Assembly (NCBI GenBank): GCA_012729145.1
Contig: JAAYDT010000035.1
Coordinates: 1-64,000, forward strand
DNA: 64,000 nt
Origin: Synergistaceae bacterium
Lineage (GTDB): Bacteria > Synergistota > Synergistia > Synergistales > Thermovirgaceae
Reading direction: 5' to 3'
Shown here: piece after piece, positions 1-64,000 of the stretch
Layout of the letters: each line of letters starts with the position of its first letter
Numbering within the stretch: position 1 is the stretch's first letter
Notes under the pieces: generated by a model
The model's database searches: none
What the model saw: only the letters and a program-made list of their open reading frames with translations
Told to the model about the DNA's origin: nothing
Made by a program: the position numbers and the translations under genes

Positions 1-41
1 CTGGACAGAATCCTCCAGCTGTGGTACTACTATCTTCGCTT

Positions 42-127
42 GCCGGAGTGGCGGAATGGCAGACGCAGCGGACTCAAAATCCGCCGGGCTTTGGCCTGTG
101 GGGGTTCGAGTCCCCCCTCCGGCACCA
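42..127 (+). tRNA. tRNA-Leu (anticodon CAA), CCA encoded
   Basis: Cloverleaf read by eye. The 7-bp acceptor stem is GCCGGAG (42-48) with CTCCGGC (117-123), followed by A and an encoded CCA. The anticodon stem GCGGA/TCCGC encloses the loop CTCAAAA, giving anticodon CAA. A long variable arm (about GGGCTTTGGCCTG) and a T-loop GTTCGAGTC follow. The long variable arm makes this a class II tRNA, consistent with leucine. Confidence 0.95.
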
Positions 128-139
128 TATGTTAACTAT

Positions 140-173
140 CAAGGGGGTCCCCGATCTATCGGAGACCCCCTTG
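140..173 (+). terminator. Strong hairpin after tRNA-Leu, likely terminator
   Basis: A perfect 10-bp stem, CAAGGGGGTC (140-149) with GACCCCCTTG (164-173), extends inward as CCGAT/ATCGG. The downstream sequence ATCTCGTTTACTT is only moderately T-rich, so efficient Rho-independent termination is likely but not certain. Confidence 0.6.
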
Positions 174-289
174 ATCTCGTTTACTTCTGTCATCTCCAGG
201 GCAAGGGTACGGAGACAGGTCAGGGCACTTACGGGCAGAGTTATCCCTTGAAAAATGGTGTCCTGCCCGTAAGATAACGAACAGCGCCG

Positions 290-505
290 CTATTTCCCTC
301 TCCTCTCCTCCAGGAACCTTGCGAACCCCTTGAAAGAGTAGTCCTGATCGCGGTCCATCTCCGGGTCGACAAGCCGGTAGAAGCAGACGGGTATGCACTC
401 TTCCGCAAGGTTTTTCGCGATGCAGGGTGTACACCCCTTGTCGTGGTTCGAGGGGTGAGCCGGACATTCAAGATCCACACAGGTGCAGAAAGGTACTTTT
501 GCCAT
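290..505 (-). CDS. Small cysteine-rich protein (DUF6485-like)
   Basis: A 71-residue protein with six cysteines, arranged as CTC near the N terminus, C14, then CTPC and C..VC. It contains a HDKGCTPC segment followed by a basic/acidic tail. It resembles the short Cys-rich DUF6485 proteins of anaerobes, whose function is unknown; a metal- or Fe-S-binding role is only an inference from the cysteine pattern. The ATG is preceded by a good GGGAGGG ribosome site (minus strand). It is transcribed away from the K+ transporter genes and toward the tRNA-Leu terminator, with no operon partner. Confidence 0.7.
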   Translation of the reverse strand: MAKVPFCTCVDLECPAHPSNHDKGCTPCIAKNLAEECIPVCFYRLVDPEMDRDQDYSFKGFARFLEERRGK

Positions 506-762
506 GAATAACCCTCCCCAAGATGCTGGTCCGAGTGAGGCACCAGTAGATCATACCAGAGTATTTCAACCGGCTCCACGCAAGAGATGCCGAACGGTGG
601 CTGGAACATAAGCAAAAGAATCGAATGGACGCAGACCTCCACGGATCGGCATGACAATTCTACCGTGGTAGAGGATAATCTTTCCGGTATAGATCGTTCC
701 GGGGAGGCTGTTGCCTTATAAGAACCAGGACATTTACCTCACTTCCCATAGAAAAAAAGATA

Positions 763-2043
763 GTGTTAGGGTTCCTTTCACTTATTGTTTCGGGGACATT
801 GCTTCTCCTGGTCTTGAACGCGGGGACGCGCCCCCTGGGGTTTATTGATGCCCTTTTCACTGCCACCTCAGCAGTATGCGTGACGGGACTAATTGTTGTA
901 GACACGGGGAAAGACCTTTCGTTGGCATCCCAGGGAGTTGTGCTGTTTATGATCCAACTGGGCGGCCTTGGTGTCATGACAGCCACCACGGCCTTTTTCC
1001 TCCTTATGAGGGAGAGGATCGGCCTCCGCCAGCGCATGTTCTTTGCAGGCGGGTTCGGGCTGGATTCCCCCTCCGGTGTGAAAAGTCTTCTTATCCGGAT
1101 ACTTTTTATAACCTTTGTGATAGAAGGTATCGGTATCATCCCCCTTTTCTTCGGGTTCCTGAACTCGGGAATGACCCATGGGAGTTCCCTCTACTATGCG
1201 GCCTTCCACAGCGTAAGCGCTTTTTGCAATGCAGGGTTCTCCCTGTTCTCTGATAATCTCGAAAGCTTTTCCAGGACCATACTGGTACCAGGAACAGTTA
1301 TTGGCCTCGTGGTTATCGGCGGGTTGGGTTTTGTCGTACTGAACGACTTGAGAGAGATGTTCCGGCGGGCAGAAAAGATTTCCCTTCAGACGAAACTTGT
1401 CCTTGTTACGACCGTTCTTCTCGTTATTTCTGGATCTGTGGTCCTGGTCTTGACGGAGTGGGGAAGCGCATTTGGAGATCTTCAGCCAGGCTGGAAGGTC
1501 TGGAACGGGATCTTCGCGAGTATCACTCCCAGAACAGCGGGGTTCGATACGGTTGCCCCGGCGAACTTTTCTTCAGCAGGGATCTTCGTGCTTGTGCTGC
1601 TAATGCTGATTGGAGCTTCTCCAGGCTCCACAGGGGGAGGTTTCAAGACGACCACTCTTGCGATCCTGATGGTTTCGTCATGGAGTTTCCTGAAAGGACG
1701 CCATGAAGTCCAATTATGGAACAGGAGGCTGCCCTTCCATGTCGTTCAAAGATCGATCACGGTGGTCGTTCTTTACCTTGGCACACTGCTTGTGGGTATG
1801 GGGTTGCTGGCCCTGATCGAGCCCTTCCCCTTCAGAACGCTTCTTTTTGAGGCTGTTTCGGCTCTCGGGACGGTGGGGCTGTCGCTTGGGGTGACCCCCG
1901 AATTGACCTATGCGGGCAAGATCGTGCTTGTCCTGATGATGTTCTGGGGCAGAGTCGGGATAGTGACGTTCCTTTACAGCCTATTGAAGCGCGAGATCAG
2001 GGAGAGGGTGTCCTACCCGTCGGAAGAGGTTCCTGTAGGTTAG
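763..2043 (+). CDS. ktrB: KtrB/TrkH-family K+ uptake channel subunit
   Basis: Integral membrane ion-conducting subunit of a Ktr/Trk potassium uptake system, driven by membrane potential or Na+. The four pseudo-repeated pore loops are visible: SAVCVTGL (about 36-43), SVSAFCNAGFS (150-160), SITPRTAGF (253-261) and SALGTVGLS (366-374). The family signature GASPGSTGGGFKTTT is at about 284-298. The listed start is a GTG. The frame is open back to 679, and the residues before it (ending LPIEKKI) look like a natural KtrB N terminus, so translation probably begins upstream near 718 behind GGGGAGG at 701-707, where no ATG/GTG/TTG is in frame. The ktrA gene follows after 15 bp. Confidence 0.93.
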   Translation: MLGFLSLIVSGTLLLLVLNAGTRPLGFIDALFTATSAVCVTGLIVVDTGKDLSLASQGVVLFMIQLGGLGVMTATTAFFLLMRERIGLRQRMFFAGGFGLDSPSGVKSLLIRILFITFVIEGIGIIPLFFGFLNSGMTHGSSLYYAAFHSVSAFCNAGFSLFSDNLESFSRTILVPGTVIGLVVIGGLGFVVLNDLREMFRRAEKISLQTKLVLVTTVLLVISGSVVLVLTEWGSAFGDLQPGWKVWNGIFASITPRTAGFDTVAPANFSSAGIFVLVLLMLIGASPGSTGGGFKTTTLAILMVSSWSFLKGRHEVQLWNRRLPFHVVQRSITVVVLYLGTLLVGMGLLALIEPFPFRTLLFEAVSALGTVGLSLGVTPELTYAGKIVLVLMMFWGRVGIVTFLYSLLKREIRERVSYPSEEVPVG

Positions 2044-2058
2044 AAGGGGGAGAAAAAG

Positions 2059-2739
2059 ATGACAAAGAAAGACCGTAAAAACAGGAGCAAACACAGAGTT
2101 GTCCTGGTCGTAGGGCTCGGGAGGTTCGGACAGGCTCTCTGCAAATCCCTCGTTGAGCAAGGAAACCAGGTTATCGCTGTTGACCGGTCAAGACAGCTTG
2201 TTGAAGAGATGGCGGATATTGTCGATATTTCGGTCCAGGCTGATGCTACCGATGCAGAAGCACTTCAGAAGATCGGCGCAAAAGAGGCCGATATTGCTGT
2301 GGTTGCCATCGGGGGGAATGTTGAGGCAAGCATCCTTACAACGACGATCCTGAAGGACCTGGAGATACCAGAGGTCATAGCGAGGGCGCAAAACAATATA
2401 CACGCGCGAGTCCTTGCCAGGGTGGGCGCTACCCGGGTAGTGTTCCCCGAGAAGGACATGGGGGAACGCCTTGCGGCGATCATGATGCATCCCTGGATGT
2501 CGCATTTTGCCCAGCTGCCCGGTTCTTCCTTTTACCTTGGTGAGATAAGTCCCCTTGCCGAAATGGAAGGGAAGACGCTTGCCGAACTTGACTTCCGGAC
2601 CCGTTACAATGCTGTCGTCCTGTACATTAAAAGATCGGGTGAAAGGTTCATCCCCAAGGCAGATACAGTCATCCGGAACGACGACAGGATTCTTGTTGCA
2701 GGACTCAAGGAAGATATTGAAGAGTGGATCGAGGATTGA
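2059..2739 (+). CDS. ktrA: KtrA/TrkA-family K+ uptake regulatory subunit
   Basis: Cytoplasmic RCK protein that gates the adjacent KtrB channel in response to nucleotides (ATP/ADP or NAD). The N-terminal Rossmann RCK_N domain shows GLGRFG at 19-24, with an acidic residue ending the second strand (VIAVD). The C-terminal TrkA_C domain spans about 140-226. Length 226 aa is typical of single-RCK KtrA. GGGGGAG precedes the ATG. A hairpin overlapping the stop codon probably ends the two-gene transcript. Confidence 0.93.
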   Translation: MTKKDRKNRSKHRVVLVVGLGRFGQALCKSLVEQGNQVIAVDRSRQLVEEMADIVDISVQADATDAEALQKIGAKEADIAVVAIGGNVEASILTTTILKDLEIPEVIARAQNNIHARVLARVGATRVVFPEKDMGERLAAIMMHPWMSHFAQLPGSSFYLGEISPLAEMEGKTLAELDFRTRYNAVVLYIKRSGERFIPKADTVIRNDDRILVAGLKEDIEEWIED

Positions 2740-2760
2740 GACCGGACCGGTCTCCAATCC
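2733..2760 (+). terminator. Hairpin overlapping the ktrA stop codon
   Basis: GGATTGAGACCGG (2733-2745) pairs with CCGGTCTCCAATCC (2747-2760) with one bulged base. The TGA stop (2737-2739) lies inside the 5' arm. There is no T-tract after it, so it may act as an mRNA 3'-end stabiliser or a weak terminator. Confidence 0.5.
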
Positions 2761-2903
2761 CGATATAGTCGGAATTCTTCCCCGTGAACGGATAATGAAA
2801 TGAAAGGTACCGGAAACATTCTTTCCACGCTGGAAATGCATGCAGGCAAAAGATACGACTCCCCCCTTTGCCCAATTCCCAAGGGAGAAGCCAGTTACTT
2901 GCG

Positions 2904-2916
2904 ATTGATTATCAAT
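2904..2916. promoter_or_regulatory. 13-bp palindrome, Fur-box-like operator candidate
   Basis: ATTGAT-T-ATCAAT is a perfect 6-1-6 palindrome about 16 bp upstream of a TATAAC -10-like element (2933-2938) and of the Moco riboswitch. It resembles the core of Fur-family boxes (GATnATC). A related GATAA-GGA-TTATC repeat lies before the third oxyanion transporter. Binding by a Fur-family protein is inferred only. Confidence 0.35.
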
Positions 2917-2940
2917 AGTGTTAGCATCTGTGTATAACTC

Positions 2941-3038
2941 CCTCCGAGCCTACCTGTCTAAGGGGAATGGACCTATGACAGGAGGCCGAAAGGGTGTCGC
3001 TGGAAACGGCGGCGCCTCCCGTGTTTGGGAAGGAGGGG
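2941..3038 (+). promoter_or_regulatory. Moco riboswitch (molybdenum/tungsten cofactor sensing RNA)
   Basis: The conserved Moco RNA blocks appear in order: CTCCGAGCC (2942-2950), GGCCGAAAGGG (2983-2993), a GGAAAC tetraloop-type hairpin (about 3002-3007), GCGCCTCCC (3012-3020) and GGGAAGGAGG (3027-3036) closing P1. These are the landmarks of the Moco RNA family, which binds the Mo/W pyranopterin cofactor. It precedes the first oxyanion ABC transporter. A terminator at 3055-3088 fits transcriptional attenuation. The same blocks recur at three other places in this window. Confidence 0.85.
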
Positions 3039-3054
3039 CCGCTGTCATTATGCG

Positions 3055-3088
3055 TGCCCTCTTCCTGTAGCCAGGAGGGGGCATTTTT
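3055..3088 (+). terminator. Riboswitch-controlled intrinsic terminator (attenuator)
   Basis: TGCCCTCTTCCTG (3055-3067) pairs with CAGGAGGGGGCA (3072-3083) with one bulge and one G-T pair, followed directly by TTTTT. It sits between the Moco riboswitch and the transporter start at 3107. Confidence 0.75.
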
Positions 3089-3106
3089 AATGGAGGTGTT
3101 CGGAAT

Positions 3107-3889
3107 ATGAGGAAACTTGTAACGGCAATGCTGCTCCTGGTCTTGTCCTTATCTGTGTCTTTTGTTCCTGTGGCAGTCGCGACGGAGGAACCCCTGGTGG
3201 TCTACTGCGGGGCGGGGCTGATGAAGCCAATGGATGAACTCAAGGAAGCATTCGAGCAGGAGGCGGGGATCCCCGTAAGGATGATCTATGCCGGTTCTGG
3301 CGAGCTTTTCGGAATGATATCCACCAGGCAGGAGGGCGACGTCTATATTCCCGGTGACATCAAGTACACCAATGATGCCCTGGAGAAAGGCATATCCATC
3401 AAGGACGGTATGGAGACGATATGCTATCACGTGCCGGTCATCCTTGTACCTGCGGGGAACCCTGGAAAGGTAAACTCCCTGGAGGACCTCGGCAAGGAAG
3501 GCGTCAGGGTGGCTTTGGCGGATGAAAAGGCGGCAGCCATAGGGAATGTGACCGTAGCTCTTCTGAAGAAGAACAACATCCTGGACCAGGTCACAAAAAA
3601 TGTTGTAACAAAACCGAGCACCACCAACCAGCTGTTGATATACACCGCGACGGCCCAGGTGGATGCGACCATAGCCTGGGAAGACCAGGCCCTCTGGGGC
3701 GAGGGCAAGGGGAAAATAGAAGTGGTACGGATACCCTCTGAAAAGAACCTGATCAAGACGATACCCGCATCGGTAGTTACCTATACCAGGAGACCGGAAG
3801 ACGCGAAGGCCTTTATCCGTTTCATTACTTCCGAAGAGAGCAGATCTGTCTGGGATAACTGGGGTTTCCCGATAGAGAAGCCTCAATAG
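3107..3889 (+). CDS. Molybdate/tungstate ABC transporter, periplasmic binding protein
   Basis: ModA-family oxyanion-binding protein, 260 aa, with a signal peptide of about 26 residues (basic start, hydrophobic core, cut near VAVAT). The mature start EEPLVVYCGAGLMKPMDEL is the usual ModA/WtpA first strand and anion-binding loop. Later landmarks are GSGELFGMI, YIPGD, a ligand-binding Thr/Ser-rich segment (KPSTTNQLL) and TIAWED. It captures MoO4 or WO4 and passes it to the permease encoded 6 bp downstream. It differs clearly from the two other oxyanion-binding proteins in the window, so specificity (Mo versus W) cannot be assigned from sequence. It is controlled by the upstream Moco riboswitch. 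Confidence 0.85.
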   Translation: MRKLVTAMLLLVLSLSVSFVPVAVATEEPLVVYCGAGLMKPMDELKEAFEQEAGIPVRMIYAGSGELFGMISTRQEGDVYIPGDIKYTNDALEKGISIKDGMETICYHVPVILVPAGNPGKVNSLEDLGKEGVRVALADEKAAAIGNVTVALLKKNNILDQVTKNVVTKPSTTNQLLIYTATAQVDATIAWEDQALWGEGKGKIEVVRIPSEKNLIKTIPASVVTYTRRPEDAKAFIRFITSEESRSVWDNWGFPIEKPQ

Positions 3890-3895
3890 ACAGTT

Positions 3896-4681
3896 ATGAG
3901 CAACAGGATATTCAAGGCAGCCCTGGGGGGAGTGACAGTCCTGTTCTCGGGGCTGCTGATCTGGGCGATCCTTTCCCTTATCCTTATGCCCGAGGTATCG
4001 GAGTTCGTCGAGAGCACCCTTTCCGAGGAGATGCTCTACAGCATAAGGCTGTCTCTTTTCACCAGCCTGATCTCCGTGGCGCTGGTGATGGTGCTCGCCG
4101 TTTCGATAGGTTTTGTACTGGCCCGATTCACCTTCCCGGGGCATAACCTTCTGAGAACCATAGTCGACCTGCCCATGGCGTTCCCTGAGCTGGTCCTTGG
4201 GCTGTGCCTCCTTCTCCTTTTCGGTCATGCACCTTTCGGGAAGTGGCTTCAGTCAATGGGAGTGAACGTGGTTTTCAGCAAATATTCCATCGTAGTCGCC
4301 CAGGTCTTCACAGCAGCTCCGTACGCCATCAGGGTCGTCTACGGTACCTTCAGGGGGATCAGCCCGAGGTACGAGATGGTCGCCCGGAGCCTCGGCTGCG
4401 GGCTGCTGGGCAGTTTTTTAAGGGTCTCCGTTCCGATGGCCAAGGGCGGCCTTTTCGCTGCGGCGGTAATCGCCTTTGCCCGGTGCATGGGATGTTTCGG
4501 GACTGTACTCATCCTGGCAGGCGGCACCCGAATGTACACCGAGACCCTTCCCATAACCCTTTACCTGAATATATCCTACGGCAACCTGGCCATGGCCATG
4601 TCTTCAGGGATCATCCTGATATTCATATCCCTCGGGGCGATCATCGTATTCGAGGTTCTGAACCAGGAGGTGGTCCTGTAG
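3896..4681 (+). CDS. Molybdate/tungstate ABC transporter, permease
   Basis: Inner-membrane permease of 261 aa with about six hydrophobic helices and the BPD_transp_1 fold. The coupling loop that contacts the ATPase is visible as EMVARSLGCGLLGSF followed by PMAKGGLF. It starts 6 bp after the binding protein stop, and its TAG is directly followed by the ATG of the ATPase gene, so it is the middle gene of a three-gene operon. The paired copy is presumably the same polypeptide, since only one permease gene is present. Confidence 0.85.
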   Translation: MSNRIFKAALGGVTVLFSGLLIWAILSLILMPEVSEFVESTLSEEMLYSIRLSLFTSLISVALVMVLAVSIGFVLARFTFPGHNLLRTIVDLPMAFPELVLGLCLLLLFGHAPFGKWLQSMGVNVVFSKYSIVVAQVFTAAPYAIRVVYGTFRGISPRYEMVARSLGCGLLGSFLRVSVPMAKGGLFAAAVIAFARCMGCFGTVLILAGGTRMYTETLPITLYLNISYGNLAMAMSSGIILIFISLGAIIVFEVLNQEVVL

Positions 4682-5788
4682 ATGGACCTGCTTTCTGTAA
4701 GGAACCTCTCCGTCGACCTGGGCAACTTCAGCCTCAAGGATATATCCTTCGGGGTGCCGGAAGGGTCGTACTGCTGCCTGCTGGGCGCTTCCGGCGCCGG
4801 CAAGAGCGTGCTCCTGGAGACGATCATAGGTGCTTTCCGCCCGAAACAGGGGAAGGTCTACCTCAGGGGGACCGACGTGACAGCATGGCCGCCTGAAAGG
4901 AGGAGGCTGGGCATTGTCTACCAGGACTATATGCTTTTCCCCCATCTGGATGTCCGGGGCAACATCGCCTTCGGTCTTAAAGGTCAGGGGCTGACAACTG
5001 ACAAGATCGATCCCAGGGTCATGAAGATCTCCAGGCAGCTTGACATCGAAGACCTTCTTGAACGGGATATTGCCACTCTCTCGGGAGGAGAGCAGCAGCG
5101 TGTCGCCCTGGCGAGGGCCCTCGTGACCGAACCGGAGATCCTTCTGCTCGATGAGGCTTTCAGCGCTCTTGACGTGAATACCAGGGAGAGGCTTCGCACA
5201 ATGATGGCCCGGGTCGTCCGTGAGATCGGCATTACCGTTCTGCATGTAACCCATGACCGGGAAGATGTATGGGCCCTGGCCACCCACGTGGCTGTCATCA
5301 ACGATGGGGAAATGCTCCAGCACGGGACTCCCGAAGATCTTTTCAGGCGTCCCAGGCCGGGGCACGTGGCCAGCATTATGGGGGCCGGCAACATTATTTC
5401 CGGGGAGGTGGTCAGTGAGACCGGGGCCGACCTGGGTATTGTCCTTGCCAACGGGATCCGGCTCTATTCGTCGGAGAACCTGACCATGGGGAGCGATGTT
5501 ACCCTGTCGATAAGGCCAGAGGATATCATGGTTGCCAGGGATGAGTCGGTCATCTCGGCCAGGAACAGGATACCCGTTACACTTTCAGAGATAAAGCGCC
5601 GGGGGCCGCTGACCTGGCTGACAGGAAGATCAGGGGATCTTGAACTTATTGCGATGGTCACCTCGAGCGGCTATGAATCCCTGGAAACCTCCCCGGGGGA
5701 CATGTGCTTTTTCATCTTCAAGGCGAGTTCGCTCTGCCTGATCGAGGAGAACTTCCAGAAAATAGTATTGGCATCGAATTTTTCGTAA
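4682..5788 (+). CDS. Molybdate/tungstate ABC transporter, ATP-binding protein
   Basis: ATPase subunit, 368 aa. It shows Walker A GASGAGKS (about 37-44), a Q-loop in YQDY, signature [15 protein letters not shown], Walker B LLLDEAFSALD and the switch His in VTHD. A C-terminal extension from about residue 235 contains a TOBE-type regulatory region (SIRPEDIMV), as in ModC/WtpC proteins where it can bind oxyanion. The start ATG immediately follows the permease stop. It energises uptake by the two preceding gene products. Confidence 0.88.
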   Translation: MDLLSVRNLSVDLGNFSLKDISFGVPEGSYCCLLGASGAGKSVLLETIIGAFRPKQGKVYLRGTDVTAWPPERRRLGIVYQDYMLFPHLDVRGNIAFGLKGQGLTTDKIDPRVMKISRQLDIEDLLERDIATLSGGEQQRVALARALVTEPEILLLDEAFSALDVNTRERLRTMMARVVREIGITVLHVTHDREDVWALATHVAVINDGEMLQHGTPEDLFRRPRPGHVASIMGAGNIISGEVVSETGADLGIVLANGIRLYSSENLTMGSDVTLSIRPEDIMVARDESVISARNRIPVTLSEIKRRGPLTWLTGRSGDLELIAMVTSSGYESLETSPGDMCFFIFKASSLCLIEENFQKIVLASNFS

Positions 5789-5802
5789 CCGGGGAGATAG
5801 TT

Positions 5803-6315
5803 ATGGAACCTATAAAATACTCAGCCATCGGGATCATCCGGACCCCTCACAGGTCCAGGGAGGGGACACCCATACAACCGTCGGGAGCCAGGGGTGTATT
5901 GGGCCGCATAGAGTTGTATGAGGATCTCAGGGAAGGTCTTAAAGACCTGGAAGGATTCTCTCACCTGATCCTTCTTTATCATTTTCACCTTTCGGAAGGC
6001 TACGAACTTGCTGTAAAACCTTTTCTGGACCAGACGGTTCACGGTCTTTTTTCGACCAGGGCACCCAGGAGACCAAATGCGTTAGGCCTTTCAGTGGTAA
6101 GGCTTGTATCGATCATCGATGGGGTCCTTGTCGTTGATGGAGTGGACATGGTGGATGGTACCCCTTTGGTCGACATCAAACCTTTTGTCCCTGATTTCGA
6201 TGTCCCCGGAGGGGAGATCCGTACAGGGTGGCTGGAGCGGAATTCAGAAAGGGCCAGGGCTATAAGAGCGGACACGCGTTTTACCGGGGATATAAAACTG
6301 CCTCCAGAGAGTTGA
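5803..6315 (+). CDS. TrmO/TsaA-like tRNA m6t6A37 methyltransferase family protein
   Basis: A 170-aa beta-barrel TsaA/UPF0066 protein. Family marks are the opening IGIIRTPH, EDLREGLKDLEGFSHLILL, and FSTRAPRRPNALGLSVVRL followed by VDGTPLVDIKPFVP. Characterised TrmO uses SAM to N6-methylate t6A37 of tRNA. I chose ATG 5803 because GGGGAG lies just before it and an upstream in-frame start would overlap modC. It lies 14 bp after the transporter ATPase, so it is probably co-transcribed under the Moco riboswitch. That association suggests, but does not show, a role other than ordinary tRNA modification. Confidence 0.8.
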   Translation: MEPIKYSAIGIIRTPHRSREGTPIQPSGARGVLGRIELYEDLREGLKDLEGFSHLILLYHFHLSEGYELAVKPFLDQTVHGLFSTRAPRRPNALGLSVVRLVSIIDGVLVVDGVDMVDGTPLVDIKPFVPDFDVPGGEIRTGWLERNSERARAIRADTRFTGDIKLPPES

Positions 6316-6348
6316 CCTCAAGCGAAGTTTACGCGGTGATCCGTTCAA

Positions 6349-6375
6349 AGGGGATCCCTGAAGGGGGGGTCCCCT
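6349..6375 (+). terminator. Hairpin ending the first oxyanion-transport operon
   Basis: AGGGGATCCC (6349-6358) pairs with GGGGTCCCCT (6366-6375), ten base pairs with one wobble and a 7-nt loop. The downstream GTCATCTTC is only weakly T-rich. Confidence 0.5.
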
Positions 6376-6456
6376 GTCATCTTCAGGAAGCTTCTCTTTT
6401 CCCCCCAGGGACCTGGCTTACGAGGCGTCCCGTTTCATCGCGGTCTCACAATCAAT

Positions 6457-6609
6457 GATCTTCCGCGTTGCCACTATCGGTAATTCGGGAACATAGTGGA
6501 GAGTGTGCTGCAGAAGCTCAGGAAGATCACAGGTATTCCCGGACAGATCACGGTCAAGATCGAGGGTGGGGAGCATTATTTCACAGGGGCCAAAAAGGGA
6601 TCGGGATAA
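6457..6609 (+). pseudogene. Possible remnant of a small gene, one frameshift
   Basis: An ATG at 6457 opens MIFRVATIGNSG and then hits a stop. A one-base shift continues as NIVESVLQKLRKITGIPG and on to KKGSG, ending with TAA at 6607-6609. Both pieces look protein-like in composition, but I do not recognise the family. It could equally be a chance open stretch between convergent operons. Confidence 0.25.
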
Positions 6610-6623
6610 CTGACTCCCGGTTC

Positions 6624-7751
6624 TCAATTCCGGTATGCCAGTGTTGCCTCCAGCTTTGTCCCTGAGGCTTTCTCGAAAGAATTAGCAATTGTTCTTGCTC
6701 TTTGCAGCCTCACAAGCGCCGCAGCAAGGGCATCCGGGTCTGACGAGAATCTTTTCTCTATCAGTTTTCTTCTCTGCCTGAGGTCTACCACCCTGTTGCC
6801 AGAGGTGAGCTTGTCAGCAAGATAAAGCAGGGATCTTCCCGAAAGAAGAGGCTCGTCTTCTGGGAGTTCCATGTGGTACCTGACAAGATCCGCGGTCTCG
6901 GCAAAACCCCATAGTTCCAACATGTCGGCGGCCACATCGGCATGATGGCCAAGAGTCCGGGCCATGTCGTGGAGCAGCGCAGCAGCCTTCAGGAGTTCAG
7001 GATCCACATGATCAGTATCCCTTACAAGATTCGCCAGTCTGACTGCCACCTCCCCGACGACCCGGGAGTGTTCACGAACCTCCTGCGGAGTAGACAAGAT
7101 CTCCCAGAAGGCGAGGCACTCTCTTTCAGTGGGGACATTTCTTCTGATCGCGAGGGATCTCAGTTCCTGGTATTCTTCAAAAGTGTCCATCTCCATGACT
7201 GTTCCCTCGTCGGGCGTGTCCAGGGTCAGGGAGCTTGCTTCGTGCTGCTCAAGGAATCCTCGCAATCCCATAGGTCCTTCCCATCTCAGGATGCCTGGGA
7301 TCAGATCGCCCCGGATCAGAGGGGGATGCCCCCTCTGTCCCAGAAAAGCCGGGAAGACCGCCTCAAGCCCAAGGTTGCTCGAGAAGGACTTCTTCATCTC
7401 CCGGAGGGTGGCAGGCCTTACGAGGGGGATGTCGACAGGAAGAAGGAAAAAGGCCTCGAGGTCATCAGAAAGAGCCCTTACTCCAGTCTTAACCGACGAG
7501 AGCATCCCCTCCTCGAAACGGTCGTTGAACACAGTTCGGACCCCGCCGCCCGTCGCTTCCTTTTCGATCTCCTTGCGATGGAAACCTGAAACGACCACAA
7601 GATCTTCAACGTGGGCCTGGCGCATGGAGGATAGAACCTGATCAAGAGCCGAGGAGCCGGCGATCTCCAGAAGGGCCTTGCATCTTCCCATTCTCGACGA
7701 AAGCCCTCCAGCCAGCACAATGCCACCTGTCCGGAGTCGGACGTCGGTCAT
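6624..7751 (-). CDS. MocA-like molybdopterin nucleotidyltransferase fused to HD domain
   Basis: A two-domain protein of 375 aa. Residues about 8-200 form an NTP-transferase of the MobA/MocA class: GGIVLAGGLSSRMGRCKALL (nucleotide and Mg binding), PVDIPLVRP, and GHPPLIRGDL. MocA adds CMP to the molybdenum pterin, giving the cytosine-dinucleotide cofactor used by xanthine-oxidase-type enzymes. Residues about 210-330 carry an HD phosphohydrolase domain (HSRVVGEVA, LLHDMART, HHADV). The stop and start overlap by 4 bp with the upstream histidine phosphatase gene, so the two are translationally coupled. The likely client is the Mop-type enzyme at 16257. The HD substrate is unknown. Confidence 0.8.
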   Translation of the reverse strand: MTDVRLRTGGIVLAGGLSSRMGRCKALLEIAGSSALDQVLSSMRQAHVEDLVVVSGFHRKEIEKEATGGGVRTVFNDRFEEGMLSSVKTGVRALSDDLEAFFLLPVDIPLVRPATLREMKKSFSSNLGLEAVFPAFLGQRGHPPLIRGDLIPGILRWEGPMGLRGFLEQHEASSLTLDTPDEGTVMEMDTFEEYQELRSLAIRRNVPTERECLAFWEILSTPQEVREHSRVVGEVAVRLANLVRDTDHVDPELLKAAALLHDMARTLGHHADVAADMLELWGFAETADLVRYHMELPEDEPLLSGRSLLYLADKLTSGNRVVDLRQRRKLIEKRFSSDPDALAAALVRLQRARTIANSFEKASGTKLEATLAYRN

Positions 7752-8446
7752 GCCGGTTCCCTCCAGGCGATCCTTAAGCCCTGGAGGCCTCTTGCCAGAA
7801 AAGCTTCCCCCTCTTTTTCGAGGAGCAATACTCCGCCGTATTCGGGGTCATAGCGGAAGGTTTCGGGGAAGGGTATCTCAAAAAGGTTTCGAAGCATAAC
7901 ACGAAAGACGCCTGCGTGGGATACTATCAGCCATCTTCCTCCTTTCACGGCGAAGGACCGGAGGAGCGGAACAACCCTGGCCTCCAGGTCGGCAAATGAC
8001 TCTCCTCCGGGGTGCTTGAAAGAGTAAAGATCTTTTTCTCTTTGCTCCCATAATCGGGGATACTCCCTGGGGATGTCTGTCTTTTCCCGTCCATCCCAGC
8101 ACCCGAGGTCGATCTCTGACAGCTCCTCTTTGATCACCGGTTCTATATCAAGGGAGCTGCAAATAATCTCTGCCGTTTCCTTTGCCCTCACGAGAGGACT
8201 GCAGAAGCACCCTCTCCATGAGAAAGAGCGTGCCCAGAGGGACACCTTATCCGCCTGGGCTTTGCCTCGCGGGGAGAGCCCGGGCCCGACACGACCCAGA
8301 AAGATTGTCAACGAGGAGGTCAGATCGGGCTCTCCGTGCCTGACGAATACCAGGCTGTTCTCAGATGGTCCTTGAGGCTTTTCCTGGTGGCGGACGTGAT
8401 CTGTCGATAAGTGCTGATCGTTCCCGGTCATTGAAGGGGGATCCAC
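7748..8446 (-). CDS. Histidine phosphatase family protein
   Basis: A 232-aa phosphoglycerate-mutase-like phosphatase. The phosphorylated His lies in FVRHGEPD (about residues 33-40). The second catalytic His is in SHAGVFRVMLRN, and the acid region is EIDLGCWDGRE. CobC-type alpha-ribazole phosphatases and many sugar-phosphate phosphatases share this fold, so the substrate is open. Pairing with the MocA-HD fusion suggests removal of a phosphate in molybdopterin-nucleotide processing, which is inference. The start is uncertain: GTG 8446 or an in-frame ATG at 8431. It begins just downstream of the hydrogenase operon terminator. Confidence 0.75.
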   Translation of the reverse strand: MDPPSMTGNDQHLSTDHVRHQEKPQGPSENSLVFVRHGEPDLTSSLTIFLGRVGPGLSPRGKAQADKVSLWARSFSWRGCFCSPLVRAKETAEIICSSLDIEPVIKEELSEIDLGCWDGREKTDIPREYPRLWEQREKDLYSFKHPGGESFADLEARVVPLLRSFAVKGGRWLIVSHAGVFRVMLRNLFEIPFPETFRYDPEYGGVLLLEKEGEAFLARGLQGLRIAWREPA

Positions 8447-8470
8447 CGCCTTCCAATTACAGCGAGTTCC

Positions 8471-8532
8471 TGAAAGAAAGCCGGACCGATCTTAGCCGCA
8501 TCAGCTGCAGACAGCACATGGGTCGGTCCGGC
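8471..8532 (-). terminator. Intrinsic terminator of the hydrogenase operon
   Basis: Read on the minus strand, GCCGGACCGA (8532-8523) pairs perfectly with TCGGTCCGGC (8489-8480) and is followed by TTTCTTTC. The loop is long (33 nt). It lies 26 bp after the protease stop codon. Confidence 0.65.
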
Positions 8533-8557
8533 AGTCAATACAAGAGAGCTTCACGGA

Positions 8558-9019
8558 TCAGCAGAACTTTTCCCTGAAAGCCGTTCTTGCCAGTTCGCTC
8601 CTTCTTCTGCATTCATCGGAGAGTCCTTCCCCGAAATCAAAGGACCTGCCCGTTATCGACAGGACCCATGCATCGCCGAACCCTGTGCCCAGGTCTCCAA
8701 GCAGCGTCAGGAACCATGAAGGCCCGAAGGAGTGGATGTTCAGGCCATGGTTCGATCCCGCATCCGGGCGGACCCTTTCAAGGGCGAATCCATGGTCGTA
8801 CTCTTCCAGCGAGGCATCCACGAAGAGCAGGATATCGTCCGGCTCTATACCAAGGGCGGCCTCGGGCAGGAGCTGGTGTCCGAGCCAGAGGCGGGTCCTC
8901 TTCCCTGCTTTCTCCAGGTCCCTGGCCAGAAGCGTGGCCAGGTGGTGACCTGCACCGTCATCCTGTCTGAAAGGGTTACCGTATCCGAAGATGAAGAACG
9001 ATGCTCTCCTGTCCGTCAG
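8558..9019 (-). CDS. [NiFe]-hydrogenase maturation protease (HyaD/HycI family), non-ATG start
   Basis: Endopeptidase that removes the C-terminal tail of the hydrogenase large subunit after nickel insertion. The frame reads FGYGNPFRQDDGAG near its start, which is the nickel-sensing GxGNxxRxDDGxG motif of this family. DILLFVDAS follows (second conserved Asp), and then SHGLN-like and GDAWVLSITGRSFDFGEGLS segments. No ATG/GTG/TTG start precedes the motif. The only plausible one is CTG at 9019, overlapping the TGA of the large-subunit gene (CTGA) with GGGAGAG 8 bp upstream. This gives 153 aa, the normal family size. Starting only at the internal ATG (8821) would lose the motif. Confidence 0.8.
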   Translation of the reverse strand: MTDRRASFFIFGYGNPFRQDDGAGHHLATLLARDLEKAGKRTRLWLGHQLLPEAALGIEPDDILLFVDASLEEYDHGFALERVRPDAGSNHGLNIHSFGPSWFLTLLGDLGTGFGDAWVLSITGRSFDFGEGLSDECRRRSELARTAFREKFC

Positions 9020-10440
9020 TTCTTTATCTCTCCCTTCAGGTTCCCGTCTGCTCCGAATATCTCCAGGTGGAGAGGCATTCTCCCCACAGCATGGGTCGAG
9101 CAGGAGAGGCAGGGGTCGTAGCAGCGGATGACGTGCTCCATACTGTTAAGAATTCCCTCCGTGGGTTCGCCACCTTTGATGTTCTCCCTGGCGACCATGT
9201 CTACGCCCTTGCTCATGGCGTAGTTGTTGTGCCCCGTGGCGACGATGAGGTTCACTCCTGTCAGGACCCCGTTCTCATCTATCTGGTAGTGGTGGATCAG
9301 CGTTCCCCTTGGCGCCTCGATGACCCCTATCCCCTCGGGGTAGAGCTCCGTAGAGGTGACCCTCAGATCGCTGCCTGTTATGTCGGGATCTTCAATGAGT
9401 TCCTCGATCCTCTCTACGCCGTAGAGGGTCTCGATAAGCCTTGCGTAGTGATAGTAGAGGGTCTTGTGGACCATGCCGTCCTCCGCTCCCTTGCGGAATT
9501 CTGCCAGTTCAGCCGACGCTCCAGGGGTGGAGATGTCGTCGCATGCGTTGACCCTCCCCAGGGGCCCCACGCGGTAGCTCCCGTGGGGGAATCCCATGGG
9601 TCTGTAGAAGGGGAACTTGAGGTAGCTCCAGGGTTCTACGTGCTCCCCTATGAAATCCAGGTAGGCCCAGTCGGGGAACTCGTCGATTATTCGCCCCCGG
9701 GGTCCCTTCAACCGGATGTCACCGTCGTATATTTCCAGGAATCCGTCCTGCACGAGGCCCATGTAGGCTGTCTCAAGGGTCGCGAAGGAGGCGGCCTTCC
9801 CGGCGTTCTTTTCGAGGTAGCCCTTCACCAGTTCGATAGCTTCCTTCACTGCGGCCTTCATCTCGGGGATCTGGACACGGATCGTATCAACCTCTGCAGA
9901 CTTGAGCGACCTGTTAACGCCTCCGGGGATGCTGTGCCAGGGGTGGACCTTCTTGCCACCGAGTACCTGGATGATCTCCTGCCCGAACTTCCTCAGCAGA
10001 ACTCCCTTGACAGCCAGCCGGGGGTACTTTTCTATCACACCGGCAACGTTCCTGATCGCCGGGTCGGCGTCGAACCCGAAGAGAAGGTCCGGGCTGGAAA
10101 GGTGGAAAAAGCTGAGAGCATGGGACTGCACGAACTGTCCCATATGCATAAGTTCGCGGAGTTTGTGCGCTGTCAGTGTAAGTTCCACACCGAGAAGGGC
10201 ATCACAGGCCTTGGCCGAGGCAAGGTGGTGGCTCACGGGGCATATCCCGCATATCCTCGGGGTAATGACAGGCATCTCGCGAAAGTCTCGTCCCTTGCAG
10301 AAGTGCTCGAAACCCCGGAACTGGGTCACGTGGAAGCGGGCCTCGTTAACGTTACCGTTCTCGTCGAGATGGACGGTTATCTTCCCGTGGCCTTCGATGC
10401 GGGTTATGGGGTTGATCTCTATCTTCTTGACGGTAGCCAT
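9016..10440 (-). CDS. [NiFe]-hydrogenase large subunit, group 3 (HoxH/MvhA-like)
   Basis: Catalytic subunit, 474 aa. The nickel ligands are in RICGICPVSHH (62-72) and DPCLSCSTH (442-450). The 24 residues after His450 (starting AVGRMPL) are the pro-peptide removed by the protease encoded next. No signal peptide is present, and the small-subunit partner also lacks a Tat signal, so the enzyme is cytoplasmic. I take ATG 10440 (MATVKKIEIN) as start since the family begins here and a GGGGG site lies upstream. The two upstream genes encode its electron-transfer partners. The direction in vivo is probably H2 evolution from NADH and/or reduced ferredoxin. Confidence 0.92.
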   Translation of the reverse strand: MATVKKIEINPITRIEGHGKITVHLDENGNVNEARFHVTQFRGFEHFCKGRDFREMPVITPRICGICPVSHHLASAKACDALLGVELTLTAHKLRELMHMGQFVQSHALSFFHLSSPDLLFGFDADPAIRNVAGVIEKYPRLAVKGVLLRKFGQEIIQVLGGKKVHPWHSIPGGVNRSLKSAEVDTIRVQIPEMKAAVKEAIELVKGYLEKNAGKAASFATLETAYMGLVQDGFLEIYDGDIRLKGPRGRIIDEFPDWAYLDFIGEHVEPWSYLKFPFYRPMGFPHGSYRVGPLGRVNACDDISTPGASAELAEFRKGAEDGMVHKTLYYHYARLIETLYGVERIEELIEDPDITGSDLRVTSTELYPEGIGVIEAPRGTLIHHYQIDENGVLTGVNLIVATGHNNYAMSKGVDMVARENIKGGEPTEGILNSMEHVIRCYDPCLSCSTHAVGRMPLHLEIFGADGNLKGEIKN

Positions 10441-10453
10441 GTTCCTTCCCCCT

Positions 10454-10993
10454 CTAATCGTAGCGAATCTTTTCCGAGGGTACCTTGGGGATCCGCCCCT
10501 CGAGAAGTTCCTGGAAAACCCAGAGAATGGTGTCCGCATCGGGCGGACACCCCGGAACGTAAACGTCGACTTTCACCTCGTGGTCCACCGGGATGGCCTG
10601 GGGGAGAAGCTGGGGGATATCGTCATGGGGTATTATTCCCTCAGGGTTGACGGTGCTGGGCGAATCCAGGTAGGCCTCCTTCAGCGCACACTGTCTGTCG
10701 GAGAAGTTCCTCATGCAGTTAATTCCGCCGAAGACGGCGCAGTCGCCCCATGCCACGATTATGTCGCACTGTTTGCGCATCTTTCTGGCAAGATGGAGCT
10801 CCTCGTCGTTGCCGAGAGCTCCGTCGATCACTCCCACAGTCGCTTTGGGTATCTCCTTGCTGTCGACGATGGGTGAGTATACTATTTCGACCTTTTCAAG
10901 CAGCTCTACTATGCGCTCGTCGATATCAAGGAACGACATATGACAACCAGCGCAGGCCTCGAGCCAAACTGTGGCGACCTTGACCTTCGACAT
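10454..10993 (-). CDS. [NiFe]-hydrogenase small subunit, group 3 (HoxY-like)
   Basis: A 179-aa electron-transfer subunit holding a single proximal [4Fe-4S] cluster. The four ligands are Cys14 and Cys17 (ACAGCHMS), Cys85 (GDCAVFGG) and Cys149 (PGCPPDAD). The short length and lack of medial/distal clusters are typical of HoxY-type soluble hydrogenases. Its ATG overlaps the stop of the NuoG-like gene (TGATG). It connects the large subunit to the NuoG-like protein. Confidence 0.92.
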   Translation of the reverse strand: MSKVKVATVWLEACAGCHMSFLDIDERIVELLEKVEIVYSPIVDSKEIPKATVGVIDGALGNDEELHLARKMRKQCDIIVAWGDCAVFGGINCMRNFSDRQCALKEAYLDSPSTVNPEGIIPHDDIPQLLPQAIPVDHEVKVDVYVPGCPPDADTILWVFQELLEGRIPKVPSEKIRYD

Positions 10994-13047
10994 CAGTTCC
11001 GCACCTCCTCGAGCGAAACCATCCGGGCGTCCGCCGGAGGCTTTTCACTGGCGAACAGGTTCCCGCATGGAGATTCTTTCGGTTTTCCCGGTTCGACCCC
11101 CAGACCTGCCGAGAGGTCTTTCAGGATCGAAGAGAGACCCCTGATCTCCCCCTTGGGCGGCACGACCACGTTCAGCCGCCGCCTCTCGCCCTCGATGGTG
11201 CAGTAGTGGCCGCTGCGCTCGAACCAGGCCGGGGCCGGGAGCAGGACATCGGCGAGGTTGACCAGCGGCTGGGCCCAGAAGGGGCAGTGCACGACCACGA
11301 ATTTTGTCCCCGATATGGCGGAAAGACTCTCCTCGTCCTCCGGGACGAGGCCGGTGGAGTAAACGTAAAGGAAATCGAGCTTTTCCCTTCCGAGCCAGGG
11401 TTCCCTGGCGAGAACGGTATTAATGGTGCCCAGGCTGTTGCCGCTTACCACCAGCGGGACCACTCCCATGCCGTCTTCGAAGAAGGCCCTGGATGCAATG
11501 GCAAGGTTGACCGCCGATGTCACCGCCACTGGATCCCTGGACAGGCAGCCTCCAAGTACGAAGACGGGTCTTTGGGAGCCCGCAAGCTTTTCGAGGATCC
11601 CTTCAACGGTCTCTTCAGGGATGCCCGCCTTTCCGGCCAGTTCTCCGACAGATATCTTGCCTTCCTCAAGTGCCTTGCCCCCCGATGCCTTCAGTCCGGC
11701 GACCAACTCTGCCAGACCCTCGACGAGGGCCGCGCTCTGTCCGGGTGTCGGGCATACAGCGTCGATGTCGGTTATGTCAGCAAAGGGGCTTGTCCTGCAG
11801 GACAGGTTCAAGAGGGTTGCGCCGTTTTTGAGGGTGCCCACCCTCATGTAGCTGGCTATGACAGGGGCTTCTTCATCCGGGTCGGCCGACAGGTTGACTA
11901 TGCAGTCGCTGTTCAGGATGTTATGAGCGGCAGTGAAAGGGCGTATACCCTGTTCGCGGAAAGGTTCGAAACCCTTGACGAAGCCCCTTAGAACGTCTCC
12001 GTCAAAGGTGTCCAGGCGCTCCATGCCCAGGCCGTCCTTGAACAGGGATACGAAAAGGGCCAGTTCCTCGTCGGTGCAGAGGCTGGAGACAAGGGCCCCA
12101 CTGCTGTCGGCCTGGTGAGCCTTCCCGAAGTTCTCCGCCACCAGTTCAAGGGCCTCTTCCCAACTGGCTTCCCTGTAGTGGGAGCCCTCTCTTATCATGG
12201 GTACGGAGATCCTCTCTCGCTCGGCAGATCTTGGAAGGGTCCACCGCCCCTTTTTGCAGAGCTGTCCGCCGTCGGGTTCAGTAACGGAGGTCCCTTCGAC
12301 CCTGACAATGCTCCCGGTCCGCACGTAGGCCTTTATTCGGCATCCGACGGAACAGAGGGGGCATACGCTCTCGACCGCGTCGTCGCAGTCCTTCCTGCGC
12401 CCCCTGTAGGCGAACTCCCTGAGAGTGATCGTACCGGTGGGGCATACCTGCGCGCAGGCTCCGCAAGTGGTGCAGGTGCTGCTCTCCCCGAGCCTTCGTC
12501 CCAGGTCGGCGACGATGGTGGCGTTCCAGCCCCTTTTCTGAAGGTCCAGCGTGTGGGTCCCCACCTTCTCGGCGCAAACCCTGATGCAGCGCAGGCAGAG
12601 TATGCACCGGTTGTGGTCAACCTGTATATCCCGGTGGGTGGCATCGTTATCGAAAGCGGCGTAGAGAAAGGGGTAGCGGACGCTGTCCATACCGTGTTCG
12701 ATGGCCAGGTCCTGCAGTTCGCAGTCGCCGCTCTGGGAGCAGTACATGCAGAAATGGTTCCGACCGGCGAAGATCAGTTCAAGCATCTGTCTCCGGTATT
12801 CCCTGAGCTTCTCCGTCTGTGTGTGCACGACCATGCCGTCCTGGGCAGGGGTGGTGCAGGCTGTAAGCATCTTGGGGTTTTTCTCCACCTCGACAACGCA
12901 CATGCGGCAGGATCCTATGGGGGTCAGGCCCTCCAGGAAGCAGAGAGTAGGTATGTACACGTCGTTCCTGCGGGCAACCTCGAGTATGGTGTTCCCCTCT
13001 GCGCCCTTGCATGCTTTACCGTCTATGGTAAGGGTTATGTCCTTCAT
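10993..13047 (-). CDS. NuoG-like iron-sulfur subunit of NADH-linked hydrogenase
   Basis: 684 aa. The N terminus is a [2Fe-2S] domain (TLCFLEGL, IGSCRMCVVEVE, LTACTTP). A His-Cys3 cluster motif HFCMYCSQSGDC follows, then two ferredoxin motifs (CILCLRCIRVC and CTTCGACAQVCP). Next comes a molybdopterin-oxidoreductase-type [4Fe-4S] entry (CPLCSVGCR, LCKKGRW), and the rest is a NuoG/FdhF-like domain. It lacks the H-cluster cysteines of [FeFe] HndD, and I see no Sec or obvious active-site Cys of formate dehydrogenase, so the pterin domain is probably structural as in complex I. ATG 13047 is chosen because a run of G (ribosome site) precedes it and the family starts with MKDITLTIDG. Confidence 0.88.
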   Translation of the reverse strand: MKDITLTIDGKACKGAEGNTILEVARRNDVYIPTLCFLEGLTPIGSCRMCVVEVEKNPKMLTACTTPAQDGMVVHTQTEKLREYRRQMLELIFAGRNHFCMYCSQSGDCELQDLAIEHGMDSVRYPFLYAAFDNDATHRDIQVDHNRCILCLRCIRVCAEKVGTHTLDLQKRGWNATIVADLGRRLGESSTCTTCGACAQVCPTGTITLREFAYRGRRKDCDDAVESVCPLCSVGCRIKAYVRTGSIVRVEGTSVTEPDGGQLCKKGRWTLPRSAERERISVPMIREGSHYREASWEEALELVAENFGKAHQADSSGALVSSLCTDEELALFVSLFKDGLGMERLDTFDGDVLRGFVKGFEPFREQGIRPFTAAHNILNSDCIVNLSADPDEEAPVIASYMRVGTLKNGATLLNLSCRTSPFADITDIDAVCPTPGQSAALVEGLAELVAGLKASGGKALEEGKISVGELAGKAGIPEETVEGILEKLAGSQRPVFVLGGCLSRDPVAVTSAVNLAIASRAFFEDGMGVVPLVVSGNSLGTINTVLAREPWLGREKLDFLYVYSTGLVPEDEESLSAISGTKFVVVHCPFWAQPLVNLADVLLPAPAWFERSGHYCTIEGERRRLNVVVPPKGEIRGLSSILKDLSAGLGVEPGKPKESPCGNLFASEKPPADARMVSLEEVRN

Positions 13048-13066
13048 CCTTATATCCCCCCGCCTC

Positions 13067-14869
13067 TTATTCTTTGAAGACTGCCTGGAAGGGGCAGACC
13101 TCAAGACACGTTCCGCACTTTATGCACTTTTCCTGGTCGATCTCATAGGGGGTATTCCTGTCGCCGGAGATGCATTTAACAGGGCAATTCCTTGCGCATA
13201 GACCGCACTTTTTGCACTTCTCGGGGTCGATGAGGTAGGAGATGAGAGCGCTGCAGGCCTTTGCGGGACACTTCTTGTCCCTGATGTGGGTCTCGTACTC
13301 GTCCCGGAAATACCTCAGTGTAGTAAGGACAGGGTTGGGCGCGGTCTGGCCGAGGCCGCAAAGGGACATCTCCTTGACCATTATCGCCAGGTCCTCCAGT
13401 ATTTTGAGGTCCTCCATCCTGCCCTTTCCTGAGGTGATCTTTTCAAGGATCAGCAGCATCTGCTTGGTGCCCTCCCGACAAGGGACGCATTTTCCGCAGG
13501 ATTCCCTCTGGGTGAACTCCAGGAAGAACTTGGCCACATCCACCATGCAGGTGTCTTCGTCCATGACGACCAGGCCGCCCGAACCCATGATGGCTCCCGC
13601 GGCGGTCAGGGACTCGTAATCCACCGGAAGGTCCAGGTGCTCTTCCGTAAGACACCCTCCCGAAGGTCCGCCTATCTGGACCGCCTTGAACTTTCTGTCC
13701 TTCAGGATCCCGCCTCCCATATCAAAGACGATATCCCTGATGGTCGTTCCCATGGGCACTTCCACCAGGCCGGTGTTGTTGACCTTGCCGGTAAGGGCGA
13801 AGACCTTTGTCCCCTTCGACTTTTCCGTCCCGATGGAGGCATACCAGGAGCCCCCGTTGCGGATTATGTTCGGAACATTGGCCCAGGTCTCAACGTTGTT
13901 GATGTTGGAAGGTTTACCCCAAAGGCCCTTGTTGGCCGGGAAGGGAGGTCTGGGACGTGGCATCCCTCTTTCGCCCTCGATGGATGCCAGGAGTGCCGTC
14001 TCCTCGCCACAGACAAAGGCCCCTGCACCTTCCTTTATGTGCAGATGGAAGGAGAAATCCGTGTCCATGACATTGTCGCCGATGAGGCCGAACTCCTCTG
14101 CATGGGTGATAGCACCGACAAGACGCTTGATGGCCAGGGGGTACTCGGCACGGCAGTAGATGTAGCCCTCGTCAGCCCCCATGGCGTAAGCGCCCAGCGT
14201 CATACCCTCGATGATTGCATGGGGGTCACCCTCAAGGATGGACCTGTCCATGAAGGCACCCGGGTCGCCCTCGTCGGCGTTGCAGATTACGTATTTCTTG
14301 TCACCCTGTGCCTTTCGGCAGAACTCCCATTTCAATCCCGTGGGGAAACCGCCGCCGCCTCTTCCCCTGAGTCCGGATGTCTTGACCTCGGAGAGCACCT
14401 CTTCCGGTTTCATGGAGGTCAGGGCCTTGGCGAGAGCTGCGTAACCGTCCCTGGCAATGTACTCTTCGATGTTGTCAGGATTGATGTAGCCGCAGTTTCG
14501 CAGCGCGATACGATGCTGTTTGCTGTAGAAGGGGATGTCCCTGTAGCGGGGGACCTTGACCTTCCTGTCAGGGGTGGTGTAAAGAAGACGATGGACCAGG
14601 CGCCCCTTGTAGAGGTGTTCCTCTACGATCTCAGGGACATCGTCCACGGACACCCTGCAGTAGAGAGAACCCTCCGGGTAGATGACCACTATGGGGCCCA
14701 TCTCGCACATCCCGTGACACCCCGTCTCGACCAGGGCTACTTCCTGGTCCAGGCCTCTTTTCCTTATCTCCTCCCCGAGAGCGTCAAAAACAGAGGAGGA
14801 TCCGCTGGCGTTACAGCCGGTCCCTTTGCAGACCAGTACGTGGGCACGATAGAAAGCCATTCCCTTCAA
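13067..14869 (-). CDS. NuoF/HndC-like NADH-binding flavoprotein subunit
   Basis: 600 aa. An N-terminal thioredoxin-like [2Fe-2S] domain (CKGTGCNASGS, ETGCHGMCEMGP) precedes the NADH/FMN core (GLRGRGGGGFPTGLKW, CNADEGDPGAF, AGAFVCGEETALLASIEG). The ESCGKCVPCREGT cluster region follows, and the protein ends with two [4Fe-4S] ferredoxin motifs (CKKCGLCARNCP, CIKCGTCLEVCP). This architecture is shared by NADP-reducing and electron-bifurcating hydrogenases (HndC/HydB), in which the flavin site exchanges electrons between NAD(P)H and ferredoxin. Six bp separate it from the HndB-like gene, and 20 bp lie before the NuoG-like start. Confidence 0.92.
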   Translation of the reverse strand: MKGMAFYRAHVLVCKGTGCNASGSSSVFDALGEEIRKRGLDQEVALVETGCHGMCEMGPIVVIYPEGSLYCRVSVDDVPEIVEEHLYKGRLVHRLLYTTPDRKVKVPRYRDIPFYSKQHRIALRNCGYINPDNIEEYIARDGYAALAKALTSMKPEEVLSEVKTSGLRGRGGGGFPTGLKWEFCRKAQGDKKYVICNADEGDPGAFMDRSILEGDPHAIIEGMTLGAYAMGADEGYIYCRAEYPLAIKRLVGAITHAEEFGLIGDNVMDTDFSFHLHIKEGAGAFVCGEETALLASIEGERGMPRPRPPFPANKGLWGKPSNINNVETWANVPNIIRNGGSWYASIGTEKSKGTKVFALTGKVNNTGLVEVPMGTTIRDIVFDMGGGILKDRKFKAVQIGGPSGGCLTEEHLDLPVDYESLTAAGAIMGSGGLVVMDEDTCMVDVAKFFLEFTQRESCGKCVPCREGTKQMLLILEKITSGKGRMEDLKILEDLAIMVKEMSLCGLGQTAPNPVLTTLRYFRDEYETHIRDKKCPAKACSALISYLIDPEKCKKCGLCARNCPVKCISGDRNTPYEIDQEKCIKCGTCLEVCPFQAVFKE

Positions 14870-14874
14870 GCCCC

Positions 14875-15243
14875 CTAGTCAGTTTGTCCGACAACCTTGT
14901 CCTCGACCACTCTCCCGTTGACAAGGTGTTCCTCTATTATCCCGGGCACATCGCCAGGTGAGACGTCCCCATAGGTTATGCGAGGTTCTCCGGGCCTGAT
15001 AATGTCCACAAGGGGCTCTCTCTGGCACATGCCGATACAGCCCGTGGTCTCGACGGCCACATGCCTGAGACCACGTTTTTCCAGTTCCTCCAGGATGGCC
15101 GTCATTACCTCCCTGGCCCCTGCCGCGATCCCGCAGGTGCCCATACCAACGATCACCCTGGTCTCGCCCCCGGATCGGGCCGACGTGAGGTCCTTGGCGT
15201 TTTCCTTGATCTTCCTTAGATCTTCCAGGCTCTTGACTTTCAC
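14875..15243 (-). CDS. HndB-like [2Fe-2S] thioredoxin-fold protein
   Basis: A 122-aa protein with the thioredoxin-like ferredoxin pattern GMGTCGIAAGA ... TTGCIGMCQREP, that is, four Cys for one [2Fe-2S] cluster. HndB homologues accompany NADP-reducing and bifurcating hydrogenases, where they are thought to relay electrons or regulate. It is encoded between the NuoE- and NuoF-like genes. A frame-shifted overlapping reading on the same strand is ignored. Confidence 0.88.
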   Translation of the reverse strand: MKVKSLEDLRKIKENAKDLTSARSGGETRVIVGMGTCGIAAGAREVMTAILEELEKRGLRHVAVETTGCIGMCQREPLVDIIRPGEPRITYGDVSPGDVPGIIEEHLVNGRVVEDKVVGQTD

Positions 15244-15266
15244 CGGTGATCACCTCCAGTTTGTGC

Positions 15267-15737
15267 CTATTCGTAGGAACCGAGTATCTCCATCACCTTG
15301 TCGGGCGTGAGGCGTCCGTGGGTCTCTTCGTCGACCATCATCACCGGTGCCAGCCCGCATGCCCCGAGGCAAGCGACGGGCTCAAGGGTGTACCTGAGAT
15401 CTTCGGTGGTGCCGTTCTCCTCGATCTGGAGCACCTTCTTGATCTTGTCGAGGATGGCCAGGCTGCCTCTGACATGGCATGCCGTACCCCTGCAAACACG
15501 GACAATGTGCCGTCCCCTGGGGTTGAGATGGAACTGGGCATAGAAGGTGGCCACCCCGAAGAGCTCTGAAGGGGGGATCTTCATCTCCCGGGAGATCACC
15601 ATCAATGCGTCTTCGGGAAGATAGCCGAACTCCTTCTGGACCTCCTGCAGGACTGGTATCGTGCCTCCGTGCGTTCCTTTCCACGGGGCCACTATCTGCT
15701 TTGTTCTTTCTTCCGTTTCAGGTTTTTTCGGACTCAC
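15267..15737 (-). CDS. NuoE/HndA-like [2Fe-2S] subunit, first gene of hydrogenase operon
   Basis: A 156-aa 24-kDa-type subunit. The [2Fe-2S] ligands are visible as CRGTACHVRGS and CLGACGLAPVMMV. A helical N terminus contains QEVQKEFGYLPEDALM, as in NuoE. Start GTG 15737 follows GGAGGAGG. It is the first gene of a seven-gene operon (15737 to 8558) encoding the complete soluble hydrogenase. The upstream region runs back to back with the riboswitch-controlled aldehyde oxidoreductase gene. Confidence 0.9.
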   Translation of the reverse strand: MSPKKPETEERTKQIVAPWKGTHGGTIPVLQEVQKEFGYLPEDALMVISREMKIPPSELFGVATFYAQFHLNPRGRHIVRVCRGTACHVRGSLAILDKIKKVLQIEENGTTEDLRYTLEPVACLGACGLAPVMMVDEETHGRLTPDKVMEILGSYE

Positions 15738-15999
15738 CCCTATCCTCCTCCCTGGTCTGAAGAATACCTTGTCAACTTACTGTCCTCGGTCACCACCGGC
15801 TGAGGTTCCAGGCGGTGAAAGTTGCCTCACGCGTTAGATCATGGTCCCCGACGTCTCCGTAAGGCGTTTCTGAAAAACAACCAGTAATAATTGAAACTTA
15901 TGAAAGGGAAGGGCGCAACCGGGAAAGGGTCAAAAATCCTTATTTCTCCCGGGTTTTTCGTGAACAATATCGAACTAAAAGTTCAATTTCAAGCAGAAA

Positions 16000-16028
16000 T
16001 TGATTACCGGGTCAGAGCGCAATATAGT
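16000..16028 (+). promoter_or_regulatory. Putative sigma-70 promoter of the Mop gene
   Basis: TTGATT (16000-16005), a 17-bp spacer and TATAGT (16023-16028). The predicted transcript would start about 40 nt before the Moco riboswitch. In the rest of 15738-15999 (upstream of both operons) I see only a short GAAC-TAAAA-GTTC repeat. Confidence 0.4.
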
Positions 16029-16074
16029 CGAACTGATACATTAGATATTGTAACCAATAATTGCTTTTGCAGGG

Positions 16075-16168
16075 ATCTCCGAGCCTGAGTGCCTAAAGCG
16101 CCAGCCATGGTCAAAGACCGATAGGCGTCCCTGGAAACAGGGACGCCTCCCATGATCGGAAAGGGGGT
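16075..16168 (+). promoter_or_regulatory. Moco riboswitch upstream of the Mop-type enzyme gene
   Basis: Ordered blocks: CTCCGAGCC (16077-16085), AGACCGATAGG (about 16117-16127), a hairpin GCGTCCCTGGAAACAGGGAC, GCCTCCC (16145-16151) and CGGAAAGGGGG (16157-16167). This is the canonical Moco RNA layout. The P3 hairpin of ACGCC/GGCGT type is well formed. Unlike the transporter copies I see no terminator between it and the start at 16257, so control may be translational or through processing. Confidence 0.85.
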
Positions 16169-16256
16169 GTCCGATTCTCGCTCGATCGCACAGATCGCAG
16201 TCTTCAGATGTCTTCCCTGAATGGTCCTCATTTTATAAAAAATGGAGGGAAAACCC

Positions 16257-19076
16257 ATGACCAGAAAATACCTTGTTAAAACCTTGGTGATCAATGGGAT
16301 CACCCACAGGGTGGTAGCCGACCCTGAAGAGAAACTGGTCAACGTGATAAGGAAACAGCTTCATCTGACAGGCACAAAACTGGGGTGCGGACAGGGACAA
16401 TGCGGAGCCTGCAACGTCATCCTGGACGGTAAGGTAACCCGATCCTGCATAACACCCTGGAGCAAAGTTCCCGAGAATGCGGACATCCTGACGATAGAAG
16501 GAATAGGAACCCCTGATCATCTCCACGCTATCCAGTGGGCCTTTATCGCCAACGGAGCCATTCAATGCGGTTTCTGCACCCCCGGGTTCATTGTCGCCGC
16601 CAAGGGGTTGCTGGACGGAAACCTCAATCCGACCCGCGAAGAGATCCGTGACTGGTTCCAGGCCCACTGGACAGCCTGCCGATGCACCGGGTACAAGCAG
16701 ATAACCGATGCGGTCATGGATGCGGCGGCTGTTCTCAGGGGAGAGAAGCAAATGAAGGACTTCGCGAAATCCCTTAAACCTGGAGACTCCGTGTGGGGTA
16801 CCCGGTATCCCCGCCCAAGCGCCGTCTTCAAGGCCACCGGCACCTTCGACTTCGGCGACGACGCAGGGCTGAAGCTGCCGACGGAGACCCTTCACGCAGT
16901 TCCTGTATGTCCCGAGACTAGCCATGCGAAGGTGCTGTCGATAGACTTTTCTGAAGCCGAGAAGATGCCGGGAGTGTTCAAGGTCGTAACTGCCAGGGAC
17001 ATCAAGGCCAACAAGGGGACCAACCGCATCCGCGGACAGGCAGGTTCGGGCACTGCGAGCACCGATGGATGGGAGAGAAGGATCCTGGTGGAGGAGGGCG
17101 ACAAGATCCGCCAGTGGGGTGAGGTCGTGGCCATAGTCTGCGCGGACTCGGAAGAGCAGGCCAGGGCGGCAGCGGCCGCTGTCAAGGTGGATCTTGAGGA
17201 ACTGCCCGCAGTAATGGACGTCAAGGCAGCGATGGATCCGGGAGCCCCCAAGGTTTACGAGGAGATCCCCGATATCGACGGGATACCGAACTGCTTCAAC
17301 AAACGCCCCGTGATCAAGGGTGATGACCCGGCACCCATGATCGACAGGGCCCCTTACGTGGTCGAGGCCGAGTTCTGGAGTTCGCGGCAGCCTCACATGA
17401 CCATCGAGACTGACTGTGGCTTCGGTTACTGGGACGAAGAGGGGCGTCTTACCCTGCAGACGAAGAGCATCTGCGTATACAGGCACGCAATGATGATAGC
17501 CAGGGGGCTGGGTGTTCCTCCTTCGAAGATAAGGGTTATACAGAACAACATGGGGGCGACTTTCGGCTACAAGGTGGCGCCCACCAACGAACCCCTCCTC
17601 GGGGCCTGCGTAATAGCCACCGGCCGACCGGTCTACATGAGGCTCAACATGAAGGAGCACATCGTCAGGACGCCCAAAAGGTCGCCCTTCCTCATGAAGG
17701 TCAGGGTCGGTGCCGATGAAAAGGGAAAACTTGTAGGTCTGGAGCATCACTGGTATGTAGACCATGGGCCCTACTCGGAGTCGAGCCAGGATCTCACGAA
17801 CAAGGGTGGCCAGTTCATCTGCGCCCCCTATCGCCTGGACAACATCAGGGGAGCCGGCTACACCATTTTCACCAACCAGAAATGGTGCGGCGCCTTCCGG
17901 GCCTACGGCGGACCCCAGACATACTTTGCAGGCGAACAGGTCATCGACATGCTTGCGGAAAAGGTGGGGATGGACCCTCTGGACTTCCGCGAGATCAACC
18001 TGATCCGCCCCGGGGACACACTTCCCAGCGGCCAGAAACCGGAAGTGTACCCCTTGCAGGCAATGCTCACACGTATTCGCCCCCTATACGAGGAGGCCAA
18101 AAAGCGGGCCGAACTGAACTCCACTGACAAAGTCAAAAGAGCCGTCGGTATCTCTATCGGGATCTATAACGCCAACGACGACGGGGCCGATGAAGCCGCA
18201 AGCAATATCGAGCTAACAAAAGACGGAGTGATACTCTACAACACCTGGGAGGATCATGGACAGGGTGCGGATATGGGTTGCGTGGGAACGGCACACGAGG
18301 CCCTGAAGCCTCTGAAACTGCATCCCGACCAGATAAAACTGGTATGCAACGATATGGCGAAAGCCCCCAACAGCGGGGCCGCCGCGGCGAGCAGATGCCA
18401 GGTTATGGTTGGCAACGCGATAGTCGACAGCTGCCGCAAACTCCTGGATGCCATGAGGAAACCGGACGGAACGTACAGGACCTACGAGGAAATGTTTGCC
18501 GAAGGGATCCCGACATTCTACGAGGGTTACTGGCAGGCCACGGTCCGTAACGTTGACGGTGAGGCCATTACCTGCACCGGGATGGATGACGTTACAGGCC
18601 AGGGGTACCCCTTTGCAAACCACATGTTCGGCATCTTCATGGCGGAGGTAGCCGTGGACATCAAGACTGGAAAGACATCGGTGGAAAAGTTCACCCTTGT
18701 CAGCGACGTGGGCAAGATCAACAACCTCGATGTTGTGGAAGGGCAGCACTTCGGGGGAATAGCCCAGGGAATAGGCCTTGCCCTGACTGAGGATTTCGGA
18801 GATCCGGCAAAATATACGAACCTGGTCACCTGCGGATTCCCCTACATCAAGGATATCCCGGACGACATCCAGCTCTTCCACATGGAGACACCCAGGGAGT
18901 TCGGTCCCTTCGGTGCATCGGGGACGGGAGAGATGCCCCTTTCGGCGCCCCACCCGGCAATATTGAACGGCATAGCCAGGGCATGCGGGGCGAGGATCTT
19001 CCAGATACCGGCTCTCCCAGAAAAGGTCCTTGAGGGTATGAAGGAGAGCGGCTGTTCTGGAAAATGCGGTCATTAG
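16257..19076 (+). CDS. Mop-type aldehyde oxidoreductase (xanthine oxidase family)
   Basis: Single-chain molybdenum hydroxylase of 939 aa, close in layout to Desulfovibrio Mop. The plant-type [2Fe-2S] domain has C44, C49, C52 and C64 (GCGQGQCGACN). The helical [2Fe-2S] domain has QCGFC (104-107) and ACRCTGY (141-143). Two molybdopterin-binding domains follow, without the FAD domain of xanthine dehydrogenase. The catalytic Glu lies near 892 (GASGTGEMPL). It probably oxidises aldehydes to acids with ferredoxin or flavodoxin as acceptor. ATG 16257 is chosen because GGAGGG precedes it; an upstream ATG would sit on that ribosome site. It follows a Moco riboswitch. Confidence 0.92.
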   Translation: MTRKYLVKTLVINGITHRVVADPEEKLVNVIRKQLHLTGTKLGCGQGQCGACNVILDGKVTRSCITPWSKVPENADILTIEGIGTPDHLHAIQWAFIANGAIQCGFCTPGFIVAAKGLLDGNLNPTREEIRDWFQAHWTACRCTGYKQITDAVMDAAAVLRGEKQMKDFAKSLKPGDSVWGTRYPRPSAVFKATGTFDFGDDAGLKLPTETLHAVPVCPETSHAKVLSIDFSEAEKMPGVFKVVTARDIKANKGTNRIRGQAGSGTASTDGWERRILVEEGDKIRQWGEVVAIVCADSEEQARAAAAAVKVDLEELPAVMDVKAAMDPGAPKVYEEIPDIDGIPNCFNKRPVIKGDDPAPMIDRAPYVVEAEFWSSRQPHMTIETDCGFGYWDEEGRLTLQTKSICVYRHAMMIARGLGVPPSKIRVIQNNMGATFGYKVAPTNEPLLGACVIATGRPVYMRLNMKEHIVRTPKRSPFLMKVRVGADEKGKLVGLEHHWYVDHGPYSESSQDLTNKGGQFICAPYRLDNIRGAGYTIFTNQKWCGAFRAYGGPQTYFAGEQVIDMLAEKVGMDPLDFREINLIRPGDTLPSGQKPEVYPLQAMLTRIRPLYEEAKKRAELNSTDKVKRAVGISIGIYNANDDGADEAASNIELTKDGVILYNTWEDHGQGADMGCVGTAHEALKPLKLHPDQIKLVCNDMAKAPNSGAAAASRCQVMVGNAIVDSCRKLLDAMRKPDGTYRTYEEMFAEGIPTFYEGYWQATVRNVDGEAITCTGMDDVTGQGYPFANHMFGIFMAEVAVDIKTGKTSVEKFTLVSDVGKINNLDVVEGQHFGGIAQGIGLALTEDFGDPAKYTNLVTCGFPYIKDIPDDIQLFHMETPREFGPFGASGTGEMPLSAPHPAILNGIARACGARIFQIPALPEKVLEGMKESGCSGKCGH

Positions 19077-19126
19077 AGGTCCTGTCCCTTGCAGTTGTGA
19101 GCTCAGACAGGAGGAGGTGCTGAATA

Positions 19127-19558
19127 ATGGAGAAAGTCTATACCGGGAAGATCGAAGATCTGGAACTCTTCGATGCGTCCTCCCTGGCTCCGGAAGTGAC
19201 CAAGCGGGTTGTCTTCGGCCCCGGCAGATTCTGGGACGACTATACGATGAGGCATTTTTCCCTGCCTGCCGGCACCATTATTCCTGATCACGTTCACGAC
19301 TGGCCGCATTACATGATAGGTCTGAGCGGTACCGGTTTCGTGATCGTCGAAGGTAAACCTCTGGAGATCCCTCCGATGGGTTGGGCTCATGTTCCGGGCG
19401 GGATTGTCCACGGCTACGAGAACCCTGGACCGGAACCCTTCGTTTTCCTGTGCATCGTTCCCACCGAGGGTGATCCGCATATGAAACTGAAACGTTTTCG
19501 CATGGAGCGCTCCAAAAGTAAGGTTTCGAAGGGAATAGAAGAAACTCCGACAAGCTAG
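19127..19558 (+). CDS. Cupin-domain protein
   Basis: A 143-aa single-domain cupin. Motif 1 reads PAGTIIPDHVHDWPHYMIG (two or three potential metal-binding His plus a downstream Glu) and motif 2 PGGIVHGYENPG (one His). Cupins of this size serve as small isomerases, dioxygenases or sensors. Position 50 bp after the Mop gene, ahead of a shared terminator, suggests cotranscription and a role linked to the aldehyde oxidation step, but no substrate can be named. Confidence 0.8.
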   Translation: MEKVYTGKIEDLELFDASSLAPEVTKRVVFGPGRFWDDYTMRHFSLPAGTIIPDHVHDWPHYMIGLSGTGFVIVEGKPLEIPPMGWAHVPGGIVHGYENPGPEPFVFLCIVPTEGDPHMKLKRFRMERSKSKVSKGIEETPTS

Positions 19559-19570
19559 ATATTAACGGAG

Positions 19571-19606
19571 GAAAGCCGTCCGTGTGGAAAAACGGGCGGC
19601 TTTTCT
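19571..19606 (+). terminator. Intrinsic terminator after the Mop-cupin operon
   Basis: AAAGCCGTCCG (19572-19582) pairs with CGGGCGGCTTT (19593-19603), loop TGTGGAAAAA, followed by TCT. This is a typical Rho-independent site. Confidence 0.85.
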
Positions 19607-19618
19607 ATGAAAGATAAA

Positions 19619-19633
19619 TGCAACAGTGTTGCA
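19619..19633. promoter_or_regulatory. Perfect 7-1-7 palindrome, operator candidate for Fur-family regulator
   Basis: TGCAACA-G-TGTTGCA lies 14 bp before the ATG of the Fur-family gene and overlaps its leader. Fur-family dimers commonly bind 7-1-7 inverted repeats and repress their own operons, so autoregulation is a reasonable inference. The sequence does not match the iron Fur box. Confidence 0.5.
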
Positions 19634-19647
19634 GAAAGGAGAAAAAT

Positions 19648-20088
19648 ATGGACGCACGGGAAATTCTGCAAAACACGTCCATTCGGCTGACTCCGGTACG
19701 GGAAGCAATTCTTGGAGTCCTGCTGAACGAGAGATGCCCTATGTCATACAGGGAAGTGGCAGCTCGACTCCCCGGGGGGCAGGATCGTGTGACCCTGTAC
19801 AGGACGCTTTCGCTGTTCCTGAAAGAGGGGATCGTCCACAGGGTCATGGACATGAAGGGGACATGGCGTTTCTGTGCCCACGATCCCGGTCACCCCGGGT
19901 GTCCGGGGAACCACCCTCATTTTGCCTGCCGGGTCTGCGGACGGATGGAGTGCCTGATGGAACACTCCTTGCCGCACCTGGAAGTGGGGCCGGAAACCGT
20001 TGTAGAAGGAAAGCATATGGTCTTATACGGGATCTGCAGGGGCTGTGCTGTAAAGAAAACCAGCAAGAAGGAGGCTGGATCTTCATGA
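19648..20088 (+). CDS. Fur-family metalloregulator heading a molybdate-transport operon
   Basis: 146 aa. The N-terminal winged helix shows LTPVREAILGVLL, YREVAARL, and DRVTLYRTLSLFLKEGIVHR (the Fur recognition helix and wing). The C-terminal dimer domain has a His/Cys-rich patch (HDPGHPGCPGNHPHF) and two CxxC pairs (CRVCGRMEC, CRGC) for structural zinc. By composition it is nearer Zur/PerR-type Fur proteins than iron Fur, but the metal is not assignable. ATG 19648 is chosen for its GGAG site. Its stop overlaps the modA start (ATGA), so the regulator is cotranscribed with transporter and cofactor genes, an uncommon arrangement for Fur proteins. Confidence 0.85.
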   Translation: MDAREILQNTSIRLTPVREAILGVLLNERCPMSYREVAARLPGGQDRVTLYRTLSLFLKEGIVHRVMDMKGTWRFCAHDPGHPGCPGNHPHFACRVCGRMECLMEHSLPHLEVGPETVVEGKHMVLYGICRGCAVKKTSKKEAGSS

Positions 20089-20834
20089 AGAGGATCATAC
20101 CGGAACATTTCAGGGTGTGGGCAGGGTTATTTATGTTGTTGATATTCTGTCCGGTGACCCCGGGCAGCGCCCATGCGGAGGTCTTTGCGGCTGCGGCGAG
20201 CCTTCAGCCTGTTATGGAGAAGATCTCCCAGGAGTTCGAAAGGGAGAAGGGCATCCGCATGGATGCGGTTTTTGCGGCATCAGGACAACTGGCAAAGCAG
20301 ATAGAGATGGGGGCACCCTACGACCTGTTCCTGAGCGCCGACGAAAAATGGGCACGGTATCTCGAGAAGAAGGGAAAACTGGAGAAGGTCAGACCGGTGG
20401 CAGAGTGTCCACTGGTCCTCTGGTGGGAATCGGCGGAGGACCCTTCCCTGGACCTGGTAAAGGACAAGAGGATAAGGGTGGCGATCGCCGACCCCGAGGT
20501 CGCGCCCTATGGAGCCCTGGCGAAGGAGTATCTTGAAAAGATCGGAGAGTATGAGAATCTGAACAATGAGGAACGCCTGATAATAGCCGGCGATGTCCTC
20601 AAGGCGGGTCTTGCCGCAAAGAGCGGAGGTGCCGGGGCAGCCTATATTCCCCTCAGCATCGCGAAAAAACTTGAAGGTTCCTGGACGAAGGTCCCGATGC
20701 CGCCCCAGCGTCTTTTCGGGGGGATCGTTAAAGACCGGGACGCATTGGCGGCACTGGTTTTCTATGATTACCTCCTTTCACCGCCGGCTGCAGAACTGTT
20801 CCGGGAAGCAGGGTTCGAACCTGTTCAGGACTGA
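20085..20834 (+). CDS. modA: Molybdate ABC transporter, periplasmic binding protein ModA
   Basis: 249 aa with a signal peptide of about 31 residues ending SAHA. The mature start EVFAAASLQPVMEKIS, then FAASGQLAKQIEMGAPYDLFLSAD, is the classic ModA anion site (first Ser/Ala loop and the second Ser). Later strands ADPEVAPYGALAKEYL and GGAGAAYIPLS also match ModA. ATG 20085 overlaps the stop of the Fur-family gene. This is the most ModA-like of the three oxyanion-binding proteins in the window. Confidence 0.92.
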   Translation: MKRIIPEHFRVWAGLFMLLIFCPVTPGSAHAEVFAAAASLQPVMEKISQEFEREKGIRMDAVFAASGQLAKQIEMGAPYDLFLSADEKWARYLEKKGKLEKVRPVAECPLVLWWESAEDPSLDLVKDKRIRVAIADPEVAPYGALAKEYLEKIGEYENLNNEERLIIAGDVLKAGLAAKSGGAGAAYIPLSIAKKLEGSWTKVPMPPQRLFGGIVKDRDALAALVFYDYLLSPPAAELFREAGFEPVQD

Positions 20835-20845
20835 CCGGAGCAATA

Positions 20846-21490
20846 ATGGAACGGGCCCTGATCATCAGTCTGAAAGTACTGGCTATTGATATACCCCTGC
20901 TTGCCCTTCTGGGTGGGGGTATCGGGTGGCTCCTGGCAAGGAGGGACTTCAGGGGACGGGAGCTGGCGTCACTTCTTGTCCAGCTTCCAATAATCCTGCC
21001 CCCCTCGGTTCTCGGGCTCTACCTCCTTTTTGCCCTGGGACAGATCAATTTTTTCCGGGAGGCAGGATTCCTGTTCGCCTTTCCTGCAGCTGTCCTGGGG
21101 GCGCTCCTTCCGTCGCTGCCGATAATGATACAGGCTTCACGGGCAGCCTTTGCCGGTGTGGACAGGGAACTGGAGGAGGCGGCCCTGACCCTTGGGAGAA
21201 GACCATGGGAAGTTTTCCTGCGTGTGACCCTTCCCCTGGCCAGAAGAACCCTGTTGGTAGGATTAGCCCTCTCCTCAGCCAGAGCCCTGGGCGATTTCGG
21301 CGTCACGCTGATGGTGGCAGGGAACATTCCTGGTAGAACCCAGACTTTGCCCCTGTATATCTACGGACAGGTGGAATCGCTGAATTTCGCCCGCGCGCAC
21401 ATGGCGGCCCTTCTGTTGGTGGGAGTTGGTATTGCCAGCCTCTGCCTGGTTCACAGGCTGGAGTCCGGAGCTCATGAACGCCTTGCTTGA
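20846..21490 (+). CDS. modB: Molybdate ABC transporter, permease ModB
   Basis: 214 aa with about five or six transmembrane helices. The coupling loop reads EEAALTLGRRPWEVFLRV followed by PLARRTLLVGLALSSARALGDFG, which is the ModB hallmark. The end of the protein (AGNIPGRTQTLPLYIY) also matches. It starts 11 bp after modA, and its 3' end overlaps the modC start by 17 bp. Confidence 0.92.
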   Translation: MERALIISLKVLAIDIPLLALLGGGIGWLLARRDFRGRELASLLVQLPIILPPSVLGLYLLFALGQINFFREAGFLFAFPAAVLGALLPSLPIMIQASRAAFAGVDRELEEAALTLGRRPWEVFLRVTLPLARRTLLVGLALSSARALGDFGVTLMVAGNIPGRTQTLPLYIYGQVESLNFARAHMAALLLVGVGIASLCLVHRLESGAHERLA

Positions 21491-22607
21491 TGCTCATATC
21501 AATGAATTGATTGGAGATTTCCACCTTGATGTATCTTTAAGGCTTGGCAGGGAGATCGGAGTGCTTTTCGGTCCCAGCGGGTCGGGCAAGAGTATCACCT
21601 TGCGGTGTCTTGCCGGTTTGAGAAACGTCCGGTTCGGACTAATTGCATTGTCCGGACGTGTCCTGCTGGATTCGGACGCAGGCATATGCGAGCCCCCCCA
21701 CCGGCGGAAAATGGGGCTTCTGTTCCAGAACCTGGCGCTTTTCCCCCACTTGACCGCCCTTGAAAATGTTCTCTTCGGTTGTGAAAGCACCGGAAAAAGA
21801 AGAGCGAAATCGATAGCCCGGGAGTGGCTTGCCCGGGTCCGTCTGGAATCCCTGGAGAATCGTTACCCATCCCAGCTATCGGGGGGTCAGAGACAACGCG
21901 TAGCCCTGGCGAGAGCTCTTGCCAACGAACCTGAAATGCTTATGCTGGACGAACCCTTCAGTGCCCTTGACGGACCTCTGAGGCGGAACCTTAGAAGGGA
22001 GTTGCGAAAGCTCCACACCGAGACAGGGGTCCCCATTCTCTATGTGACCCACCAGGTGGAGGATATCTGTGCTCTTGGAGACAAGGTTTTCTTTATCGAG
22101 AAAGGTAAGTTGACAGGTTCAAACCGTATCAGCGATCTGATCAGAGGCAGAGGCAGGGTCGATCTCTGGAAGATGATGGGCTGGGGAAATGTGTTTCAGG
22201 GCGACGTCCGTTTCTGCAATGAAGGGTTCCCCTCATTCCATTGGGCTTCCGGTGACCTGGCACTTAAAGACGTATCAGGCCCAGGTCCGGCTATCGCTTT
22301 CGTGAGGCCTGACCGGGTCAGGTTTCTTGACCCCCGTATGCCCGTGGATAGCGAACTTTCCAGGAACACCTTTTCCGGAAAGGTCGAGGAGGTGCTGCTT
22401 GACGGAGGGGTCCTCAGGTTGCATGTCCGGACCCCTCGCGGACACTGGCAGATAGAACAGAGGGAAACGGGGTCCCATTCAGAGGTTTTCCGCCAGGGTG
22501 ACGAGGTGCATTTTGCCATTCCACCCGGGGCGATAGAATTGATCTTTCTCGAGGAGATGAAGGGAGAAGAGAATCTTGGATCGAGCATTGTTGAAGTCCG
22601 TGCATGA
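21474..22607 (+). CDS. modC: Molybdate ABC transporter, ATP-binding protein ModC
   Basis: 377 aa. Walker A GPSGSGKS (about 36-43), Q-loop in FQNLALFPH, signature [15 protein letters not shown], Walker B MLMLDEPFSALD and switch VTHQ. A C-terminal region from about 240 contains the TOBE fold typical of ModC. ATG 21474 (MNALLDAHI) overlaps modB; upstream in-frame starts fall deep inside modB. The 3' end overlaps the TTG start of the XdhC-family gene by 32 bp. Confidence 0.9.
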   Translation: MNALLDAHINELIGDFHLDVSLRLGREIGVLFGPSGSGKSITLRCLAGLRNVRFGLIALSGRVLLDSDAGICEPPHRRKMGLLFQNLALFPHLTALENVLFGCESTGKRRAKSIAREWLARVRLESLENRYPSQLSGGQRQRVALARALANEPEMLMLDEPFSALDGPLRRNLRRELRKLHTETGVPILYVTHQVEDICALGDKVFFIEKGKLTGSNRISDLIRGRGRVDLWKMMGWGNVFQGDVRFCNEGFPSFHWASGDLALKDVSGPGPAIAFVRPDRVRFLDPRMPVDSELSRNTFSGKVEEVLLDGGVLRLHVRTPRGHWQIEQRETGSHSEVFRQGDEVHFAIPPGAIELIFLEEMKGEENLGSSIVEVRA

Positions 22608-23439
22608 AGAACTGGAATCCGGGGGAGCCGGAGCGCTTTGTACTGTAGTAGGTTCTGAAGGATCCACACCTCGTGATCTTGGGGCCTCCATGTGGGTCCG
22701 GCTTGACGGATCCATCGCAGGAACGGTGGGTGGAGGCTCACTTGAATACGCTGTCATAGTGAAGGCATTGGAACTCCTTCGATCAGCTTCGGGACCTGTT
22801 CTTCACAAGGCAGTCCTTCGAACCGGTGACAGTGGCGTCGGCGCAGTATGTGGAGGAGAGACCGTGATCCTGATAGAGCCTCTCGGCCAGGAGGCGGAGG
22901 TGGTTATCTTCGGGGCCGGGCATGTCGGCAAAGCGGTTGCCAGGGCTGCATATAGTGCCGGGTTCCGTGTCGTCGTCTGGGACGAAAGAGAGGAGTTCGC
23001 AAATCCGGAGTCAGTCCCCTGGGGGAAAACGCTAGCCTGTCCTCTGGAAAAAGCTTTTGACGAGGGCGTCAGACTACATGGATCTTCATACGTCGTCGTA
23101 GTGACCAGGGGACACTCGCTGGATGGCGAAGTGGTCCGCATACTTGAAGGGAAGCCGATGGCCTATATTGGAATGATCGGGTCAAGGAAGAAGATATCCT
23201 ATGTCAGGGAGAGCCTGATCAAGCAGGGGGTCTCCAAAGATTTTCTCGACAGGATCTTCCAGCCGGTGGGGCTTCCTGTCAGGGCCGAGACTCCTGAAGA
23301 GATAGCCGTGTCAATTCTTGCCGAGATAATAGCGGTCAGAAGGGGAGCGGATATTGCCAGTCTCAGAAGTTCCTATTCGAGGGAAGCAGGGCCTCTTTTC
23401 CCTTATCTTCCGATCGTAATTCCCGGAAATGAGGAGTAG
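22576..23439 (+). CDS. XdhC-family molybdenum cofactor chaperone
   Basis: 287 aa. The XdhC/CoxI N-terminal domain has GALCTVVGSEGSTPRDLGA and GTVGGGSLE. The C-terminal Rossmann domain has VIFGAGHVGKAVAR, and the IGMIGSRKK motif conserved in XdhC follows. XdhC binds sulfurated Mo cofactor and inserts it into xanthine-oxidase-type enzymes, so the Mop protein encoded at 16257 is the natural client. The start is a TTG within the end of modC. Its place in the mod operon ties molybdate uptake to enzyme maturation. Confidence 0.9.
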   Translation: MDRALLKSVHEELESGGAGALCTVVGSEGSTPRDLGASMWVRLDGSIAGTVGGGSLEYAVIVKALELLRSASGPVLHKAVLRTGDSGVGAVCGGETVILIEPLGQEAEVVIFGAGHVGKAVARAAYSAGFRVVVWDEREEFANPESVPWGKTLACPLEKAFDEGVRLHGSSYVVVVTRGHSLDGEVVRILEGKPMAYIGMIGSRKKISYVRESLIKQGVSKDFLDRIFQPVGLPVRAETPEEIAVSILAEIIAVRRGADIASLRSSYSREAGPLFPYLPIVIPGNEE

Positions 23440-23442
23440 GCC

Positions 23443-24465
23443 GTGGATCTAAGATCGATACCTGTTGAAGAGGCTCTTGGACATGCCCTTGCCCATGACC
23501 TTACAAAGATCGATACCGAAAAGGGGATCAAGGGGGCGAGATTCAGGAGAGGGCATATTCTGCAGCCCGAGGATCTTCCCGTTCTCAGGGAGATGGGGCG
23601 GAGAAATCTTTCGATTATTGCACTAGAACCCGACGAGGTGCACGAGGACGAGGCAGCCTTGAGCCTTGCGAAAGCCCTTGCCGGCGAAGGGTTTGAGATC
23701 TCAGGACCCGAAGAGGGGAGATGCAGACTGGTCTCCACTGGAAGGGGGATTGTCAATTTTGACCCTGAGGCTGTGAGAAGGATCAACAGAGACCGCGAAT
23801 GGTCCTTTGCCTGCACTCACATAAACTCTGTTGTGGGGCCCGGAAGCGTGGTTGCCGCCTTCAGGATCCTTCCACTTTGCCTGAAAAGGGATTCTCTTGA
23901 GCGAGCTGTCGAGGAGGCCTCGCCCTTTTCCCTGATCCCCTTCATCCACAGGAGGGTCGGCCTTGTTTCAACAGGTCAGGAGATCCTGGAGGGCCTGGTT
24001 AAAGATTCCTTCCGTGAAAAACTGGAGAGGAAGCTTTGGGAACTTGGGGGAAGTTTCTCCGGTCATGAGATCTGCGGCGACAGACCGGCTGATATTGTAA
24101 ACGCTATTGATGAACTGCTCGGGATGGGGTCGGACATTGTGGTCTGTACCGGGGGAATGAGCATCGATGCCGATGATCGCACACCCCAGGCTATCGAGAC
24201 TGCCTCTGATGAGGTTCTCTTTCGGGGTGTTCCGATGATCCCTGGATCGAACCTGATGCTGGCCATGAAAGGTCTTTCGTGGATAATAGGCGCCCCGGCC
24301 TGTGTGGCCCACGATGAGCGGACTGCACTGGATCGACTGCTGATAGCACTTTTTGCCGGACTTGGAGGGGAGATAAACGTCTCCCTCTGGGGAGAAGGGG
24401 GCCTTTGCAGAAGATGCAGAACCTGCATCTTCCCCGAATGCGAGTTTGCCAGAATACCTTCCTGA
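23443..24465 (+). CDS. Molybdopterin-binding (MoaB/MoeA-like) protein with Cys-rich tail
   Basis: 340 aa, GTG start after GAGGAG. Residues 1-70 resemble a MoeA-like entry (VEEALGHALAHDL, GHILQPEDLPVLREMG). Residues about 165-310 form the MoCF/MogA fold: RVGLVSTGQEIL, DELLGMGSDIVVCTGGMSIDADD and PMIPGSNLMLA. The fold binds molybdopterin or adenylated molybdopterin. The last 25 residues carry five Cys as LCRRCRTCIFPEC, an extension I do not know from standard MoeA. It closes the Fur-mod-xdhC operon. It might load metal into the cofactor or act as a cofactor sensor; this is not resolved. Confidence 0.82.
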   Translation: MDLRSIPVEEALGHALAHDLTKIDTEKGIKGARFRRGHILQPEDLPVLREMGRRNLSIIALEPDEVHEDEAALSLAKALAGEGFEISGPEEGRCRLVSTGRGIVNFDPEAVRRINRDREWSFACTHINSVVGPGSVVAAFRILPLCLKRDSLERAVEEASPFSLIPFIHRRVGLVSTGQEILEGLVKDSFREKLERKLWELGGSFSGHEICGDRPADIVNAIDELLGMGSDIVVCTGGMSIDADDRTPQAIETASDEVLFRGVPMIPGSNLMLAMKGLSWIIGAPACVAHDERTALDRLLIALFAGLGGEINVSLWGEGGLCRRCRTCIFPECEFARIPS

Positions 24466-24471
24466 GGGGCT

Positions 24472-25158
24472 TCAAAGGATGAGCCTGTAAAGTTTGACGG
24501 GACGGCCGACGCTGCTTATGTCGTATTCGACAGTAGCCTGCCTCCTTTCAACCAGGTACTCCAGATAGCGTCTTGCTGTCGAACGGGATATCCCCACATA
24601 GGATCCAGCCGTTGAAGCTGACATGGCCTTGTCCCGCTCTTCCATACAGGCACGAAGACGTTCCAGAAGTTTCACCTGGATTCCTTTGGGGTATTCATCG
24701 AGGCCGCTGAAGAACCTTCCCTTCAGACCGGTGATCAGATCAAGTTCTTTCTGACGCCATGGATTGGTCCTTTGCGTCAGACCCTGGTAGTATTGATAGT
24801 ACGCCGAAAGAGCCCGCTCCAGCCGTTCCGTCGAGAAGGGTTTTATCAGGTAATCGAAGACACCCAGGCATATACATCCGCGGACGACATCCGGATCGTC
24901 ACCGCTGGAGAGGACAAGCCAATCTATGCGGGGGTACCTTATTCTTGCTTGTCTGAGAGAGGAAAGGCCACCCCACCCATTGAGGAAGATGTCCAGGAGG
25001 ACCAGGTGGGCATTGGCGCGTTTAAGGCAATCCTCAAGCTCCCCTCCTGTGGTGACGGTCTCCTTAAGACGGAGATTCTGGGTTCTTGAAAGAGCCACCG
25101 CGTACTGGCTCTGGAGCTCCAGCGAACTGTCGGCGATCACACAGGAAAGGATCATCAT
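24472..25158 (-). CDS. Orphan CitB/DcuR-type response regulator, riboswitch-controlled
   Basis: 228 aa. The receiver domain spans about 3-125 with acid residue D10 (only one of the usual two), the phospho-acceptor D56 in LVLLDIFL, and K in YLIKPFS. The C-terminal helix-turn-helix (SYVGISRSTARRYLEYLVE) is typical of CitB/DpiA/DcuR regulators that control di- and tricarboxylate uptake. No histidine kinase gene lies beside it. A Moco riboswitch occupies its leader (25241-25340, same strand), which is not a known association for this regulator class. It converges with the MoaB/MoeA-like gene with a 6-bp gap. Confidence 0.85.
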   Translation of the reverse strand: MMILSCVIADSSLELQSQYAVALSRTQNLRLKETVTTGGELEDCLKRANAHLVLLDIFLNGWGGLSSLRQARIRYPRIDWLVLSSGDDPDVVRGCICLGVFDYLIKPFSTERLERALSAYYQYYQGLTQRTNPWRQKELDLITGLKGRFFSGLDEYPKGIQVKLLERLRACMEERDKAMSASTAGSYVGISRSTARRYLEYLVERRQATVEYDISSVGRPVKLYRLIL

Positions 25159-25240
25159 GGAGTGACCCCCCTGGCGATGGAAGGGTGAATCAGCAACAAA
25201 CCGTCAAAGCACACTAGTAGTGCACTACCCAATGGTCCTG

Positions 25241-25340
25241 TTCCTCCTTTCCAAAAGGGAGGCGTAGCCGTTTCCAGCTAAACCCTGTCGTCCGGCTCCC
25301 TTGGGGGGGGTAATGCCTTTAGGCGGGCCGGCTCGGAGAA
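25241..25340 (-). promoter_or_regulatory. Moco riboswitch (minus strand) upstream of the response regulator
   Basis: On the minus strand the ordered blocks are TCTCCGAGCCGGC (from 25339), AGCCGGACGACAGGG (starting near 25288), GCTGGAAACGGC, ACGCCTCCC and TTGGAAAGGAGG (ending near 25241). All main Moco RNA landmarks are present. A TATAAT -10 element lies just upstream (25359-25354, minus). The 82 nt between RNA and ATG contain a perfect palindrome GTAGTGCACTAC but no terminator. Confidence 0.82.
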
Positions 25341-25697
25341 ACGCTTTTTTGATATTATAACCCACAGAGTCCAGGTAAGGAAGTTTTTTTACCGTACTCC
25401 CCTTTTGGATGGCCAAAAATGAACAACAGAGAACGAAATTGTTTATTATAAAGACGGTCTCTGAAGACCGTATCTTGCCTTGCTCTCCAAATAAAGGGTG
25501 TCGTGAAGTCAGGATGGCAAGGGAGATGTTCCGGAATCGGGTATCGAAGATGATGATGTTGAATCATGATAGTTGCATCACTAGGTCCAGTTTTATGGGA
25601 ACAAGAACCCGGGGGCTGCCGATTTACTCTCCTGGCCGGGGAATTTCTGAAATAGGATCCCTTTTCAGTAGGTCATACGATCGAAGGGGATGATGTC
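25341..25697. other. Intergenic region between riboswitch and membrane protein gene
   Basis: It holds the minus-strand -10 box TATAAT (25359-25354). On the plus strand there is a small perfect hairpin, ACGGTCT-CTGA-AGACCGT (25454-25471), preceded by an AT-rich TTTATTATAAAG that may be a promoter. I see no coding sequence. Confidence 0.4.
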
Positions 25698-26894
25698 ATG
25701 GAGATCAGTTCGGTCATGAAGAGAGCCGAGATCGAGTTCGATGTGGTCGTTCTCCTTGTCGCAGCCCTGGTGATGCTGGTTGCAGGTACCCTTCTCCTTC
25801 CCGTCTCGAAAGGCGCTCTACCGTACTACGAGAACGGTCTTTACGGGCTACTTCTTTTCATCTTTGCCCTGCAGATGGTCACCCTGGGAAGGACGCCCTT
25901 CGGCGATGCACCCAGGTCCAGGGGACTTATGGCGGCGGGAGTGATAATTGCCTCCCTGGGCATAATCACCTGCTTTATCCCCGATATTTTCAGCCGGGTC
26001 CCCAGGATCATCCTGTCCATCTGCTTCGGTCCGGGAGGAGCGGCCCTTCTGCTGCAGATGATATTTTCCAGGGACAAGCTTCCTAAATGGAGGCAGTACG
26101 GCGGCATCTTCCATCATCTCATAGCAGGTTGCTCGGCGGTCTATGTCCTTTCTGCCCTTATCGGGCTTCTTGTTTTCAGACAGGACCTTATCTCTACCCC
26201 TATGAGCGCCATGGTGGCGCTCATGACCGGACTATCCCTTTTCTATCTGGCTACGACCCTCCAGAGGATCTATCGGGCCTACCCTGAGGCGGTCCAGGAA
26301 CCAAAAGGAAGTGTGGATCTTCCCATCGGGAGTGCGATGATCCTTCTGACGGGAATCTTCATGGTCATCCTCGGAGTCTTGCTCGTGCCTGTGAGCCTGG
26401 GGAGGCTCCCTTTTTCCGGAAGCGCGCAGCTGGGCCTGCTGATGGTGATTTTGGCGCTGCAGATGCTCGCTACAGGAAATTCTCCCATAGGTCCCTTCCC
26501 CCGTACGTGGCTGATGATCATCATCGGATCTCTTTTCATCTTGCTGGGAGCGGTGTCTTGCATTATTCCCGGGGTCCTCGTACCCTCGCTGACGGTCCTT
26601 ATCGGAGTTTTGAACATTCTCGGGGGAGGGTTGATGCTAAAGAGGATCTTCACTCCCATCATCGGGGGTTCCGGCCGGGGAGGTGGTCCTGTCCCGGCGA
26701 TACTGGTCAGACTCAACCTGGTCCAGGTGACGATGAATGTCGTCTCCATCATGTTCGGGACTTCCATGCTGGTCCATAACCTCATACCCGGCCTGGTGGT
26801 AGGAGTGATACTTGCCGCGAACGGCGGGCTTCTCCTGTACCTGATGCGCATAATGTCCGTGATCGACGGGATACAGAAAAAGATGGAGCGATAG
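25698..26894 (+). CDS. Membrane protein of unknown function with internal duplication
   Basis: 398 aa, about ten or more hydrophobic helices. Two homologous halves are visible. LLLPVSKGALPYYENG..GLLLFIFALQMVTLGRTPFG (about 32-70) aligns with LLVPVSLGRLPFSGSAQLGLLMVILALQMLATGNSPIG (about 231-268). Each is followed by LxIITCFIPDIF or LLGAVSCIIPGVL and then a LLLQMIF or LMLKRIF end. The repeat recalls DUF308/HdeD-like four-helix units, but I cannot place it with certainty. The gene stands alone, with a terminator after it. Confidence 0.75.
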   Translation: MEISSVMKRAEIEFDVVVLLVAALVMLVAGTLLLPVSKGALPYYENGLYGLLLFIFALQMVTLGRTPFGDAPRSRGLMAAGVIIASLGIITCFIPDIFSRVPRIILSICFGPGGAALLLQMIFSRDKLPKWRQYGGIFHHLIAGCSAVYVLSALIGLLVFRQDLISTPMSAMVALMTGLSLFYLATTLQRIYRAYPEAVQEPKGSVDLPIGSAMILLTGIFMVILGVLLVPVSLGRLPFSGSAQLGLLMVILALQMLATGNSPIGPFPRTWLMIIIGSLFILLGAVSCIIPGVLVPSLTVLIGVLNILGGGLMLKRIFTPIIGGSGRGGGPVPAILVRLNLVQVTMNVVSIMFGTSMLVHNLIPGLVVGVILAANGGLLLYLMRIMSVIDGIQKKMER

Positions 26895-26928
26895 GCGGTC
26901 TGAAGGTCTTCTGAAGCGTGATCGTGTC

Positions 26929-26958
26929 AGGGGGCCCCTTCCGGGGCCCCCTCTTTCT
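26929..26958. terminator. Terminator, possibly bidirectional
   Basis: AGGGGGCCCC (26929-26938), loop TTCC, GGGGCCCCCT (26943-26952), followed by CTTTCTT on the plus strand. It lies between convergent genes. Confidence 0.8.
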
Positions 26959-26996
26959 TGGGTCAAGTATCTTGTTCGGGAAGGGAGACGCAGATC

Positions 26997-27803
26997 CTAG
27001 AAATATGTCCCCTTTGTTCGGTAGTTCTCCCGTCGCTCAGCGGCGATCTGCCGGGCCATCCTGTCGAATTCCTCTCTCTTTTGCCGGAAAAGGGCATCGA
27101 ATTGCCGGAAGTTTTCGGGAAGGATTATAACCATCTCTTTCTTCTCCAGTTCCCCGAAGACGTAGTCCACCGCCTCGTCGACGCTGATGGAATCGGGCGG
27201 GGGTGTCATGTCACCGAATATGGCCGTCCTTACGTTCCCGGGGCAGAAGACGCTGAAGGTGAGACCCTCCGTTTCCAGTTCGTACTGAAGACTCTCCGTC
27301 ATCCTTATGATCGCCCCTTTTGTGGCAGCGTACAAGGCCTGGTAGGGGACGGGGAACAGGCCTGCCACGGACCCCGTGTTCACGATATGGCCGGACCCCT
27401 GTTTGCGCATTATCGGTATGGCGGTGTAAGTGCCGTGGACGACGCCCATGAGGTTCAGGTCCACGATGAACCTCCAGATGTCGAAAGTGATCTGCTCCGT
27501 GGGGAGGGTCATGCCCATACCGGCATTGTTGAAGACGAAGTCGAGATGGCCCTCGAATGATCTGGCCGCCTCGATCAGTCCCTGGACCTGTTCCAGTTTA
27601 GTGACATCGGTCAACAATGGATGAATCCTGCCCGGATACTGCTGGTTCAGCCTTTTAGACTCCTTCTCGAGGTTGTCCTCCTTGATATCGCCCATGAAAA
27701 CAGCCCGGGCGCCCCTTGCCAGAAGGTGCTCCGTCAAGCCCAGGCCCAATCCTGATGCCGCACCGGTAACAACGGCAACCTTGTTCTCGAAGTATCCTTC
27801 CAT
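26997..27803 (-). CDS. Short-chain dehydrogenase/reductase
   Basis: 268 aa classical SDR. NAD(P) motif TGAASGLGLG near residue 14, NNAG in FVFNNAGMG, catalytic Ser in NTGSVAGL and YxxxK as YAATK. Asp-containing GDIKEDN after the second strand favours NAD(H). It lies 19 bp downstream of the acetoacetate-decarboxylase-like gene in the same orientation, so the two probably act on the same beta-keto or hydroxy acid, which is inference. Confidence 0.85.
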   Translation of the reverse strand: MEGYFENKVAVVTGAASGLGLGLTEHLLARGARAVFMGDIKEDNLEKESKRLNQQYPGRIHPLLTDVTKLEQVQGLIEAARSFEGHLDFVFNNAGMGMTLPTEQITFDIWRFIVDLNLMGVVHGTYTAIPIMRKQGSGHIVNTGSVAGLFPVPYQALYAATKGAIIRMTESLQYELETEGLTFSVFCPGNVRTAIFGDMTPPPDSISVDEAVDYVFGELEKKEMVIILPENFRQFDALFRQKREEFDRMARQIAAERRENYRTKGTYF

Positions 27804-27822
27804 TCCCGGCCTCCTTTGGACC

Positions 27823-28623
27823 CTAGGGAAGGGTTCTTGAATCCCCGACGTTGAGCCTTGCCGAACCCTTTGTCATCAGGGCGGGCAGATACCTTAGAAC
27901 GGGAAGATTCGACAGGGAACAGATCGCACTGAACTGGACAAGGTTCATCTCAAGCGTAAATGGATGCCATCTGACCCTTCCATCGCCTCTCCACGCCCGT
28001 ATCATTGTTGCTTCCTGGGGATAGAGCGTCGCATGACTCAGGGAAGCTCCGCCCTTCCCGAGCCGGGGGATGTAGCGCCATCCGAAAAAGTTGATCCTGG
28101 GATTCTCGTTCAATCTGGCGAGCTCTTCTGTTCCCAATTCCTCTTTCCTGTCAAGATCGAGGGTGAGGAATGTGTTGCACTCGTAACTGGCAGAGGTAAA
28201 CCAGTGATCGCCTGAATGGCGCTCGACGGCGATATCGGCGAAAACCTTGGGCATCCCGTCCTCCTCGCGGCCTCCAATGATGGGACAGGCCTTGTCCTCC
28301 CAGATTACCAGTGGGTACTCTCCCTCCAGTCCCTCGGAGTTCCCCTCGTACCTGACGGGGGAGGAGAGCTGGATAAGCCTGTACTCTCCGCCTGACATCC
28401 AGTCCACCTCGCGGCAGTTCGCGTACTGTACGTGAACGACAGGCTGAAGCAGTTCAAAATCTTCGGGAATAAGCTTCAGCAGTTCTTCCTGGTCCGTCTC
28501 GAAGCCCATCATTATGGTGGTCATATCCCCGTAGACCGTCCTTACCGGAGCGAAGGCATAACCCCCGAAATGTACCGGCATCTTGTAGACGTAGTCCTCC
28601 CTGATCCTGAACTTTCCTCTCAA
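27823..28623 (-). CDS. Acetoacetate decarboxylase family protein
   Basis: 266 aa. The Schiff-base lysine context is DGMPKVFADI, and the second half holds the ADC barrel strands (NFFGWRYIPRLG). Acetoacetate decarboxylases convert beta-keto acids to ketones plus CO2, while relatives act as aldolase-dehydratases on other keto acids. The start is a TTG 9 bp after AGGAGG. It is the first gene of a two-gene operon with the SDR. Its promoter lies in the 28624-28780 stretch, which also contains stacked CCTGA/TCAGG repeats. Confidence 0.82.
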   Translation of the reverse strand: MRGKFRIREDYVYKMPVHFGGYAFAPVRTVYGDMTTIMMGFETDQEELLKLIPEDFELLQPVVHVQYANCREVDWMSGGEYRLIQLSSPVRYEGNSEGLEGEYPLVIWEDKACPIIGGREEDGMPKVFADIAVERHSGDHWFTSASYECNTFLTLDLDRKEELGTEELARLNENPRINFFGWRYIPRLGKGGASLSHATLYPQEATMIRAWRGDGRVRWHPFTLEMNLVQFSAICSLSNLPVLRYLPALMTKGSARLNVGDSRTLP

Positions 28624-28785
28624 AAGGCCACCTCCTTGCGTGGTTTGTTTAATTGAGTTTCTAAATGAACAATTTCATAATAATGCTCACCCCCCTGGTT
28701 GTCCATTCGTTATCATGCCTCCCTGATCGTCAGGCAAAGACCTGATACCTGGCTGTATCTCAGGAGGGAGTTACCCGGCTCTAAC

Positions 28786-28801
28786 GATAAGGATTATCAT
28801 T
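28786..28801. promoter_or_regulatory. Fur-box-like inverted repeat upstream of transporter 3
   Basis: GATAA-GGA-TTATC followed by ATT closely resembles half of the classical Fur box. It lies about 15 bp upstream of the putative -35 at 28817. Compare the ATTGATTATCAAT palindrome at 2904-2916 before transporter 1. Confidence 0.35.
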
Positions 28802-28816
28802 GCCATCACTGTGTGG

Positions 28817-28845
28817 TTGTGTTAGCATTCTTAATGCCTGATACT
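28817..28845 (+). promoter_or_regulatory. Putative promoter of the third oxyanion transporter
   Basis: TTGTGT (28817-28822), 17-bp spacer, GATACT (28840-28845). A start near 28852 would place the riboswitch at the very 5' end of the transcript. Confidence 0.4.
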
Positions 28846-28852
28846 TGGGCAT

Positions 28853-28948
28853 CCTCCGAGCCGTATCCCCTAAGGGATCTCGATCCACGGGGAGCGACCG
28901 ACGGGTTTTCCCGGAAACGGGAAGGCCTCCCTTGATTGGAAAGGAGGA
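28853..28948 (+). promoter_or_regulatory. Moco riboswitch upstream of the third oxyanion transporter
   Basis: Blocks in order: CCTCCGAGCCG (28853-28863), GCGACCGACGGG (about 28903-28914), TTCCCGGAAACGGGAA hairpin, GGCCTCCC (28924-28931) and TTGGAAAGGAGG (28936-28947). The match to the Moco RNA is very clear, with a GACCGAC core like the family consensus. It is followed 18 nt later by an intrinsic terminator. Confidence 0.88.
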
Positions 28949-28965
28949 GCGGTCAGCCGATATTA

Positions 28966-29004
28966 GAGGCCGCCTCCGGTTCTTTGGGGGGCGGCCTCTT
29001 TTTT
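28966..29004 (+). terminator. Riboswitch-controlled intrinsic terminator (attenuator)
   Basis: GAGGCCGCC (28966-28974) pairs perfectly with GGCGGCCTC (28990-28998), then six T. The gene begins only 16 bp further on, so the terminator stem must be disrupted for expression; a cofactor-bound riboswitch would favour termination. Confidence 0.85.
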
Positions 29005-29020
29005 GTCTGGGGGTATCTCT

Positions 29021-29815
29021 TTGGATCGCAAGTTCAGGGAACGCTGGTTCATGCTACTCATGGGCTCTTTCCTGGTGGTCTATATCATATGGCCCCTTGC
29101 GGGGATGTTCTTCAGGGCCGACTGGGGTCTGGTGGTGTCCACCTCACGGGACAGCGTGGTCGTCGGGGCCCTTTGGCGAAGCATATGGACCGCTGCAGCT
29201 GCAACGGGGATCATCGCCATCTTCGGGACACCCCTGGCCTACTTCCTGGCCCGTCAGGACTTCAAAGGCAGGTCGGTGCTTGAAGCGGTGATCGATGTCC
29301 CGATAATGGTACCCCATACTGTCGCTGGCATAGCCGTCCTGATGGCCTTCTCTCCCAAGGCCCCGGCCGGCGCGATGCTTGTGAAGGCCGGACTTTCCCC
29401 GGTCAACAGCCATCTGGGGATAATCCTGGCCTGCATGTTCGTCTCGATACCTTTCTACGTCGATGCGGCCCGCGATGCCTTCCACGGAGTGTCGCCAAGA
29501 CTTGAGAATGTCTCACGCACCCTTGGAGCCTCCTTTCCCCATGTATTCTTCCGGATCACCTTGCCACTCGCGAAGAGAGGGCTCGTCTCTGGCCTGATCA
29601 TGAGCTGGGCCAGGGGGGTCAGCGAGTTCGGCGCCATCGTGATCATCGCCTACCACCCGATGGTGGCCCCCACGCTGATCTACGACCGGTTCGCCACTTT
29701 CGGCCTGAAGTACTCAACGCCTATTGCGGTGCAGCTGATCCTGGTCTGTCTGGGTATGTTCGTCGTTCTCAGGGTCCTGGTTTCCGGGAAACGCAGGGAT
29801 GGTGCCGGAAGTTGA
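29021..29815 (+). CDS. Tungstate/molybdate ABC transporter, permease (WtpB-like)
   Basis: 264 aa permease with about six helices. The coupling loop reads ENVSRTLGASFPHVFFRI followed by PLAKRGLVSGLIMSWARGVSEFG. Start TTG 29021 is preferred because GGGGG lies 7 bp upstream; a TTG at 29003 lies inside the terminator T-run. It is the first gene of a permease-ATPase-binding protein operon, an order often seen for archaeal-like tungstate (Wtp) systems. Confidence 0.85.
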   Translation: MDRKFRERWFMLLMGSFLVVYIIWPLAGMFFRADWGLVVSTSRDSVVVGALWRSIWTAAAATGIIAIFGTPLAYFLARQDFKGRSVLEAVIDVPIMVPHTVAGIAVLMAFSPKAPAGAMLVKAGLSPVNSHLGIILACMFVSIPFYVDAARDAFHGVSPRLENVSRTLGASFPHVFFRITLPLAKRGLVSGLIMSWARGVSEFGAIVIIAYHPMVAPTLIYDRFATFGLKYSTPIAVQLILVCLGMFVVLRVLVSGKRRDGAGS

Positions 29816-30855
29816 TCCGACTGGCCGACCTTTCAATTGATCTCGGCGAGTTCGTACTCGATAACTTTTCCCTCTCCGTTGACAAGGGAGAGTTCTTTAT
29901 GGTGGTTGGCCCCAGCGGCGCGGGGAAGACGGTTCTTCTGGAGTCGATAGCAGGACTGAGGCATCCCTCGGGAGGAAGGATCCTTATCGGGGGTCGCGAT
30001 GTCACAGGGCTCCCTCCCGAGAGAAGAAGGGTAGCCCTTGTCTACCAGGACTATGCCCTGTTCCCGCACATGACTGTTGAGGAGAACATCCGGTGGGGCC
30101 TGAGATTCCTCAGGGATCCAGACCCCGGCCATGTGGAGGGGCTCTTCAGGCTGCTAAGACTTGAGCGCCTGCTTGAACGGTCCCCGGATACCCTTTCCGG
30201 AGGGGAACAGCAGCGTGTGGCATTGGCCAGGGCCCTTGCGGTAAAGCCATCGGTGATCCTCCTCGATGAACCGATATCGGCCCTTGATCCCAGGTTCAGG
30301 GAAGATCTGCAGGACTACCTCTCCCGGATAAACCGGGAGGGTATGACCATCATGATGGTGACCCACGATTTCAACGAGGTCCTCTCCCTTGGACACAGGG
30401 TCGCCGTGATAGTCGAAGGGTCCCTTCAGCAGGTGGGCGACGTCAAGACCGTCTTCCGTGAACCGGCTAACAGGCTCGTGGCGGAGTTCGTCGGAATGAA
30501 GAATCTCTTCCCTTCCAGCGTGAAGGGCAGAAGGGCGTGCCTGGAAGGGGGAGTGTCCCTTGTCCTGAACGGACAGCAGAGGGTAGGGGAGTGCCTGATC
30601 GGGATACGTCCGGAGGACGTGATGATAGGGGGCGATCTTTTGGAGGATACGGAGAATGTCTTCTCCGGCCGGGTGGTCTCCATAGTTCCAAGAGGTATGG
30701 CCTTCGAAGTGGTCTTCCAGGTGGAAGATCTTCGTCTCACCGGGAGGATGCTCTCCTCGGCACTTGTCAGGGAGGACGTTCACCCCGGAGGAGAGTGCAG
30801 GGTAGGATTCTGCCCTGAAGCGATACATGTTTTCAAGGGAGATAATCCAATTTAA
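29812..30855 (+). CDS. Tungstate/molybdate ABC transporter, ATP-binding protein
   Basis: 347 aa. Walker A GPSGAGKT (about 34-41), Q-loop YQDYALFPH, signature [15 protein letters not shown], Walker [13 protein letters not shown] and VTHDF. A C-terminal TOBE segment ([13 protein letters not shown]) follows about residue 262. The TTG start overlaps the permease TGA (TTGA). It is strongly similar by eye to the ATPase at 4682. Confidence 0.88.
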
Positions 30856-30871
30856 CGGAGGTGCAAGGGTA

Positions 30872-31831
30872 ATGGGTAAGTTCAAAAGAAGTGTTTTACT
30901 GGTAACGGTCCTGTCCCTGCTAGTGGTCGCGACGGCGACAGCGGCTCTGGCAGGAGAGAAGGTGATCGTCTTCCACGCGGGAAGCCTTTCGGCCCCCATG
31001 GCAGAGATCGAGGGGCTTTATGAAAAGGCAAACCCCGATGTGGATGTGCAGCGTGAGGCCGGCGGCAGCGCCGCCCTTGCCAGGAAGATAACCGACCTGG
31101 GGGGTGCCTGCGACGTTTTCCTGTCAGCTGACTACATGGTGATCGAAAAACTGCTTCGTCCGGCCGTAGCGGACTGGAACGTCCTGTTCGCAAGCAACGC
31201 GATAGTCCTGATGTACGGTCCCAAGTCGAAGTATGCCGGAGAGATCAACAAGGATAACTGGACAGAGGTTCTTATGCGTACCGATGTACGCTGGGGGCAC
31301 TCCGAGCCTGACGCCGATCCCTGTGGGTACAGGAGCCTGATGGTCCTTCAGCTGGCCGAGGAGTTCTACGGTGACAAGGACCTTTATGCCAGGGCAATGG
31401 AACACCCCGAGAGAGCGGTACGTCCGAAAGCCATCGACCTGGTGGCCATGGTCGAGAGCGGAGCCATGGATTACGCCTTCGAGTACAAATCTGTAGCTGT
31501 CCAGCACGGGCTGAACTACCTTGACCTTCCCGACGAGATCAACCTGAAGGACCCTGGTTTCGCTGAGAAGTACGCTGCCGCTTCGGTGGAGCTGGCGGGC
31601 AAGGAGCCGGGACAGAAGATGACCGTCAAGGGTGAACCTATCGTATACGGGCTGGTGATCCCAAAGGATGCCCCGAACATGGAGGGCGCTTTGAAACTGG
31701 TTGAGTTCATTCTTGCCCAGGATGGCGGGTTGAAGGTATTCGAAGAGATGGGCCAGGACATCGTCGGCCCGCAGACCATCACGCCTGGGGAGAAGGTTCC
31801 TGCGGGCGTAGAAGCACTGCTGGTGGAATAG
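30872..31831 (+). CDS. Tungstate/molybdate-binding periplasmic protein (WtpA-like)
   Basis: 319 aa, longer than ModA and of the WtpA/ModA2 type. The signal peptide is about 26 residues ending ALA. Mature start EKVIVFHAGSLSAPMAEIE, then GSAALARKITDLGGACDVFLSAD, are the oxyanion-site loops. WGHSEPDADPCGYRSLM and DYAFEYKSVAVQHGL are characteristic of the WtpA branch, whose members often prefer tungstate. ATG 30872 follows GGAGG; an in-frame upstream ATG would overlap the ATPase gene. Confidence 0.87.
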   Translation: MGKFKRSVLLVTVLSLLVVATATAALAGEKVIVFHAGSLSAPMAEIEGLYEKANPDVDVQREAGGSAALARKITDLGGACDVFLSADYMVIEKLLRPAVADWNVLFASNAIVLMYGPKSKYAGEINKDNWTEVLMRTDVRWGHSEPDADPCGYRSLMVLQLAEEFYGDKDLYARAMEHPERAVRPKAIDLVAMVESGAMDYAFEYKSVAVQHGLNYLDLPDEINLKDPGFAEKYAAASVELAGKEPGQKMTVKGEPIVYGLVIPKDAPNMEGALKLVEFILAQDGGLKVFEEMGQDIVGPQTITPGEKVPAGVEALLVE

Positions 31832-31847
31832 CCGAAGTCATAAAGAA

Positions 31848-31880
31848 GGGGCCCCGGTTCAGGCCGGGGCCCCTGTCTCA
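31848..31880. terminator. Terminator between wtp-like operon and molbindin gene
   Basis: GGGGCCCCGG (31848-31857) pairs perfectly with CCGGGGCCCC (31864-31873), followed by TGTCTC. The symmetric stem lies between convergent transcripts and may serve both. Confidence 0.7.
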
Positions 31881-31911
31881 CCTGAACTGGTCCTGTATTC
31901 AGGGCAGGTTA

Positions 31912-32121
31912 TCAGTCAACACCGATCATCACGTTGGAGGCCTTGATGACAGCGTAAACTTCCTTGCCAGGTTTCAGGCCCAGCTTATCGGCGGAATCCT
32001 TTGAGATCATGGAGACGATCTCCTCTCCTCCCTTGAGCTCCACTATCACCTCGGTGTTCACTGCCCCGGCCTTGACTTCCTTAACCTTGCCCTTCAGGGC
32101 ATTGCGGGCGCTCAACTTCAT
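31912..32121 (-). CDS. Molbindin (single TOBE/Mop domain protein)
   Basis: 69 aa. The sequence MKLSARNALKGKVKEV, then NTEVIVELKGGEEIVSMI and KPGKEVYAVIKASNVMIG is a complete TOBE/Mop domain. Molbindins assemble as hexamers that bind molybdate or tungstate in the cytoplasm for storage or buffering. ATG 32121 is chosen because GGAGG sits 8 bp upstream; a GTG three codons earlier is too close. It is convergent with the WtpA-like gene and downstream of the MOT1-like permease gene. Confidence 0.9.
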   Translation of the reverse strand: MKLSARNALKGKVKEVKAGAVNTEVIVELKGGEEIVSMISKDSADKLGLKPGKEVYAVIKASNVMIGVD

Positions 32122-32225
32122 TTCATCCACCTCCGTCTACATACCCATAAGGGTTTATCATGCAAGTTAGCGATATGATCTTATCATATATCAGCTCCTG
32201 CAGCAAGCGGTCAGAGTTGTCGGCT

Positions 32226-33338
32226 TCAGTTGCCTGTCTTGCCGTGTCCCGCAATGATCCATGCCGCAGCGAGTCCTGCGGCGAATCCCGCCGCCATGTT
32301 CAGGTACAGGGAGAAACCGACGGTAACTGCAACAACTGACCACTCTCCTGGGCCTCTCACAGATCTGGTGAACTTCGCCATCTCTACGCCGACCATGATC
32401 ATCATTGCTCCCACGATCGCCATGGGGAAGGACCTGAAAATGGTAGCTATGTGACCGGCAAAGAAGATGCCGAGCAGTATCTCAAGGAAGCCTTCGATCA
32501 CGTTCGCTCCTCCCGTTCGGGCGCCGTAGTAGTACTGTCCGGCAAGGCCACCTGCCCCGTGACAAAGGGGGATACCGCCTATGAACGGGCCCAGGAGGTT
32601 CATTACGCCCATGTTGATCGAGAGATGCCTTGCCGAGACTGATCGGTCGGGCCAGTACCTGGATATCAGTGCTGAAGTAGCGATGACCGCGTTGGTAGCT
32701 GTCAGGGGAATTTGCGAGAACCCTCCGTCCCTCATGGAAGGCCAGAACAGTTCCAGACGGAGGGGGTGGAGAGGAGGGAGTGTGAAGGTGACGGACTGGA
32801 TCTGGGACAGGTCACCCCTGAAAGCCATCAGAAGCACGCCGCCGAGGACAAGAACCAGCGAAGCCGGGGCGAAGCGGTTATCCCTCAGGACCAGTATAAG
32901 CAGTATCGAAAGGCCGGCCAGGATCCAGGCGCCATCGATCATCCGGAAGCCCTGCATAGCCAGGAGCAGGCCCAGCGAGAGCTGGATCCCCCGGATAACC
33001 GCCTGGGGGGTGCGGGATGCGATCCATGTTATGGCCCCCGAGAAGCCCAGGATCAGCCATGTAACTCCCATAGCAAAGGCCGACATGAAGACCTTGTCGG
33101 GGGTCCATGCCTGGGCTATGGCCATTACGGCGAGAACCTTCATGGGCTCTATGGGCATGGGGAGCCGGTAGATGATCCCGGTGAGGATATTCGCAAGTCC
33201 CATGAACACCAGCATCCCCGCAGGGTCGATGCCGCAGACGGTTATATAGCCCACGGCCAGGGGAAGCAGAGTCCCCAGGTCGCCCAGGGACCCCCCGAGC
33301 TCCCGGAGGCTGAATTCGAAGGAGCCGATCTTTGCCAT
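32226..33338 (-). CDS. MOT1-family molybdate/sulfate transporter
   Basis: 370 aa with about ten helices. The two MOT1 signatures are visible: LGGSLGDLGTLLPLAVG near residues 13-29, and RLPMPIEPMKVLAVMAIAQ near 58-76. These distinguish it from ordinary SulP permeases, with which it shares the fold. A HGAGGLAGQYYYGARTGGANV loop lies further on. It would provide ATP-independent molybdate (or tungstate/sulfate) uptake, a fourth route next to three ABC systems. Start ATG 33338 follows GGGAGGAT. The molbindin gene is 104 bp downstream on the same strand. Confidence 0.83.
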   Translation of the reverse strand: MAKIGSFEFSLRELGGSLGDLGTLLPLAVGYITVCGIDPAGMLVFMGLANILTGIIYRLPMPIEPMKVLAVMAIAQAWTPDKVFMSAFAMGVTWLILGFSGAITWIASRTPQAVIRGIQLSLGLLLAMQGFRMIDGAWILAGLSILLILVLRDNRFAPASLVLVLGGVLLMAFRGDLSQIQSVTFTLPPLHPLRLELFWPSMRDGGFSQIPLTATNAVIATSALISRYWPDRSVSARHLSINMGVMNLLGPFIGGIPLCHGAGGLAGQYYYGARTGGANVIEGFLEILLGIFFAGHIATIFRSFPMAIVGAMMIMVGVEMAKFTRSVRGPGEWSVVAVTVGFSLYLNMAAGFAAGLAAAWIIAGHGKTGN

Positions 33339-33389
33339 TGGATCCTCCCAGTCAATGTTTATGCAAAAAACGATGTTCTTCCGGATGAT

Positions 33390-33426
33390 GAGAGGGAGGC
33401 GGACCTTCAAGGGCAGCCTCCCTCTC
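33390..33426 (-). terminator. Perfect 11-bp hairpin between LarA-like and MOT1-like genes
   Basis: On the minus strand GAGAGGGAGGC (33426-33416) pairs with GCCTCCCTCTC (33400-33390), with a 15-nt loop. It has no T-tract, so it may be a processing or stability element rather than a strict terminator. Confidence 0.5.
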
Positions 33427-33446
33427 CATTCCGGGGGTATTCTGTT

Positions 33447-34700
33447 TCAGTTCTCCACGAGAACAGGGAGAGTTGATCCTCCCGCCGGCATTACAATGGC
33501 CTTCGCTGAAGGACCCAGGATCGAGAAGGCTTTATTTACCGCCTGCTGAAGATCTTCTGCTGGTTCCGCAAAGAAGGAGCGGACAACCGGATCATCCAGT
33601 TCGGATACCATCAGGATAGAAGATCTCCTGAGTGCCACGGCTATCGCTGCTGCCTTGTGACCTCCGAGCTGGAAATCCCTTTCGACCCTCTCGATAAGGT
33701 CTTCCGGTTGATGCGCCTCAGCTATCCAGTCTGAAAAGGTTTTGGAACCCAACCCTTCCTTGCAGGATGCCACCCATATGACTACTCCACCGGGGCGTAC
33801 CGCGCAGACAGCATTGTCCAGGGCTTTTTGTGCCTGATAAACGTTGATATCCTTGGGGAATCCTCCAGCTGATACCAGGACCAGGTCAGCCAGCTCCCTG
33901 ATAGTGATCTTGCCGAGGGCATCAAGGATCTCGCAGCCTTTTCGGTGTGCCTGGATATAATCGCCTGCAACAGCGTGAATTATCCTTTTTTCCGGGTCCA
34001 GGACCACGTTGAAGATAAAATCGATCTTCAGAAGGTTGCCGATCTCCTCAAGGTCCTCACGAACCGTGTTTCCCTTGATGTTGCCCGTCCGGGACCCTTC
34101 ATCAAGCATCATTCGATGATTGGCCTGAATGGCTTTGATAGTGGAAACTCCCGGGAAGATCGCCTTCGCGCCCCCGCTGTACCCTGCAAAGTAATGGAAT
34201 TCGATATTTCCTATACATATCCGGCGATCAGCCTCGACTACGGGTCTGAAAATCTCGACCGGTGTGCCCACAGACGTCTCTCCCAGTCTCACACAGTCCG
34301 ACGGGTCATGATCGATGCAACGATATCTCTCGAAGATATCGTCCCCGACAAGATGTCTCATCTCATCTTCCGTGTGGGGGCGATGGCTGCCCAATGCAAA
34401 AATTATTGTTATATCTTCGTCTTTGACCCCGATCCCTCTCAGTTCTTTCAGGACCGGAGGGAGGACTTTCATGGACGGACAGGGCCTGGTGATGTCGCTC
34501 GTGATAAGGGCGATCTTCTCGCCGGGCCTTACTATTTGCCTAAGGGGGGGTGTCCCGATGGGACTGGAAAGGCCCTTTTCCATGATGTCCTCTGCCGATC
34601 CGACCTTAGTGGCCTGACGGGGTTGCAGGATCTCAAGAATATTCCTGTCGGGGATCTCGCATTCCATGGCCGTCTTTCCAAAGGGCAGGTGCAGTTTCAC
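33447..34700 (-). CDS. LarA-like nickel-pincer racemase family protein (DUF2088)
   Basis: 417 aa. LarA features are SDITRPCP (about 68-75), GSHRPHT (104-110), and FHYFAGYSGGAKAIFPG (168-184). These contain the His and the Lys to which the nickel-pincer nucleotide is attached in lactate racemase (here H169 and K179). LarA proteins racemise or epimerise 2-hydroxy acids. No larB/C/E cofactor genes are in the window, so activity depends on genes elsewhere. GTG 34700 is preferred: AAAGGAGG lies 8 bp upstream, and the family starts with this segment. It is divergent from the AOR gene. Confidence 0.85.
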   Translation of the reverse strand: MKLHLPFGKTAMECEIPDRNILEILQPRQATKVGSAEDIMEKGLSSPIGTPPLRQIVRPGEKIALITSDITRPCPSMKVLPPVLKELRGIGVKDEDITIIFALGSHRPHTEDEMRHLVGDDIFERYRCIDHDPSDCVRLGETSVGTPVEIFRPVVEADRRICIGNIEFHYFAGYSGGAKAIFPGVSTIKAIQANHRMMLDEGSRTGNIKGNTVREDLEEIGNLLKIDFIFNVVLDPEKRIIHAVAGDYIQAHRKGCEILDALGKITIRELADLVLVSAGGFPKDINVYQAQKALDNAVCAVRPGGVVIWVASCKEGLGSKTFSDWIAEAHQPEDLIERVERDFQLGGHKAAAIAVALRRSSILMVSELDDPVVRSFFAEPAEDLQQAVNKAFSILGPSAKAIVMPAGGSTLPVLVEN

Positions 34701-34969
34701 TCTAAACGCCTCCTTTCCAGGGTATCGTCGGTCCAATTGGTCCCTCAAAATTCTGTTTGCAGGAAATAACAGGACCCTTGATCCTGCCTCTGGCCCGGTC
34801 TGGTCTCTCCTTCAGGAAGCTTATCGTAAAAGGCTTAAGGCTGGAAGGGAGAGCGACAGAAGTCTTTGCAATCCGGGCAGGACAGGACAGTTATCGAAAG
34901 CAACAAAACACCAGGGCCCTTTTTAAAAGGGTCAGTGAAAGGAGCGGGGATTTTTTCAGGGTTTGAATA

Positions 34970-35176
34970 TATAATACTCTCAATAAACCCTTTGCGCATC
35001 CCCGGAACAATGATCGTGGTCCCTTCAAACGGCCCTGTAAGACAGGAGGACTCTCAGGCAGCAGCCCCGTGTAACGTTTCTCGGGGTCCCGGCTTCGGAG
35101 AACTTATGAGATGTGTCTCCAGGTGACGAGTAAGAGAGATCCCCCAAACGAAATAATTGTGAATTCTTCAACAGAC
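34970..35176 (+). promoter_or_regulatory. Promoter and structured 5' leader of the AOR gene, class unknown
   Basis: TATAAT at 34970-34975 implies a leader of about 210 nt. In it GGAGGACTCTC (35045-35055) can pair with GAGAGATCCCCC (35134-35145). That pair encloses hairpins CCCCG/CGGGG (35065-35069, 35082-35086) and GGAGA/TCTCC (35097-35101, 35116-35120). CCTGTAAGACAGG precedes it. The fold looks like a regulatory RNA, but I recognise none; the Moco blocks CTCCGAG and GCCTCCC are absent. The remainder of 34701-34969 shows nothing I can name. Confidence 0.4.
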
Positions 35177-35195
35177 AGGTGAAGGAGGTTTTCCC

Positions 35196-37070
35196 ATGCC
35201 CTTCTGGAAAGGCAAGAGGCTCTGGATCGATCTCTCCAAGAGAGAGGTGAATTCCGAGATACTGCCGGAATCCTATGCCCGCAAATGGGGAGGTATGAGA
35301 GGACTGGCGCTTCCGGTCCTTCTTGAAAAGGTTGAAAGGGACACTGATCCCCTTGGGCCGGATAATCTGATGGTGATAGCGTCGGGTCTGCTTAACGGTC
35401 TCGGATTTCATGGAGCCTGCCGTTACGGTGTTTACGGAAAAAGCCCTCTGACCGGAGGGTTCGGGGGGAGTGACGCGGGGGGCTATTTCGGTCCCGGGAT
35501 CAGGAACCAGGGTGTAGAGGCCCTTGTCATATCAGGGGCTTCCGAAGATCCGGTCTACCTGTGGGTGGAAGACGGCGATGTAAAAGTAATGGATGCCACC
35601 TACCTCTGGGGTCTTGAGACAGGGCCTGCCTTTGAAAAGCTAAAAGCAGAGCACGGCAGGATTTCTACCATCCTTATAGGTCCTGCGGGAGAAAACCTCG
35701 TAAGGTACGCATGCATCGTCAATGATCTTCATCATGTTAACGGCCGGACGGGAATGGGAGCCGTTATGGGATCGAAGAAGATAAAGGCAGTTGTGGTTCC
35801 TTACCCCAAGGCTCTGGAGCCGTCGGACAAGGATCTTCTTAAAGCCATGCAGGAAGAATTCTCAGGCTGGAAGGAAGAACCCCTCTCCTGGAATCTACAC
35901 GTTCATGGTACCTCGGCAGGAGTCGGGGCCAACAACAAGGACGGGCTTCTCCCCACCCGTAACTTCCAAAGATCCGCCTTCGAAGGAGCCGCTTCTATTG
36001 ACGGCAAACTGATGACAGAGACTCTGCTCAAGGATCGATACGGCTGTTTTGCCTGTGCTGTCAGGTGTAAAAGGATAGTCGAGGGTGGGAAGTACAACAC
36101 CGATCCTTCCTACGGCGGTCCTGAATACGAGACCCTTGGAGCTCTTGGGTCCGTATGCTGTATCGATGACCTGGACGCAGTGACCAAGGGCCACGAGGTC
36201 TGTAATCGCCTTGGTCTGGATACTATCTCGGCAGGTATGACCATTGCCTGGCTTATGGAGTGTATCGATAATGGCGTTATCTCTTCCGGGGAAGCCGGGA
36301 TAAGAGGTTTCGGCGATGCAGAGGGAATGCTCTCCCTGTTGGAAAAGATATCAAGACGAGAGGGCATTGGAGACCTTCTTGCTGAAGGTTCCCTGAGGGC
36401 TGCCAAAAAGGTGGGGAAGGGGAGCGACAGGTTCGTTGTCGCAGTAAAGGGACAGGAACTGCCCATGCACGAACCAAGGGGCAAGAAGGGAGTGGCTCTT
36501 GGGTACGCTTTCTCCCCGACTGGTGCCGACCACATGCAGTTTGCCCACGATCCCCTCTTTGTCTACCCTGACGGGCTCCCGATGCAGAACCTCAAATCCC
36601 TTGGGGTGCTGGAGCCACTGGATCCCCAGAGCCTGAAGCCTGACAAGGTAAGGGCGATAATTTATCTGTGGTTCTCCTGGGCCGTTCTAAATCACCTCGG
36701 CGGTTGTTATTTTGTTTTCGGTCCCAGGAGTTATTTCCCCTTGTATAGAATGCCCCCCCTGGTCCGTTCAGCTCTCGGTTGGGAGACTTCTCTCTGGGAG
36801 CTTATGAAGATGGGGGAACGTGGATTGAACGCCGCAAGAATGTTCAACCTGAAAATGGGGCTTGGCGCGAGCGATGATGTCCTCCCGGAGCGGCTCTCTG
36901 AACCTCTTCTCGAAGGGGCTTTCAAGGGGAGCTCAATTGGCAGCGAAGAGTTCTCTGAAGCCAAATCCCTTTATTACAAGATGATGGGGTGGGACGAAGA
37001 GGGAGTGCCCTCTGAGGAAAAACTGATAGAGTTGGGATTACAGGAACTGGTCGATCTGTCTTTAGGATGA
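35196..37070 (+). CDS. Aldehyde:ferredoxin oxidoreductase (tungsten AOR family)
   Basis: 624 aa. The N-terminal AOR domain holds the tungstopterin-binding segments (GRTGMGAVMGSKKIKAVV near 183-200). The [4Fe-4S] ligands are C284, C287 and C291 (GCFACAVRC) plus the Cys in NHLGGC near 505. GHEVCNRLGLDTISAGMTIAW is also typical. The enzyme oxidises aldehydes with ferredoxin, or reduces acids in the reverse direction, and requires W-bispterin. A strong GAAGGAGG site precedes the ATG. An FCD regulator gene follows 95 bp later. Its metal need fits the tungstate uptake genes nearby. Confidence 0.92.
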   Translation: MPFWKGKRLWIDLSKREVNSEILPESYARKWGGMRGLALPVLLEKVERDTDPLGPDNLMVIASGLLNGLGFHGACRYGVYGKSPLTGGFGGSDAGGYFGPGIRNQGVEALVISGASEDPVYLWVEDGDVKVMDATYLWGLETGPAFEKLKAEHGRISTILIGPAGENLVRYACIVNDLHHVNGRTGMGAVMGSKKIKAVVVPYPKALEPSDKDLLKAMQEEFSGWKEEPLSWNLHVHGTSAGVGANNKDGLLPTRNFQRSAFEGAASIDGKLMTETLLKDRYGCFACAVRCKRIVEGGKYNTDPSYGGPEYETLGALGSVCCIDDLDAVTKGHEVCNRLGLDTISAGMTIAWLMECIDNGVISSGEAGIRGFGDAEGMLSLLEKISRREGIGDLLAEGSLRAAKKVGKGSDRFVVAVKGQELPMHEPRGKKGVALGYAFSPTGADHMQFAHDPLFVYPDGLPMQNLKSLGVLEPLDPQSLKPDKVRAIIYLWFSWAVLNHLGGCYFVFGPRSYFPLYRMPPLVRSALGWETSLWELMKMGERGLNAARMFNLKMGLGASDDVLPERLSEPLLEGAFKGSSIGSEEFSEAKSLYYKMMGWDEEGVPSEEKLIELGLQELVDLSLG

Positions 37071-37164
37071 TCGCTGCTTTCGGGTATCGGTTGACATTAG
37101 CGATACAAATATCTCAGAATAAAGAGCCATCAATCTTCAAGCGGTTTTGCAGAAAGGGAATAAG

Positions 37165-37884
37165 ATGATAGTCAAAGCGACGCTTTATGAGCAGGCCTAC
37201 AAGAAGATTAAAGAAGGAATACTGAAAGGGACCTTCAAGCGGGATCGACTCTACTGTGAACAGTGGTTCGCAGATTACCTCAATATTTCCAGGACACCCG
37301 TGCGGGATGCCTGTCTGAGGCTCAAGAGGGACCAGTACATTGACATTATCCCCAACAGGGGGATAGTGATCAAGGAGATCTGCTCACAGCAGGTCATCGA
37401 GATATCCCAGTTAAGATCTTCTATTGACAGCTTCTGTGCCGCCTACCTTGCCGAGAGGATCGACACCCCGGAGGCCAGGAAACAGTACGAAAAGATCAAG
37501 ACCATCAACGATCAGGAGCAGAGAATGCTCCTTGAGCTGGGCAACATATCGGACCATTCTATCGATGTGGAGTTCATACAGCTGGACCTCGAATTTCACA
37601 AGGAGATCATAGGTTTTACGGGAAACAGGCGTTTCATGGAGATAAACAACGAGATCTATTCCTATATCAATCTTCTGGGCGTGGAAGTCGTCAAGATCGA
37701 TACAAGAAAACAGGAGAGCGTCGATGAGAACGAAGCCATCCTGGCCGCGATAGCAAGCGGAGATCCGATCGCTGCCTTCAAGGCTGCCTGTTACCATGTA
37801 GAGGCTATTGCAAAGCGGCTTTTGAAGATGATGGAAAGACAGGAGAAGCCTGAAGCCCAGCAGGACCTTAACAGGGTAGGCTGA
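37165..37884 (+). CDS. GntR-family (FCD) transcriptional regulator
   Basis: 239 aa. Winged helix at about 1-70 (ADYLNISRTPVRDACLRLKRD, PNRGIVIK). The FCD effector domain spans about 80-225, with metal-site residues expected around DLEFHKEI and the His in CYHVEAIAK. FCD regulators usually respond to carboxylates or hydroxy acids. It lies between the AOR gene and the racemase/GAPDH/PGK/TRAP genes. Short ATACTAC repeats downstream are candidate operators. ATG 37165 is taken over an upstream ATG because of spacing to AAAGGG. Confidence 0.85.
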   Translation: MIVKATLYEQAYKKIKEGILKGTFKRDRLYCEQWFADYLNISRTPVRDACLRLKRDQYIDIIPNRGIVIKEICSQQVIEISQLRSSIDSFCAAYLAERIDTPEARKQYEKIKTINDQEQRMLLELGNISDHSIDVEFIQLDLEFHKEIIGFTGNRRFMEINNEIYSYINLLGVEVVKIDTRKQESVDENEAILAAIASGDPIAAFKAACYHVEAIAKRLLKMMERQEKPEAQQDLNRVG

Positions 37885-37910
37885 TCTCGATGATTCTGTG
37901 CAGATGAACG

Positions 37911-37926
37911 CCCCCTGGAGAGGGGG
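37911..37926 (+). terminator. Terminator after the FCD regulator gene
   Basis: CCCCCT-GGAG-AGGGGG (37911-37926) followed by AATTTTCAGG and then TTTTTT after 10 nt. It is a short stem, and the delayed T-run makes it modest. Confidence 0.5.
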
Positions 37927-37953
37927 AATTTTCAGGATTTTTTGTTTTGATGT

Positions 37954-38101
37954 GTAGCATACTACTTCTTTTTGAGGTATTATTGGTTTCGTCCATTGAG
38001 TGCAAAATGTTTTACAAAAAGGACTGTGGTTTTTATCAATGGCGAGATCGGGATTGTTGTCATATATTTTTTATCAAAGCATGTAACATACTACATACTA
38101 C
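37954..38101. repeat. Repeated CATACTAC elements, operator candidates
   Basis: GTAGCATACTAC (37954-37965), GTAACATACTAC (38083-38094) and ATACTAC (38095-38101) recur in the AT-rich 370-bp leader before the catabolic operon. TATGTAACGTAAGTTA follows the last. The first is an imperfect palindrome (GTAG-CATA-CTAC), as expected for GntR-family half-sites. Nothing coding is seen in 37885-38257. Confidence 0.5.
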
Positions 38102-38257
38102 TTTATGTAACGTAAGTTAAATGTATTGCTGAAGAAATCCGTTTTAAAGGGGGGGTGCAGGCATTTTCGTTCGGAAAGTCCCTTTGGGTCAGTGAAGGGA
38201 TGACCAGGGAGGCATCAGGGTTGCTCCAAAAAACCACATAATTAAGGGGTGTTCAGG

Positions 38258-38920
38258 ATGAAGAAGAGGGTTGGAGTTGTTCACACATTTCTTTATTCGG
38301 TAGAGGACCTGAAAAAGCAGTTCAGGGAAAAACTCCCCGAAGTGGAAATGATCAACATCATTGATGACAGTCTTCTCGAGGAAGCTCTTGCGAACAAAGG
38401 ATTGACCCCCGGCATCATCAGCAGGATGTGCGCATACTACAAACATTGCCAGGAACTTGGCTGCGAGTGCATTCTGAACCAGTGTTCATCCGTGGGCGAG
38501 GCAGCCGATATCGCCGCGAAGCTCATTTCCATCCCCGTTGTCAAGATCGATTACCCCATGGCCAAGAAGGCAGTAGAGCTTGGAAGCAAGATAGCAGTTA
38601 TCGCCACTGCCATTTCTACAGTGGAACCTTCAAGTCGTCTAGTAGAGCGTGCAGCAAAGGAGACAGGAAAAGATGTGACCGTGTCCCGTTGCTTTGTTGA
38701 GGGCGCCTACGAATTCCTTCTCAAGACAGGAGATCGCGAAAAGCACAATGAAATGGTAACGGCAGCGGTTAGAAAGGCTGCTGAGACAAATGATGTGGTG
38801 GTTCTTGCGCAGGGAAGCATGTACCACCTCATGCCCCTTCTTGCAGACGTCAAGAAGCCTGTCCTTACGAGTCTTGAGTCCGGAGTCGCCCAGATAAGGG
38901 AAGTTCTCGGACTTGAATAA
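38258..38920 (+). CDS. Asp/Glu racemase superfamily protein, one catalytic Cys replaced
   Basis: 220 aa with two similar alpha/beta halves. The first half has CECILNQCSSVGEAAD, where the first catalytic Cys is expected. In the second half the equivalent position reads VVVLAQGSMYHLMP with no Cys. Racemases of this superfamily need two Cys, while relatives such as maleate isomerase or arylmalonate decarboxylase vary here. I therefore expect a lyase, isomerase or decarboxylase rather than a true racemase. ATG 38258 follows AAGGGG. It is the first gene of the GAPDH-PGK-SDR-TRAP cluster. Confidence 0.75.
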   Translation: MKKRVGVVHTFLYSVEDLKKQFREKLPEVEMINIIDDSLLEEALANKGLTPGIISRMCAYYKHCQELGCECILNQCSSVGEAADIAAKLISIPVVKIDYPMAKKAVELGSKIAVIATAISTVEPSSRLVERAAKETGKDVTVSRCFVEGAYEFLLKTGDREKHNEMVTAAVRKAAETNDVVVLAQGSMYHLMPLLADVKKPVLTSLESGVAQIREVLGLE

Positions 38921-38959
38921 GCTACCATCAGGTCAGTCCTGATTTAGGAGGGGATAGGA

Positions 38960-39988
38960 ATGGTTGTCAAGGTTGGAGTTGCGGGATACGGTGTTATAGG
39001 TCAGAGACTAGCGGACGGCGTCGCTCTCCAGGGCGATATGGAACTGGTAGGAGTAGCGGACCTTGCTCCGACCCTTTCCATCCGTGCCATGAAAGAAAAA
39101 GGGATGCCCTACGATCTTTACCTCGTGGAGGGGGCCGACAAAACCAAGTTCGATGAGCTGGATATTCCGGTGGCCGGAACCTTTAATGATCTTCTGGACA
39201 AGGTCGACATAATGCTGGATTCTTCCCCCGGCGGTGTAGGCGCAAAGAACAAGGAGCTCTATGAGGAAAAGGGAGTGAAGGCTGTTTTCCAGGGCGGCGA
39301 AGCCAATTCCATTGCAGATGTGTTTTTCCACGGCTATGCCAACTACGAGAAGGGACTGAACCAGAACTACCTCAAACTAACCAGTTGTAACACCACCGGC
39401 CTCATACGGGCTGTTGACTGCCTGGACCGGGAATGTGGCGGGATCAGGAAAGTCGTTATCACCATCATAAGGAGAGTGGCAGACCCCGGTGACTATCACA
39501 GAGGTCTTACAAACGCGCTACAGATGGACAAGGCACCGTCCCATCAGGCAGTTGACCTGATGACCATAATGCCCCATGTGGAGGCAACGGGAATTCTGGT
39601 CCATACTCCTGTGACCCATGGCCATATCATCACCGTTGTTGCCAGCGGGAAGAAGAAGATATCCAAAGAAATGGCCCTCAAGGCATTCAAGGGTCATGAC
39701 CGGATCAGGGTGGTCAGGATCGACGAGGGTTTCAAGGGCAATGCCTCCTTCTTCAGGTACGCCCGTGACCTCGGGAACCCTCGCGGTGACATGTACGAGA
39801 TCGGCCTTTGGGAGGATAGCATAGTAGAAAGCGGCGACGATATAGTCTTCGCTATAAACATCCCCCAGGAGAGCGTAACCATTCCGGAGACTGTCGACGG
39901 CATCCGGGCCGCCATGGGGATGCAGGCCGAGCGTCTCTTTGCTGTTGCAGAGACCAACAAATATCTGGGCATCGGCAAATGGAAGTAA
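38960..39988 (+). CDS. Type II (archaeal-type) glyceraldehyde-3-phosphate dehydrogenase-like
   Basis: 342 aa. Rossmann GVAGYGVIGQR (6-16), the catalytic thiol in LTSCNTTGLIRA (near 138-149), then RRVADPGD, PSHQAVDL and TPVTHGHI match the archaeal GAPDH family (Cys, Arg, His all in place). It is not the bacterial GapA type, whose motif is ASCTTNC. Such enzymes oxidise an aldehyde with NAD(P) and phosphate to an acyl phosphate. It is followed with almost no gap by an archaeal-type PGK, which would use that product to make ATP. TRAP-cluster context argues for catabolism of an imported acid, not central glycolysis. Confidence 0.85.
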   Translation: MVVKVGVAGYGVIGQRLADGVALQGDMELVGVADLAPTLSIRAMKEKGMPYDLYLVEGADKTKFDELDIPVAGTFNDLLDKVDIMLDSSPGGVGAKNKELYEEKGVKAVFQGGEANSIADVFFHGYANYEKGLNQNYLKLTSCNTTGLIRAVDCLDRECGGIRKVVITIIRRVADPGDYHRGLTNALQMDKAPSHQAVDLMTIMPHVEATGILVHTPVTHGHIITVVASGKKKISKEMALKAFKGHDRIRVVRIDEGFKGNASFFRYARDLGNPRGDMYEIGLWEDSIVESGDDIVFAINIPQESVTIPETVDGIRAAMGMQAERLFAVAETNKYLGIGKWK

Positions 39989-39990
39989 GA

Positions 39991-41244
39991 ATGACCCCAT
40001 TGCAGGGGATGGACGTAAGAGGGAAACAGGTCCTTCTCAGGTTGGACATCAATTCTCCTGTTAATGTCAAGGACAAGCGTATTGCCAATGACAACCGAAT
40101 CCAGAAGAGCCTTCCCACACTCAGGTATCTTCTGGAGAATGGTGCCAGGACCGCAATCATCTCGCACCAGGGGGATACGTTAGATTACCAGAACCTGATC
40201 CCTCTCGAAGAACACGCCAGGATCTTGTCCAGGCTCCTGGGTACAAAGGTGGTTTATATCGATGATGTTTGCGGTCCTGCGGCAAGGGAAATGGTCCAGG
40301 GATTGAAAGATGGAGAGATGGTTCTTCTGGGGAATCTCAGGTACCTTGGAGAGGAGCTTTCCACTTTTGAGAAGGACGTGAAACTGAAGCCGGAGGAAAT
40401 GCTCGGGACCTGGCTGATAAGATCCCTGGCACCGCTTTTCCACCTGTATGTTAATGACGCGTTTTCCGCCGCCCATCGCAACGCCCCTTCAATGACGGCA
40501 TTCCAGGAGATACTGCCTACGGCAGCAGGGTTCCTTCTTTTCGACGAGTTCAAGGCCCTTCACTCGGTGCTTCACGGCGCCACGAAGCCCTGCGTTTTCG
40601 TTCTTGGCGGAGCGAAGATCTCTGACGCTTTCGGAATGATGGAGACGGTCCTGAAGAACGGTACGGCTGACGGGATCCTTACCACGGGCGTGACGGGGTT
40701 GGTAATGCTACTGGCTTCAGGAGTGGATGTCGGCGAGAGGACCGTCGAGTTCTTCAAGGACAAGGATCTGATGGTCTTTGTTGACGAGGCCAGGAAGTAT
40801 CTCAATGAATACCCCGGCAAATTCGAGATGCCCGTCGATGTGGCTTACGAAAAGGAAGGGAAGCGGATGGAGATGGATGTCGACCAGATGCCCATCGACG
40901 GTCTCTACCCCGACATCGGTGAAAGGACGATCAAAAAGTACGCGGAGAGGCTTTCCGCAGCAGGAACCATTTTTGCGAACGGCCCGGCCGGGATGTATGA
41001 GAATCCCCTCTTTGAGAAAGGGACCAGGGGAGTATGGGAAGCCATTGCAGAAAGCAGCGCTTTCAGCGTTATCGGAGGAGGGGACACGGTAAGTTCCGCA
41101 ACACAGTTCATTGACCTTTCCAGGATCAGTTACGTATGTACCGGTGGAGGCGCAATGATACGGTTCATGTCGGGCAAGAAACTGCCTCTGATCGAGGCCA
41201 TGCAGAAAGCCTACGACAGAGTGGAGGGTAAAAACGGACTTTAG
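39991..41244 (+). CDS. Archaeal-type phosphoglycerate kinase-like protein
   Basis: 417 aa. PGK marks: VLLRLDINSPV, ANDNRI, YVNDAFSAAHRNAPSM, VLGGAKISDA and VIGGGDTVSSATQ (ATP site). Compared with ordinary PGK, the motif SHLGRP / HQGRPG reads ISHQGDTLDY. The Arg that contacts the 3-phosphate of 3-phosphoglycerate (R65 in human PGK) is therefore Asp, while the other substrate Arg and the catalytic Arg in LRLDIN are kept. This points to a substrate without that phosphate. ATG 39991 (MTPLQGMDV) is chosen by family alignment; an ATG at 39979 overlaps the GAPDH-like gene. Confidence 0.85.
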   Translation: MTPLQGMDVRGKQVLLRLDINSPVNVKDKRIANDNRIQKSLPTLRYLLENGARTAIISHQGDTLDYQNLIPLEEHARILSRLLGTKVVYIDDVCGPAAREMVQGLKDGEMVLLGNLRYLGEELSTFEKDVKLKPEEMLGTWLIRSLAPLFHLYVNDAFSAAHRNAPSMTAFQEILPTAAGFLLFDEFKALHSVLHGATKPCVFVLGGAKISDAFGMMETVLKNGTADGILTTGVTGLVMLLASGVDVGERTVEFFKDKDLMVFVDEARKYLNEYPGKFEMPVDVAYEKEGKRMEMDVDQMPIDGLYPDIGERTIKKYAERLSAAGTIFANGPAGMYENPLFEKGTRGVWEAIAESSAFSVIGGGDTVSSATQFIDLSRISYVCTGGGAMIRFMSGKKLPLIEAMQKAYDRVEGKNGL

Positions 41245-41265
41245 GGACCTATATACCCGAGCGAT

Positions 41266-41306
41266 CTCCCGGGTCCGACCAAAGGAGAGTATTGTCGGGC
41301 CCGGAG
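41266..41306 (+). other. Intercistronic hairpin
   Basis: CTCCCGGGTCCGAC (41266-41279) pairs with GTCGGGCCCGGAG (41294-41306) with one bulge. No T-tract follows. It may stabilise or process the mRNA between the PGK-like and SDR genes. Confidence 0.45.
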
Positions 41307-41380
41307 GTACTCAGGACAAGACAAATCGAGTTTGCTTAAAGAAAGCATACCGAACTCAAGATAAGAACAGGAGGGATCCA

Positions 41381-42133
41381 ATGTTTGACCTTACGGGAAA
41401 ATCAGCTTTCGTTACCGGAGGAGCATCGGGTATTGGCCAGGCCATCGCAGTAGCCTTGGCCAAACAGGGAGCTGATGTTGCTATTGCAGATCTTCCAAAT
41501 GCGTCCTTCGAAGAGACAACCTCCAGGATCATACAACTCGACCGTAAATGCCTGAACGTGAAGATGGACGTGCGCGACAAGGAACAGCGCGAAGAGGGTA
41601 TTTCATATGTCGAAAAGGAGTTCTCCGGCATAGATATTCTTGTTAACAATGCAGGGATCAACAGGCCGGCTCCCGGACTTGAAGTGACCGAAGAAAACTG
41701 GGACATGACCTACGAGATCAATGTCAAGGCTGGATTCTTCATCGCCCAGAGGGTTGCCCCTGGAATGATCAAGAAGGGGTGGGGGAGAGTTATCTTCATC
41801 TCCAGCCAGTCGGGTCTTGTCGGGATACCTGGACAGCCAGTCTACTGTTCTGCCAAGGGTGCCGTTGTTCAACTGGTCCGGACCCTTGGTCTGGAATGGG
41901 CAAAATTCGGTGTAACGGTCAACTCCATTGCCCCTACCTTCATCAGGACAAAGCTCACGGAGAAGCGGCTGGAGGAGAAAGAATTCAGAGATTTCGTGCT
42001 TGGCAAGATCCCAAGCGGAAAGCTCGCCGAAGTCGAGGATGTAGCTAACGCTGCCGTTTTCCTTGCCAGCAACGAGTCCGGGATGGTCAACTGCCATACC
42101 CTGCGGGTGGATGGGGGCTGGACTGCCTGGTAG
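41381..42133 (+). CDS. Short-chain dehydrogenase (sugar-acid type SDR)
   Basis: 250 aa classical SDR. TGGASGIGQ (12-20), DLP after the second strand (NAD preference), NNAGI, catalytic Ser in ISSQSG, YxxxK as YCSAK, and C-terminal VDGGWTAW. Overall it is like gluconate 5-dehydrogenase and related hydroxy-acid or sugar-acid dehydrogenases. GGAGGG precedes the ATG. It is cotranscribed with the TRAP genes (40 bp gap). Confidence 0.87.
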   Translation: MFDLTGKSAFVTGGASGIGQAIAVALAKQGADVAIADLPNASFEETTSRIIQLDRKCLNVKMDVRDKEQREEGISYVEKEFSGIDILVNNAGINRPAPGLEVTEENWDMTYEINVKAGFFIAQRVAPGMIKKGWGRVIFISSQSGLVGIPGQPVYCSAKGAVVQLVRTLGLEWAKFGVTVNSIAPTFIRTKLTEKRLEEKEFRDFVLGKIPSGKLAEVEDVANAAVFLASNESGMVNCHTLRVDGGWTAW

Positions 42134-42173
42134 ACGGGCGTGGACCCTTGCTTCTTTCTGGAGGAGGTGCGTA

Positions 42174-42671
42174 ATGAAAAATTTGTTTGTTTTTATAGAC
42201 AAAACAAACGAATTGATCTTCAAGGCAGCTTCGTGGCTGATCGTTCCACTTATCTTCGGTCTCTTCTACGAAGTTGTTGCCAGGTACGGTTTCAAGGCCC
42301 CGACCGTTTGGGCCTACGACTTAACCTATATGCTTTACGGAGCCATGTTCGTGCTGGGTTCAGCCTACGTTCTTGCCAGGAACAAGCACATCAGGGTAGA
42401 TCTTTTCTATGAAAAATTCTCGAAAGCAAGACAAAGGGTCGTTGACATCCTGCTCTACTGCATCTTTTTCTTCCCCCCAATGGCACTTCTGGTCTGGAAG
42501 AGCTATGACTACGCGATCTTTGCCTGGGAGGTTGGAGAAAGAAGCAGCAGTGGTTCCTGGAGACCCTCCCTTGTGCCCTTGAGGATTGTATTCTCGGTCG
42601 GGATGACCATGCTCCTGATTCAGGGAGCAGTCTGCTTTATCCGGATCATCCGTCGGACCGAAAAGGAGTAG
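42174..42671 (+). CDS. TRAP transporter small membrane subunit (DctQ-type)
   Basis: 165 aa, four hydrophobic helices. VVARYGFKAPTVWAYDLTYMLYGAMFVLG shows the DctQ pattern, followed by a charged loop (RNKHIRVDLFYEKFS) and RPSLVPLRIVFSVGMTMLLIQ. It forms the scaffold with the DctM-type channel encoded 7 bp downstream. ATG 42174 follows GGAGGAGG. Confidence 0.9.
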   Translation: MKNLFVFIDKTNELIFKAASWLIVPLIFGLFYEVVARYGFKAPTVWAYDLTYMLYGAMFVLGSAYVLARNKHIRVDLFYEKFSKARQRVVDILLYCIFFFPPMALLVWKSYDYAIFAWEVGERSSSGSWRPSLVPLRIVFSVGMTMLLIQGAVCFIRIIRRTEKE

Positions 42672-42678
42672 ATCGGTC

Positions 42679-43998
42679 ATGGATACTGGAGTCATAGCAC
42701 TTTTAATGTTTGCGGCCGTAGCCTTCGGTGTCTTTATGGGTTTCCCGGTCTTTGCAGTCCTTATGGGGTCAGCTTTCTGGCTGGGTCTTGTCGGGTGGGG
42801 CCCTGTGGTCATTGACCAGATGGTCTACCTGGGTTTTGGTGTTCTTACGAATGATGCTCTTCCGGCAATCCCCCTCTTTGTTTTTATGGGAAGTATGCTG
42901 GACAAATCGGGTATCGCCGAGAGATCTTTCAAACTCATGCAGGTGATCTTCGGGCCCGTCAAGGGTTCGGTCGCGCTTGCGACAATGGCCCTCTGCACAC
43001 TTTTCGCTGCCGGTACAGGAATTGTCGGAGCCTCCGTTACAATTATGGGTCTGTTGGCGCTTCCCGTAATGCTTCAGAGGAAGTACGACATCCCCATGGC
43101 TACCGGGACGATAATGGCTGGAGGAACCCTTGGGATACTGATCCCGCCAAGCATAATGCTGGTACTGTACGGTCCGCTTGCGGGACTTTCAGTGGCAAGG
43201 CTTTTCACTGCAGCCATGATCCCCGGGCTGCTTCTGTCGTCCATCTACATCATCTATATCGTTGTAAGGTGTGCAATAAATCCCAAGCTTGGGCCAGCGC
43301 TTCCCCCAGAGGAGAGGAAGATGCCACTGGGTCAACTGGCCTTTCTCCTTGCAACGGACCTGATCCCGTTCCTTTTTACAATCATCGCAGTATTAGGGTC
43401 GATTATCCTGGGCTTTGCATCCCCAACGGAAGCCGCGGCGGTCGGTTGTGTCGGTGCGATAATCCTTGCTCTTCTCCATAAACAGTTGACCTTTAAGAAT
43501 GTAAGGGATGCTGCGTACGAGACGATAAGCACATCGACCTTCATTTTGACCATCACCGTGGCTGCCAATATTTTCTGCGGGGTTTTCCTTGCCCTTGGAG
43601 GTGCCCACATAATCACATCCATCCTTATGGGCCTTCCACTTGGCCCCTACGGGATCCTCTTCCTGATCCTGCTGATCATCTTCATAATGGGTTTCTTTAT
43701 CGAATGGATAGCGATACTGCTTATCTTCATCCCGATAATGACTCCCTTGATCCCCGCCCTGGGCTTCGACCCTCTCTGGTTCGCAGTGGTGGTCTGTGTA
43801 TGTCTCCAGACGGCGTTCCTCACGCCTCCCTTTGCGAGTTCAATCTTCTATCTTAAGGGGATAGCACCGCCGGAAGTGAAACTTCAGCATATCTATAAGG
43901 GAGTAGTTCCCTTCGTGGGGTTACAGCTGATAGGCCTTACTCTGTGCATCGTATTTCCCGACATCGTCCTTTGGCTGCCACGTCTGGTCTATGGCTAG
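42679..43998 (+). CDS. TRAP transporter large membrane subunit (DctM-type)
   Basis: 439 aa, about twelve helices. Family marks: FPLFVFMGSML-like segment (PLFVFMGSMLDKSGIAE), GTGIVGASVTIMGLLALP, AGGTLGILIPPSIMLVLYG, and a final PPFASSIFYLKGIAPPEV. It transports the substrate with Na+. The pair with 42174 and the binding protein at 44125 makes a complete TRAP system. Confidence 0.92.
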   Translation: MDTGVIALLMFAAVAFGVFMGFPVFAVLMGSAFWLGLVGWGPVVIDQMVYLGFGVLTNDALPAIPLFVFMGSMLDKSGIAERSFKLMQVIFGPVKGSVALATMALCTLFAAGTGIVGASVTIMGLLALPVMLQRKYDIPMATGTIMAGGTLGILIPPSIMLVLYGPLAGLSVARLFTAAMIPGLLLSSIYIIYIVVRCAINPKLGPALPPEERKMPLGQLAFLLATDLIPFLFTIIAVLGSIILGFASPTEAAAVGCVGAIILALLHKQLTFKNVRDAAYETISTSTFILTITVAANIFCGVFLALGGAHIITSILMGLPLGPYGILFLILLIIFIMGFFIEWIAILLIFIPIMTPLIPALGFDPLWFAVVVCVCLQTAFLTPPFASSIFYLKGIAPPEVKLQHIYKGVVPFVGLQLIGLTLCIVFPDIVLWLPRLVYG

Positions 43999-44124
43999 AC
44001 CCCAAGACTGAAAGCAGTTCAAAGCTGAAGGGAGGGGATCCATGGAGAACCATATCCCGGCGGCTCTACGGGGTAGGCAAGGGGTTCAGAAGCATCAGAA
44101 AAAAACGTAGGGAGGTAAAAGGCA

Positions 44125-45228
44125 ATGAGAAAAGGGAAAATGGTACTGGCGCTTGTGGTCGTGATGGCTTTGCTGCTCGCCTTCACCGGTGCGGCCATTG
44201 GCGCCGATCCTGAACCTATCAAGCTCAGAGGACAGAGCTCTGCTGCGTTGGGTACCTACGACTATGAGCATGCGCTGAAAACCTGCAAGAGGATCGAGGA
44301 GATGACAGGCGGCCGTGTTCAGATAGAACTTCTTGCCCCAGGGACACTGGTGCCGGCCTACGAGGTTCTTGATGCGGCGAACCGCGGTGTCCTTGATCTG
44401 GCTGCTTCCTGGGAAGGTTATTGGGTCGGGAAGAACACCGCCTTTACACTCTTTGCCTCGGCAACGGGCGGCCCCTTCGGGATGGATAACCTCGACTTCT
44501 GGGGATGGATGTTCTTTGGCGGTGGCATGGATCTCTGGCATCAGCTTATTGCTGACACGGGTTACAAGAACGTCGTCTCCTTCATGACCAAGGGTGAGTT
44601 CAACGAGCCCCTGGGATGGTTCCCGAAGCCGCTCTCCGGGTATGAGGACCTGAAGGGTTACAAGATGCGAGTCGCCGGCATGGCCGCCGACGTCTTCATG
44701 GAGGCCGGGATATCCGTCGTTAACGTTCCTGCGGGAGAGATCCTTCCGCTTCTCGACAGGGGCACCATCGATGCCACCGAGTTCAGTGATCCCCATAGCG
44801 ACCTTCTCCTTGGTATCCCGGATATCCTGAAGTACTACCACGCACCCGGTGTTCATCAGCCAACAGGTATCATGTCGCTGCATATCAACAAGAAGGTCTG
44901 GGATGGCCTTCCGAAAGACATCCAGAACATCTTCGAACTGGTATGCAATGAAATGACGATGAAGAACACCGTTGAAGAACTTCTCTGGGGCAAGAAGGCT
45001 CTGGACAAGATCCAGGACGAGTTCGGGGTAGAAGTTGTCAAAATCCCGACGGAAGTCGTTAAGCAGCTTCTTGTATCCTGGGACAAGGTGGCCGATGCTG
45101 AAGCCCAGAAGAACCCCTGGTTCAAAAAGATCTATGACTCACAGAGAGCCTGGGCTTCCGAGATGGTTCCTTTCAGGAACCAATTCTTCATCGACTACTC
45201 GGTCATTCACGATCACTACTGGGAATAG
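44125..45228 (+). CDS. TRAP transporter solute-binding protein (TakP-like)
   Basis: 367 aa with a signal peptide of about 26 residues ending GAAIGA. The LAASWEGYWVGKNTAFTLFASATGGPFGMD region and LKGYKMRVAGMAADVFMEAG are typical of the TakP/mannitol-type subgroup that binds 2-oxo or hydroxy monocarboxylates. The conserved carboxylate-binding Arg lies in KMRV. The binding protein is encoded last, separated by 126 bp from the large subunit, and is followed by a long hairpin that may stabilise its message. Confidence 0.88.
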   Translation: MRKGKMVLALVVVMALLLAFTGAAIGADPEPIKLRGQSSAALGTYDYEHALKTCKRIEEMTGGRVQIELLAPGTLVPAYEVLDAANRGVLDLAASWEGYWVGKNTAFTLFASATGGPFGMDNLDFWGWMFFGGGMDLWHQLIADTGYKNVVSFMTKGEFNEPLGWFPKPLSGYEDLKGYKMRVAGMAADVFMEAGISVVNVPAGEILPLLDRGTIDATEFSDPHSDLLLGIPDILKYYHAPGVHQPTGIMSLHINKKVWDGLPKDIQNIFELVCNEMTMKNTVEELLWGKKALDKIQDEFGVEVVKIPTEVVKQLLVSWDKVADAEAQKNPWFKKIYDSQRAWASEMVPFRNQFFIDYSVIHDHYWE

Positions 45229-45277
45229 CAGTCATTCCTTGGAGGGATCATTGAAACCGTCCAAGTAATTTGAGCCA

Positions 45278-45326
45278 GAAGAAGGATTACTGGGACCGCA
45301 ATATGTGGTTCCAGTAATCCTTCTTC
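45278..45326 (+). terminator. 20-bp inverted repeat after the TRAP binding protein
   Basis: The arms 45278-45297 and 45307-45326 are complementary over 20 bp with one G-T pair, with loop GCAATATGT. The downstream AATGACAGG has no T-run. Its length is unusual. It could be an mRNA stabiliser or the footprint of a small mobile repeat. Confidence 0.5.
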
Positions 45327-45378
45327 AATGACAGGAGATCACAAAAAAAGAAGTGGATAGAACTGGAGATGATCCTTT

Positions 45379-46536
45379 ATGCTGAAAAATTTCAGGTATT
45401 CCGGCCCCTCGGATATCCTTTTCGGAGTTGATGTGCACAGGGAGCTGGGCGCAAAAATTGGAGAGCTTAACGGCAATCGTGTTTTCGTGATAACCGATCC
45501 GGGAGTCGCGAAGGTCGGGATCCTGGAAAAGGTGTTGAAAGTAATCAGAGATAAAGGGATAGCTACGGGTTTTTACGATGGAGTGGTTCCGGAACCTCCT
45601 ATCGAGTCTGTTCAGGAGATCGCCTCAAAAGTCAGGCAGGGCGGGTTCGATCTGGTGATAGGGCTGGGCGGTGGAAGCCCTATGGATGTAGCAAAAGTTG
45701 TATCTGTTCTTCAGAGCAACGATGATCCCATAGAGAGCATGGTGGGAACGGGGAATGTCAGGAACCGGGGTCTACCGACGATCACAATACCGACCACTGC
45801 CGGGACCGGTTCAGAGGTTACCCAGATAGCCATATTCACATTCGAAAAGGAGCAGACTAAAAAAGGTATAGTCTCTCCATTCCTCTTTGCTTCTGCCGCA
45901 GTAGTTGACCCGGTCTTCACTTACGATCTTCCGTCCCACATAACCGCCCACACAGGGATGGATGCACTTGTTCACGCTATTGAAGCCTATCTGAGCCTGA
46001 AGGCAAATCCGATGAGCGATATGTACGCCCTTGAAGCCATTGGAGTTATTTCAAAATATATCCGTAAGGCAGTACATAACGGTGAAGATATTGAGGCCCG
46101 TTATTTCATGTCCCTTGGGAGCCTGCAAGCAGGTCTGGCCTTTTCCAATTCTTCAACGGCAGCGGTACATGCCCTTGCCTATCCTCTTGGAGGGACCTTC
46201 CACATCCCCCATGGCCTGTCCAATACATTGATGCTGAAAAGCGTTATGGAATACAGCTTTTCGGGTAACCTGGCCCGATACGCGGATATTGCCGCAGCAA
46301 TGGGCGAGAACATTGATGGTTTCTCAGAGAGGGAAGCGGCTTTAAGATCAATAGAGGGGGTCGAGAATCTGGCTATCGATCTGGGTGTTCCAACAAAACT
46401 GAGAGAGATGGGTATTCCCAGGGAGGCCATCCCCAAGATGGCCGAAGACGCATCTAGGCAGACAAGGCTGATTCTTCAGAACCCCAGAAGACTTGGCGTA
46501 GAAGATATCGAGAAGATCTATCACAATGCCTGGTAA
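45379..46536 (+). CDS. Iron-containing alcohol dehydrogenase
   Basis: 385 aa group III alcohol dehydrogenase. NAD-binding GGGSPMDVAK and TTAGTGSEVTQIA. Metal ligands are in HTGMDALVHAIEAY (Asp and His) and HALAYPLGGTFHIPHG (two His). It interconverts alcohols or hydroxy acids with aldehydes or keto acids using NAD(P). The position suggests it makes the aldehyde used by the type II GAPDH-like enzyme, which is inference. Confidence 0.9.
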   Translation: MLKNFRYSGPSDILFGVDVHRELGAKIGELNGNRVFVITDPGVAKVGILEKVLKVIRDKGIATGFYDGVVPEPPIESVQEIASKVRQGGFDLVIGLGGGSPMDVAKVVSVLQSNDDPIESMVGTGNVRNRGLPTITIPTTAGTGSEVTQIAIFTFEKEQTKKGIVSPFLFASAAVVDPVFTYDLPSHITAHTGMDALVHAIEAYLSLKANPMSDMYALEAIGVISKYIRKAVHNGEDIEARYFMSLGSLQAGLAFSNSSTAAVHALAYPLGGTFHIPHGLSNTLMLKSVMEYSFSGNLARYADIAAAMGENIDGFSEREAALRSIEGVENLAIDLGVPTKLREMGIPREAIPKMAEDASRQTRLILQNPRRLGVEDIEKIYHNAW

Positions 46537-46614
46537 GAACAATTTTTGGGGGAGCCGTGCCTTTCAGGGCAAATTCTGCTGCCCGTACTGATATTTGAGG
46601 AGGAGAGTAGCAAT

Positions 46615-47949
46615 ATGGAGATCACGAAAGAAGACCTGATCAAGAAGGCCCGGAAACCGGCGGAGGACGCCATGAAGTTACACCCTTTCTACAGGGGGAA
46701 GATGCAGACGGCGCCGAAGTGCTGCATAAGGGACATCAATGATTTTGCGATATGGTACACGCCCGGTGTAGCGGCACCCTGCAAGGCCATAAAGGAGGAC
46801 ATCGATCTCTCCTATGAGTACACCAACCGCGGCAACCTTGTAGCCGTGGTGAGCGATGGCACCAGGGTCCTGGGTCTGGGTGATATAGGTCCCGAGGCGG
46901 GAATGCCTGTCATGGAGGGGAAGGCCCTGCTGTTCAAGTACCTCGGCGGCGTTGACGCCGTGGCGATATGTCTGGATACCAAGGACCCTGACAAGCTCAT
47001 CGAGACGGTGAGGCTCATCGCGCCATCTTTCGGCGGGATCAACCTCGAGGACATCGCACAGCCTAAGTGCTTCCACGTACTTGACGAACTGAGGAAGGAC
47101 TGCAAGATCCCCGTGTGGCACGACGACCAGCAGGGAACTGCGGCAGTTAACCTGGCAGGACTCTACAGCGGACTCAAGATCACGGGGAAGAAGATAGACG
47201 AAGCGAAGGTACGTTTCTTCGGGGCCGGTGCTGCCAGCATAGCCACGGCCAGGATCCTCATAAGCGCCGGGGTCAGGCCGGAGAACGTTATCATGGCCGA
47301 CAGCAAGGGGACGCTCCACAAGGGCCGGACCGAGCTGAAGGACGTCCCCTACGACGTGAAGTGGCACTTTGCCCAGACCACCAACCCCGAGGGTATCGAA
47401 GGCGGCCCGGAGGTCCTCTTCAGGGATGCTGATGTGGTCTACTGCTACACCAAACCGGGTCCCGACGTGGTCAAGAAGGAGTGGGTCGCGACCATGGCAA
47501 AGGATGCCATGCTCTTTGCCTGCGCCAACCCCATCCCGGAGATATGGCCCTGGGATGCGAAAGAAGCGGGAGCGAGGATAGTTGCCACGGGAAGGTCTGA
47601 CTTCCCGAACCAGATAAACAATTCCCTCGGCTTCCCGGGGATCTTCCGGGGCACCCTCGACGTGCAGGCCTCGACCATTACGGACGAGATGTGCATAGCC
47701 GCAGCGAAGACCCTTTCAAAGTGTGCGGAGAAGAATGGCCTCTCCGAAGACTACCTTATCCCGACCATGGATCAGGCCTGGGTCTACCCCGAGGTGGCGA
47801 CCGCCGTCGGCATGAAGGCCATCGAGCAGGGGATCGCCAGAAAGGCCCTCTCCGGAGAGGAACTCCTCAAGACAGCCACCGAAAAGATCCAGTACGCCCA
47901 GAAAATGACCGCATGCCTCACCGAGAAAAAGTTCATAGAACTCCCGTAG
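46615..47949 (+). CDS. Malic enzyme (malate dehydrogenase, oxaloacetate-decarboxylating)
   Basis: 444 aa, the short bacterial type. Active site: IWYTPGVAAPCKAI, GNLVAVVSDGTRVLGLGDIGPEAGMPVMEGKALL (split here by motif), NLEDIAQPKCF, VWHDDQQGTAAVNLAGL, and the Rossmann FFGAGAASIATARI. It converts malate to pyruvate, CO2 and NAD(P)H. Start ATG 46615 lies behind GAGGAGGAG. It ends the catabolic run before a terminator and may link the imported acid to pyruvate. Confidence 0.92.
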   Translation: MEITKEDLIKKARKPAEDAMKLHPFYRGKMQTAPKCCIRDINDFAIWYTPGVAAPCKAIKEDIDLSYEYTNRGNLVAVVSDGTRVLGLGDIGPEAGMPVMEGKALLFKYLGGVDAVAICLDTKDPDKLIETVRLIAPSFGGINLEDIAQPKCFHVLDELRKDCKIPVWHDDQQGTAAVNLAGLYSGLKITGKKIDEAKVRFFGAGAASIATARILISAGVRPENVIMADSKGTLHKGRTELKDVPYDVKWHFAQTTNPEGIEGGPEVLFRDADVVYCYTKPGPDVVKKEWVATMAKDAMLFACANPIPEIWPWDAKEAGARIVATGRSDFPNQINNSLGFPGIFRGTLDVQASTITDEMCIAAAKTLSKCAEKNGLSEDYLIPTMDQAWVYPEVATAVGMKAIEQGIARKALSGEELLKTATEKIQYAQKMTACLTEKKFIELP

Positions 47950-47987
47950 GACCTGTCCCTGGTCTTACCAGGTCCAAAATCTTCCTG

Positions 47988-48024
47988 AAGGGGGGCTTCC
48001 GGCAAAGGGGGGCCCCCCTTTCAC
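47988..48024 (+). terminator. Terminator after malic enzyme gene
   Basis: AAGGGGGG (47988-47995) with CCCCCCTT (48013-48020) and a trailing T. A second smaller hairpin, GGACCTG/CAGGTCC, lies at 47949-47975. I see nothing else in 47950-48238. Confidence 0.6.
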
Positions 48025-48238
48025 GTGATACCTTCCAAGAGTTATAGTGTACAGGAGTACCGGGGATCCAGGTGCTCTGTTCGGAGGGCTACAAACAGGA
48101 GAGGAGAGATCGGGCTGCTGCCTTTATCCTGTGTACTCGACAAACCTTACGAGTTCAATGACACCTTGGGAAAGTCTTTCAAAATGGTACTGTGAGAAGC
48201 AGGAATACAACCGAAGAATTTCTTCATAAAAAAGACCT

Positions 48239-48706
48239 GTGTTAAGGGGAGTGAGATCCATCAGAAGGAGATCTCTGGTTATTCTTGCCGTTCTGGCGGC
48301 GCTGGTCCTTGTCTTTGCCGAAAGAGGATTTTTGGGACCATCAGCGATCAGGGTTCCGGAACAGGTCTCTGCAGGTGCAGAGCTATTGGAGAGCCTTTAT
48401 CGGGAAAGGAAGGGTGGAGTCCAGGCAGAGGCTGGAGGGATCGTTACGAGGCTGCTTCCTGACGACGACAGGGGGAGCAGGCACCAGCGCTTCGTGGTGG
48501 AACTCCCGACCGGGCAGACCCTGCTGATAGCCCACAACATAGACCTGGCTCCCCGGATCGACGGCCTCAGGACCGGTGACCGGATAGAGTTCAGTGGCGA
48601 ATACGAGTGGAATCCCGAAGGAGGGGTTATCCACTGGACCCATCGAGACCCCTCGGGAAAGCACAGGCCGGGGTGGCTCGTCCACGAAGGGCAGAAATAC
48701 TGGTGA
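48239..48706 (+). CDS. DUF3465-like exported or anchored protein
   Basis: 155 aa with an N-terminal hydrophobic helix (about 12-30) that is either a signal or an anchor. The C-terminal domain (about 60-155) has GSRHQRFVVELPTG, LIAHNIDLAPRIDGL, GEYEWNPEGG and IHWTHRDPSGKH. This is the pattern of DUF3465, an OB-like domain of unknown role. The start is uncertain; GTG 48239 and GTG 48251 are both in frame. It converges with the metallo-hydrolase gene, with a gap of 6 bp. Confidence 0.75.
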   Translation: MLRGVRSIRRRSLVILAVLAALVLVFAERGFLGPSAIRVPEQVSAGAELLESLYRERKGGVQAEAGGIVTRLLPDDDRGSRHQRFVVELPTGQTLLIAHNIDLAPRIDGLRTGDRIEFSGEYEWNPEGGVIHWTHRDPSGKHRPGWLVHEGQKYW

Positions 48707-48712
48707 TCCTTT

Positions 48713-49690
48713 CTATACTTTTCTCTCTTCCAGGACGGCCCCCAGAAAACCGGCGGCGCTTGAAAGCATGAACCGCATCTCGCGAGACCTTACATCCGCC
48801 GGAAGAAGCGAAAAGTCGGCAAGCCATGGATCCCTTTCTACAACGAAGCCGAGCAGTTCCCCCATTTCCACCTGGTTCTCAAATTTATATCCCTTCATGT
48901 TGAGGAACTCACTGAAAAGCTTTCTCCATAGACGGATCTGCTCTCCCGCATGGTCCAGCATTTCCCTGACCTGCTCCGTGCAACCGAAGTGAGCGTAGCA
49001 TAGCAAGGACGCATCAATGCCTTTCAGTTCCTCGATCGATCGCAGCGCAGTTTCGATGTAAAAACGGGGCGGGGATGCCGGCCTGAGCATGTACCTTCTC
49101 TCGCCCGCTCCTGGGACCAGGTGGTCAAGGCGTGTAAAGGTGCTCGCCGCTTCACCGGCAAAGAGAACCTGACCTTCCGGGGTCCAGTAGAAAAAGGAGC
49201 GGTGGTGAGGAGCGTGACCAGGAGTGTCCACGGCGGTTATGCCAGGGACAGGGACCTCTTCGGGGATAAAGCAGCTCTCGTCTACGGGAGAGGGTTCACC
49301 GTAGGCCAGGGCCATCTCCGGTATGACCTGCAGGCTGCTCTCCCAGAGCCTTTCGGGGTTTACCAGGTGACGCTTTCCCTTCGGGTGGACGGCCACCCTC
49401 GCCGAAGGGAAGGCCCGGAGCAGTTCGGCAAGCCCTCCGGAGTGGTCCAGGTGGATATGGGTAAGGAGGATATAGTCCAGTTTTTTAACATCAAGTGTGT
49501 GGAGCTCTTCGATAAGGATCGAAGCCGTTGATGTGGGGCCCACATCAACAAGGGTATTCCGTTCTCTTCCTTCGTCCCGGACAAGCCAGATCCCGAAGAA
49601 GTCGTGGTAGCCATCCAAATCCAGGGGGAGGTCGATAAGGCTCACAGAAACACCCGGTGTTATCTTCAGGTCAAGGATCTTCACTGTCAT
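48713..49690 (-). CDS. MBL-fold metallo-hydrolase
   Basis: 325 aa. Metal motif THIHLDHSGG (about 77-86), a further His in VDTPGHAPHHRSFF, Asp/Glu region FAGEAAST and His in CYAHFGC. This gives a binuclear zinc site as in glyoxalase-II or lactonase-like enzymes. The C-terminal 90 residues form a helical extension seen in several MBL families. Substrate unknown. Its promoter faces that of the FCD regulator at 49872. Confidence 0.82.
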   Translation of the reverse strand: MTVKILDLKITPGVSVSLIDLPLDLDGYHDFFGIWLVRDEGRERNTLVDVGPTSTASILIEELHTLDVKKLDYILLTHIHLDHSGGLAELLRAFPSARVAVHPKGKRHLVNPERLWESSLQVIPEMALAYGEPSPVDESCFIPEEVPVPGITAVDTPGHAPHHRSFFYWTPEGQVLFAGEAASTFTRLDHLVPGAGERRYMLRPASPPRFYIETALRSIEELKGIDASLLCYAHFGCTEQVREMLDHAGEQIRLWRKLFSEFLNMKGYKFENQVEMGELLGFVVERDPWLADFSLLPADVRSREMRFMLSSAAGFLGAVLEERKV

Positions 49691-49820
49691 TCACCTCAAT
49701 AGTTGATAGCAGTTTCAGGTTCCGACCCAGAGCATGGAACATTATCCCGGAGTGGCGCCAATCTAACAACAGCTCCTGTTCACCGAAGGCTTGACAATCG
49801 ATGTTAAGTGGGCTACGTTT

Positions 49821-49863
49821 TGGTATATCGGTTACATTTCAGTTGAATAATGGTTGTATACCA
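49821..49863. promoter_or_regulatory. TGGTATA...TATACCA operator candidate
   Basis: TGGTATA (49821-49827) and TATACCA (49857-49863) form an inverted repeat in the leader of the FCD regulator. TGGTATACCA is the familiar core of FadR/FCD-type operators, and each arm matches a half-site. A TTGACA at 49791-49796 probably belongs to the regulator promoter. Autoregulation is the likely meaning. Confidence 0.5.
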
Positions 49864-49871
49864 GTAAGGGG

Positions 49872-50513
49872 ATGCGATCCTTGAGAGAGAGAACGAAGAC
49901 CGATTCGGTTTACGAGGAGATAAAGAAGTTGATCCTCAGGGGGGAGCTATCCAGTGACACACCGATTTCGGAGAACTACCTCGCCCAGAGGTTCGGAATA
50001 AGCCGGACGCCTATCCGTGAGGCTCTGAAGCGTCTTGATATGGAGGGTTTCGTCAGGATCATACCCAACCAGGGTGTCTTTGTCCGCGACGTTTCGATCA
50101 GCGAGGTCAAGGAAATATATGACCTGCGGATAGCCCTGGAAGAGTTTGTTGTAAAGGAACTTACCCACACCCTGTCTGAAGATGATCTCTTTGTGCTCGA
50201 GGGGAACCTTGCCCGGCAGGAAGAAGCCCTCCGTAGACACGATGCCTTTGCTTTCCATGAAGAGGACCGTAAGTTCCACGACTACTTCATGAAGGCCTAC
50301 GGTAATGACATGATCACTGACTTCATAACGAACCTGCGTGACCGTATCGAGGGGATCAACGTGAACATGCTGAAACAGCCAGGGAACATGGAACTTTTTT
50401 GGGGTGAGCACAGAAGGATACTGGAAGCCCTCCGCAGAAGGGACGGAGAGGGGGCAACCAGAGAGATGGATGAGCACCTGAAGGGCGGCAAGGAGAGACT
50501 TCTCAGGGGCTGA
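49872..50513 (+). CDS. GntR-family (FCD) regulator of TRAP/dehydrogenase cluster
   Basis: 213 aa. Winged helix at about 1-75 (FGISRTPIREALKRLDMEGFVRI, PNQGVFVRD) and an FCD domain beyond, with DRKFHDYFMKAYGN and the late His in HLKGGKERL. Start ATG 49872 lies on top of its AAGGGG site, so TTG 49881, nine bp from that site, is an alternative. It is encoded directly before the second TRAP operon and probably senses its substrate. Confidence 0.85.
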   Translation: MRSLRERTKTDSVYEEIKKLILRGELSSDTPISENYLAQRFGISRTPIREALKRLDMEGFVRIIPNQGVFVRDVSISEVKEIYDLRIALEEFVVKELTHTLSEDDLFVLEGNLARQEEALRRHDAFAFHEEDRKFHDYFMKAYGNDMITDFITNLRDRIEGINVNMLKQPGNMELFWGEHRRILEALRRRDGEGATREMDEHLKGGKERLLRG

Positions 50514-50657
50514 TCCGTAGAGAGGTACGGCAGTGACCGTTTATTATCCTGAGAGGAGGGATAACGACAGGGGCAGAGGAGAGGTTTCCCCAACTGGGAG
50601 GTAAAAAAACCTGTGAGGGAGGTGAACTGTCCGGATTTCGCCGGACAGGACATTAAG

Positions 50658-51671
50658 ATGAGGAAATTGCTGACAGGAATACTGGTATTGGCTTTGCTCT
50701 TCGGTTTGGCAAGCGTTGATGCAGCTTCAGCCGCACTCAAGGGTGAGTACAAGCTCACTATGAACGTAACCACCGATACTGCCTGGGGCCAGGGCGGGGT
50801 CAAGTTCGCCGAACTGGTCAAGGAGTACACCGGAGGCAAGGTGAACGTAAAGGTCTACCCCAGCGCCCAGCTTGTCGGCGGCGACCAGATGCGCCAGGCT
50901 GAAATGGTCTCCAGTGGTGCTATAGACTTCATGCTCAACTCCACGATCAACATCGCCCCGATCATCCCGGAATGCAACGCCTTTTCGCTCCCCTTCATGT
51001 TCCCCAGTTACGAGTCCGTTGATGCTGTGACCGGCTCGGCAGCGGGCCAGATGGTCTTCGACGCCCTTGAGAAGCACAACATGGTCGGACTGGCATGGGG
51101 CGAGAACGGTTTCCGTGAGCTCACCAACAATGTCAAGCCCATAGCTCACCCCGATGACATGAAGGGTCTCAAGATCAGGGTCGTAACACCTATATACATC
51201 GATATCATGAGAGCCCTCGGCGCGAACGCCATCGCCATGAACTGGGGCGAGGTATTTACCTCGCTGCAGCAGGGCGTTATCGACGGGCAGGAGAACCCCA
51301 TTGTCGGGATCATAATCCCGAACAAGATATACGAAGTCCAGAAGCACCTCACCAACTGGCACTATTCCTACGACGCCCTTATCCTGGCCGTTAACAAGAA
51401 CGTTTGGGAGAGCTTCGATCCAGATATCAAGGAGCAGATCAAGAAGGCCGCCGTCGATGCCATGCACTGGCAGGTGCACGACGTGAGCCGTGTAGGCCTG
51501 GGAGATGGCATCGAGTTCCTCAAATCCCAGGGGATGACAGTGACCGATCCTACTCCGGAGCAGCTTGCCGCGTTCCGCGAAATGACCAAGGCGGTCTATG
51601 AGAAGTGGTCCGGAAATGTCGGTGCCGATATCGTAAAAGCCTTCGAGGAGGCTGTCTCCAGCTTTAAATAA
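50658..51671 (+). CDS. TRAP transporter solute-binding protein (DctP family)
   Basis: 337 aa with a signal peptide ending DAASA (about residue 24). MNVTTDTAWGQGG and PSAQLVGGDQMRQAEMVSSGAIDF are standard DctP strands, LKGLKIRVV carries the carboxylate-binding Arg, and EVFTSLQQGVIDGQENP is the family signature. Specificity is probably a dicarboxylate or keto acid, not resolvable here. ATG 50658 follows AGGA. A strong hairpin separates it from the membrane subunits. Confidence 0.9.
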   Translation: MRKLLTGILVLALLFGLASVDAASAALKGEYKLTMNVTTDTAWGQGGVKFAELVKEYTGGKVNVKVYPSAQLVGGDQMRQAEMVSSGAIDFMLNSTINIAPIIPECNAFSLPFMFPSYESVDAVTGSAAGQMVFDALEKHNMVGLAWGENGFRELTNNVKPIAHPDDMKGLKIRVVTPIYIDIMRALGANAIAMNWGEVFTSLQQGVIDGQENPIVGIIIPNKIYEVQKHLTNWHYSYDALILAVNKNVWESFDPDIKEQIKKAAVDAMHWQVHDVSRVGLGDGIEFLKSQGMTVTDPTPEQLAAFREMTKAVYEKWSGNVGADIVKAFEEAVSSFK

Positions 51672-51686
51672 CATACCATGCTCAAG

Positions 51687-51710
51687 GGGGAGCCGCAGGA
51701 GCGGCTCCCC
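51687..51710 (+). other. Intercistronic hairpin between TRAP binding protein and membrane subunits
   Basis: GGGGAGCCGC-AGGA-GCGGCTCCCC is a perfect 10-bp stem with a tetraloop, followed by TGTTCCC. It sits 16 bp after the dctP stop and would favour more binding protein than permease through partial termination or mRNA stabilisation. Confidence 0.6.
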
Positions 51711-51764
51711 TGTTCCCGTCCCGGGAGAGGCATCTGTCGGGGATCATCCGATAGGAAGGGAACG

Positions 51765-52277
51765 GTGCTAAGGATGTTCAAGTTACTTGACAGGATCGAA
51801 GAGTGGACCTGTGTCACAATGCTTTTCTTCATGGCCATGCTGGCCTTTGTCAATGTGATCGTAAGGTACCTGACTGTTTTCTCTTTCTCCTTCTCGGAGG
51901 AGCTGCTTGTGAACCTCTTCGTCTGGATAACGATGCTCGGAGCTTCGATCGCGACCCGGAAGGGGTCACTGATCGGCGTCAGTTATCTCTTTGACCGGAT
52001 GCCCCCGTCGCTGAAGAAGTTATCGACCGCGGTATTCGTCCTCTGCGGAGTCACCCTTTTCGGCCTTCTCACCATGCATGGGATCGATATGGTCAAGAGC
52101 GAGTTCAGGTCCGGAATGACCACGTACTCCATGGCGCTGCCTATGTGGATCTTCGGAATGGCCGTGCCTGTCTGTGCCTTTATCCTGATCCTGAGAACGA
52201 TCCAGAGGGGCGTACATGAATGGAATGACCTGTCTGGTCCACAGACGGGGTCCTGCCCGGAGGTGGACCAAAGATGA
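51765..52277 (+). CDS. TRAP transporter small membrane subunit (DctQ-type)
   Basis: 170 aa with four hydrophobic helices. FVNVIVRYLTVFSFSFSEEL and LFVWITMLGASIATRKGSLIGV are DctQ hallmarks. GTG 51765 is chosen because AGGAAGGG precedes it; ATG 51774 is the alternative. The stop overlaps the DctM start (ATGA). Confidence 0.88.
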   Translation: MLRMFKLLDRIEEWTCVTMLFFMAMLAFVNVIVRYLTVFSFSFSEELLVNLFVWITMLGASIATRKGSLIGVSYLFDRMPPSLKKLSTAVFVLCGVTLFGLLTMHGIDMVKSEFRSGMTTYSMALPMWIFGMAVPVCAFILILRTIQRGVHEWNDLSGPQTGSCPEVDQR

Positions 52278-53560
52278 GTATAGATCCGGGTGTTTTTCTG
52301 TTAGGCCTTTTCTTTATCTTCCTTGCCTTCAAGGTACCCATAGCCGTCGCTCTCGGCATGGCGGGGATGGCCGTCGTCTACTGGTACAACCTGGGAGCAC
52401 AGATGTTCGCTCCCGTGTTCTTTGCCAACATCTCCAAATTCTCGCTACTGGCCATTCCATTCTTCATCCTCGCCGGGGTCATCATGGGGAGGGCGAAGAT
52501 CTCAGACAAGATCATCAGGCTGATCATGTTAATGGTGGGACCCGTGAGCGGAGGAATGGCAATTGTGACGATAATCACGGCCCTCTTCTGGGGAGCCGTT
52601 TCAGGTTCGGGGCCGGCTACCGTCGCCGCCCTTGGCACCATTCTGATCCCGGGCATGGTCAAGGCCGGTTACGACAGGGGTTTCGCTGCCGCCCTGACCT
52701 CATCGGCAAGCGGATTGGCCATAGTGATCCCTCCGAGCATCGGCTTTATCGTCTACGGTGTTATCACGGGAGCCTCGATCAGCGAACTGTTCCTTGCAGG
52801 GATAATTCCCGGGATCCTGGTGGGTCTCTTCCTTATAGTCGCTGCCTTTATCATCTCCGTAGCGCGAGGCTACAAGGGCGACAGGTTCGGAACGGCAAAG
52901 GAGGTCCTAACGGCCTTCAAGGATGCCTTCTGGGCTCTGCTCACTCCAGTGATAATCCTGGGGGGGATATACGGGGGGATCTTCACTCCCACGGAAGCCG
53001 CTGCTGTTGGAGTGGCCTACGGCCTTTTCGTAGGCTTTGTCGTCTACCGTACGCTCACCCTCAAGGATCTTTACGAACTCCTTGTGGACGCCTGCGCTTC
53101 TTCAGCGGTGGTGATGCTGGTAGTCGCCTTCGCCGGGATCTTCGGATGGGCCATGATGGTCCTCGGGGTTGTTGAGAGGGTCTCCGAGGGAGTCATAGCC
53201 ATGAGTTCCAACCCCTTCGTGGTGATAGCCCTGATCAACGTAATACTGATCATATCGGGGATGCTACTGGACGCCATATCTATCTATTACCTTCTGATGC
53301 CGATTTTCATGCCCGTCATCGCCCATTTCGGTTGGGACCCGGTCTGGTTCGGGGTGGTTATGACCATCAACCTTGCCATAGGCCAGGTAACGCCCCCCGT
53401 GGCGGTCAACCTGTACGTTGGCTGCAATGTGGCGGGGGTCTCCATGGACGAAATATCCAGGGCGGTGGTTCCCTTCATTCTGGCTTCTATCGCGGCCCTG
53501 GCGGTGATCGTCTACCTGCCGGGCATTACCCTTTGGCTGCCGAACCTGCTGATGCGTTAG
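52274..53560 (+). CDS. TRAP transporter large membrane subunit (DctM-type)
   Basis: 428 aa. IPFFILAGVIMGRAKIS, GAVSGSGPATVAALGTILIPGM, GLAIVIPPSIGFIVYG and GQVTPPVAVNLYVGCNVAG are the DctM signatures, and about twelve helices are present. It completes the second TRAP system and precedes the dehydrogenase complex genes by 76 bp. Confidence 0.92.
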   Translation: MSIDPGVFLLGLFFIFLAFKVPIAVALGMAGMAVVYWYNLGAQMFAPVFFANISKFSLLAIPFFILAGVIMGRAKISDKIIRLIMLMVGPVSGGMAIVTIITALFWGAVSGSGPATVAALGTILIPGMVKAGYDRGFAAALTSSASGLAIVIPPSIGFIVYGVITGASISELFLAGIIPGILVGLFLIVAAFIISVARGYKGDRFGTAKEVLTAFKDAFWALLTPVIILGGIYGGIFTPTEAAAVGVAYGLFVGFVVYRTLTLKDLYELLVDACASSAVVMLVVAFAGIFGWAMMVLGVVERVSEGVIAMSSNPFVVIALINVILIISGMLLDAISIYYLLMPIFMPVIAHFGWDPVWFGVVMTINLAIGQVTPPVAVNLYVGCNVAGVSMDEISRAVVPFILASIAALAVIVYLPGITLWLPNLLMR

Positions 53561-53636
53561 TGAATGTCCCGAACAACAAGATCATACACGGCAACAGGAC
53601 CGGATGATCATTTTCAGGAAGAGGGGTGGGGGATCC

Positions 53637-54635
53637 TTGAGCGCAAAGAAAGTTAAGGAGAAGAAGGGCCTGAACAAGTACCCCAGGACGCTTCTCGAGC
53701 AGTTCTACAGGACCATGCTTACAATAAGGTCTTTCGATAAAAAGGTGGAGGAAAAGTTCCTGGCCGGCGAGATACCGGGTTTCGTTCATCTTTACATCGG
53801 CGAGGAGGCCATCGCAGCAGGGGTGATCTCGAACCTCTCCAGGGAGGATTATATCCAGAGCACTCACCGCGGTCACGGACACACCATAGCCAAAGGTGCC
53901 GATCTGAAGAGAATGATGGCCGAGATCTTCGGAAAGAAGGAAGGATACTGCAAGGGGAAGGGAGGCTCCATGCATATTGCCGATCTGAGCATCGGGATGC
54001 TGGGAGCCAACGGCGTTGTCGGAGGCGGTTTCAATATCGCCACCGGCGCAGCTCTGGCCACAAAGATGCAGGGCAAGAACAACGTATCGGTGGTCTTTTT
54101 CGGTGACGGGGCCTCCAATCGCGGTACCTTCCATGAGGCCGCGAACATGGCCGCAGTCTGGGACCTGCCCGTACTGTTCGTTTGTGAGAACAACCAGTAT
54201 GCCTCTACCACTCCCTACATGACCACTACCTCCGTCGAGAACATTGCTGACAGGGCAGCGGGCTACGGGATGCCCGGGGTAATAGTGGACGGGAACGACA
54301 TATTTGCAGTATACGAAGAGTCGCAAAAGCTGATCGACCGGGCGAGAAGGGGTGAAGGCCCGTCGCTTCTGGAGTGCAAGACCTACCGGGTAAAGGGACA
54401 CTATGTGGGAGATCCGGAGCGATACAGGACAAAGGAAGAAGTTGACAAGGTCTGCGAGAGCAATGACCCCATCGACAGGTTCGAGTGCACCGTCCTGGAC
54501 GGCAAGCTCTTCAGCAGGGAGGAGCTTGATGCGATAAAAGCCTCGGCCGGTAAGGAAGTCGAAAAGGCTCTCGAGTTCGCCAGGAATGCCGAGGAGCCGG
54601 AAATTTCGGAACTCTTCGCGGGCGTCTACGCGTAA
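53637..54635 (+). CDS. 2-oxoacid/acetoin dehydrogenase E1 alpha subunit
   Basis: 332 aa thiamine-diphosphate enzyme subunit. GFVHLYIGEEAIAAG, STHRGHGHTIAKG, the TPP/Mg motif VVFFGDGASNRG...ENNQYA, and KTYRVKGHYVGDPERYR. It is closest in style to AcoA of acetoin dehydrogenase, although pyruvate or branched 2-oxoacids are possible. The start is TTG 53637 with GGTGGGGG upstream. The following genes encode E1 beta, E2 and E3 in order, so a complete complex is encoded. Confidence 0.88.
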   Translation: MSAKKVKEKKGLNKYPRTLLEQFYRTMLTIRSFDKKVEEKFLAGEIPGFVHLYIGEEAIAAGVISNLSREDYIQSTHRGHGHTIAKGADLKRMMAEIFGKKEGYCKGKGGSMHIADLSIGMLGANGVVGGGFNIATGAALATKMQGKNNVSVVFFGDGASNRGTFHEAANMAAVWDLPVLFVCENNQYASTTPYMTTTSVENIADRAAGYGMPGVIVDGNDIFAVYEESQKLIDRARRGEGPSLLECKTYRVKGHYVGDPERYRTKEEVDKVCESNDPIDRFECTVLDGKLFSREELDAIKASAGKEVEKALEFARNAEEPEISELFAGVYA

Positions 54636-54656
54636 GGATGGGTTGGTGAAAGGATC

Positions 54657-55628
54657 ATGAGAGAGATCACGTTCTCACAGGCCACGCTGGAAGCTATGGA
54701 CGAGGAGATGACCCGTGATGAAAGGGTTTTCGTCATGGGTGAGGATATCGCAAGGCAGGGTGGGATCTTCGGACAGTTCAAGGGGCTTCCCGACAAGTTC
54801 GGGAAGGACAGGGTGAAGGACACTCCCATAAGTGAGACGGCCATCGTCGGAGCGGCCATAGGAGCTGCCCTGACGGGCATGAGACCTGTAGCGGACATGC
54901 ACTTTGCCGATTTCATGGGCGTCTGCATGGACGAGATATTCAACCAGATGGCGAAGATACACTATATGTTCGGAGGCCAGAGGTCTGTCCCTATGGTGCT
55001 GAGGGCTCCTGACGGACTTATCAACCAGGCAGCGGCACAACACTCCCAGAGCATAGAGGCCTGGTTCATGCACATCCCGGGGCTGAAGGTGGTCATACCC
55101 TCCAACCCTGCCGATGCGAAGGGGCTTCTGAAATCTGCCATAAGGGACGATAGTCCAGTGATCTACTTCGAGCACAAGGCCCTTTTCAACACCCGCGGAG
55201 CTGTCCCTGACGGCGAGGTGTTGTCCCCTATAGGCAAGGCCAAGGTGGCAAGGGAGGGTAGCGATGTGACCCTTGTATCCTACTCTCACTGCATGGGTCT
55301 TTCCCTGAAGGCGGCGGATATCCTTGCCGGCGAAGATGTATCGGTGGAGTGCATAGACCTCAGGACCATCTCTCCTATCGACAAGGAAACCATTCTTGCC
55401 TCGGTGGCCAAGACCACCAGGCTTGTTATTGCCCACGAAGCGGTTAAACAGGGAGGTGTGGGAGCCGAGATATCGGCCATAGTAGCCGAAGAGGGGATCG
55501 ACTTCCTCGACGCCCCCATTGTTAGGGTAGGAGCCCCCTTTACTCCGGTGCCCTTTGCCCGGCCTCTAGAACAGGCCTACAGGGTCACCCCCGAGAAGAT
55601 CGCCGAAGCGATCCGGGGACTCTTCTGA
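54657..55628 (+). CDS. 2-oxoacid/acetoin dehydrogenase E1 beta subunit
   Basis: 323 aa transketolase-like protein. It starts REITFSQATLEAMDEEM, and GEDIARQGGIFGQFKGL, TPISETAIVGAAIGAALTGMRPV, LRAPDGLINQAAAQHSQ and the C-terminal VRVGAPFTPVPF are conserved E1 beta segments. It pairs with the alpha subunit to decarboxylate the 2-oxoacid or cleave acetoin. Confidence 0.9.
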   Translation: MREITFSQATLEAMDEEMTRDERVFVMGEDIARQGGIFGQFKGLPDKFGKDRVKDTPISETAIVGAAIGAALTGMRPVADMHFADFMGVCMDEIFNQMAKIHYMFGGQRSVPMVLRAPDGLINQAAAQHSQSIEAWFMHIPGLKVVIPSNPADAKGLLKSAIRDDSPVIYFEHKALFNTRGAVPDGEVLSPIGKAKVAREGSDVTLVSYSHCMGLSLKAADILAGEDVSVECIDLRTISPIDKETILASVAKTTRLVIAHEAVKQGGVGAEISAIVAEEGIDFLDAPIVRVGAPFTPVPFARPLEQAYRVTPEKIAEAIRGLF

Positions 55629-55662
55629 GAGGACTCCCGGTAATGACATGTGAGGATAACCG

Positions 55663-57165
55663 ATGGAACAGGTGACCATGCCCAAGCTCGGCCTGACCAT
55701 GACGGAGGGTACCGTTTCGAAGTGGAAGGTCTCCCCTGGTGACAGGATAAAAAAGGAGGAAGTGCTCCTGGTCGTTGCCACCGACAAGCTGACCTACGAT
55801 GTGACGTCACCTATCGATGGTGTCGTACTTGAGATACTGGTCAAAGAGGGCGAGAGTGTTCCCGTTGGCAAAGTCCTGGCGGTCCTGGGAGAGGCGGGAG
55901 AAAAGGTATCTGCCGCGGATCGGCAAGGGGAGAGGCCCGAACCTGGGCCAGAAGAGGCAGTGGAGCGACCCTCAACCTCGACACCTCTGTCCAGAGGAGT
56001 TGGAACGAATGAGGATGTTCCCGGGCCAGAAAGCAAGGGGCAGACAGCTGCGGCGTCACCCCTCGCAAGGAAGTGGGCAAGGTCTTTTGGGCTCGACATC
56101 GGCGCTATCGAAGGTAGCGGTCCCGGTGGCCGGGTAGTGAAGGACGATGTTATGAAGGCCTCGACAAGGTCCCGTGCTACCCCGTTGGCGCGGAAGATCG
56201 CAAGGGAGGCTGGTATCAGCGTTCAGGAGATATCAGGGACAGGCCCGATGGGTCGAACCACCGCCGGAGATGTGAAGGCATACCTTGCTTCACCTCCCAA
56301 GGAGAGGATCAGGGTCTCCCCTGTGGCCGCTAGGCTGGCGGAAGACCTGGAAGTACCTCTGGGGACGATCAAGGTGTCCGGCAGGATCATGAAGGGCGAC
56401 GTGCTCGAGGCAGCCTGTGCAGCGAAAGAGAGTAAAACTGTGAATAGGAGGGTTCCTCTCACCCCGATGCGGAAGGTCATCGCCGAGAGGATGACCTTCA
56501 GCGCTTCGACCATCCCGTCGGTCTTCTTCAACATCGAGACCGATTTCACCGAGTTCATCGGTTTCAGGAAGGCCTTGAACGAGGAGCTTGAAGGGAGCGG
56601 GGTCAAGGTCTCCTTCAACGATATCCTTATGAAGATCTGCGCCAGGGCCCTGGTGGAGATGCCCATGGCCAACGCCTCATACGATCCCGGGCGGAACGAG
56701 TACATCCTGCACGACGATATCAACATCGGGATAGCTGTTGCCGTAGAAGGTGGATTGCTGGTCCCGAACGTCAAGAAAGTACAGGAAAAACCCTTGCCCG
56801 TGATCGCCATGGAATCGCTGGAGCTGGTCAACAAGGCGAGGAAGAGCAGGCTTCTCCCGGAAGAGATGCAGGGGGGGACCTTTACGATCACCAACCTGGG
56901 GATGTTCGGGATCCATGATTTCATCCCCATCATCAACCCACCCGAGGCCTGCATCCTGGCAGTGAACGTGGTCACCGAACGCCCGGTCTGCAGGGACGGG
57001 CAGGTGGTAGTAAGACCCATGTCAATGATAGGCCTTACGGCCGATCACAGGATCCTCGATGGAGCCGATGCAGCCAGGTTCCTTGCCCGGGTCAGGGAGC
57101 TGGTGGAAAAACCCTGGATGACCCTTGTCCAGGAGTGGCAGACAGATAAATGGAGCGTGAACTGA
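55663..57165 (+). CDS. Dihydrolipoamide acyltransferase (E2) with three tandem E3-binding domains
   Basis: 500 aa. One lipoyl domain (1-76) with K42 in ATDKLTYDV. Then three peripheral-subunit-binding repeats at about 131-166 (SPLARKWARSFG, GSGPGGRVVKDDV), 171-210 (TPLARKIAREAG, GTGPMGRTTAGDV) and 217-252 (SPVAARLAEDL, a degenerate copy lacking GxGGR). The catalytic domain runs from about 265, with His462 in DHRILDG. Most E2 proteins have a single such domain, so three is unusual. The TGA overlaps the E3 start (TGATG). Confidence 0.9.
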   Translation: MEQVTMPKLGLTMTEGTVSKWKVSPGDRIKKEEVLLVVATDKLTYDVTSPIDGVVLEILVKEGESVPVGKVLAVLGEAGEKVSAADRQGERPEPGPEEAVERPSTSTPLSRGVGTNEDVPGPESKGQTAAASPLARKWARSFGLDIGAIEGSGPGGRVVKDDVMKASTRSRATPLARKIAREAGISVQEISGTGPMGRTTAGDVKAYLASPPKERIRVSPVAARLAEDLEVPLGTIKVSGRIMKGDVLEAACAAKESKTVNRRVPLTPMRKVIAERMTFSASTIPSVFFNIETDFTEFIGFRKALNEELEGSGVKVSFNDILMKICARALVEMPMANASYDPGRNEYILHDDINIGIAVAVEGGLLVPNVKKVQEKPLPVIAMESLELVNKARKSRLLPEEMQGGTFTITNLGMFGIHDFIPIINPPEACILAVNVVTERPVCRDGQVVVRPMSMIGLTADHRILDGADAARFLARVRELVEKPWMTLVQEWQTDKWSVN

Positions 57166-58931
57166 TGGCGACTATGATCACCATGCCCAAGCTGGGGCTT
57201 ACGATGACGGAAGGTTCCGTCCTGGAATGGAAGAAGAATGAGGGGGATACCCTGAAGAAGGGTGAGGTCGTTCTTGTGGTAGCGACGGAGAAGCTTACCT
57301 ACGAAGTTGAGGCCCCCGATGACGGGTTGCTCCTCAGGATAGCCGTCAAGGCCGGTGAGACCGTTCCGGTCGGGGCGATCCTGGGTGCTATCGGAGAGAA
57401 GGGGGAAGAGCCAGATCTCGGAGTCGCCGTAGCAGAAGAGGTCCCAACCTCGAAAGATGAGGCCGCTTCGGAAAGAGAGCAAGAACGGCCCACTGGTTCA
57501 TTGAAGGGTACCGAACCCGCTCCGGCGAAGGGAGACACAGGTAAACGGGTGGTGGTCATTGGCGGCGGCCCCGGGGGATATGTAGCTGCCATTAGAGCAG
57601 CCCAGCTGGGCGGCAATGTCACCCTGGTGGAGAAAGAGAGGCTGGGAGGTACCTGCGTAAACGTGGGCTGCATACCCACCAAGGCCCTTCTTCACTCGGC
57701 GGAGGTGAATCGTACGGTTGAAGATGCCGCCGAAGCAGGTTTGAAGGTGGGTTCTTTGGAAGTCCAATGGGACGTCGTCCAGGAGCGCAAGGACCAGGTC
57801 GTGAAGCAGCTCTCACAGGGCATTAAGGCGCTTCTATCGGCTCACGGCGTTGAGATCATCACTGGGGAAGCCTCGTTCATGGATGACAGGAACATCCTGG
57901 TCCGGTCCGGGGAAGGTGACAGGAAGATCGAGAGTGATGCCGTGATCGTTGCCACTGGTTCGGAGGCATCCCTTCCCCCCATCTCCGGCGTGGAGCTCGG
58001 TGGTGTAGTAACAAGCACTGGAGCCCTCTCTTTCGATAAGATCCCATCGAGGATGGTCATCATCGGTGGCGGTGTGATAGGTGTAGAATTTGCCTCCATA
58101 TATGCCGATTTCGGATGCAGCGTGACGATCATCGAAATGCTGCCCCAGATACTGCCGGGTGCAGACGGTGAAGCTGTTTCCGCCCTCAGGAAGGTTCTCG
58201 AGGCAAGGGGTATTACAATTCACACCGGGGCAAAGGTTGGATCCATAGAGGCAGCCGGGTCATCGCTGGTCATTTCTGCCGATCTTTCCGGCAGGGAAGA
58301 GAAGATCGGAGCCGACAAGGTCCTCGTGGCGGTGGGGCGCAAGCCTTTCACGGAAGGATTGAACCTGGAGGCGGCAGGAATAAGGATCGAGAGGGACAGG
58401 ATCAGCGTCGACAAGTCCATGCGCACAAGTGTGCCCCATATCTTCGCCGTGGGTGACTGCTGCAGCCCGATCATGCTGGCTCACGTGGCAATGATGGAAG
58501 GAGAGGTCGCTGCGGGCAACATTTTCGGCCTCGATGAGAAGATGGACTACAGCACTACCCCAGGTTGTGTCTACACCTCACCGGAACTGGCCTGGGCAGG
58601 CCTTACCGAGGAAGAGGCGAAGAAGAGAGGTCATAAGGTAAGAAAGGGTGTCTTCCCAATGATAGGGAACGCCAAGAGCCTGATCTCCGGGGAGACCCGG
58701 GGAATGGTAAAGATAGTCGCCGACGAGAAGTACGGAGAGATCCTGGGTGTACACATAGTCGGCGCGAGAGCCACGGACCTCATATCCGAGGCTTCCCTCG
58801 CCATCAGGCTCGAAGCCACCCTGGACGAAGTGGCCGAAACGATCCATGGTCATCCCACGTTCTGTGAAGCTACGAGAGAAGCTGTCCTTGCCGGTCTTGA
58901 AAGGGCAATTCACAGCATACCCCGGGTCTGA
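57165..58931 (+). CDS. Dihydrolipoamide dehydrogenase (E3) with N-terminal lipoyl domain
   Basis: 588 aa. A lipoyl domain (1-77, K43 in ATEKLTYEV) and an acidic/Pro linker precede the flavoprotein core: FAD motif VVIGGGPGGYVAAIRAA, redox disulfide GGTCVNVGCIPTK, NAD motif IIGGGVIGVEFASI, and catalytic HGHPTFCEATREA. It reoxidises dihydrolipoamide with NAD+. The added lipoyl domain occurs in several acetoin and pyruvate dehydrogenase clusters. The start is ATG 57165, coupled to the E2 stop. Confidence 0.92.
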   Translation: MATMITMPKLGLTMTEGSVLEWKKNEGDTLKKGEVVLVVATEKLTYEVEAPDDGLLLRIAVKAGETVPVGAILGAIGEKGEEPDLGVAVAEEVPTSKDEAASEREQERPTGSLKGTEPAPAKGDTGKRVVVIGGGPGGYVAAIRAAQLGGNVTLVEKERLGGTCVNVGCIPTKALLHSAEVNRTVEDAAEAGLKVGSLEVQWDVVQERKDQVVKQLSQGIKALLSAHGVEIITGEASFMDDRNILVRSGEGDRKIESDAVIVATGSEASLPPISGVELGGVVTSTGALSFDKIPSRMVIIGGGVIGVEFASIYADFGCSVTIIEMLPQILPGADGEAVSALRKVLEARGITIHTGAKVGSIEAAGSSLVISADLSGREEKIGADKVLVAVGRKPFTEGLNLEAAGIRIERDRISVDKSMRTSVPHIFAVGDCCSPIMLAHVAMMEGEVAAGNIFGLDEKMDYSTTPGCVYTSPELAWAGLTEEEAKKRGHKVRKGVFPMIGNAKSLISGETRGMVKIVADEKYGEILGVHIVGARATDLISEASLAIRLEATLDEVAETIHGHPTFCEATREAVLAGLERAIHSIPRV

Positions 58932-58963
58932 GCAGTGTCGGTACCTGGAATGGGGAGGGGCCA

Positions 58964-59956
58964 ATGAAATATATCGAGAACCGGAAGACCGACCCCAGGT
59001 TCAACCTTGCCCTTGAAGAGGTGCTCTTTCAGTCCTTAGATGAGAAAGAGGAGGGCTTCTTCCTTCTCTGGCAGAATGAGCCTACCGTAGTGGTTGGGAG
59101 GTTCCAGAACACCCTTGAAGAGATCAACGTCCCCGTGGTCAGGGAGAAGGGCATCCACGTGGTACGGCGTCTGTCCGGTGGAGGTGCCGTCTACCACGAC
59201 CTGGGAAATCTGAACTTTACCTTTATCCTCAGGACCGAAAACCCCCAGAACCTGGACTTCAGGAAATTGACTGAACCGGTAATATCGGCCCTCTGGAGCC
59301 TGGGCGTGGACGGAGGCCTGGTCGGCAGGAATGACCTGGTGATCCAGGGCAAGAAGTTCTCGGGCAATGCCCAGTACATGCGTGAGGGGAGACTCCTTCA
59401 CCACGGCACCATCCTTTACGACAGCGATATGGACGCTCTCGAAGAGGTGCTCCAGGCAGACCCGGACAAGTTCAAATCCAAGGGGGTCAAGTCGGCAAGA
59501 AGCCGTGTGACCAACATAAGGTCCCACCTCAAGGGAGAACCTGATATTGAAGTTTTCAGGAGGGCGCTCCTTTTCACTGTAAAGGAGCGGTGGCCCGGTC
59601 TTGAGATCTCCCCGCCGGACCCATCGGTGCAGGAAAAGGCCGCGGCCCTCGCGGAGAGCAAGTACGGGACCTGGGACTGGAACTACGGGGCCTCACCGGA
59701 GTTCGACCTTCGGAAGGAAAGACGTTTCGGCTTCGGGAAGGTGGATGTCAGGCTCAACGTCCGAAAGGGAAGGATAACCTCCTGCAGGATCTTCGGGGAC
59801 TTTTTCGGCAACGGGGATATCGCCGGCCTTGAGAATGGTCTTGCGGGAACGCAGTTTTCCGAGAAGGGCCTTTCGGGGATGCTGAAACGGGTAGATGTGA
59901 GCCATTACATTTCAGGGATGGACAGCCGTTCATTCATGGAACTGGTCCTGGAGTAG
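58964..59956 (+). CDS. lplA: Lipoate-protein ligase A
   Basis: 330 aa. FNLALEEVLFQ, EPTVVVGRFQNTLEEIN, RRLSGGGAVYHDLGNLNFTFI (lipoyl-AMP loop) and RNDLVIQGKKFSGNAQY with the catalytic Lys are LplA signatures, and the accessory C-terminal domain is present (about 250-330). It activates free lipoate and attaches it to the E2 and E3 lipoyl domains encoded just upstream. GGGGAGGGG precedes the ATG. Its stop codon forms the loop of a terminator-like hairpin. Confidence 0.92.
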   Translation: MKYIENRKTDPRFNLALEEVLFQSLDEKEEGFFLLWQNEPTVVVGRFQNTLEEINVPVVREKGIHVVRRLSGGGAVYHDLGNLNFTFILRTENPQNLDFRKLTEPVISALWSLGVDGGLVGRNDLVIQGKKFSGNAQYMREGRLLHHGTILYDSDMDALEEVLQADPDKFKSKGVKSARSRVTNIRSHLKGEPDIEVFRRALLFTVKERWPGLEISPPDPSVQEKAAALAESKYGTWDWNYGASPEFDLRKERRFGFGKVDVRLNVRKGRITSCRIFGDFFGNGDIAGLENGLAGTQFSEKGLSGMLKRVDVSHYISGMDSRSFMELVLE

Positions 59957-59971
59957 CTCCAGGACCAGTTC
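59939..59971 (+). terminator. 15-bp perfect hairpin whose loop is the lplA stop codon
   Basis: GAACTGGTCCTGGAG (59939-59953), TAG (59954-59956), CTCCAGGACCAGTTC (59957-59971), then CGTAACGTTTTGC. The stop triplet itself is the loop. It probably ends the 10-kb TRAP-dehydrogenase operon. Confidence 0.65.
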
Positions 59972-60326
59972 CGTAACGTTTTGCATGGATCAATGATCTG
60001 CAGGTAGTGTCGTCTGTCTCCTCAAATTCTTCGGCGGCGTGGAAGTTGCCCCCCTGCGGTCCGGCGACGAGAGCGGGGATCCACAACCTTCCTCCGGTAT
60101 AGCAGAAGTCATACACGCCGGAAAAGCAACTGGACTCAGGAGCACGACCCGTTGCTCTCTCCATAACCCCGGAAATCCCAGTCACCATAGGTCAAGAAAT
60201 TGAGAGGTTATCTGAGGTCAGACCTTAGTTGGAGGTCGTGATCTTGCTTTTTCTTTCTACTTTTGCGACGGGCAATACCATGTCAAACATTTTGTTGCAT
60301 GCCATTTGTAGAGTTAAATTGCTATA
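59972..60326. other. Non-coding decayed stretch with a possible peptidase remnant
   Basis: Read on the minus strand, about 60000-60110 gives LWIPALVAGPQGGNFHAAEEF, which resembles the glycine-rich C-terminal segment of M20-type metallopeptidases (GPxGGNxHAxDE). It has no flanking frame, start or remaining domains. Otherwise I see no gene here. Confidence 0.3.
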
Positions 60327-60353
60327 TTGACACTCAAAAACCGACCCTATACT
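60327..60353 (+). promoter_or_regulatory. Promoter-like sequence of the broken LivK-like gene
   Basis: TTGACA (60327-60332) and TATACT (60348-60353) with a short 15-bp spacer, about 30 bp before the GTG start and GGGAG site. Confidence 0.4.
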
Positions 60354-60378
60354 CAAAATCCATAAAGGGAGTGTATCG

Positions 60379-60800
60379 TTGGTGAAGAAAAGGGTTATTA
60401 CTGCGCCATTGGTCTTATTTGTTCTGTCCCCCGTAGCATTTGCCGCAGAGCCTATCAAGAAAGGTTATGTTGCGAATCTGACGGGCGACGCGGGGAGTCC
60501 ACGAGAAGAATGGCGCGATCATAGCACCGGAGTAGATCGACGCGGCCGGAGGAGCACTCGGTCGTCCACTGGAACTTGTTGTCTACGATGTGAAGGCCAA
60601 GGCAGAGGATGCCATCAGTGCCGTCAGGCGATCGATCCTTGATGACCGGGTTCCCCCTCTTCTCGAGGAGAAGACCGTCGTCCCACTCTTCTTCGGGGAT
60701 GCCCGCAGCTGCGAGGGCTACGCTGTTGGCCACCTGGATATGGGTGCAGACCCTGATCAGCAGCAGAAGGTGATCCCTCACTGCGTCGGCAACTGCTGAA
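60379..60800 (+). pseudogene. Broken branched-chain amino acid-binding protein (LivK-like)
   Basis: GTG start, an intact signal peptide (LVLFVLSPVAFAAEPIKKG) and GYVANLTGDAG are followed by a frameshift near 60495. In the second frame VHEKNGAIIAPE, an in-frame TAG, then IDAAGGALGRPLELVVYD and AEDAISAVRRSI continue the LivK-type first lobe. LivK likeness stops near 60652, and the rest (PPLLEEKTVV to CVGNC) is unrelated. On the minus strand that last part reads instead as protein-like LLLIRVCTHIQVANSVALAA. Frameshift, stop and abrupt loss of homology indicate a decayed, rearranged gene. I see no gene in 60801-61020. Confidence 0.7.
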
Positions 60801-61020
60801 TTATAACAGCATGGAGTATCGGGGAGTTCCCCTTGAGCCCACAAGGGAAGTGACAATACAGGTATAATAGTAATAAAATAAAACTTAGAAGGAATCCAGT
60901 GAAGATCTGTCTTCATTTCAAAGACGAGAGGTATATAATCGCCTTGTTCCTGGTTTTGGGAAACAAAGACATCGCAACTGTCCCCGTCACCTCCTATGTC
61001 GAAAGAAAGGGTGATGCACT

Positions 61021-61800
61021 TTGAACAGAGCCGGGTCATTCGTTGTGTTGAATTGCGCCCTGGCAATACTGGTGGCGTTATTCTCTCTTTCGGTCATCAA
61101 AGGAGGCGCCGCAGAGGTTTTGGAAGGTCCATTGACGATAAGCACCTCCTACAAGAGCCTTCTTTCGACCCCTGATCAGAAAGGAATGCTTGACCTCCTG
61201 GTAAAAGAGGCATTCAGCAGGATCGGTCTTGAGGCCGAGATAGTCTTCAACCCTACAGGAAGGTCCCTCTCGGATGTCAACGAAGGTCTTGCCGACGGAG
61301 AGTTGAACAGGATAGAGGGGATGGAGAAGAACTTTCCCAATCTTGTAAGGGTTCCCGAGCCCAACATGGTGATGGATTTCGTGGCTTTTTCGAAGAAAGA
61401 GTACATTATCAATGGGTGGGAAAGCATCAGCGACCTGAGGATAGGGATAGTAAAGGGTTGGAAGATCCTGGAGGAGAACACCGCCGGCTTTCCCGATGTA
61501 ACCCTGGTGCCCACCGAGACGGAGCTCTTCAATATGCTCGACAAGGACCGCATCGACGTCGCCCTTTATGACAGACTCACCGGTTACGAGCAGATCCACC
61601 TGAGAGGTTTCGAAGGGATGTTCCACCTTGAGCCCCCGCTGGCGAGCAGGGAGATGTACCTCTATCTCAACAGGGAGCATGAAAGCCTTGCTGGGCCTTT
61701 AGCCCAGGCTCTCAGAAGCATGAAGGAGGACGGGACCTGGGACAGGATCGTAACCGAGACAACGGCTCACCTCGCATTCGGCGGGAACGTTGGGGATTGA
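61021..61800 (+). CDS. Periplasmic solute-binding protein (family 3-like), probable sensor component
   Basis: 259 aa, TTG start, signal peptide of about 31 residues. The fold-type landmarks are LTISTSYKSLLSTPDQKGMLDLLVKEAFSRIG, GLADGELNRIEGM, FVAFSKKEYIING, LRIGIVKGWKILEEN and a late SMKEDGTWDRIV, as in extracellular family 3 binding proteins. No transporter permease is next to it. A membrane GGDEF/HD-GYP protein is encoded 20 bp downstream, so it more likely delivers a ligand signal to that protein than feeds a transporter. Confidence 0.82.
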   Translation: MNRAGSFVVLNCALAILVALFSLSVIKGGAAEVLEGPLTISTSYKSLLSTPDQKGMLDLLVKEAFSRIGLEAEIVFNPTGRSLSDVNEGLADGELNRIEGMEKNFPNLVRVPEPNMVMDFVAFSKKEYIINGWESISDLRIGIVKGWKILEENTAGFPDVTLVPTETELFNMLDKDRIDVALYDRLTGYEQIHLRGFEGMFHLEPPLASREMYLYLNREHESLAGPLAQALRSMKEDGTWDRIVTETTAHLAFGGNVGD

Positions 61801-61819
61801 CGTTCGGCAGCGGAGAAAG

Positions 61820-64000
61820 ATGATGAACTGGAGACGTTCCAGTACCTGGAGATTCTTCCTTTACACCCTGTCCGGTTTTGTCCTCGTCTCTATCGTTGTG
61901 ACTGGTATCCTTGGCTATTATCTGTTCAGGCATGAATCGGGTCACCTGGAGCGGAATGTGGAACAGGTTGAGGAGATCTACCTTCCCTTCCTGATCCCGG
62001 CTCTTTGGGTGACGGACCACGAGTCCCTTCAGAGCCAGATAGAGGGGATCGTCAAGTTCAGCTACATCGACCGGGTCGAGGTCAGGAACGATGAAGGCGA
62101 CGTCTTCGCCGCAGGGGCCGACCCGGAACCCTCCCTGGAAGTGATATCCCACGACCTGGTCTATTCCAACCGCGGGCAATACAGGAAGATCGGTTCGATC
62201 TCCCTCTTTGTTGACAGGAACGAACTGTTCTCCCATATCTTCGAGTGGATGGGGTCGCTCTTCCTTCTTCAGTTGCTCCTGGCCGTGGCCCTCTCGTCGG
62301 TCATGGCATTCGTCTATCACATGGTGATCGGGAGACAGCTCTTCCGCCTTGCCGGCTTCGTCAAGAGCGCAGATCTGACCGATCCTGGAAAGGTCTTCAA
62401 GCTTGAACACCCATCCAGGCAGGGCGATGAACTCCAGCTCCTTGTCGACCACATCAACGAGATGAGAGGCAGTGTCAGGAGTCATATCCTGGAGATCCGG
62501 GAGTGGCGAGACCTGCTCCAGTACGTGATCCAACATGATCCCAATGCCATTATGGTACTCGACAGGGACATGAGGTTCGTCTTCGTGAGCGAGAGACTGC
62601 TCAAGAACAGAGAGCTCGAAAGGGAGAGGGTGATAGGAAGGACCTTCATGGAGGTCTTGCCTGAACTGCCGGAGAAGTGGATCGCAATGTTCCGCCGTGC
62701 GTTGGAAGGAGTGGAGCAGAGCTCCGATCTGGATTACGTGGCCCGTCCTGACGGTAGCATGGACATGATCAGCTGGTGGTGCCGTCCATGGTATGAACCG
62801 GACGGTTCCATCGGAGGTACAGTCCTCTACTCTGAGGTGATCACCGAACGCAAGCAGATGGAGCGCTCCCTCTTCCTTGAAAAGGAGCTCTTCAGGACCA
62901 CCCTGCTGTCCGTCGGTGACGGCATCATCTCCACCGACGACGAGGGGAGGATCCTTATTATGAACCGTGTGGCCGAGGAGCTGACCGGGTGGGACCTGAC
63001 AGAGGCCAGGGAGAAGGACTTCAAGTCAGTCTTCCATATTATCGACGAGTTTTCTAGAGAGAGATCTCCCGACCCGGTAAGGCAGGTCCTGGACAGCGGA
63101 GAACCGGTCGAGATGGAGGAGAACTGTATCCTTGTCTCGAGAGGGGGCCAGGAAACCCCCGTAGAGGACAGTGCGGCCCCGATCAGGGACAAGGAAGGGG
63201 AGACCACGGGAGTGGTTGTCGTCTTCAGGGATTGTTCCGAGAAGAGGGAGAGGCAGAGAGAGATAGCGTACCTCAGTTACCATGACCAGCTTACCGGCCT
63301 GTACAACCGCCGCTTTTTCGAGGAGGAACTAAGTCGTCTGGACGTTCCCCGAAACCTTCCGCTGTCGTTGGTCATGATAGACGTCAACGGCCTTAAACTC
63401 TTTAACGACGCTTTCGGTCACACCGCAGGAGATGAACTTCTGGGAAAGGTTGCCGGAGTGCTCCGGGAGGAGTGTCGAGCCGACGACATCGTTGCCAGGA
63501 TAGGAGGGGACGAGTTCATGATCCTGCTGCCCTTGACGGACCGGGACCATCTGGATCCCCTTATGGCCAGGATCAGCGATGCCATGTCAAGAGAGCGAGT
63601 TAAGGATCTTCCCATTTCCGTGTCCCTTGGAGGAGCCACGAAGACCGATGTTGATGAGAGCGTTGAGAAGGTCTTCGATATGGCCGAGGACCAGATGTAT
63701 CGCCGCAAGATATCTGAAAAGAGCAGCTATCATCACAGGTCGGTGAACCTGATAGTGGAAGGGCTTTACTCCAAGTCTCCCGAAGAAAAAGGACACTCCG
63801 AAAACGTCAGTGCGTTGAGCGAGGCCATAGGCCGGGAGATGGGACTGGGACAGCCGGATTTAGACGATCTCAAAACTGCCGGTGTGATCCACGATATAGG
63901 CAAGATCGGAGTAAGCGACAGGATCCTGGAAAAAAGCGGTCCCCTGGATGAAGATGAATGGCAAGAGATGAAAAGGCACCCCGAGATCGGGTACAGTATC
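61820..64000 (+). CDS. Membrane PAS-PAS-GGDEF-HD-GYP cyclic-di-GMP protein (3' end outside window)
   Basis: At least 727 aa, continuing past the window. Two transmembrane helices (about 12-34 and 145-170) flank a periplasmic sensor domain, followed by a HAMP-like linker. Then come PAS domains at about 230-345 and 350-475, GGDEF at about 480-635 with an intact RIGGDEF active site, and the beginning of an HD-GYP domain (GVIHDIGKIGVSD, HPEIGY). It could both make and degrade c-di-GMP, or act as a sensor through one domain. GGAGAAAG precedes ATG 61820. It is coupled to the binding protein just upstream. Confidence 0.9.
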   Translation, partial: MMNWRRSSTWRFFLYTLSGFVLVSIVVTGILGYYLFRHESGHLERNVEQVEEIYLPFLIPALWVTDHESLQSQIEGIVKFSYIDRVEVRNDEGDVFAAGADPEPSLEVISHDLVYSNRGQYRKIGSISLFVDRNELFSHIFEWMGSLFLLQLLLAVALSSVMAFVYHMVIGRQLFRLAGFVKSADLTDPGKVFKLEHPSRQGDELQLLVDHINEMRGSVRSHILEIREWRDLLQYVIQHDPNAIMVLDRDMRFVFVSERLLKNRELERERVIGRTFMEVLPELPEKWIAMFRRALEGVEQSSDLDYVARPDGSMDMISWWCRPWYEPDGSIGGTVLYSEVITERKQMERSLFLEKELFRTTLLSVGDGIISTDDEGRILIMNRVAEELTGWDLTEAREKDFKSVFHIIDEFSRERSPDPVRQVLDSGEPVEMEENCILVSRGGQETPVEDSAAPIRDKEGETTGVVVVFRDCSEKRERQREIAYLSYHDQLTGLYNRRFFEEELSRLDVPRNLPLSLVMIDVNGLKLFNDAFGHTAGDELLGKVAGVLREECRADDIVARIGGDEFMILLPLTDRDHLDPLMARISDAMSRERVKDLPISVSLGGATKTDVDESVEKVFDMAEDQMYRRKISEKSSYHHRSVNLIVEGLYSKSPEEKGHSENVSALSEAIGREMGLGQPDLDDLKTAGVIHDIGKIGVSDRILEKSGPLDEDEWQEMKRHPEIGYSI

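Follow-up and report, generated by a model that had tools for sequence, protein, structure and literature searches.

The window, by which we mean the whole 64,000-nucleotide stretch analyzed here (positions 1 to 64,000 of contig JAAYDT010000035.1 of a Synergistaceae bacterium), carries a run of plus-strand genes that begins with a GntR/FCD transcriptional regulator, probably the local regulator (37165..37884; PF00392 and PF07729 above cut-off). It continues with an Asp/Glu-racemase-fold protein, here called RAC (38258..38920; PF01177, 52.7 bits), a type II (archaeal-type) GAPDH (38960..39988), an archaeal-type PGK (39979..41244; PF00162, 356 bits), and an SDR dehydrogenase (41381..42133; PF13561, 211 bits). 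The three TRAP transporter genes follow, encoding the small permease DctQ (42063..42671; PF04290, 84.8 bits), the large permease DctM (42679..43998; PF06808, 250 bits), and the solute-binding protein DctP (44125..45228; PF03480), which is of the ketoacid/lactate-binding type and had 7ug8 (a ketoacid-binding protein), 4yzz, 2hzk, and 2zzv as its top PDB matches. The listed DctQ open reading frame starts within the SDR gene, its PF04290 match starts near residue 65, and the true start is probably located downstream. The run closes with an iron-containing alcohol dehydrogenase (Fe-ADH, 45379..46536; PF00465/PF25137), for which no NCBIfam equivalog attained its cut-off, and a malic enzyme (46546..47949; PF00390, 105.7 bits; PF03949, 81.4 bits). 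About 4 kb upstream of the GAPDH/PGK pair, on the minus strand, lies the gene for a LarA-family nickel-dependent racemase (33447..34748; PF09861/PF21113), and an aldehyde:ferredoxin oxidoreductase gene (35196-37070) is situated between the two. All the neighbors named in the preliminary description of this DNA (FCD regulator, racemase-like protein, SDR, TRAP, and Fe-ADH) were recovered by Pfam matches; the malic enzyme and LarA, absent from that list, turned out to be the most informative ones.

The GAPDH and PGK open reading frames are both intact. The GAPDH stop codon occupies positions 39986-39988, and the PGK starts either at ATG 39979, with a 10-nucleotide overlap, or at ATG 39991, the start for which the 2-bp spacing reported earlier holds. 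The GAPDH passed the NCBIfam type II models NF003251 (391 bits versus a cut-off of 185) and TIGR01546 (289 versus 233) and keeps the catalytic Cys143 in the motif SCNTTG. It is 85% identical to relatives encoded in inositol operons (including that of locus L036) and 36 to 41% identical to glycolytic archaeal GAPDHs. The GAPDHs of the pair differ from three archaeal enzymes at 36 fixed positions, and the changed stretches include SHHGPD, replaced by SHQAVD, and VPTTLMH, replaced by VHTPVTH.

The closest solved relative of the window PGK is the Pyrococcus horikoshii enzyme 2cun. The window PGK reads ISHQGD where HxGR/K is expected, and its Asp66 corresponds to Arg65 of vertebrate PGK (the numbering used below in brackets); the loss of a phosphate-contacting Arg had thus been correctly recognized from the sequence, as the position is Arg in 29 of 29 ordinary PGKs and Lys in 2cun. 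The claim that the ATP site and the other Arg residues are retained was likewise borne out: D23, N25, R40 (R38), H63 (H62), R121 (R122), R167 (R170), K213, and D369 are all present. According to a review of PGK structures, the 3-phosphate is bound by Arg65, Arg122, and Arg170, while His62 contacts the bridging oxygen and Asp23/Asn25 the 2-oxygen (PMC7729029).

The substitution is not peculiar to the window. We aligned 78 PGKs encoded next to such GAPDHs, namely, the partners from the fetched loci described below together with those of the window, L035, L132, and L133, and found Ser at position 65 in 66 of them, Asp in 12, and Arg or Lys in none, so that the basic residue for the 3-phosphate is missing throughout a PGK clade. 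The equivalents of N25, R38, H62, R122, R170, K219, and D374 are invariant in the same alignment, with the ATP- and phosphoryl-transfer residues corresponding to K213 and D369 of the window PGK present in 78/78, and the D23 equivalent is different or gapped in two sequences only. Read against the published contacts, this survey indicates that one of three phosphate contacts has gone, while recognition of the 2-hydroxy-acid end has been kept. Some activity toward 3-phosphoglycerate could persist, since Arg122, Arg170, and His62, which also bind phosphate, are retained. In a PGK tree all the variants were united with a support of 95, measured against a single archaeal row that makes a weak outgroup. 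An Asp group comprised the window, L132, L133, Anaerolineae, and some Clostridia, and a Ser group comprised Clostridia, Spirochaetota, Acetobacterium, and others. The window PGK is 69% identical to that of the inositol-type Anaerolineae locus L036.

The pair is not the only GAPDH/PGK set of its genome. Contig C62 of the same assembly bears canonical gapA, pgk, and tpiA genes, the first of them truncated where the contig ends, and the failure of a PF00044 search to match anything in the window genome is due solely to this break in gapA; a search of that genome yielded no type II GAPDH besides that of the window. Given this separate gapA-pgk-tpiA cluster, the window pair is probably not the glycolytic pair of its genome, and its PGK is not required as the 3-phosphoglycerate kinase of the cell. 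A type I GAPDH likewise accompanies the pair in 36 of 39 other carrier genomes.

To survey the relatives, the species-genome collection was scanned with a two-sequence GAPDH alignment, which yielded 247 relatives, and 80 loci were fetched. The neighborhood counts below refer to these best-matching 80 of the 247, which are not a random sample and many of which are fragments of metagenome assemblies. The pair recurred in several bacterial phyla, with GAPDH and PGK sharing a strand in all 76 cases, most often within inositol-degradation operons that have a putative malate racemase and a malic enzyme at their end. Among 82 loci, we found IolE in 49, IolD in 43, IolG and IolB in 33 each, the two parts of a split transketolase, TktN and TktC, in 45 and 44, respectively, malic enzyme in 41, and LarA in 48 (11 of them of the window-like type). 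TktN and TktC between them account for the three transketolase domains. Complete ten-gene operons were present at L101, L108, L110, L111, and L115; that of L108 spans 11.4 kb in the order iolG-GAPDH-PGK-tktN-tktC-larA-ME-iolE-iolB-iolD. In the cluster at L035, IolD and IolE scored above the NCBIfam cut-offs, and the divergent IolB typical of the inositol-type clusters stayed below. IolC (TIGR04382) exceeded its cut-off in only 2 of the 39 carrier genomes.

When only the 36 loci flanked on either side by 8 kb of sequence or more were considered, 31 had LarA, malic enzyme, or a DmlA-like gene, 24 had iol genes, and 22 had transketolase. An acetoin-dehydrogenase-like E1 complex was encoded at six of them, never together with iol or transketolase genes; in Acetobacterium it lies directly upstream of the pair. 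Fourteen of the 82 loci had no recognized feeder, or no malate gene beside an otherwise intact stretch, for which short contigs are partly responsible. The TRAP/SDR/Fe-ADH cluster stressed in the preliminary description is indeed present in the window, but it is a local feature; elsewhere the pair typically accompanies inositol-degradation genes or the acetoin-dehydrogenase-like complex.

The malate genes can be placed more closely. The best PDB match of the window LarA was the malate racemase Mar2 (6d6z, 393 bits, versus 243 bits for the lactate racemase 2yjg), and the two LarA proteins compared in this way, from the window and from Acetobacterium, gave 392 to 393 versus 240 to 243 bits. We therefore regard the window LarA as a putative malate racemase with Mar2 as its closest solved relative; a LarC cofactor gene is present in the window genome. 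The activity of Mar2 fits its genomic context, for which its authors named malic enzyme as a clue (PMC7583248). Locus L106 has neither LarA nor malic enzyme and instead carries, directly after PGK, a gene of the tartrate/D-malate-dehydrogenase family.

The product of IolB, 2-deoxy-5-keto-D-gluconate (CH2OH-CO-CHOH-CHOH-CH2-COO-), is a D-threo ketol as used by transketolase and equals xylulose-5-phosphate with a carboxylate in place of the phosphate ester. Its cleavage by transketolase would give OHC-CHOH-CH2-COO-, i.e., malic semialdehyde, which is the carboxylate analogue of D-glyceraldehyde-3-phosphate with the same configuration. From sequence, gene context, and structural analogy, we infer that the pair probably carries out the GAPDH/PGK step on a carboxylate analogue of the glycolytic substrate, with the neighboring genes suggesting the sequence malic semialdehyde to malyl phosphate to D-malate. 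The GAPDH would act as a phosphorylating dehydrogenase converting (R)-3-hydroxy-4-oxobutanoate (malic semialdehyde), phosphate, and NAD(P)+ to malyl-1-phosphate, and the PGK, as a malyl-phosphate kinase, would transfer the phosphate to ADP, yielding ATP and D-malate. In most relatives inositol would be converted by IolG, IolE, IolD, and IolB to 2-deoxy-5-keto-gluconate, from which the split transketolase would strip the two-carbon ketol end, leaving malic semialdehyde; the D configuration of the malate is predicted because this cleavage should give a D-glyceraldehyde-like center. Such a product would also explain the presence of LarA, as D-malate needs inversion before an L-malic enzyme can decarboxylate it to pyruvate. 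At L106, D-malate might be taken directly by the dehydrogenase encoded after PGK, since the tartrate-dehydrogenase family includes D-malate dehydrogenase. In Acetobacterium the acetoin-dehydrogenase-like complex could perform another thiamine-dependent ketol cleavage releasing the aldehyde. The earlier suggestion that the pair forms an acyl phosphate from a non-phosphorylated aldehyde and harvests ATP is thus supported by context and sequence and is extended here to malic semialdehyde as the candidate substrate.

The window pair must be fed differently from its inositol-type relatives, since a genome search found no IolD in the window genome, and an inositol feed was rejected on this ground. 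The inositol argument consequently extends to the window through sequence similarity only. We assume that the substrate is the same, because the GAPDH and PGK are 85% and 69% identical to those of L036 and a malic enzyme and a Mar2-like LarA are present, although the position of LarA, some 4 kb off and on the other strand, counts against a link with the pair. The order RAC-GAPDH-PGK recurs at L106, where a related SDR precedes it, and at L132 and L133. RAC lacks the two-Cys signature of Asp/Glu racemases: Cys76 is the sole invariant catalytic-site Cys, and the second site reads AQGSM in six of six sequences. A more distant RAC at L135 adjoins a kinase of the four-carbon acid sugar type, a dehydrogenase of the tartronate-semialdehyde-reductase type, and a class II aldolase, neighbors which suggest that RAC isomerizes C4 hydroxy-oxo acids. 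Quite tentatively, the TRAP transporter might import a C4 hydroxy-acid, e.g., 3,4-dihydroxybutyrate, the SDR and Fe-ADH might oxidize it, and RAC might interconvert 4-hydroxy-3-oxobutanoate and malic semialdehyde, much as triose-phosphate isomerase does its substrates in glycolysis.

Three other readings were weighed. An action of the pair on another non-phosphorylated hydroxy-aldehyde acid (e.g., tartrate semialdehyde, glycolaldehyde, or glyceraldehyde), with the same mechanism but a different acyl phosphate and with malic enzyme and LarA serving neighboring steps, seems unlikely. A window feed other than inositol, the neighbors of RAC at L135, and the tartrate dehydrogenase family of the L106 outlet gene would suit this reading, and some malate racemases act on tartrate too (PMC11770544). 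Against it, malic enzyme and Mar2-like LarA recur together with inositol genes, the window GAPDH is 85% identical to those of the inositol operons, and the C4 aldehyde derived from 2-deoxy-5-keto-gluconate has no 2-hydroxyl, so that malate and not tartrate would result. We consider it improbable that the pair is an ordinary archaeal-type glycolytic one, acquired by transfer, that works on glyceraldehyde-3-phosphate and 3-phosphoglycerate and sits with transketolase and inositol genes as producers of triose phosphate, even though the catalytic and most substrate-site residues are kept in both proteins, both families carry a glycolytic annotation, and dihydroxyacetone phosphate is the end product of classical inositol breakdown. 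The clade-wide loss of Arg65, the lack of an IolC above its cut-off in 37 of the 39 carriers, and the presence in the operons of genes for malic enzyme and a putative malate racemase, which glycolysis leaves unexplained, all speak against it, and a glycolytic role as the main reading was rejected in view of the separate gapA/pgk of the window genome and the ordinary GAPDH of 36/39 carriers.

The least probable reading, to which we give very little credence, is that the pair runs in reverse, with malate activated by ATP and then reduced to malic semialdehyde, whether for biosynthesis or to dispose of electrons. The chemistry is reversible, the Fe-ADH and SDR could be reductases, and a synthetic malate kinase/semialdehyde route does run reductively, on the 4-position (PMC5481828). 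However, complete inositol-degradation operons and transporters point to catabolism, malic enzyme consumes malate, and an enzyme of a D-malate/tartrate-consuming type adjoins PGK at L106. The reduction of an imported acid, proposed earlier as one option, is thus less likely given the malate-consuming enzymes beside the pair.

Returning to the oxidation of malic semialdehyde, we lean toward a broader interpretation in which GAPDH and PGK would have given rise to a malic semialdehyde dehydrogenase of the phosphorylating type and to a kinase for malyl phosphate through a switch from phosphate to carboxylate recognition. This natural module would end a kinase- and aldolase-free inositol route, with transketolase cleavage and D-malate, in anaerobes of several phyla, and would have at least two other feeder modules (the acetoin-dehydrogenase-like complex and RAC/SDR). 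With the classical myo-inositol pathway (IolG, E, D, B, C, J, and A) it would share the steps of IolG, IolE, IolD, and IolB to 2-deoxy-5-keto-gluconate, but IolC is mostly absent, and transketolase, GAPDH, PGK, LarA, and malic enzyme would replace the kinase and aldolase. The P. horikoshii glycolytic GAPDH and PGK (2czc and 2cun) have the same folds, families, and reaction type and are 41% identical each, whereas the pair has Asp/Ser for Arg/Lys65 and the fixed GAPDH differences in the SHHG and PTTLM stretches, adjoins malate genes and, in the relatives, also inositol genes, and probably does not serve the glycolysis of the cell. A natural conversion of malic semialdehyde to D-malate is known from carnitine degradation in Acinetobacter baumannii, where the same substrate as proposed here, 3-hydroxy-4-oxobutanoate, gives D-malate and then, with a D-malate dehydrogenase, pyruvate; there a non-phosphorylating NAD(P)-dependent malic semialdehyde dehydrogenase produces D-malate in one step, with no acyl phosphate, no ATP, and no GAPDH/PGK pair (PMC11353897). 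The synthetic 2,4-dihydroxybutyrate route likewise comprises a malate acyl phosphate, a semialdehyde, and a kinase/dehydrogenase pair, but it is man-made from aspartate kinase and Asd, concerns the 4-carboxyl regioisomer, and is reductive; its enzyme activities and intermediates were described as previously unreported (PMC5481828).

In line with the preliminary description, which knew of no pathway with this set of genes, the open-access literature searched contained no such GAPDH/PGK pair, no inositol route through transketolase cleavage of 2-deoxy-keto-gluconate or through GAPDH/PGK, and no natural malyl phosphate, while an earlier report elsewhere is possible. If correct, the interpretation would provide anaerobes of the gut, rumen, termite gut, and sediment with both a novel inositol pathway and a novel step of substrate-level phosphorylation, would give malyl-1-phosphate a natural role, and would exemplify the conversion of a phosphate-binding glycolytic site into a carboxylate-binding one. 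It would also correct pathway predictions, in which carriers without IolC look unable to complete inositol breakdown and which now annotate the carrier genomes with a second glycolytic GAPDH/PGK. Finally, the window contains a second cluster, GntR-TRAP-E1/E2/E3 (49854-58931), which may be related to that of the pair.

The window carries a second cluster (49854-59956) with its own GntR/FCD regulator, a TRAP set (50613-53560), an E1a/E1b/E2/E3 complex resembling acetoin/pyruvate dehydrogenases, and a lipoate ligase-like gene. In Acetobacterium (loci L058, L068, L072, and L085), as well as at locus L059, a related complex directly precedes the genes for the type II GAPDH, the archaeal-type PGK, malic enzyme, and the nickel-dependent racemase LarA. 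The Acetobacterium operon also includes a 3-hydroxyacyl-CoA-dehydrogenase-like gene, and molybdenum hydroxylase genes adjoin it.

From the reading of open reading frames alone, the window has a large molybdenum hydroxylase gene, with fused iron-sulfur and molybdenum parts, plus XdhC-like and MoeA-like genes (16242-24465); other parts of the window hold several genes for ABC-type tungstate/molybdate uptake. An aldehyde:ferredoxin oxidoreductase (35196-37070), located between LarA and the GntR/FCD regulator of the GAPDH-PGK cluster, could use an aldehyde of the GAPDH-PGK pathway as a substrate.

At L133, where the racemase-fold protein RAC accompanies GAPDH, PGK, malic enzyme, and LarA, a divergent IolB-like gene lies close by (5423-6283, minus strand; 114.7 bits, below the cut-off of 205), and transketolase is absent from the locus neighborhood. 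The RAC-type protein at L135 (6038-9841 with its associated genes, minus strand) is partnered by a class II aldolase, a permease of the GntP type, a four-carbon acid sugar kinase-type protein, and a dehydrogenase of the tartronate-semialdehyde reductase type. Here RAC may stand in for the usual isomerase.
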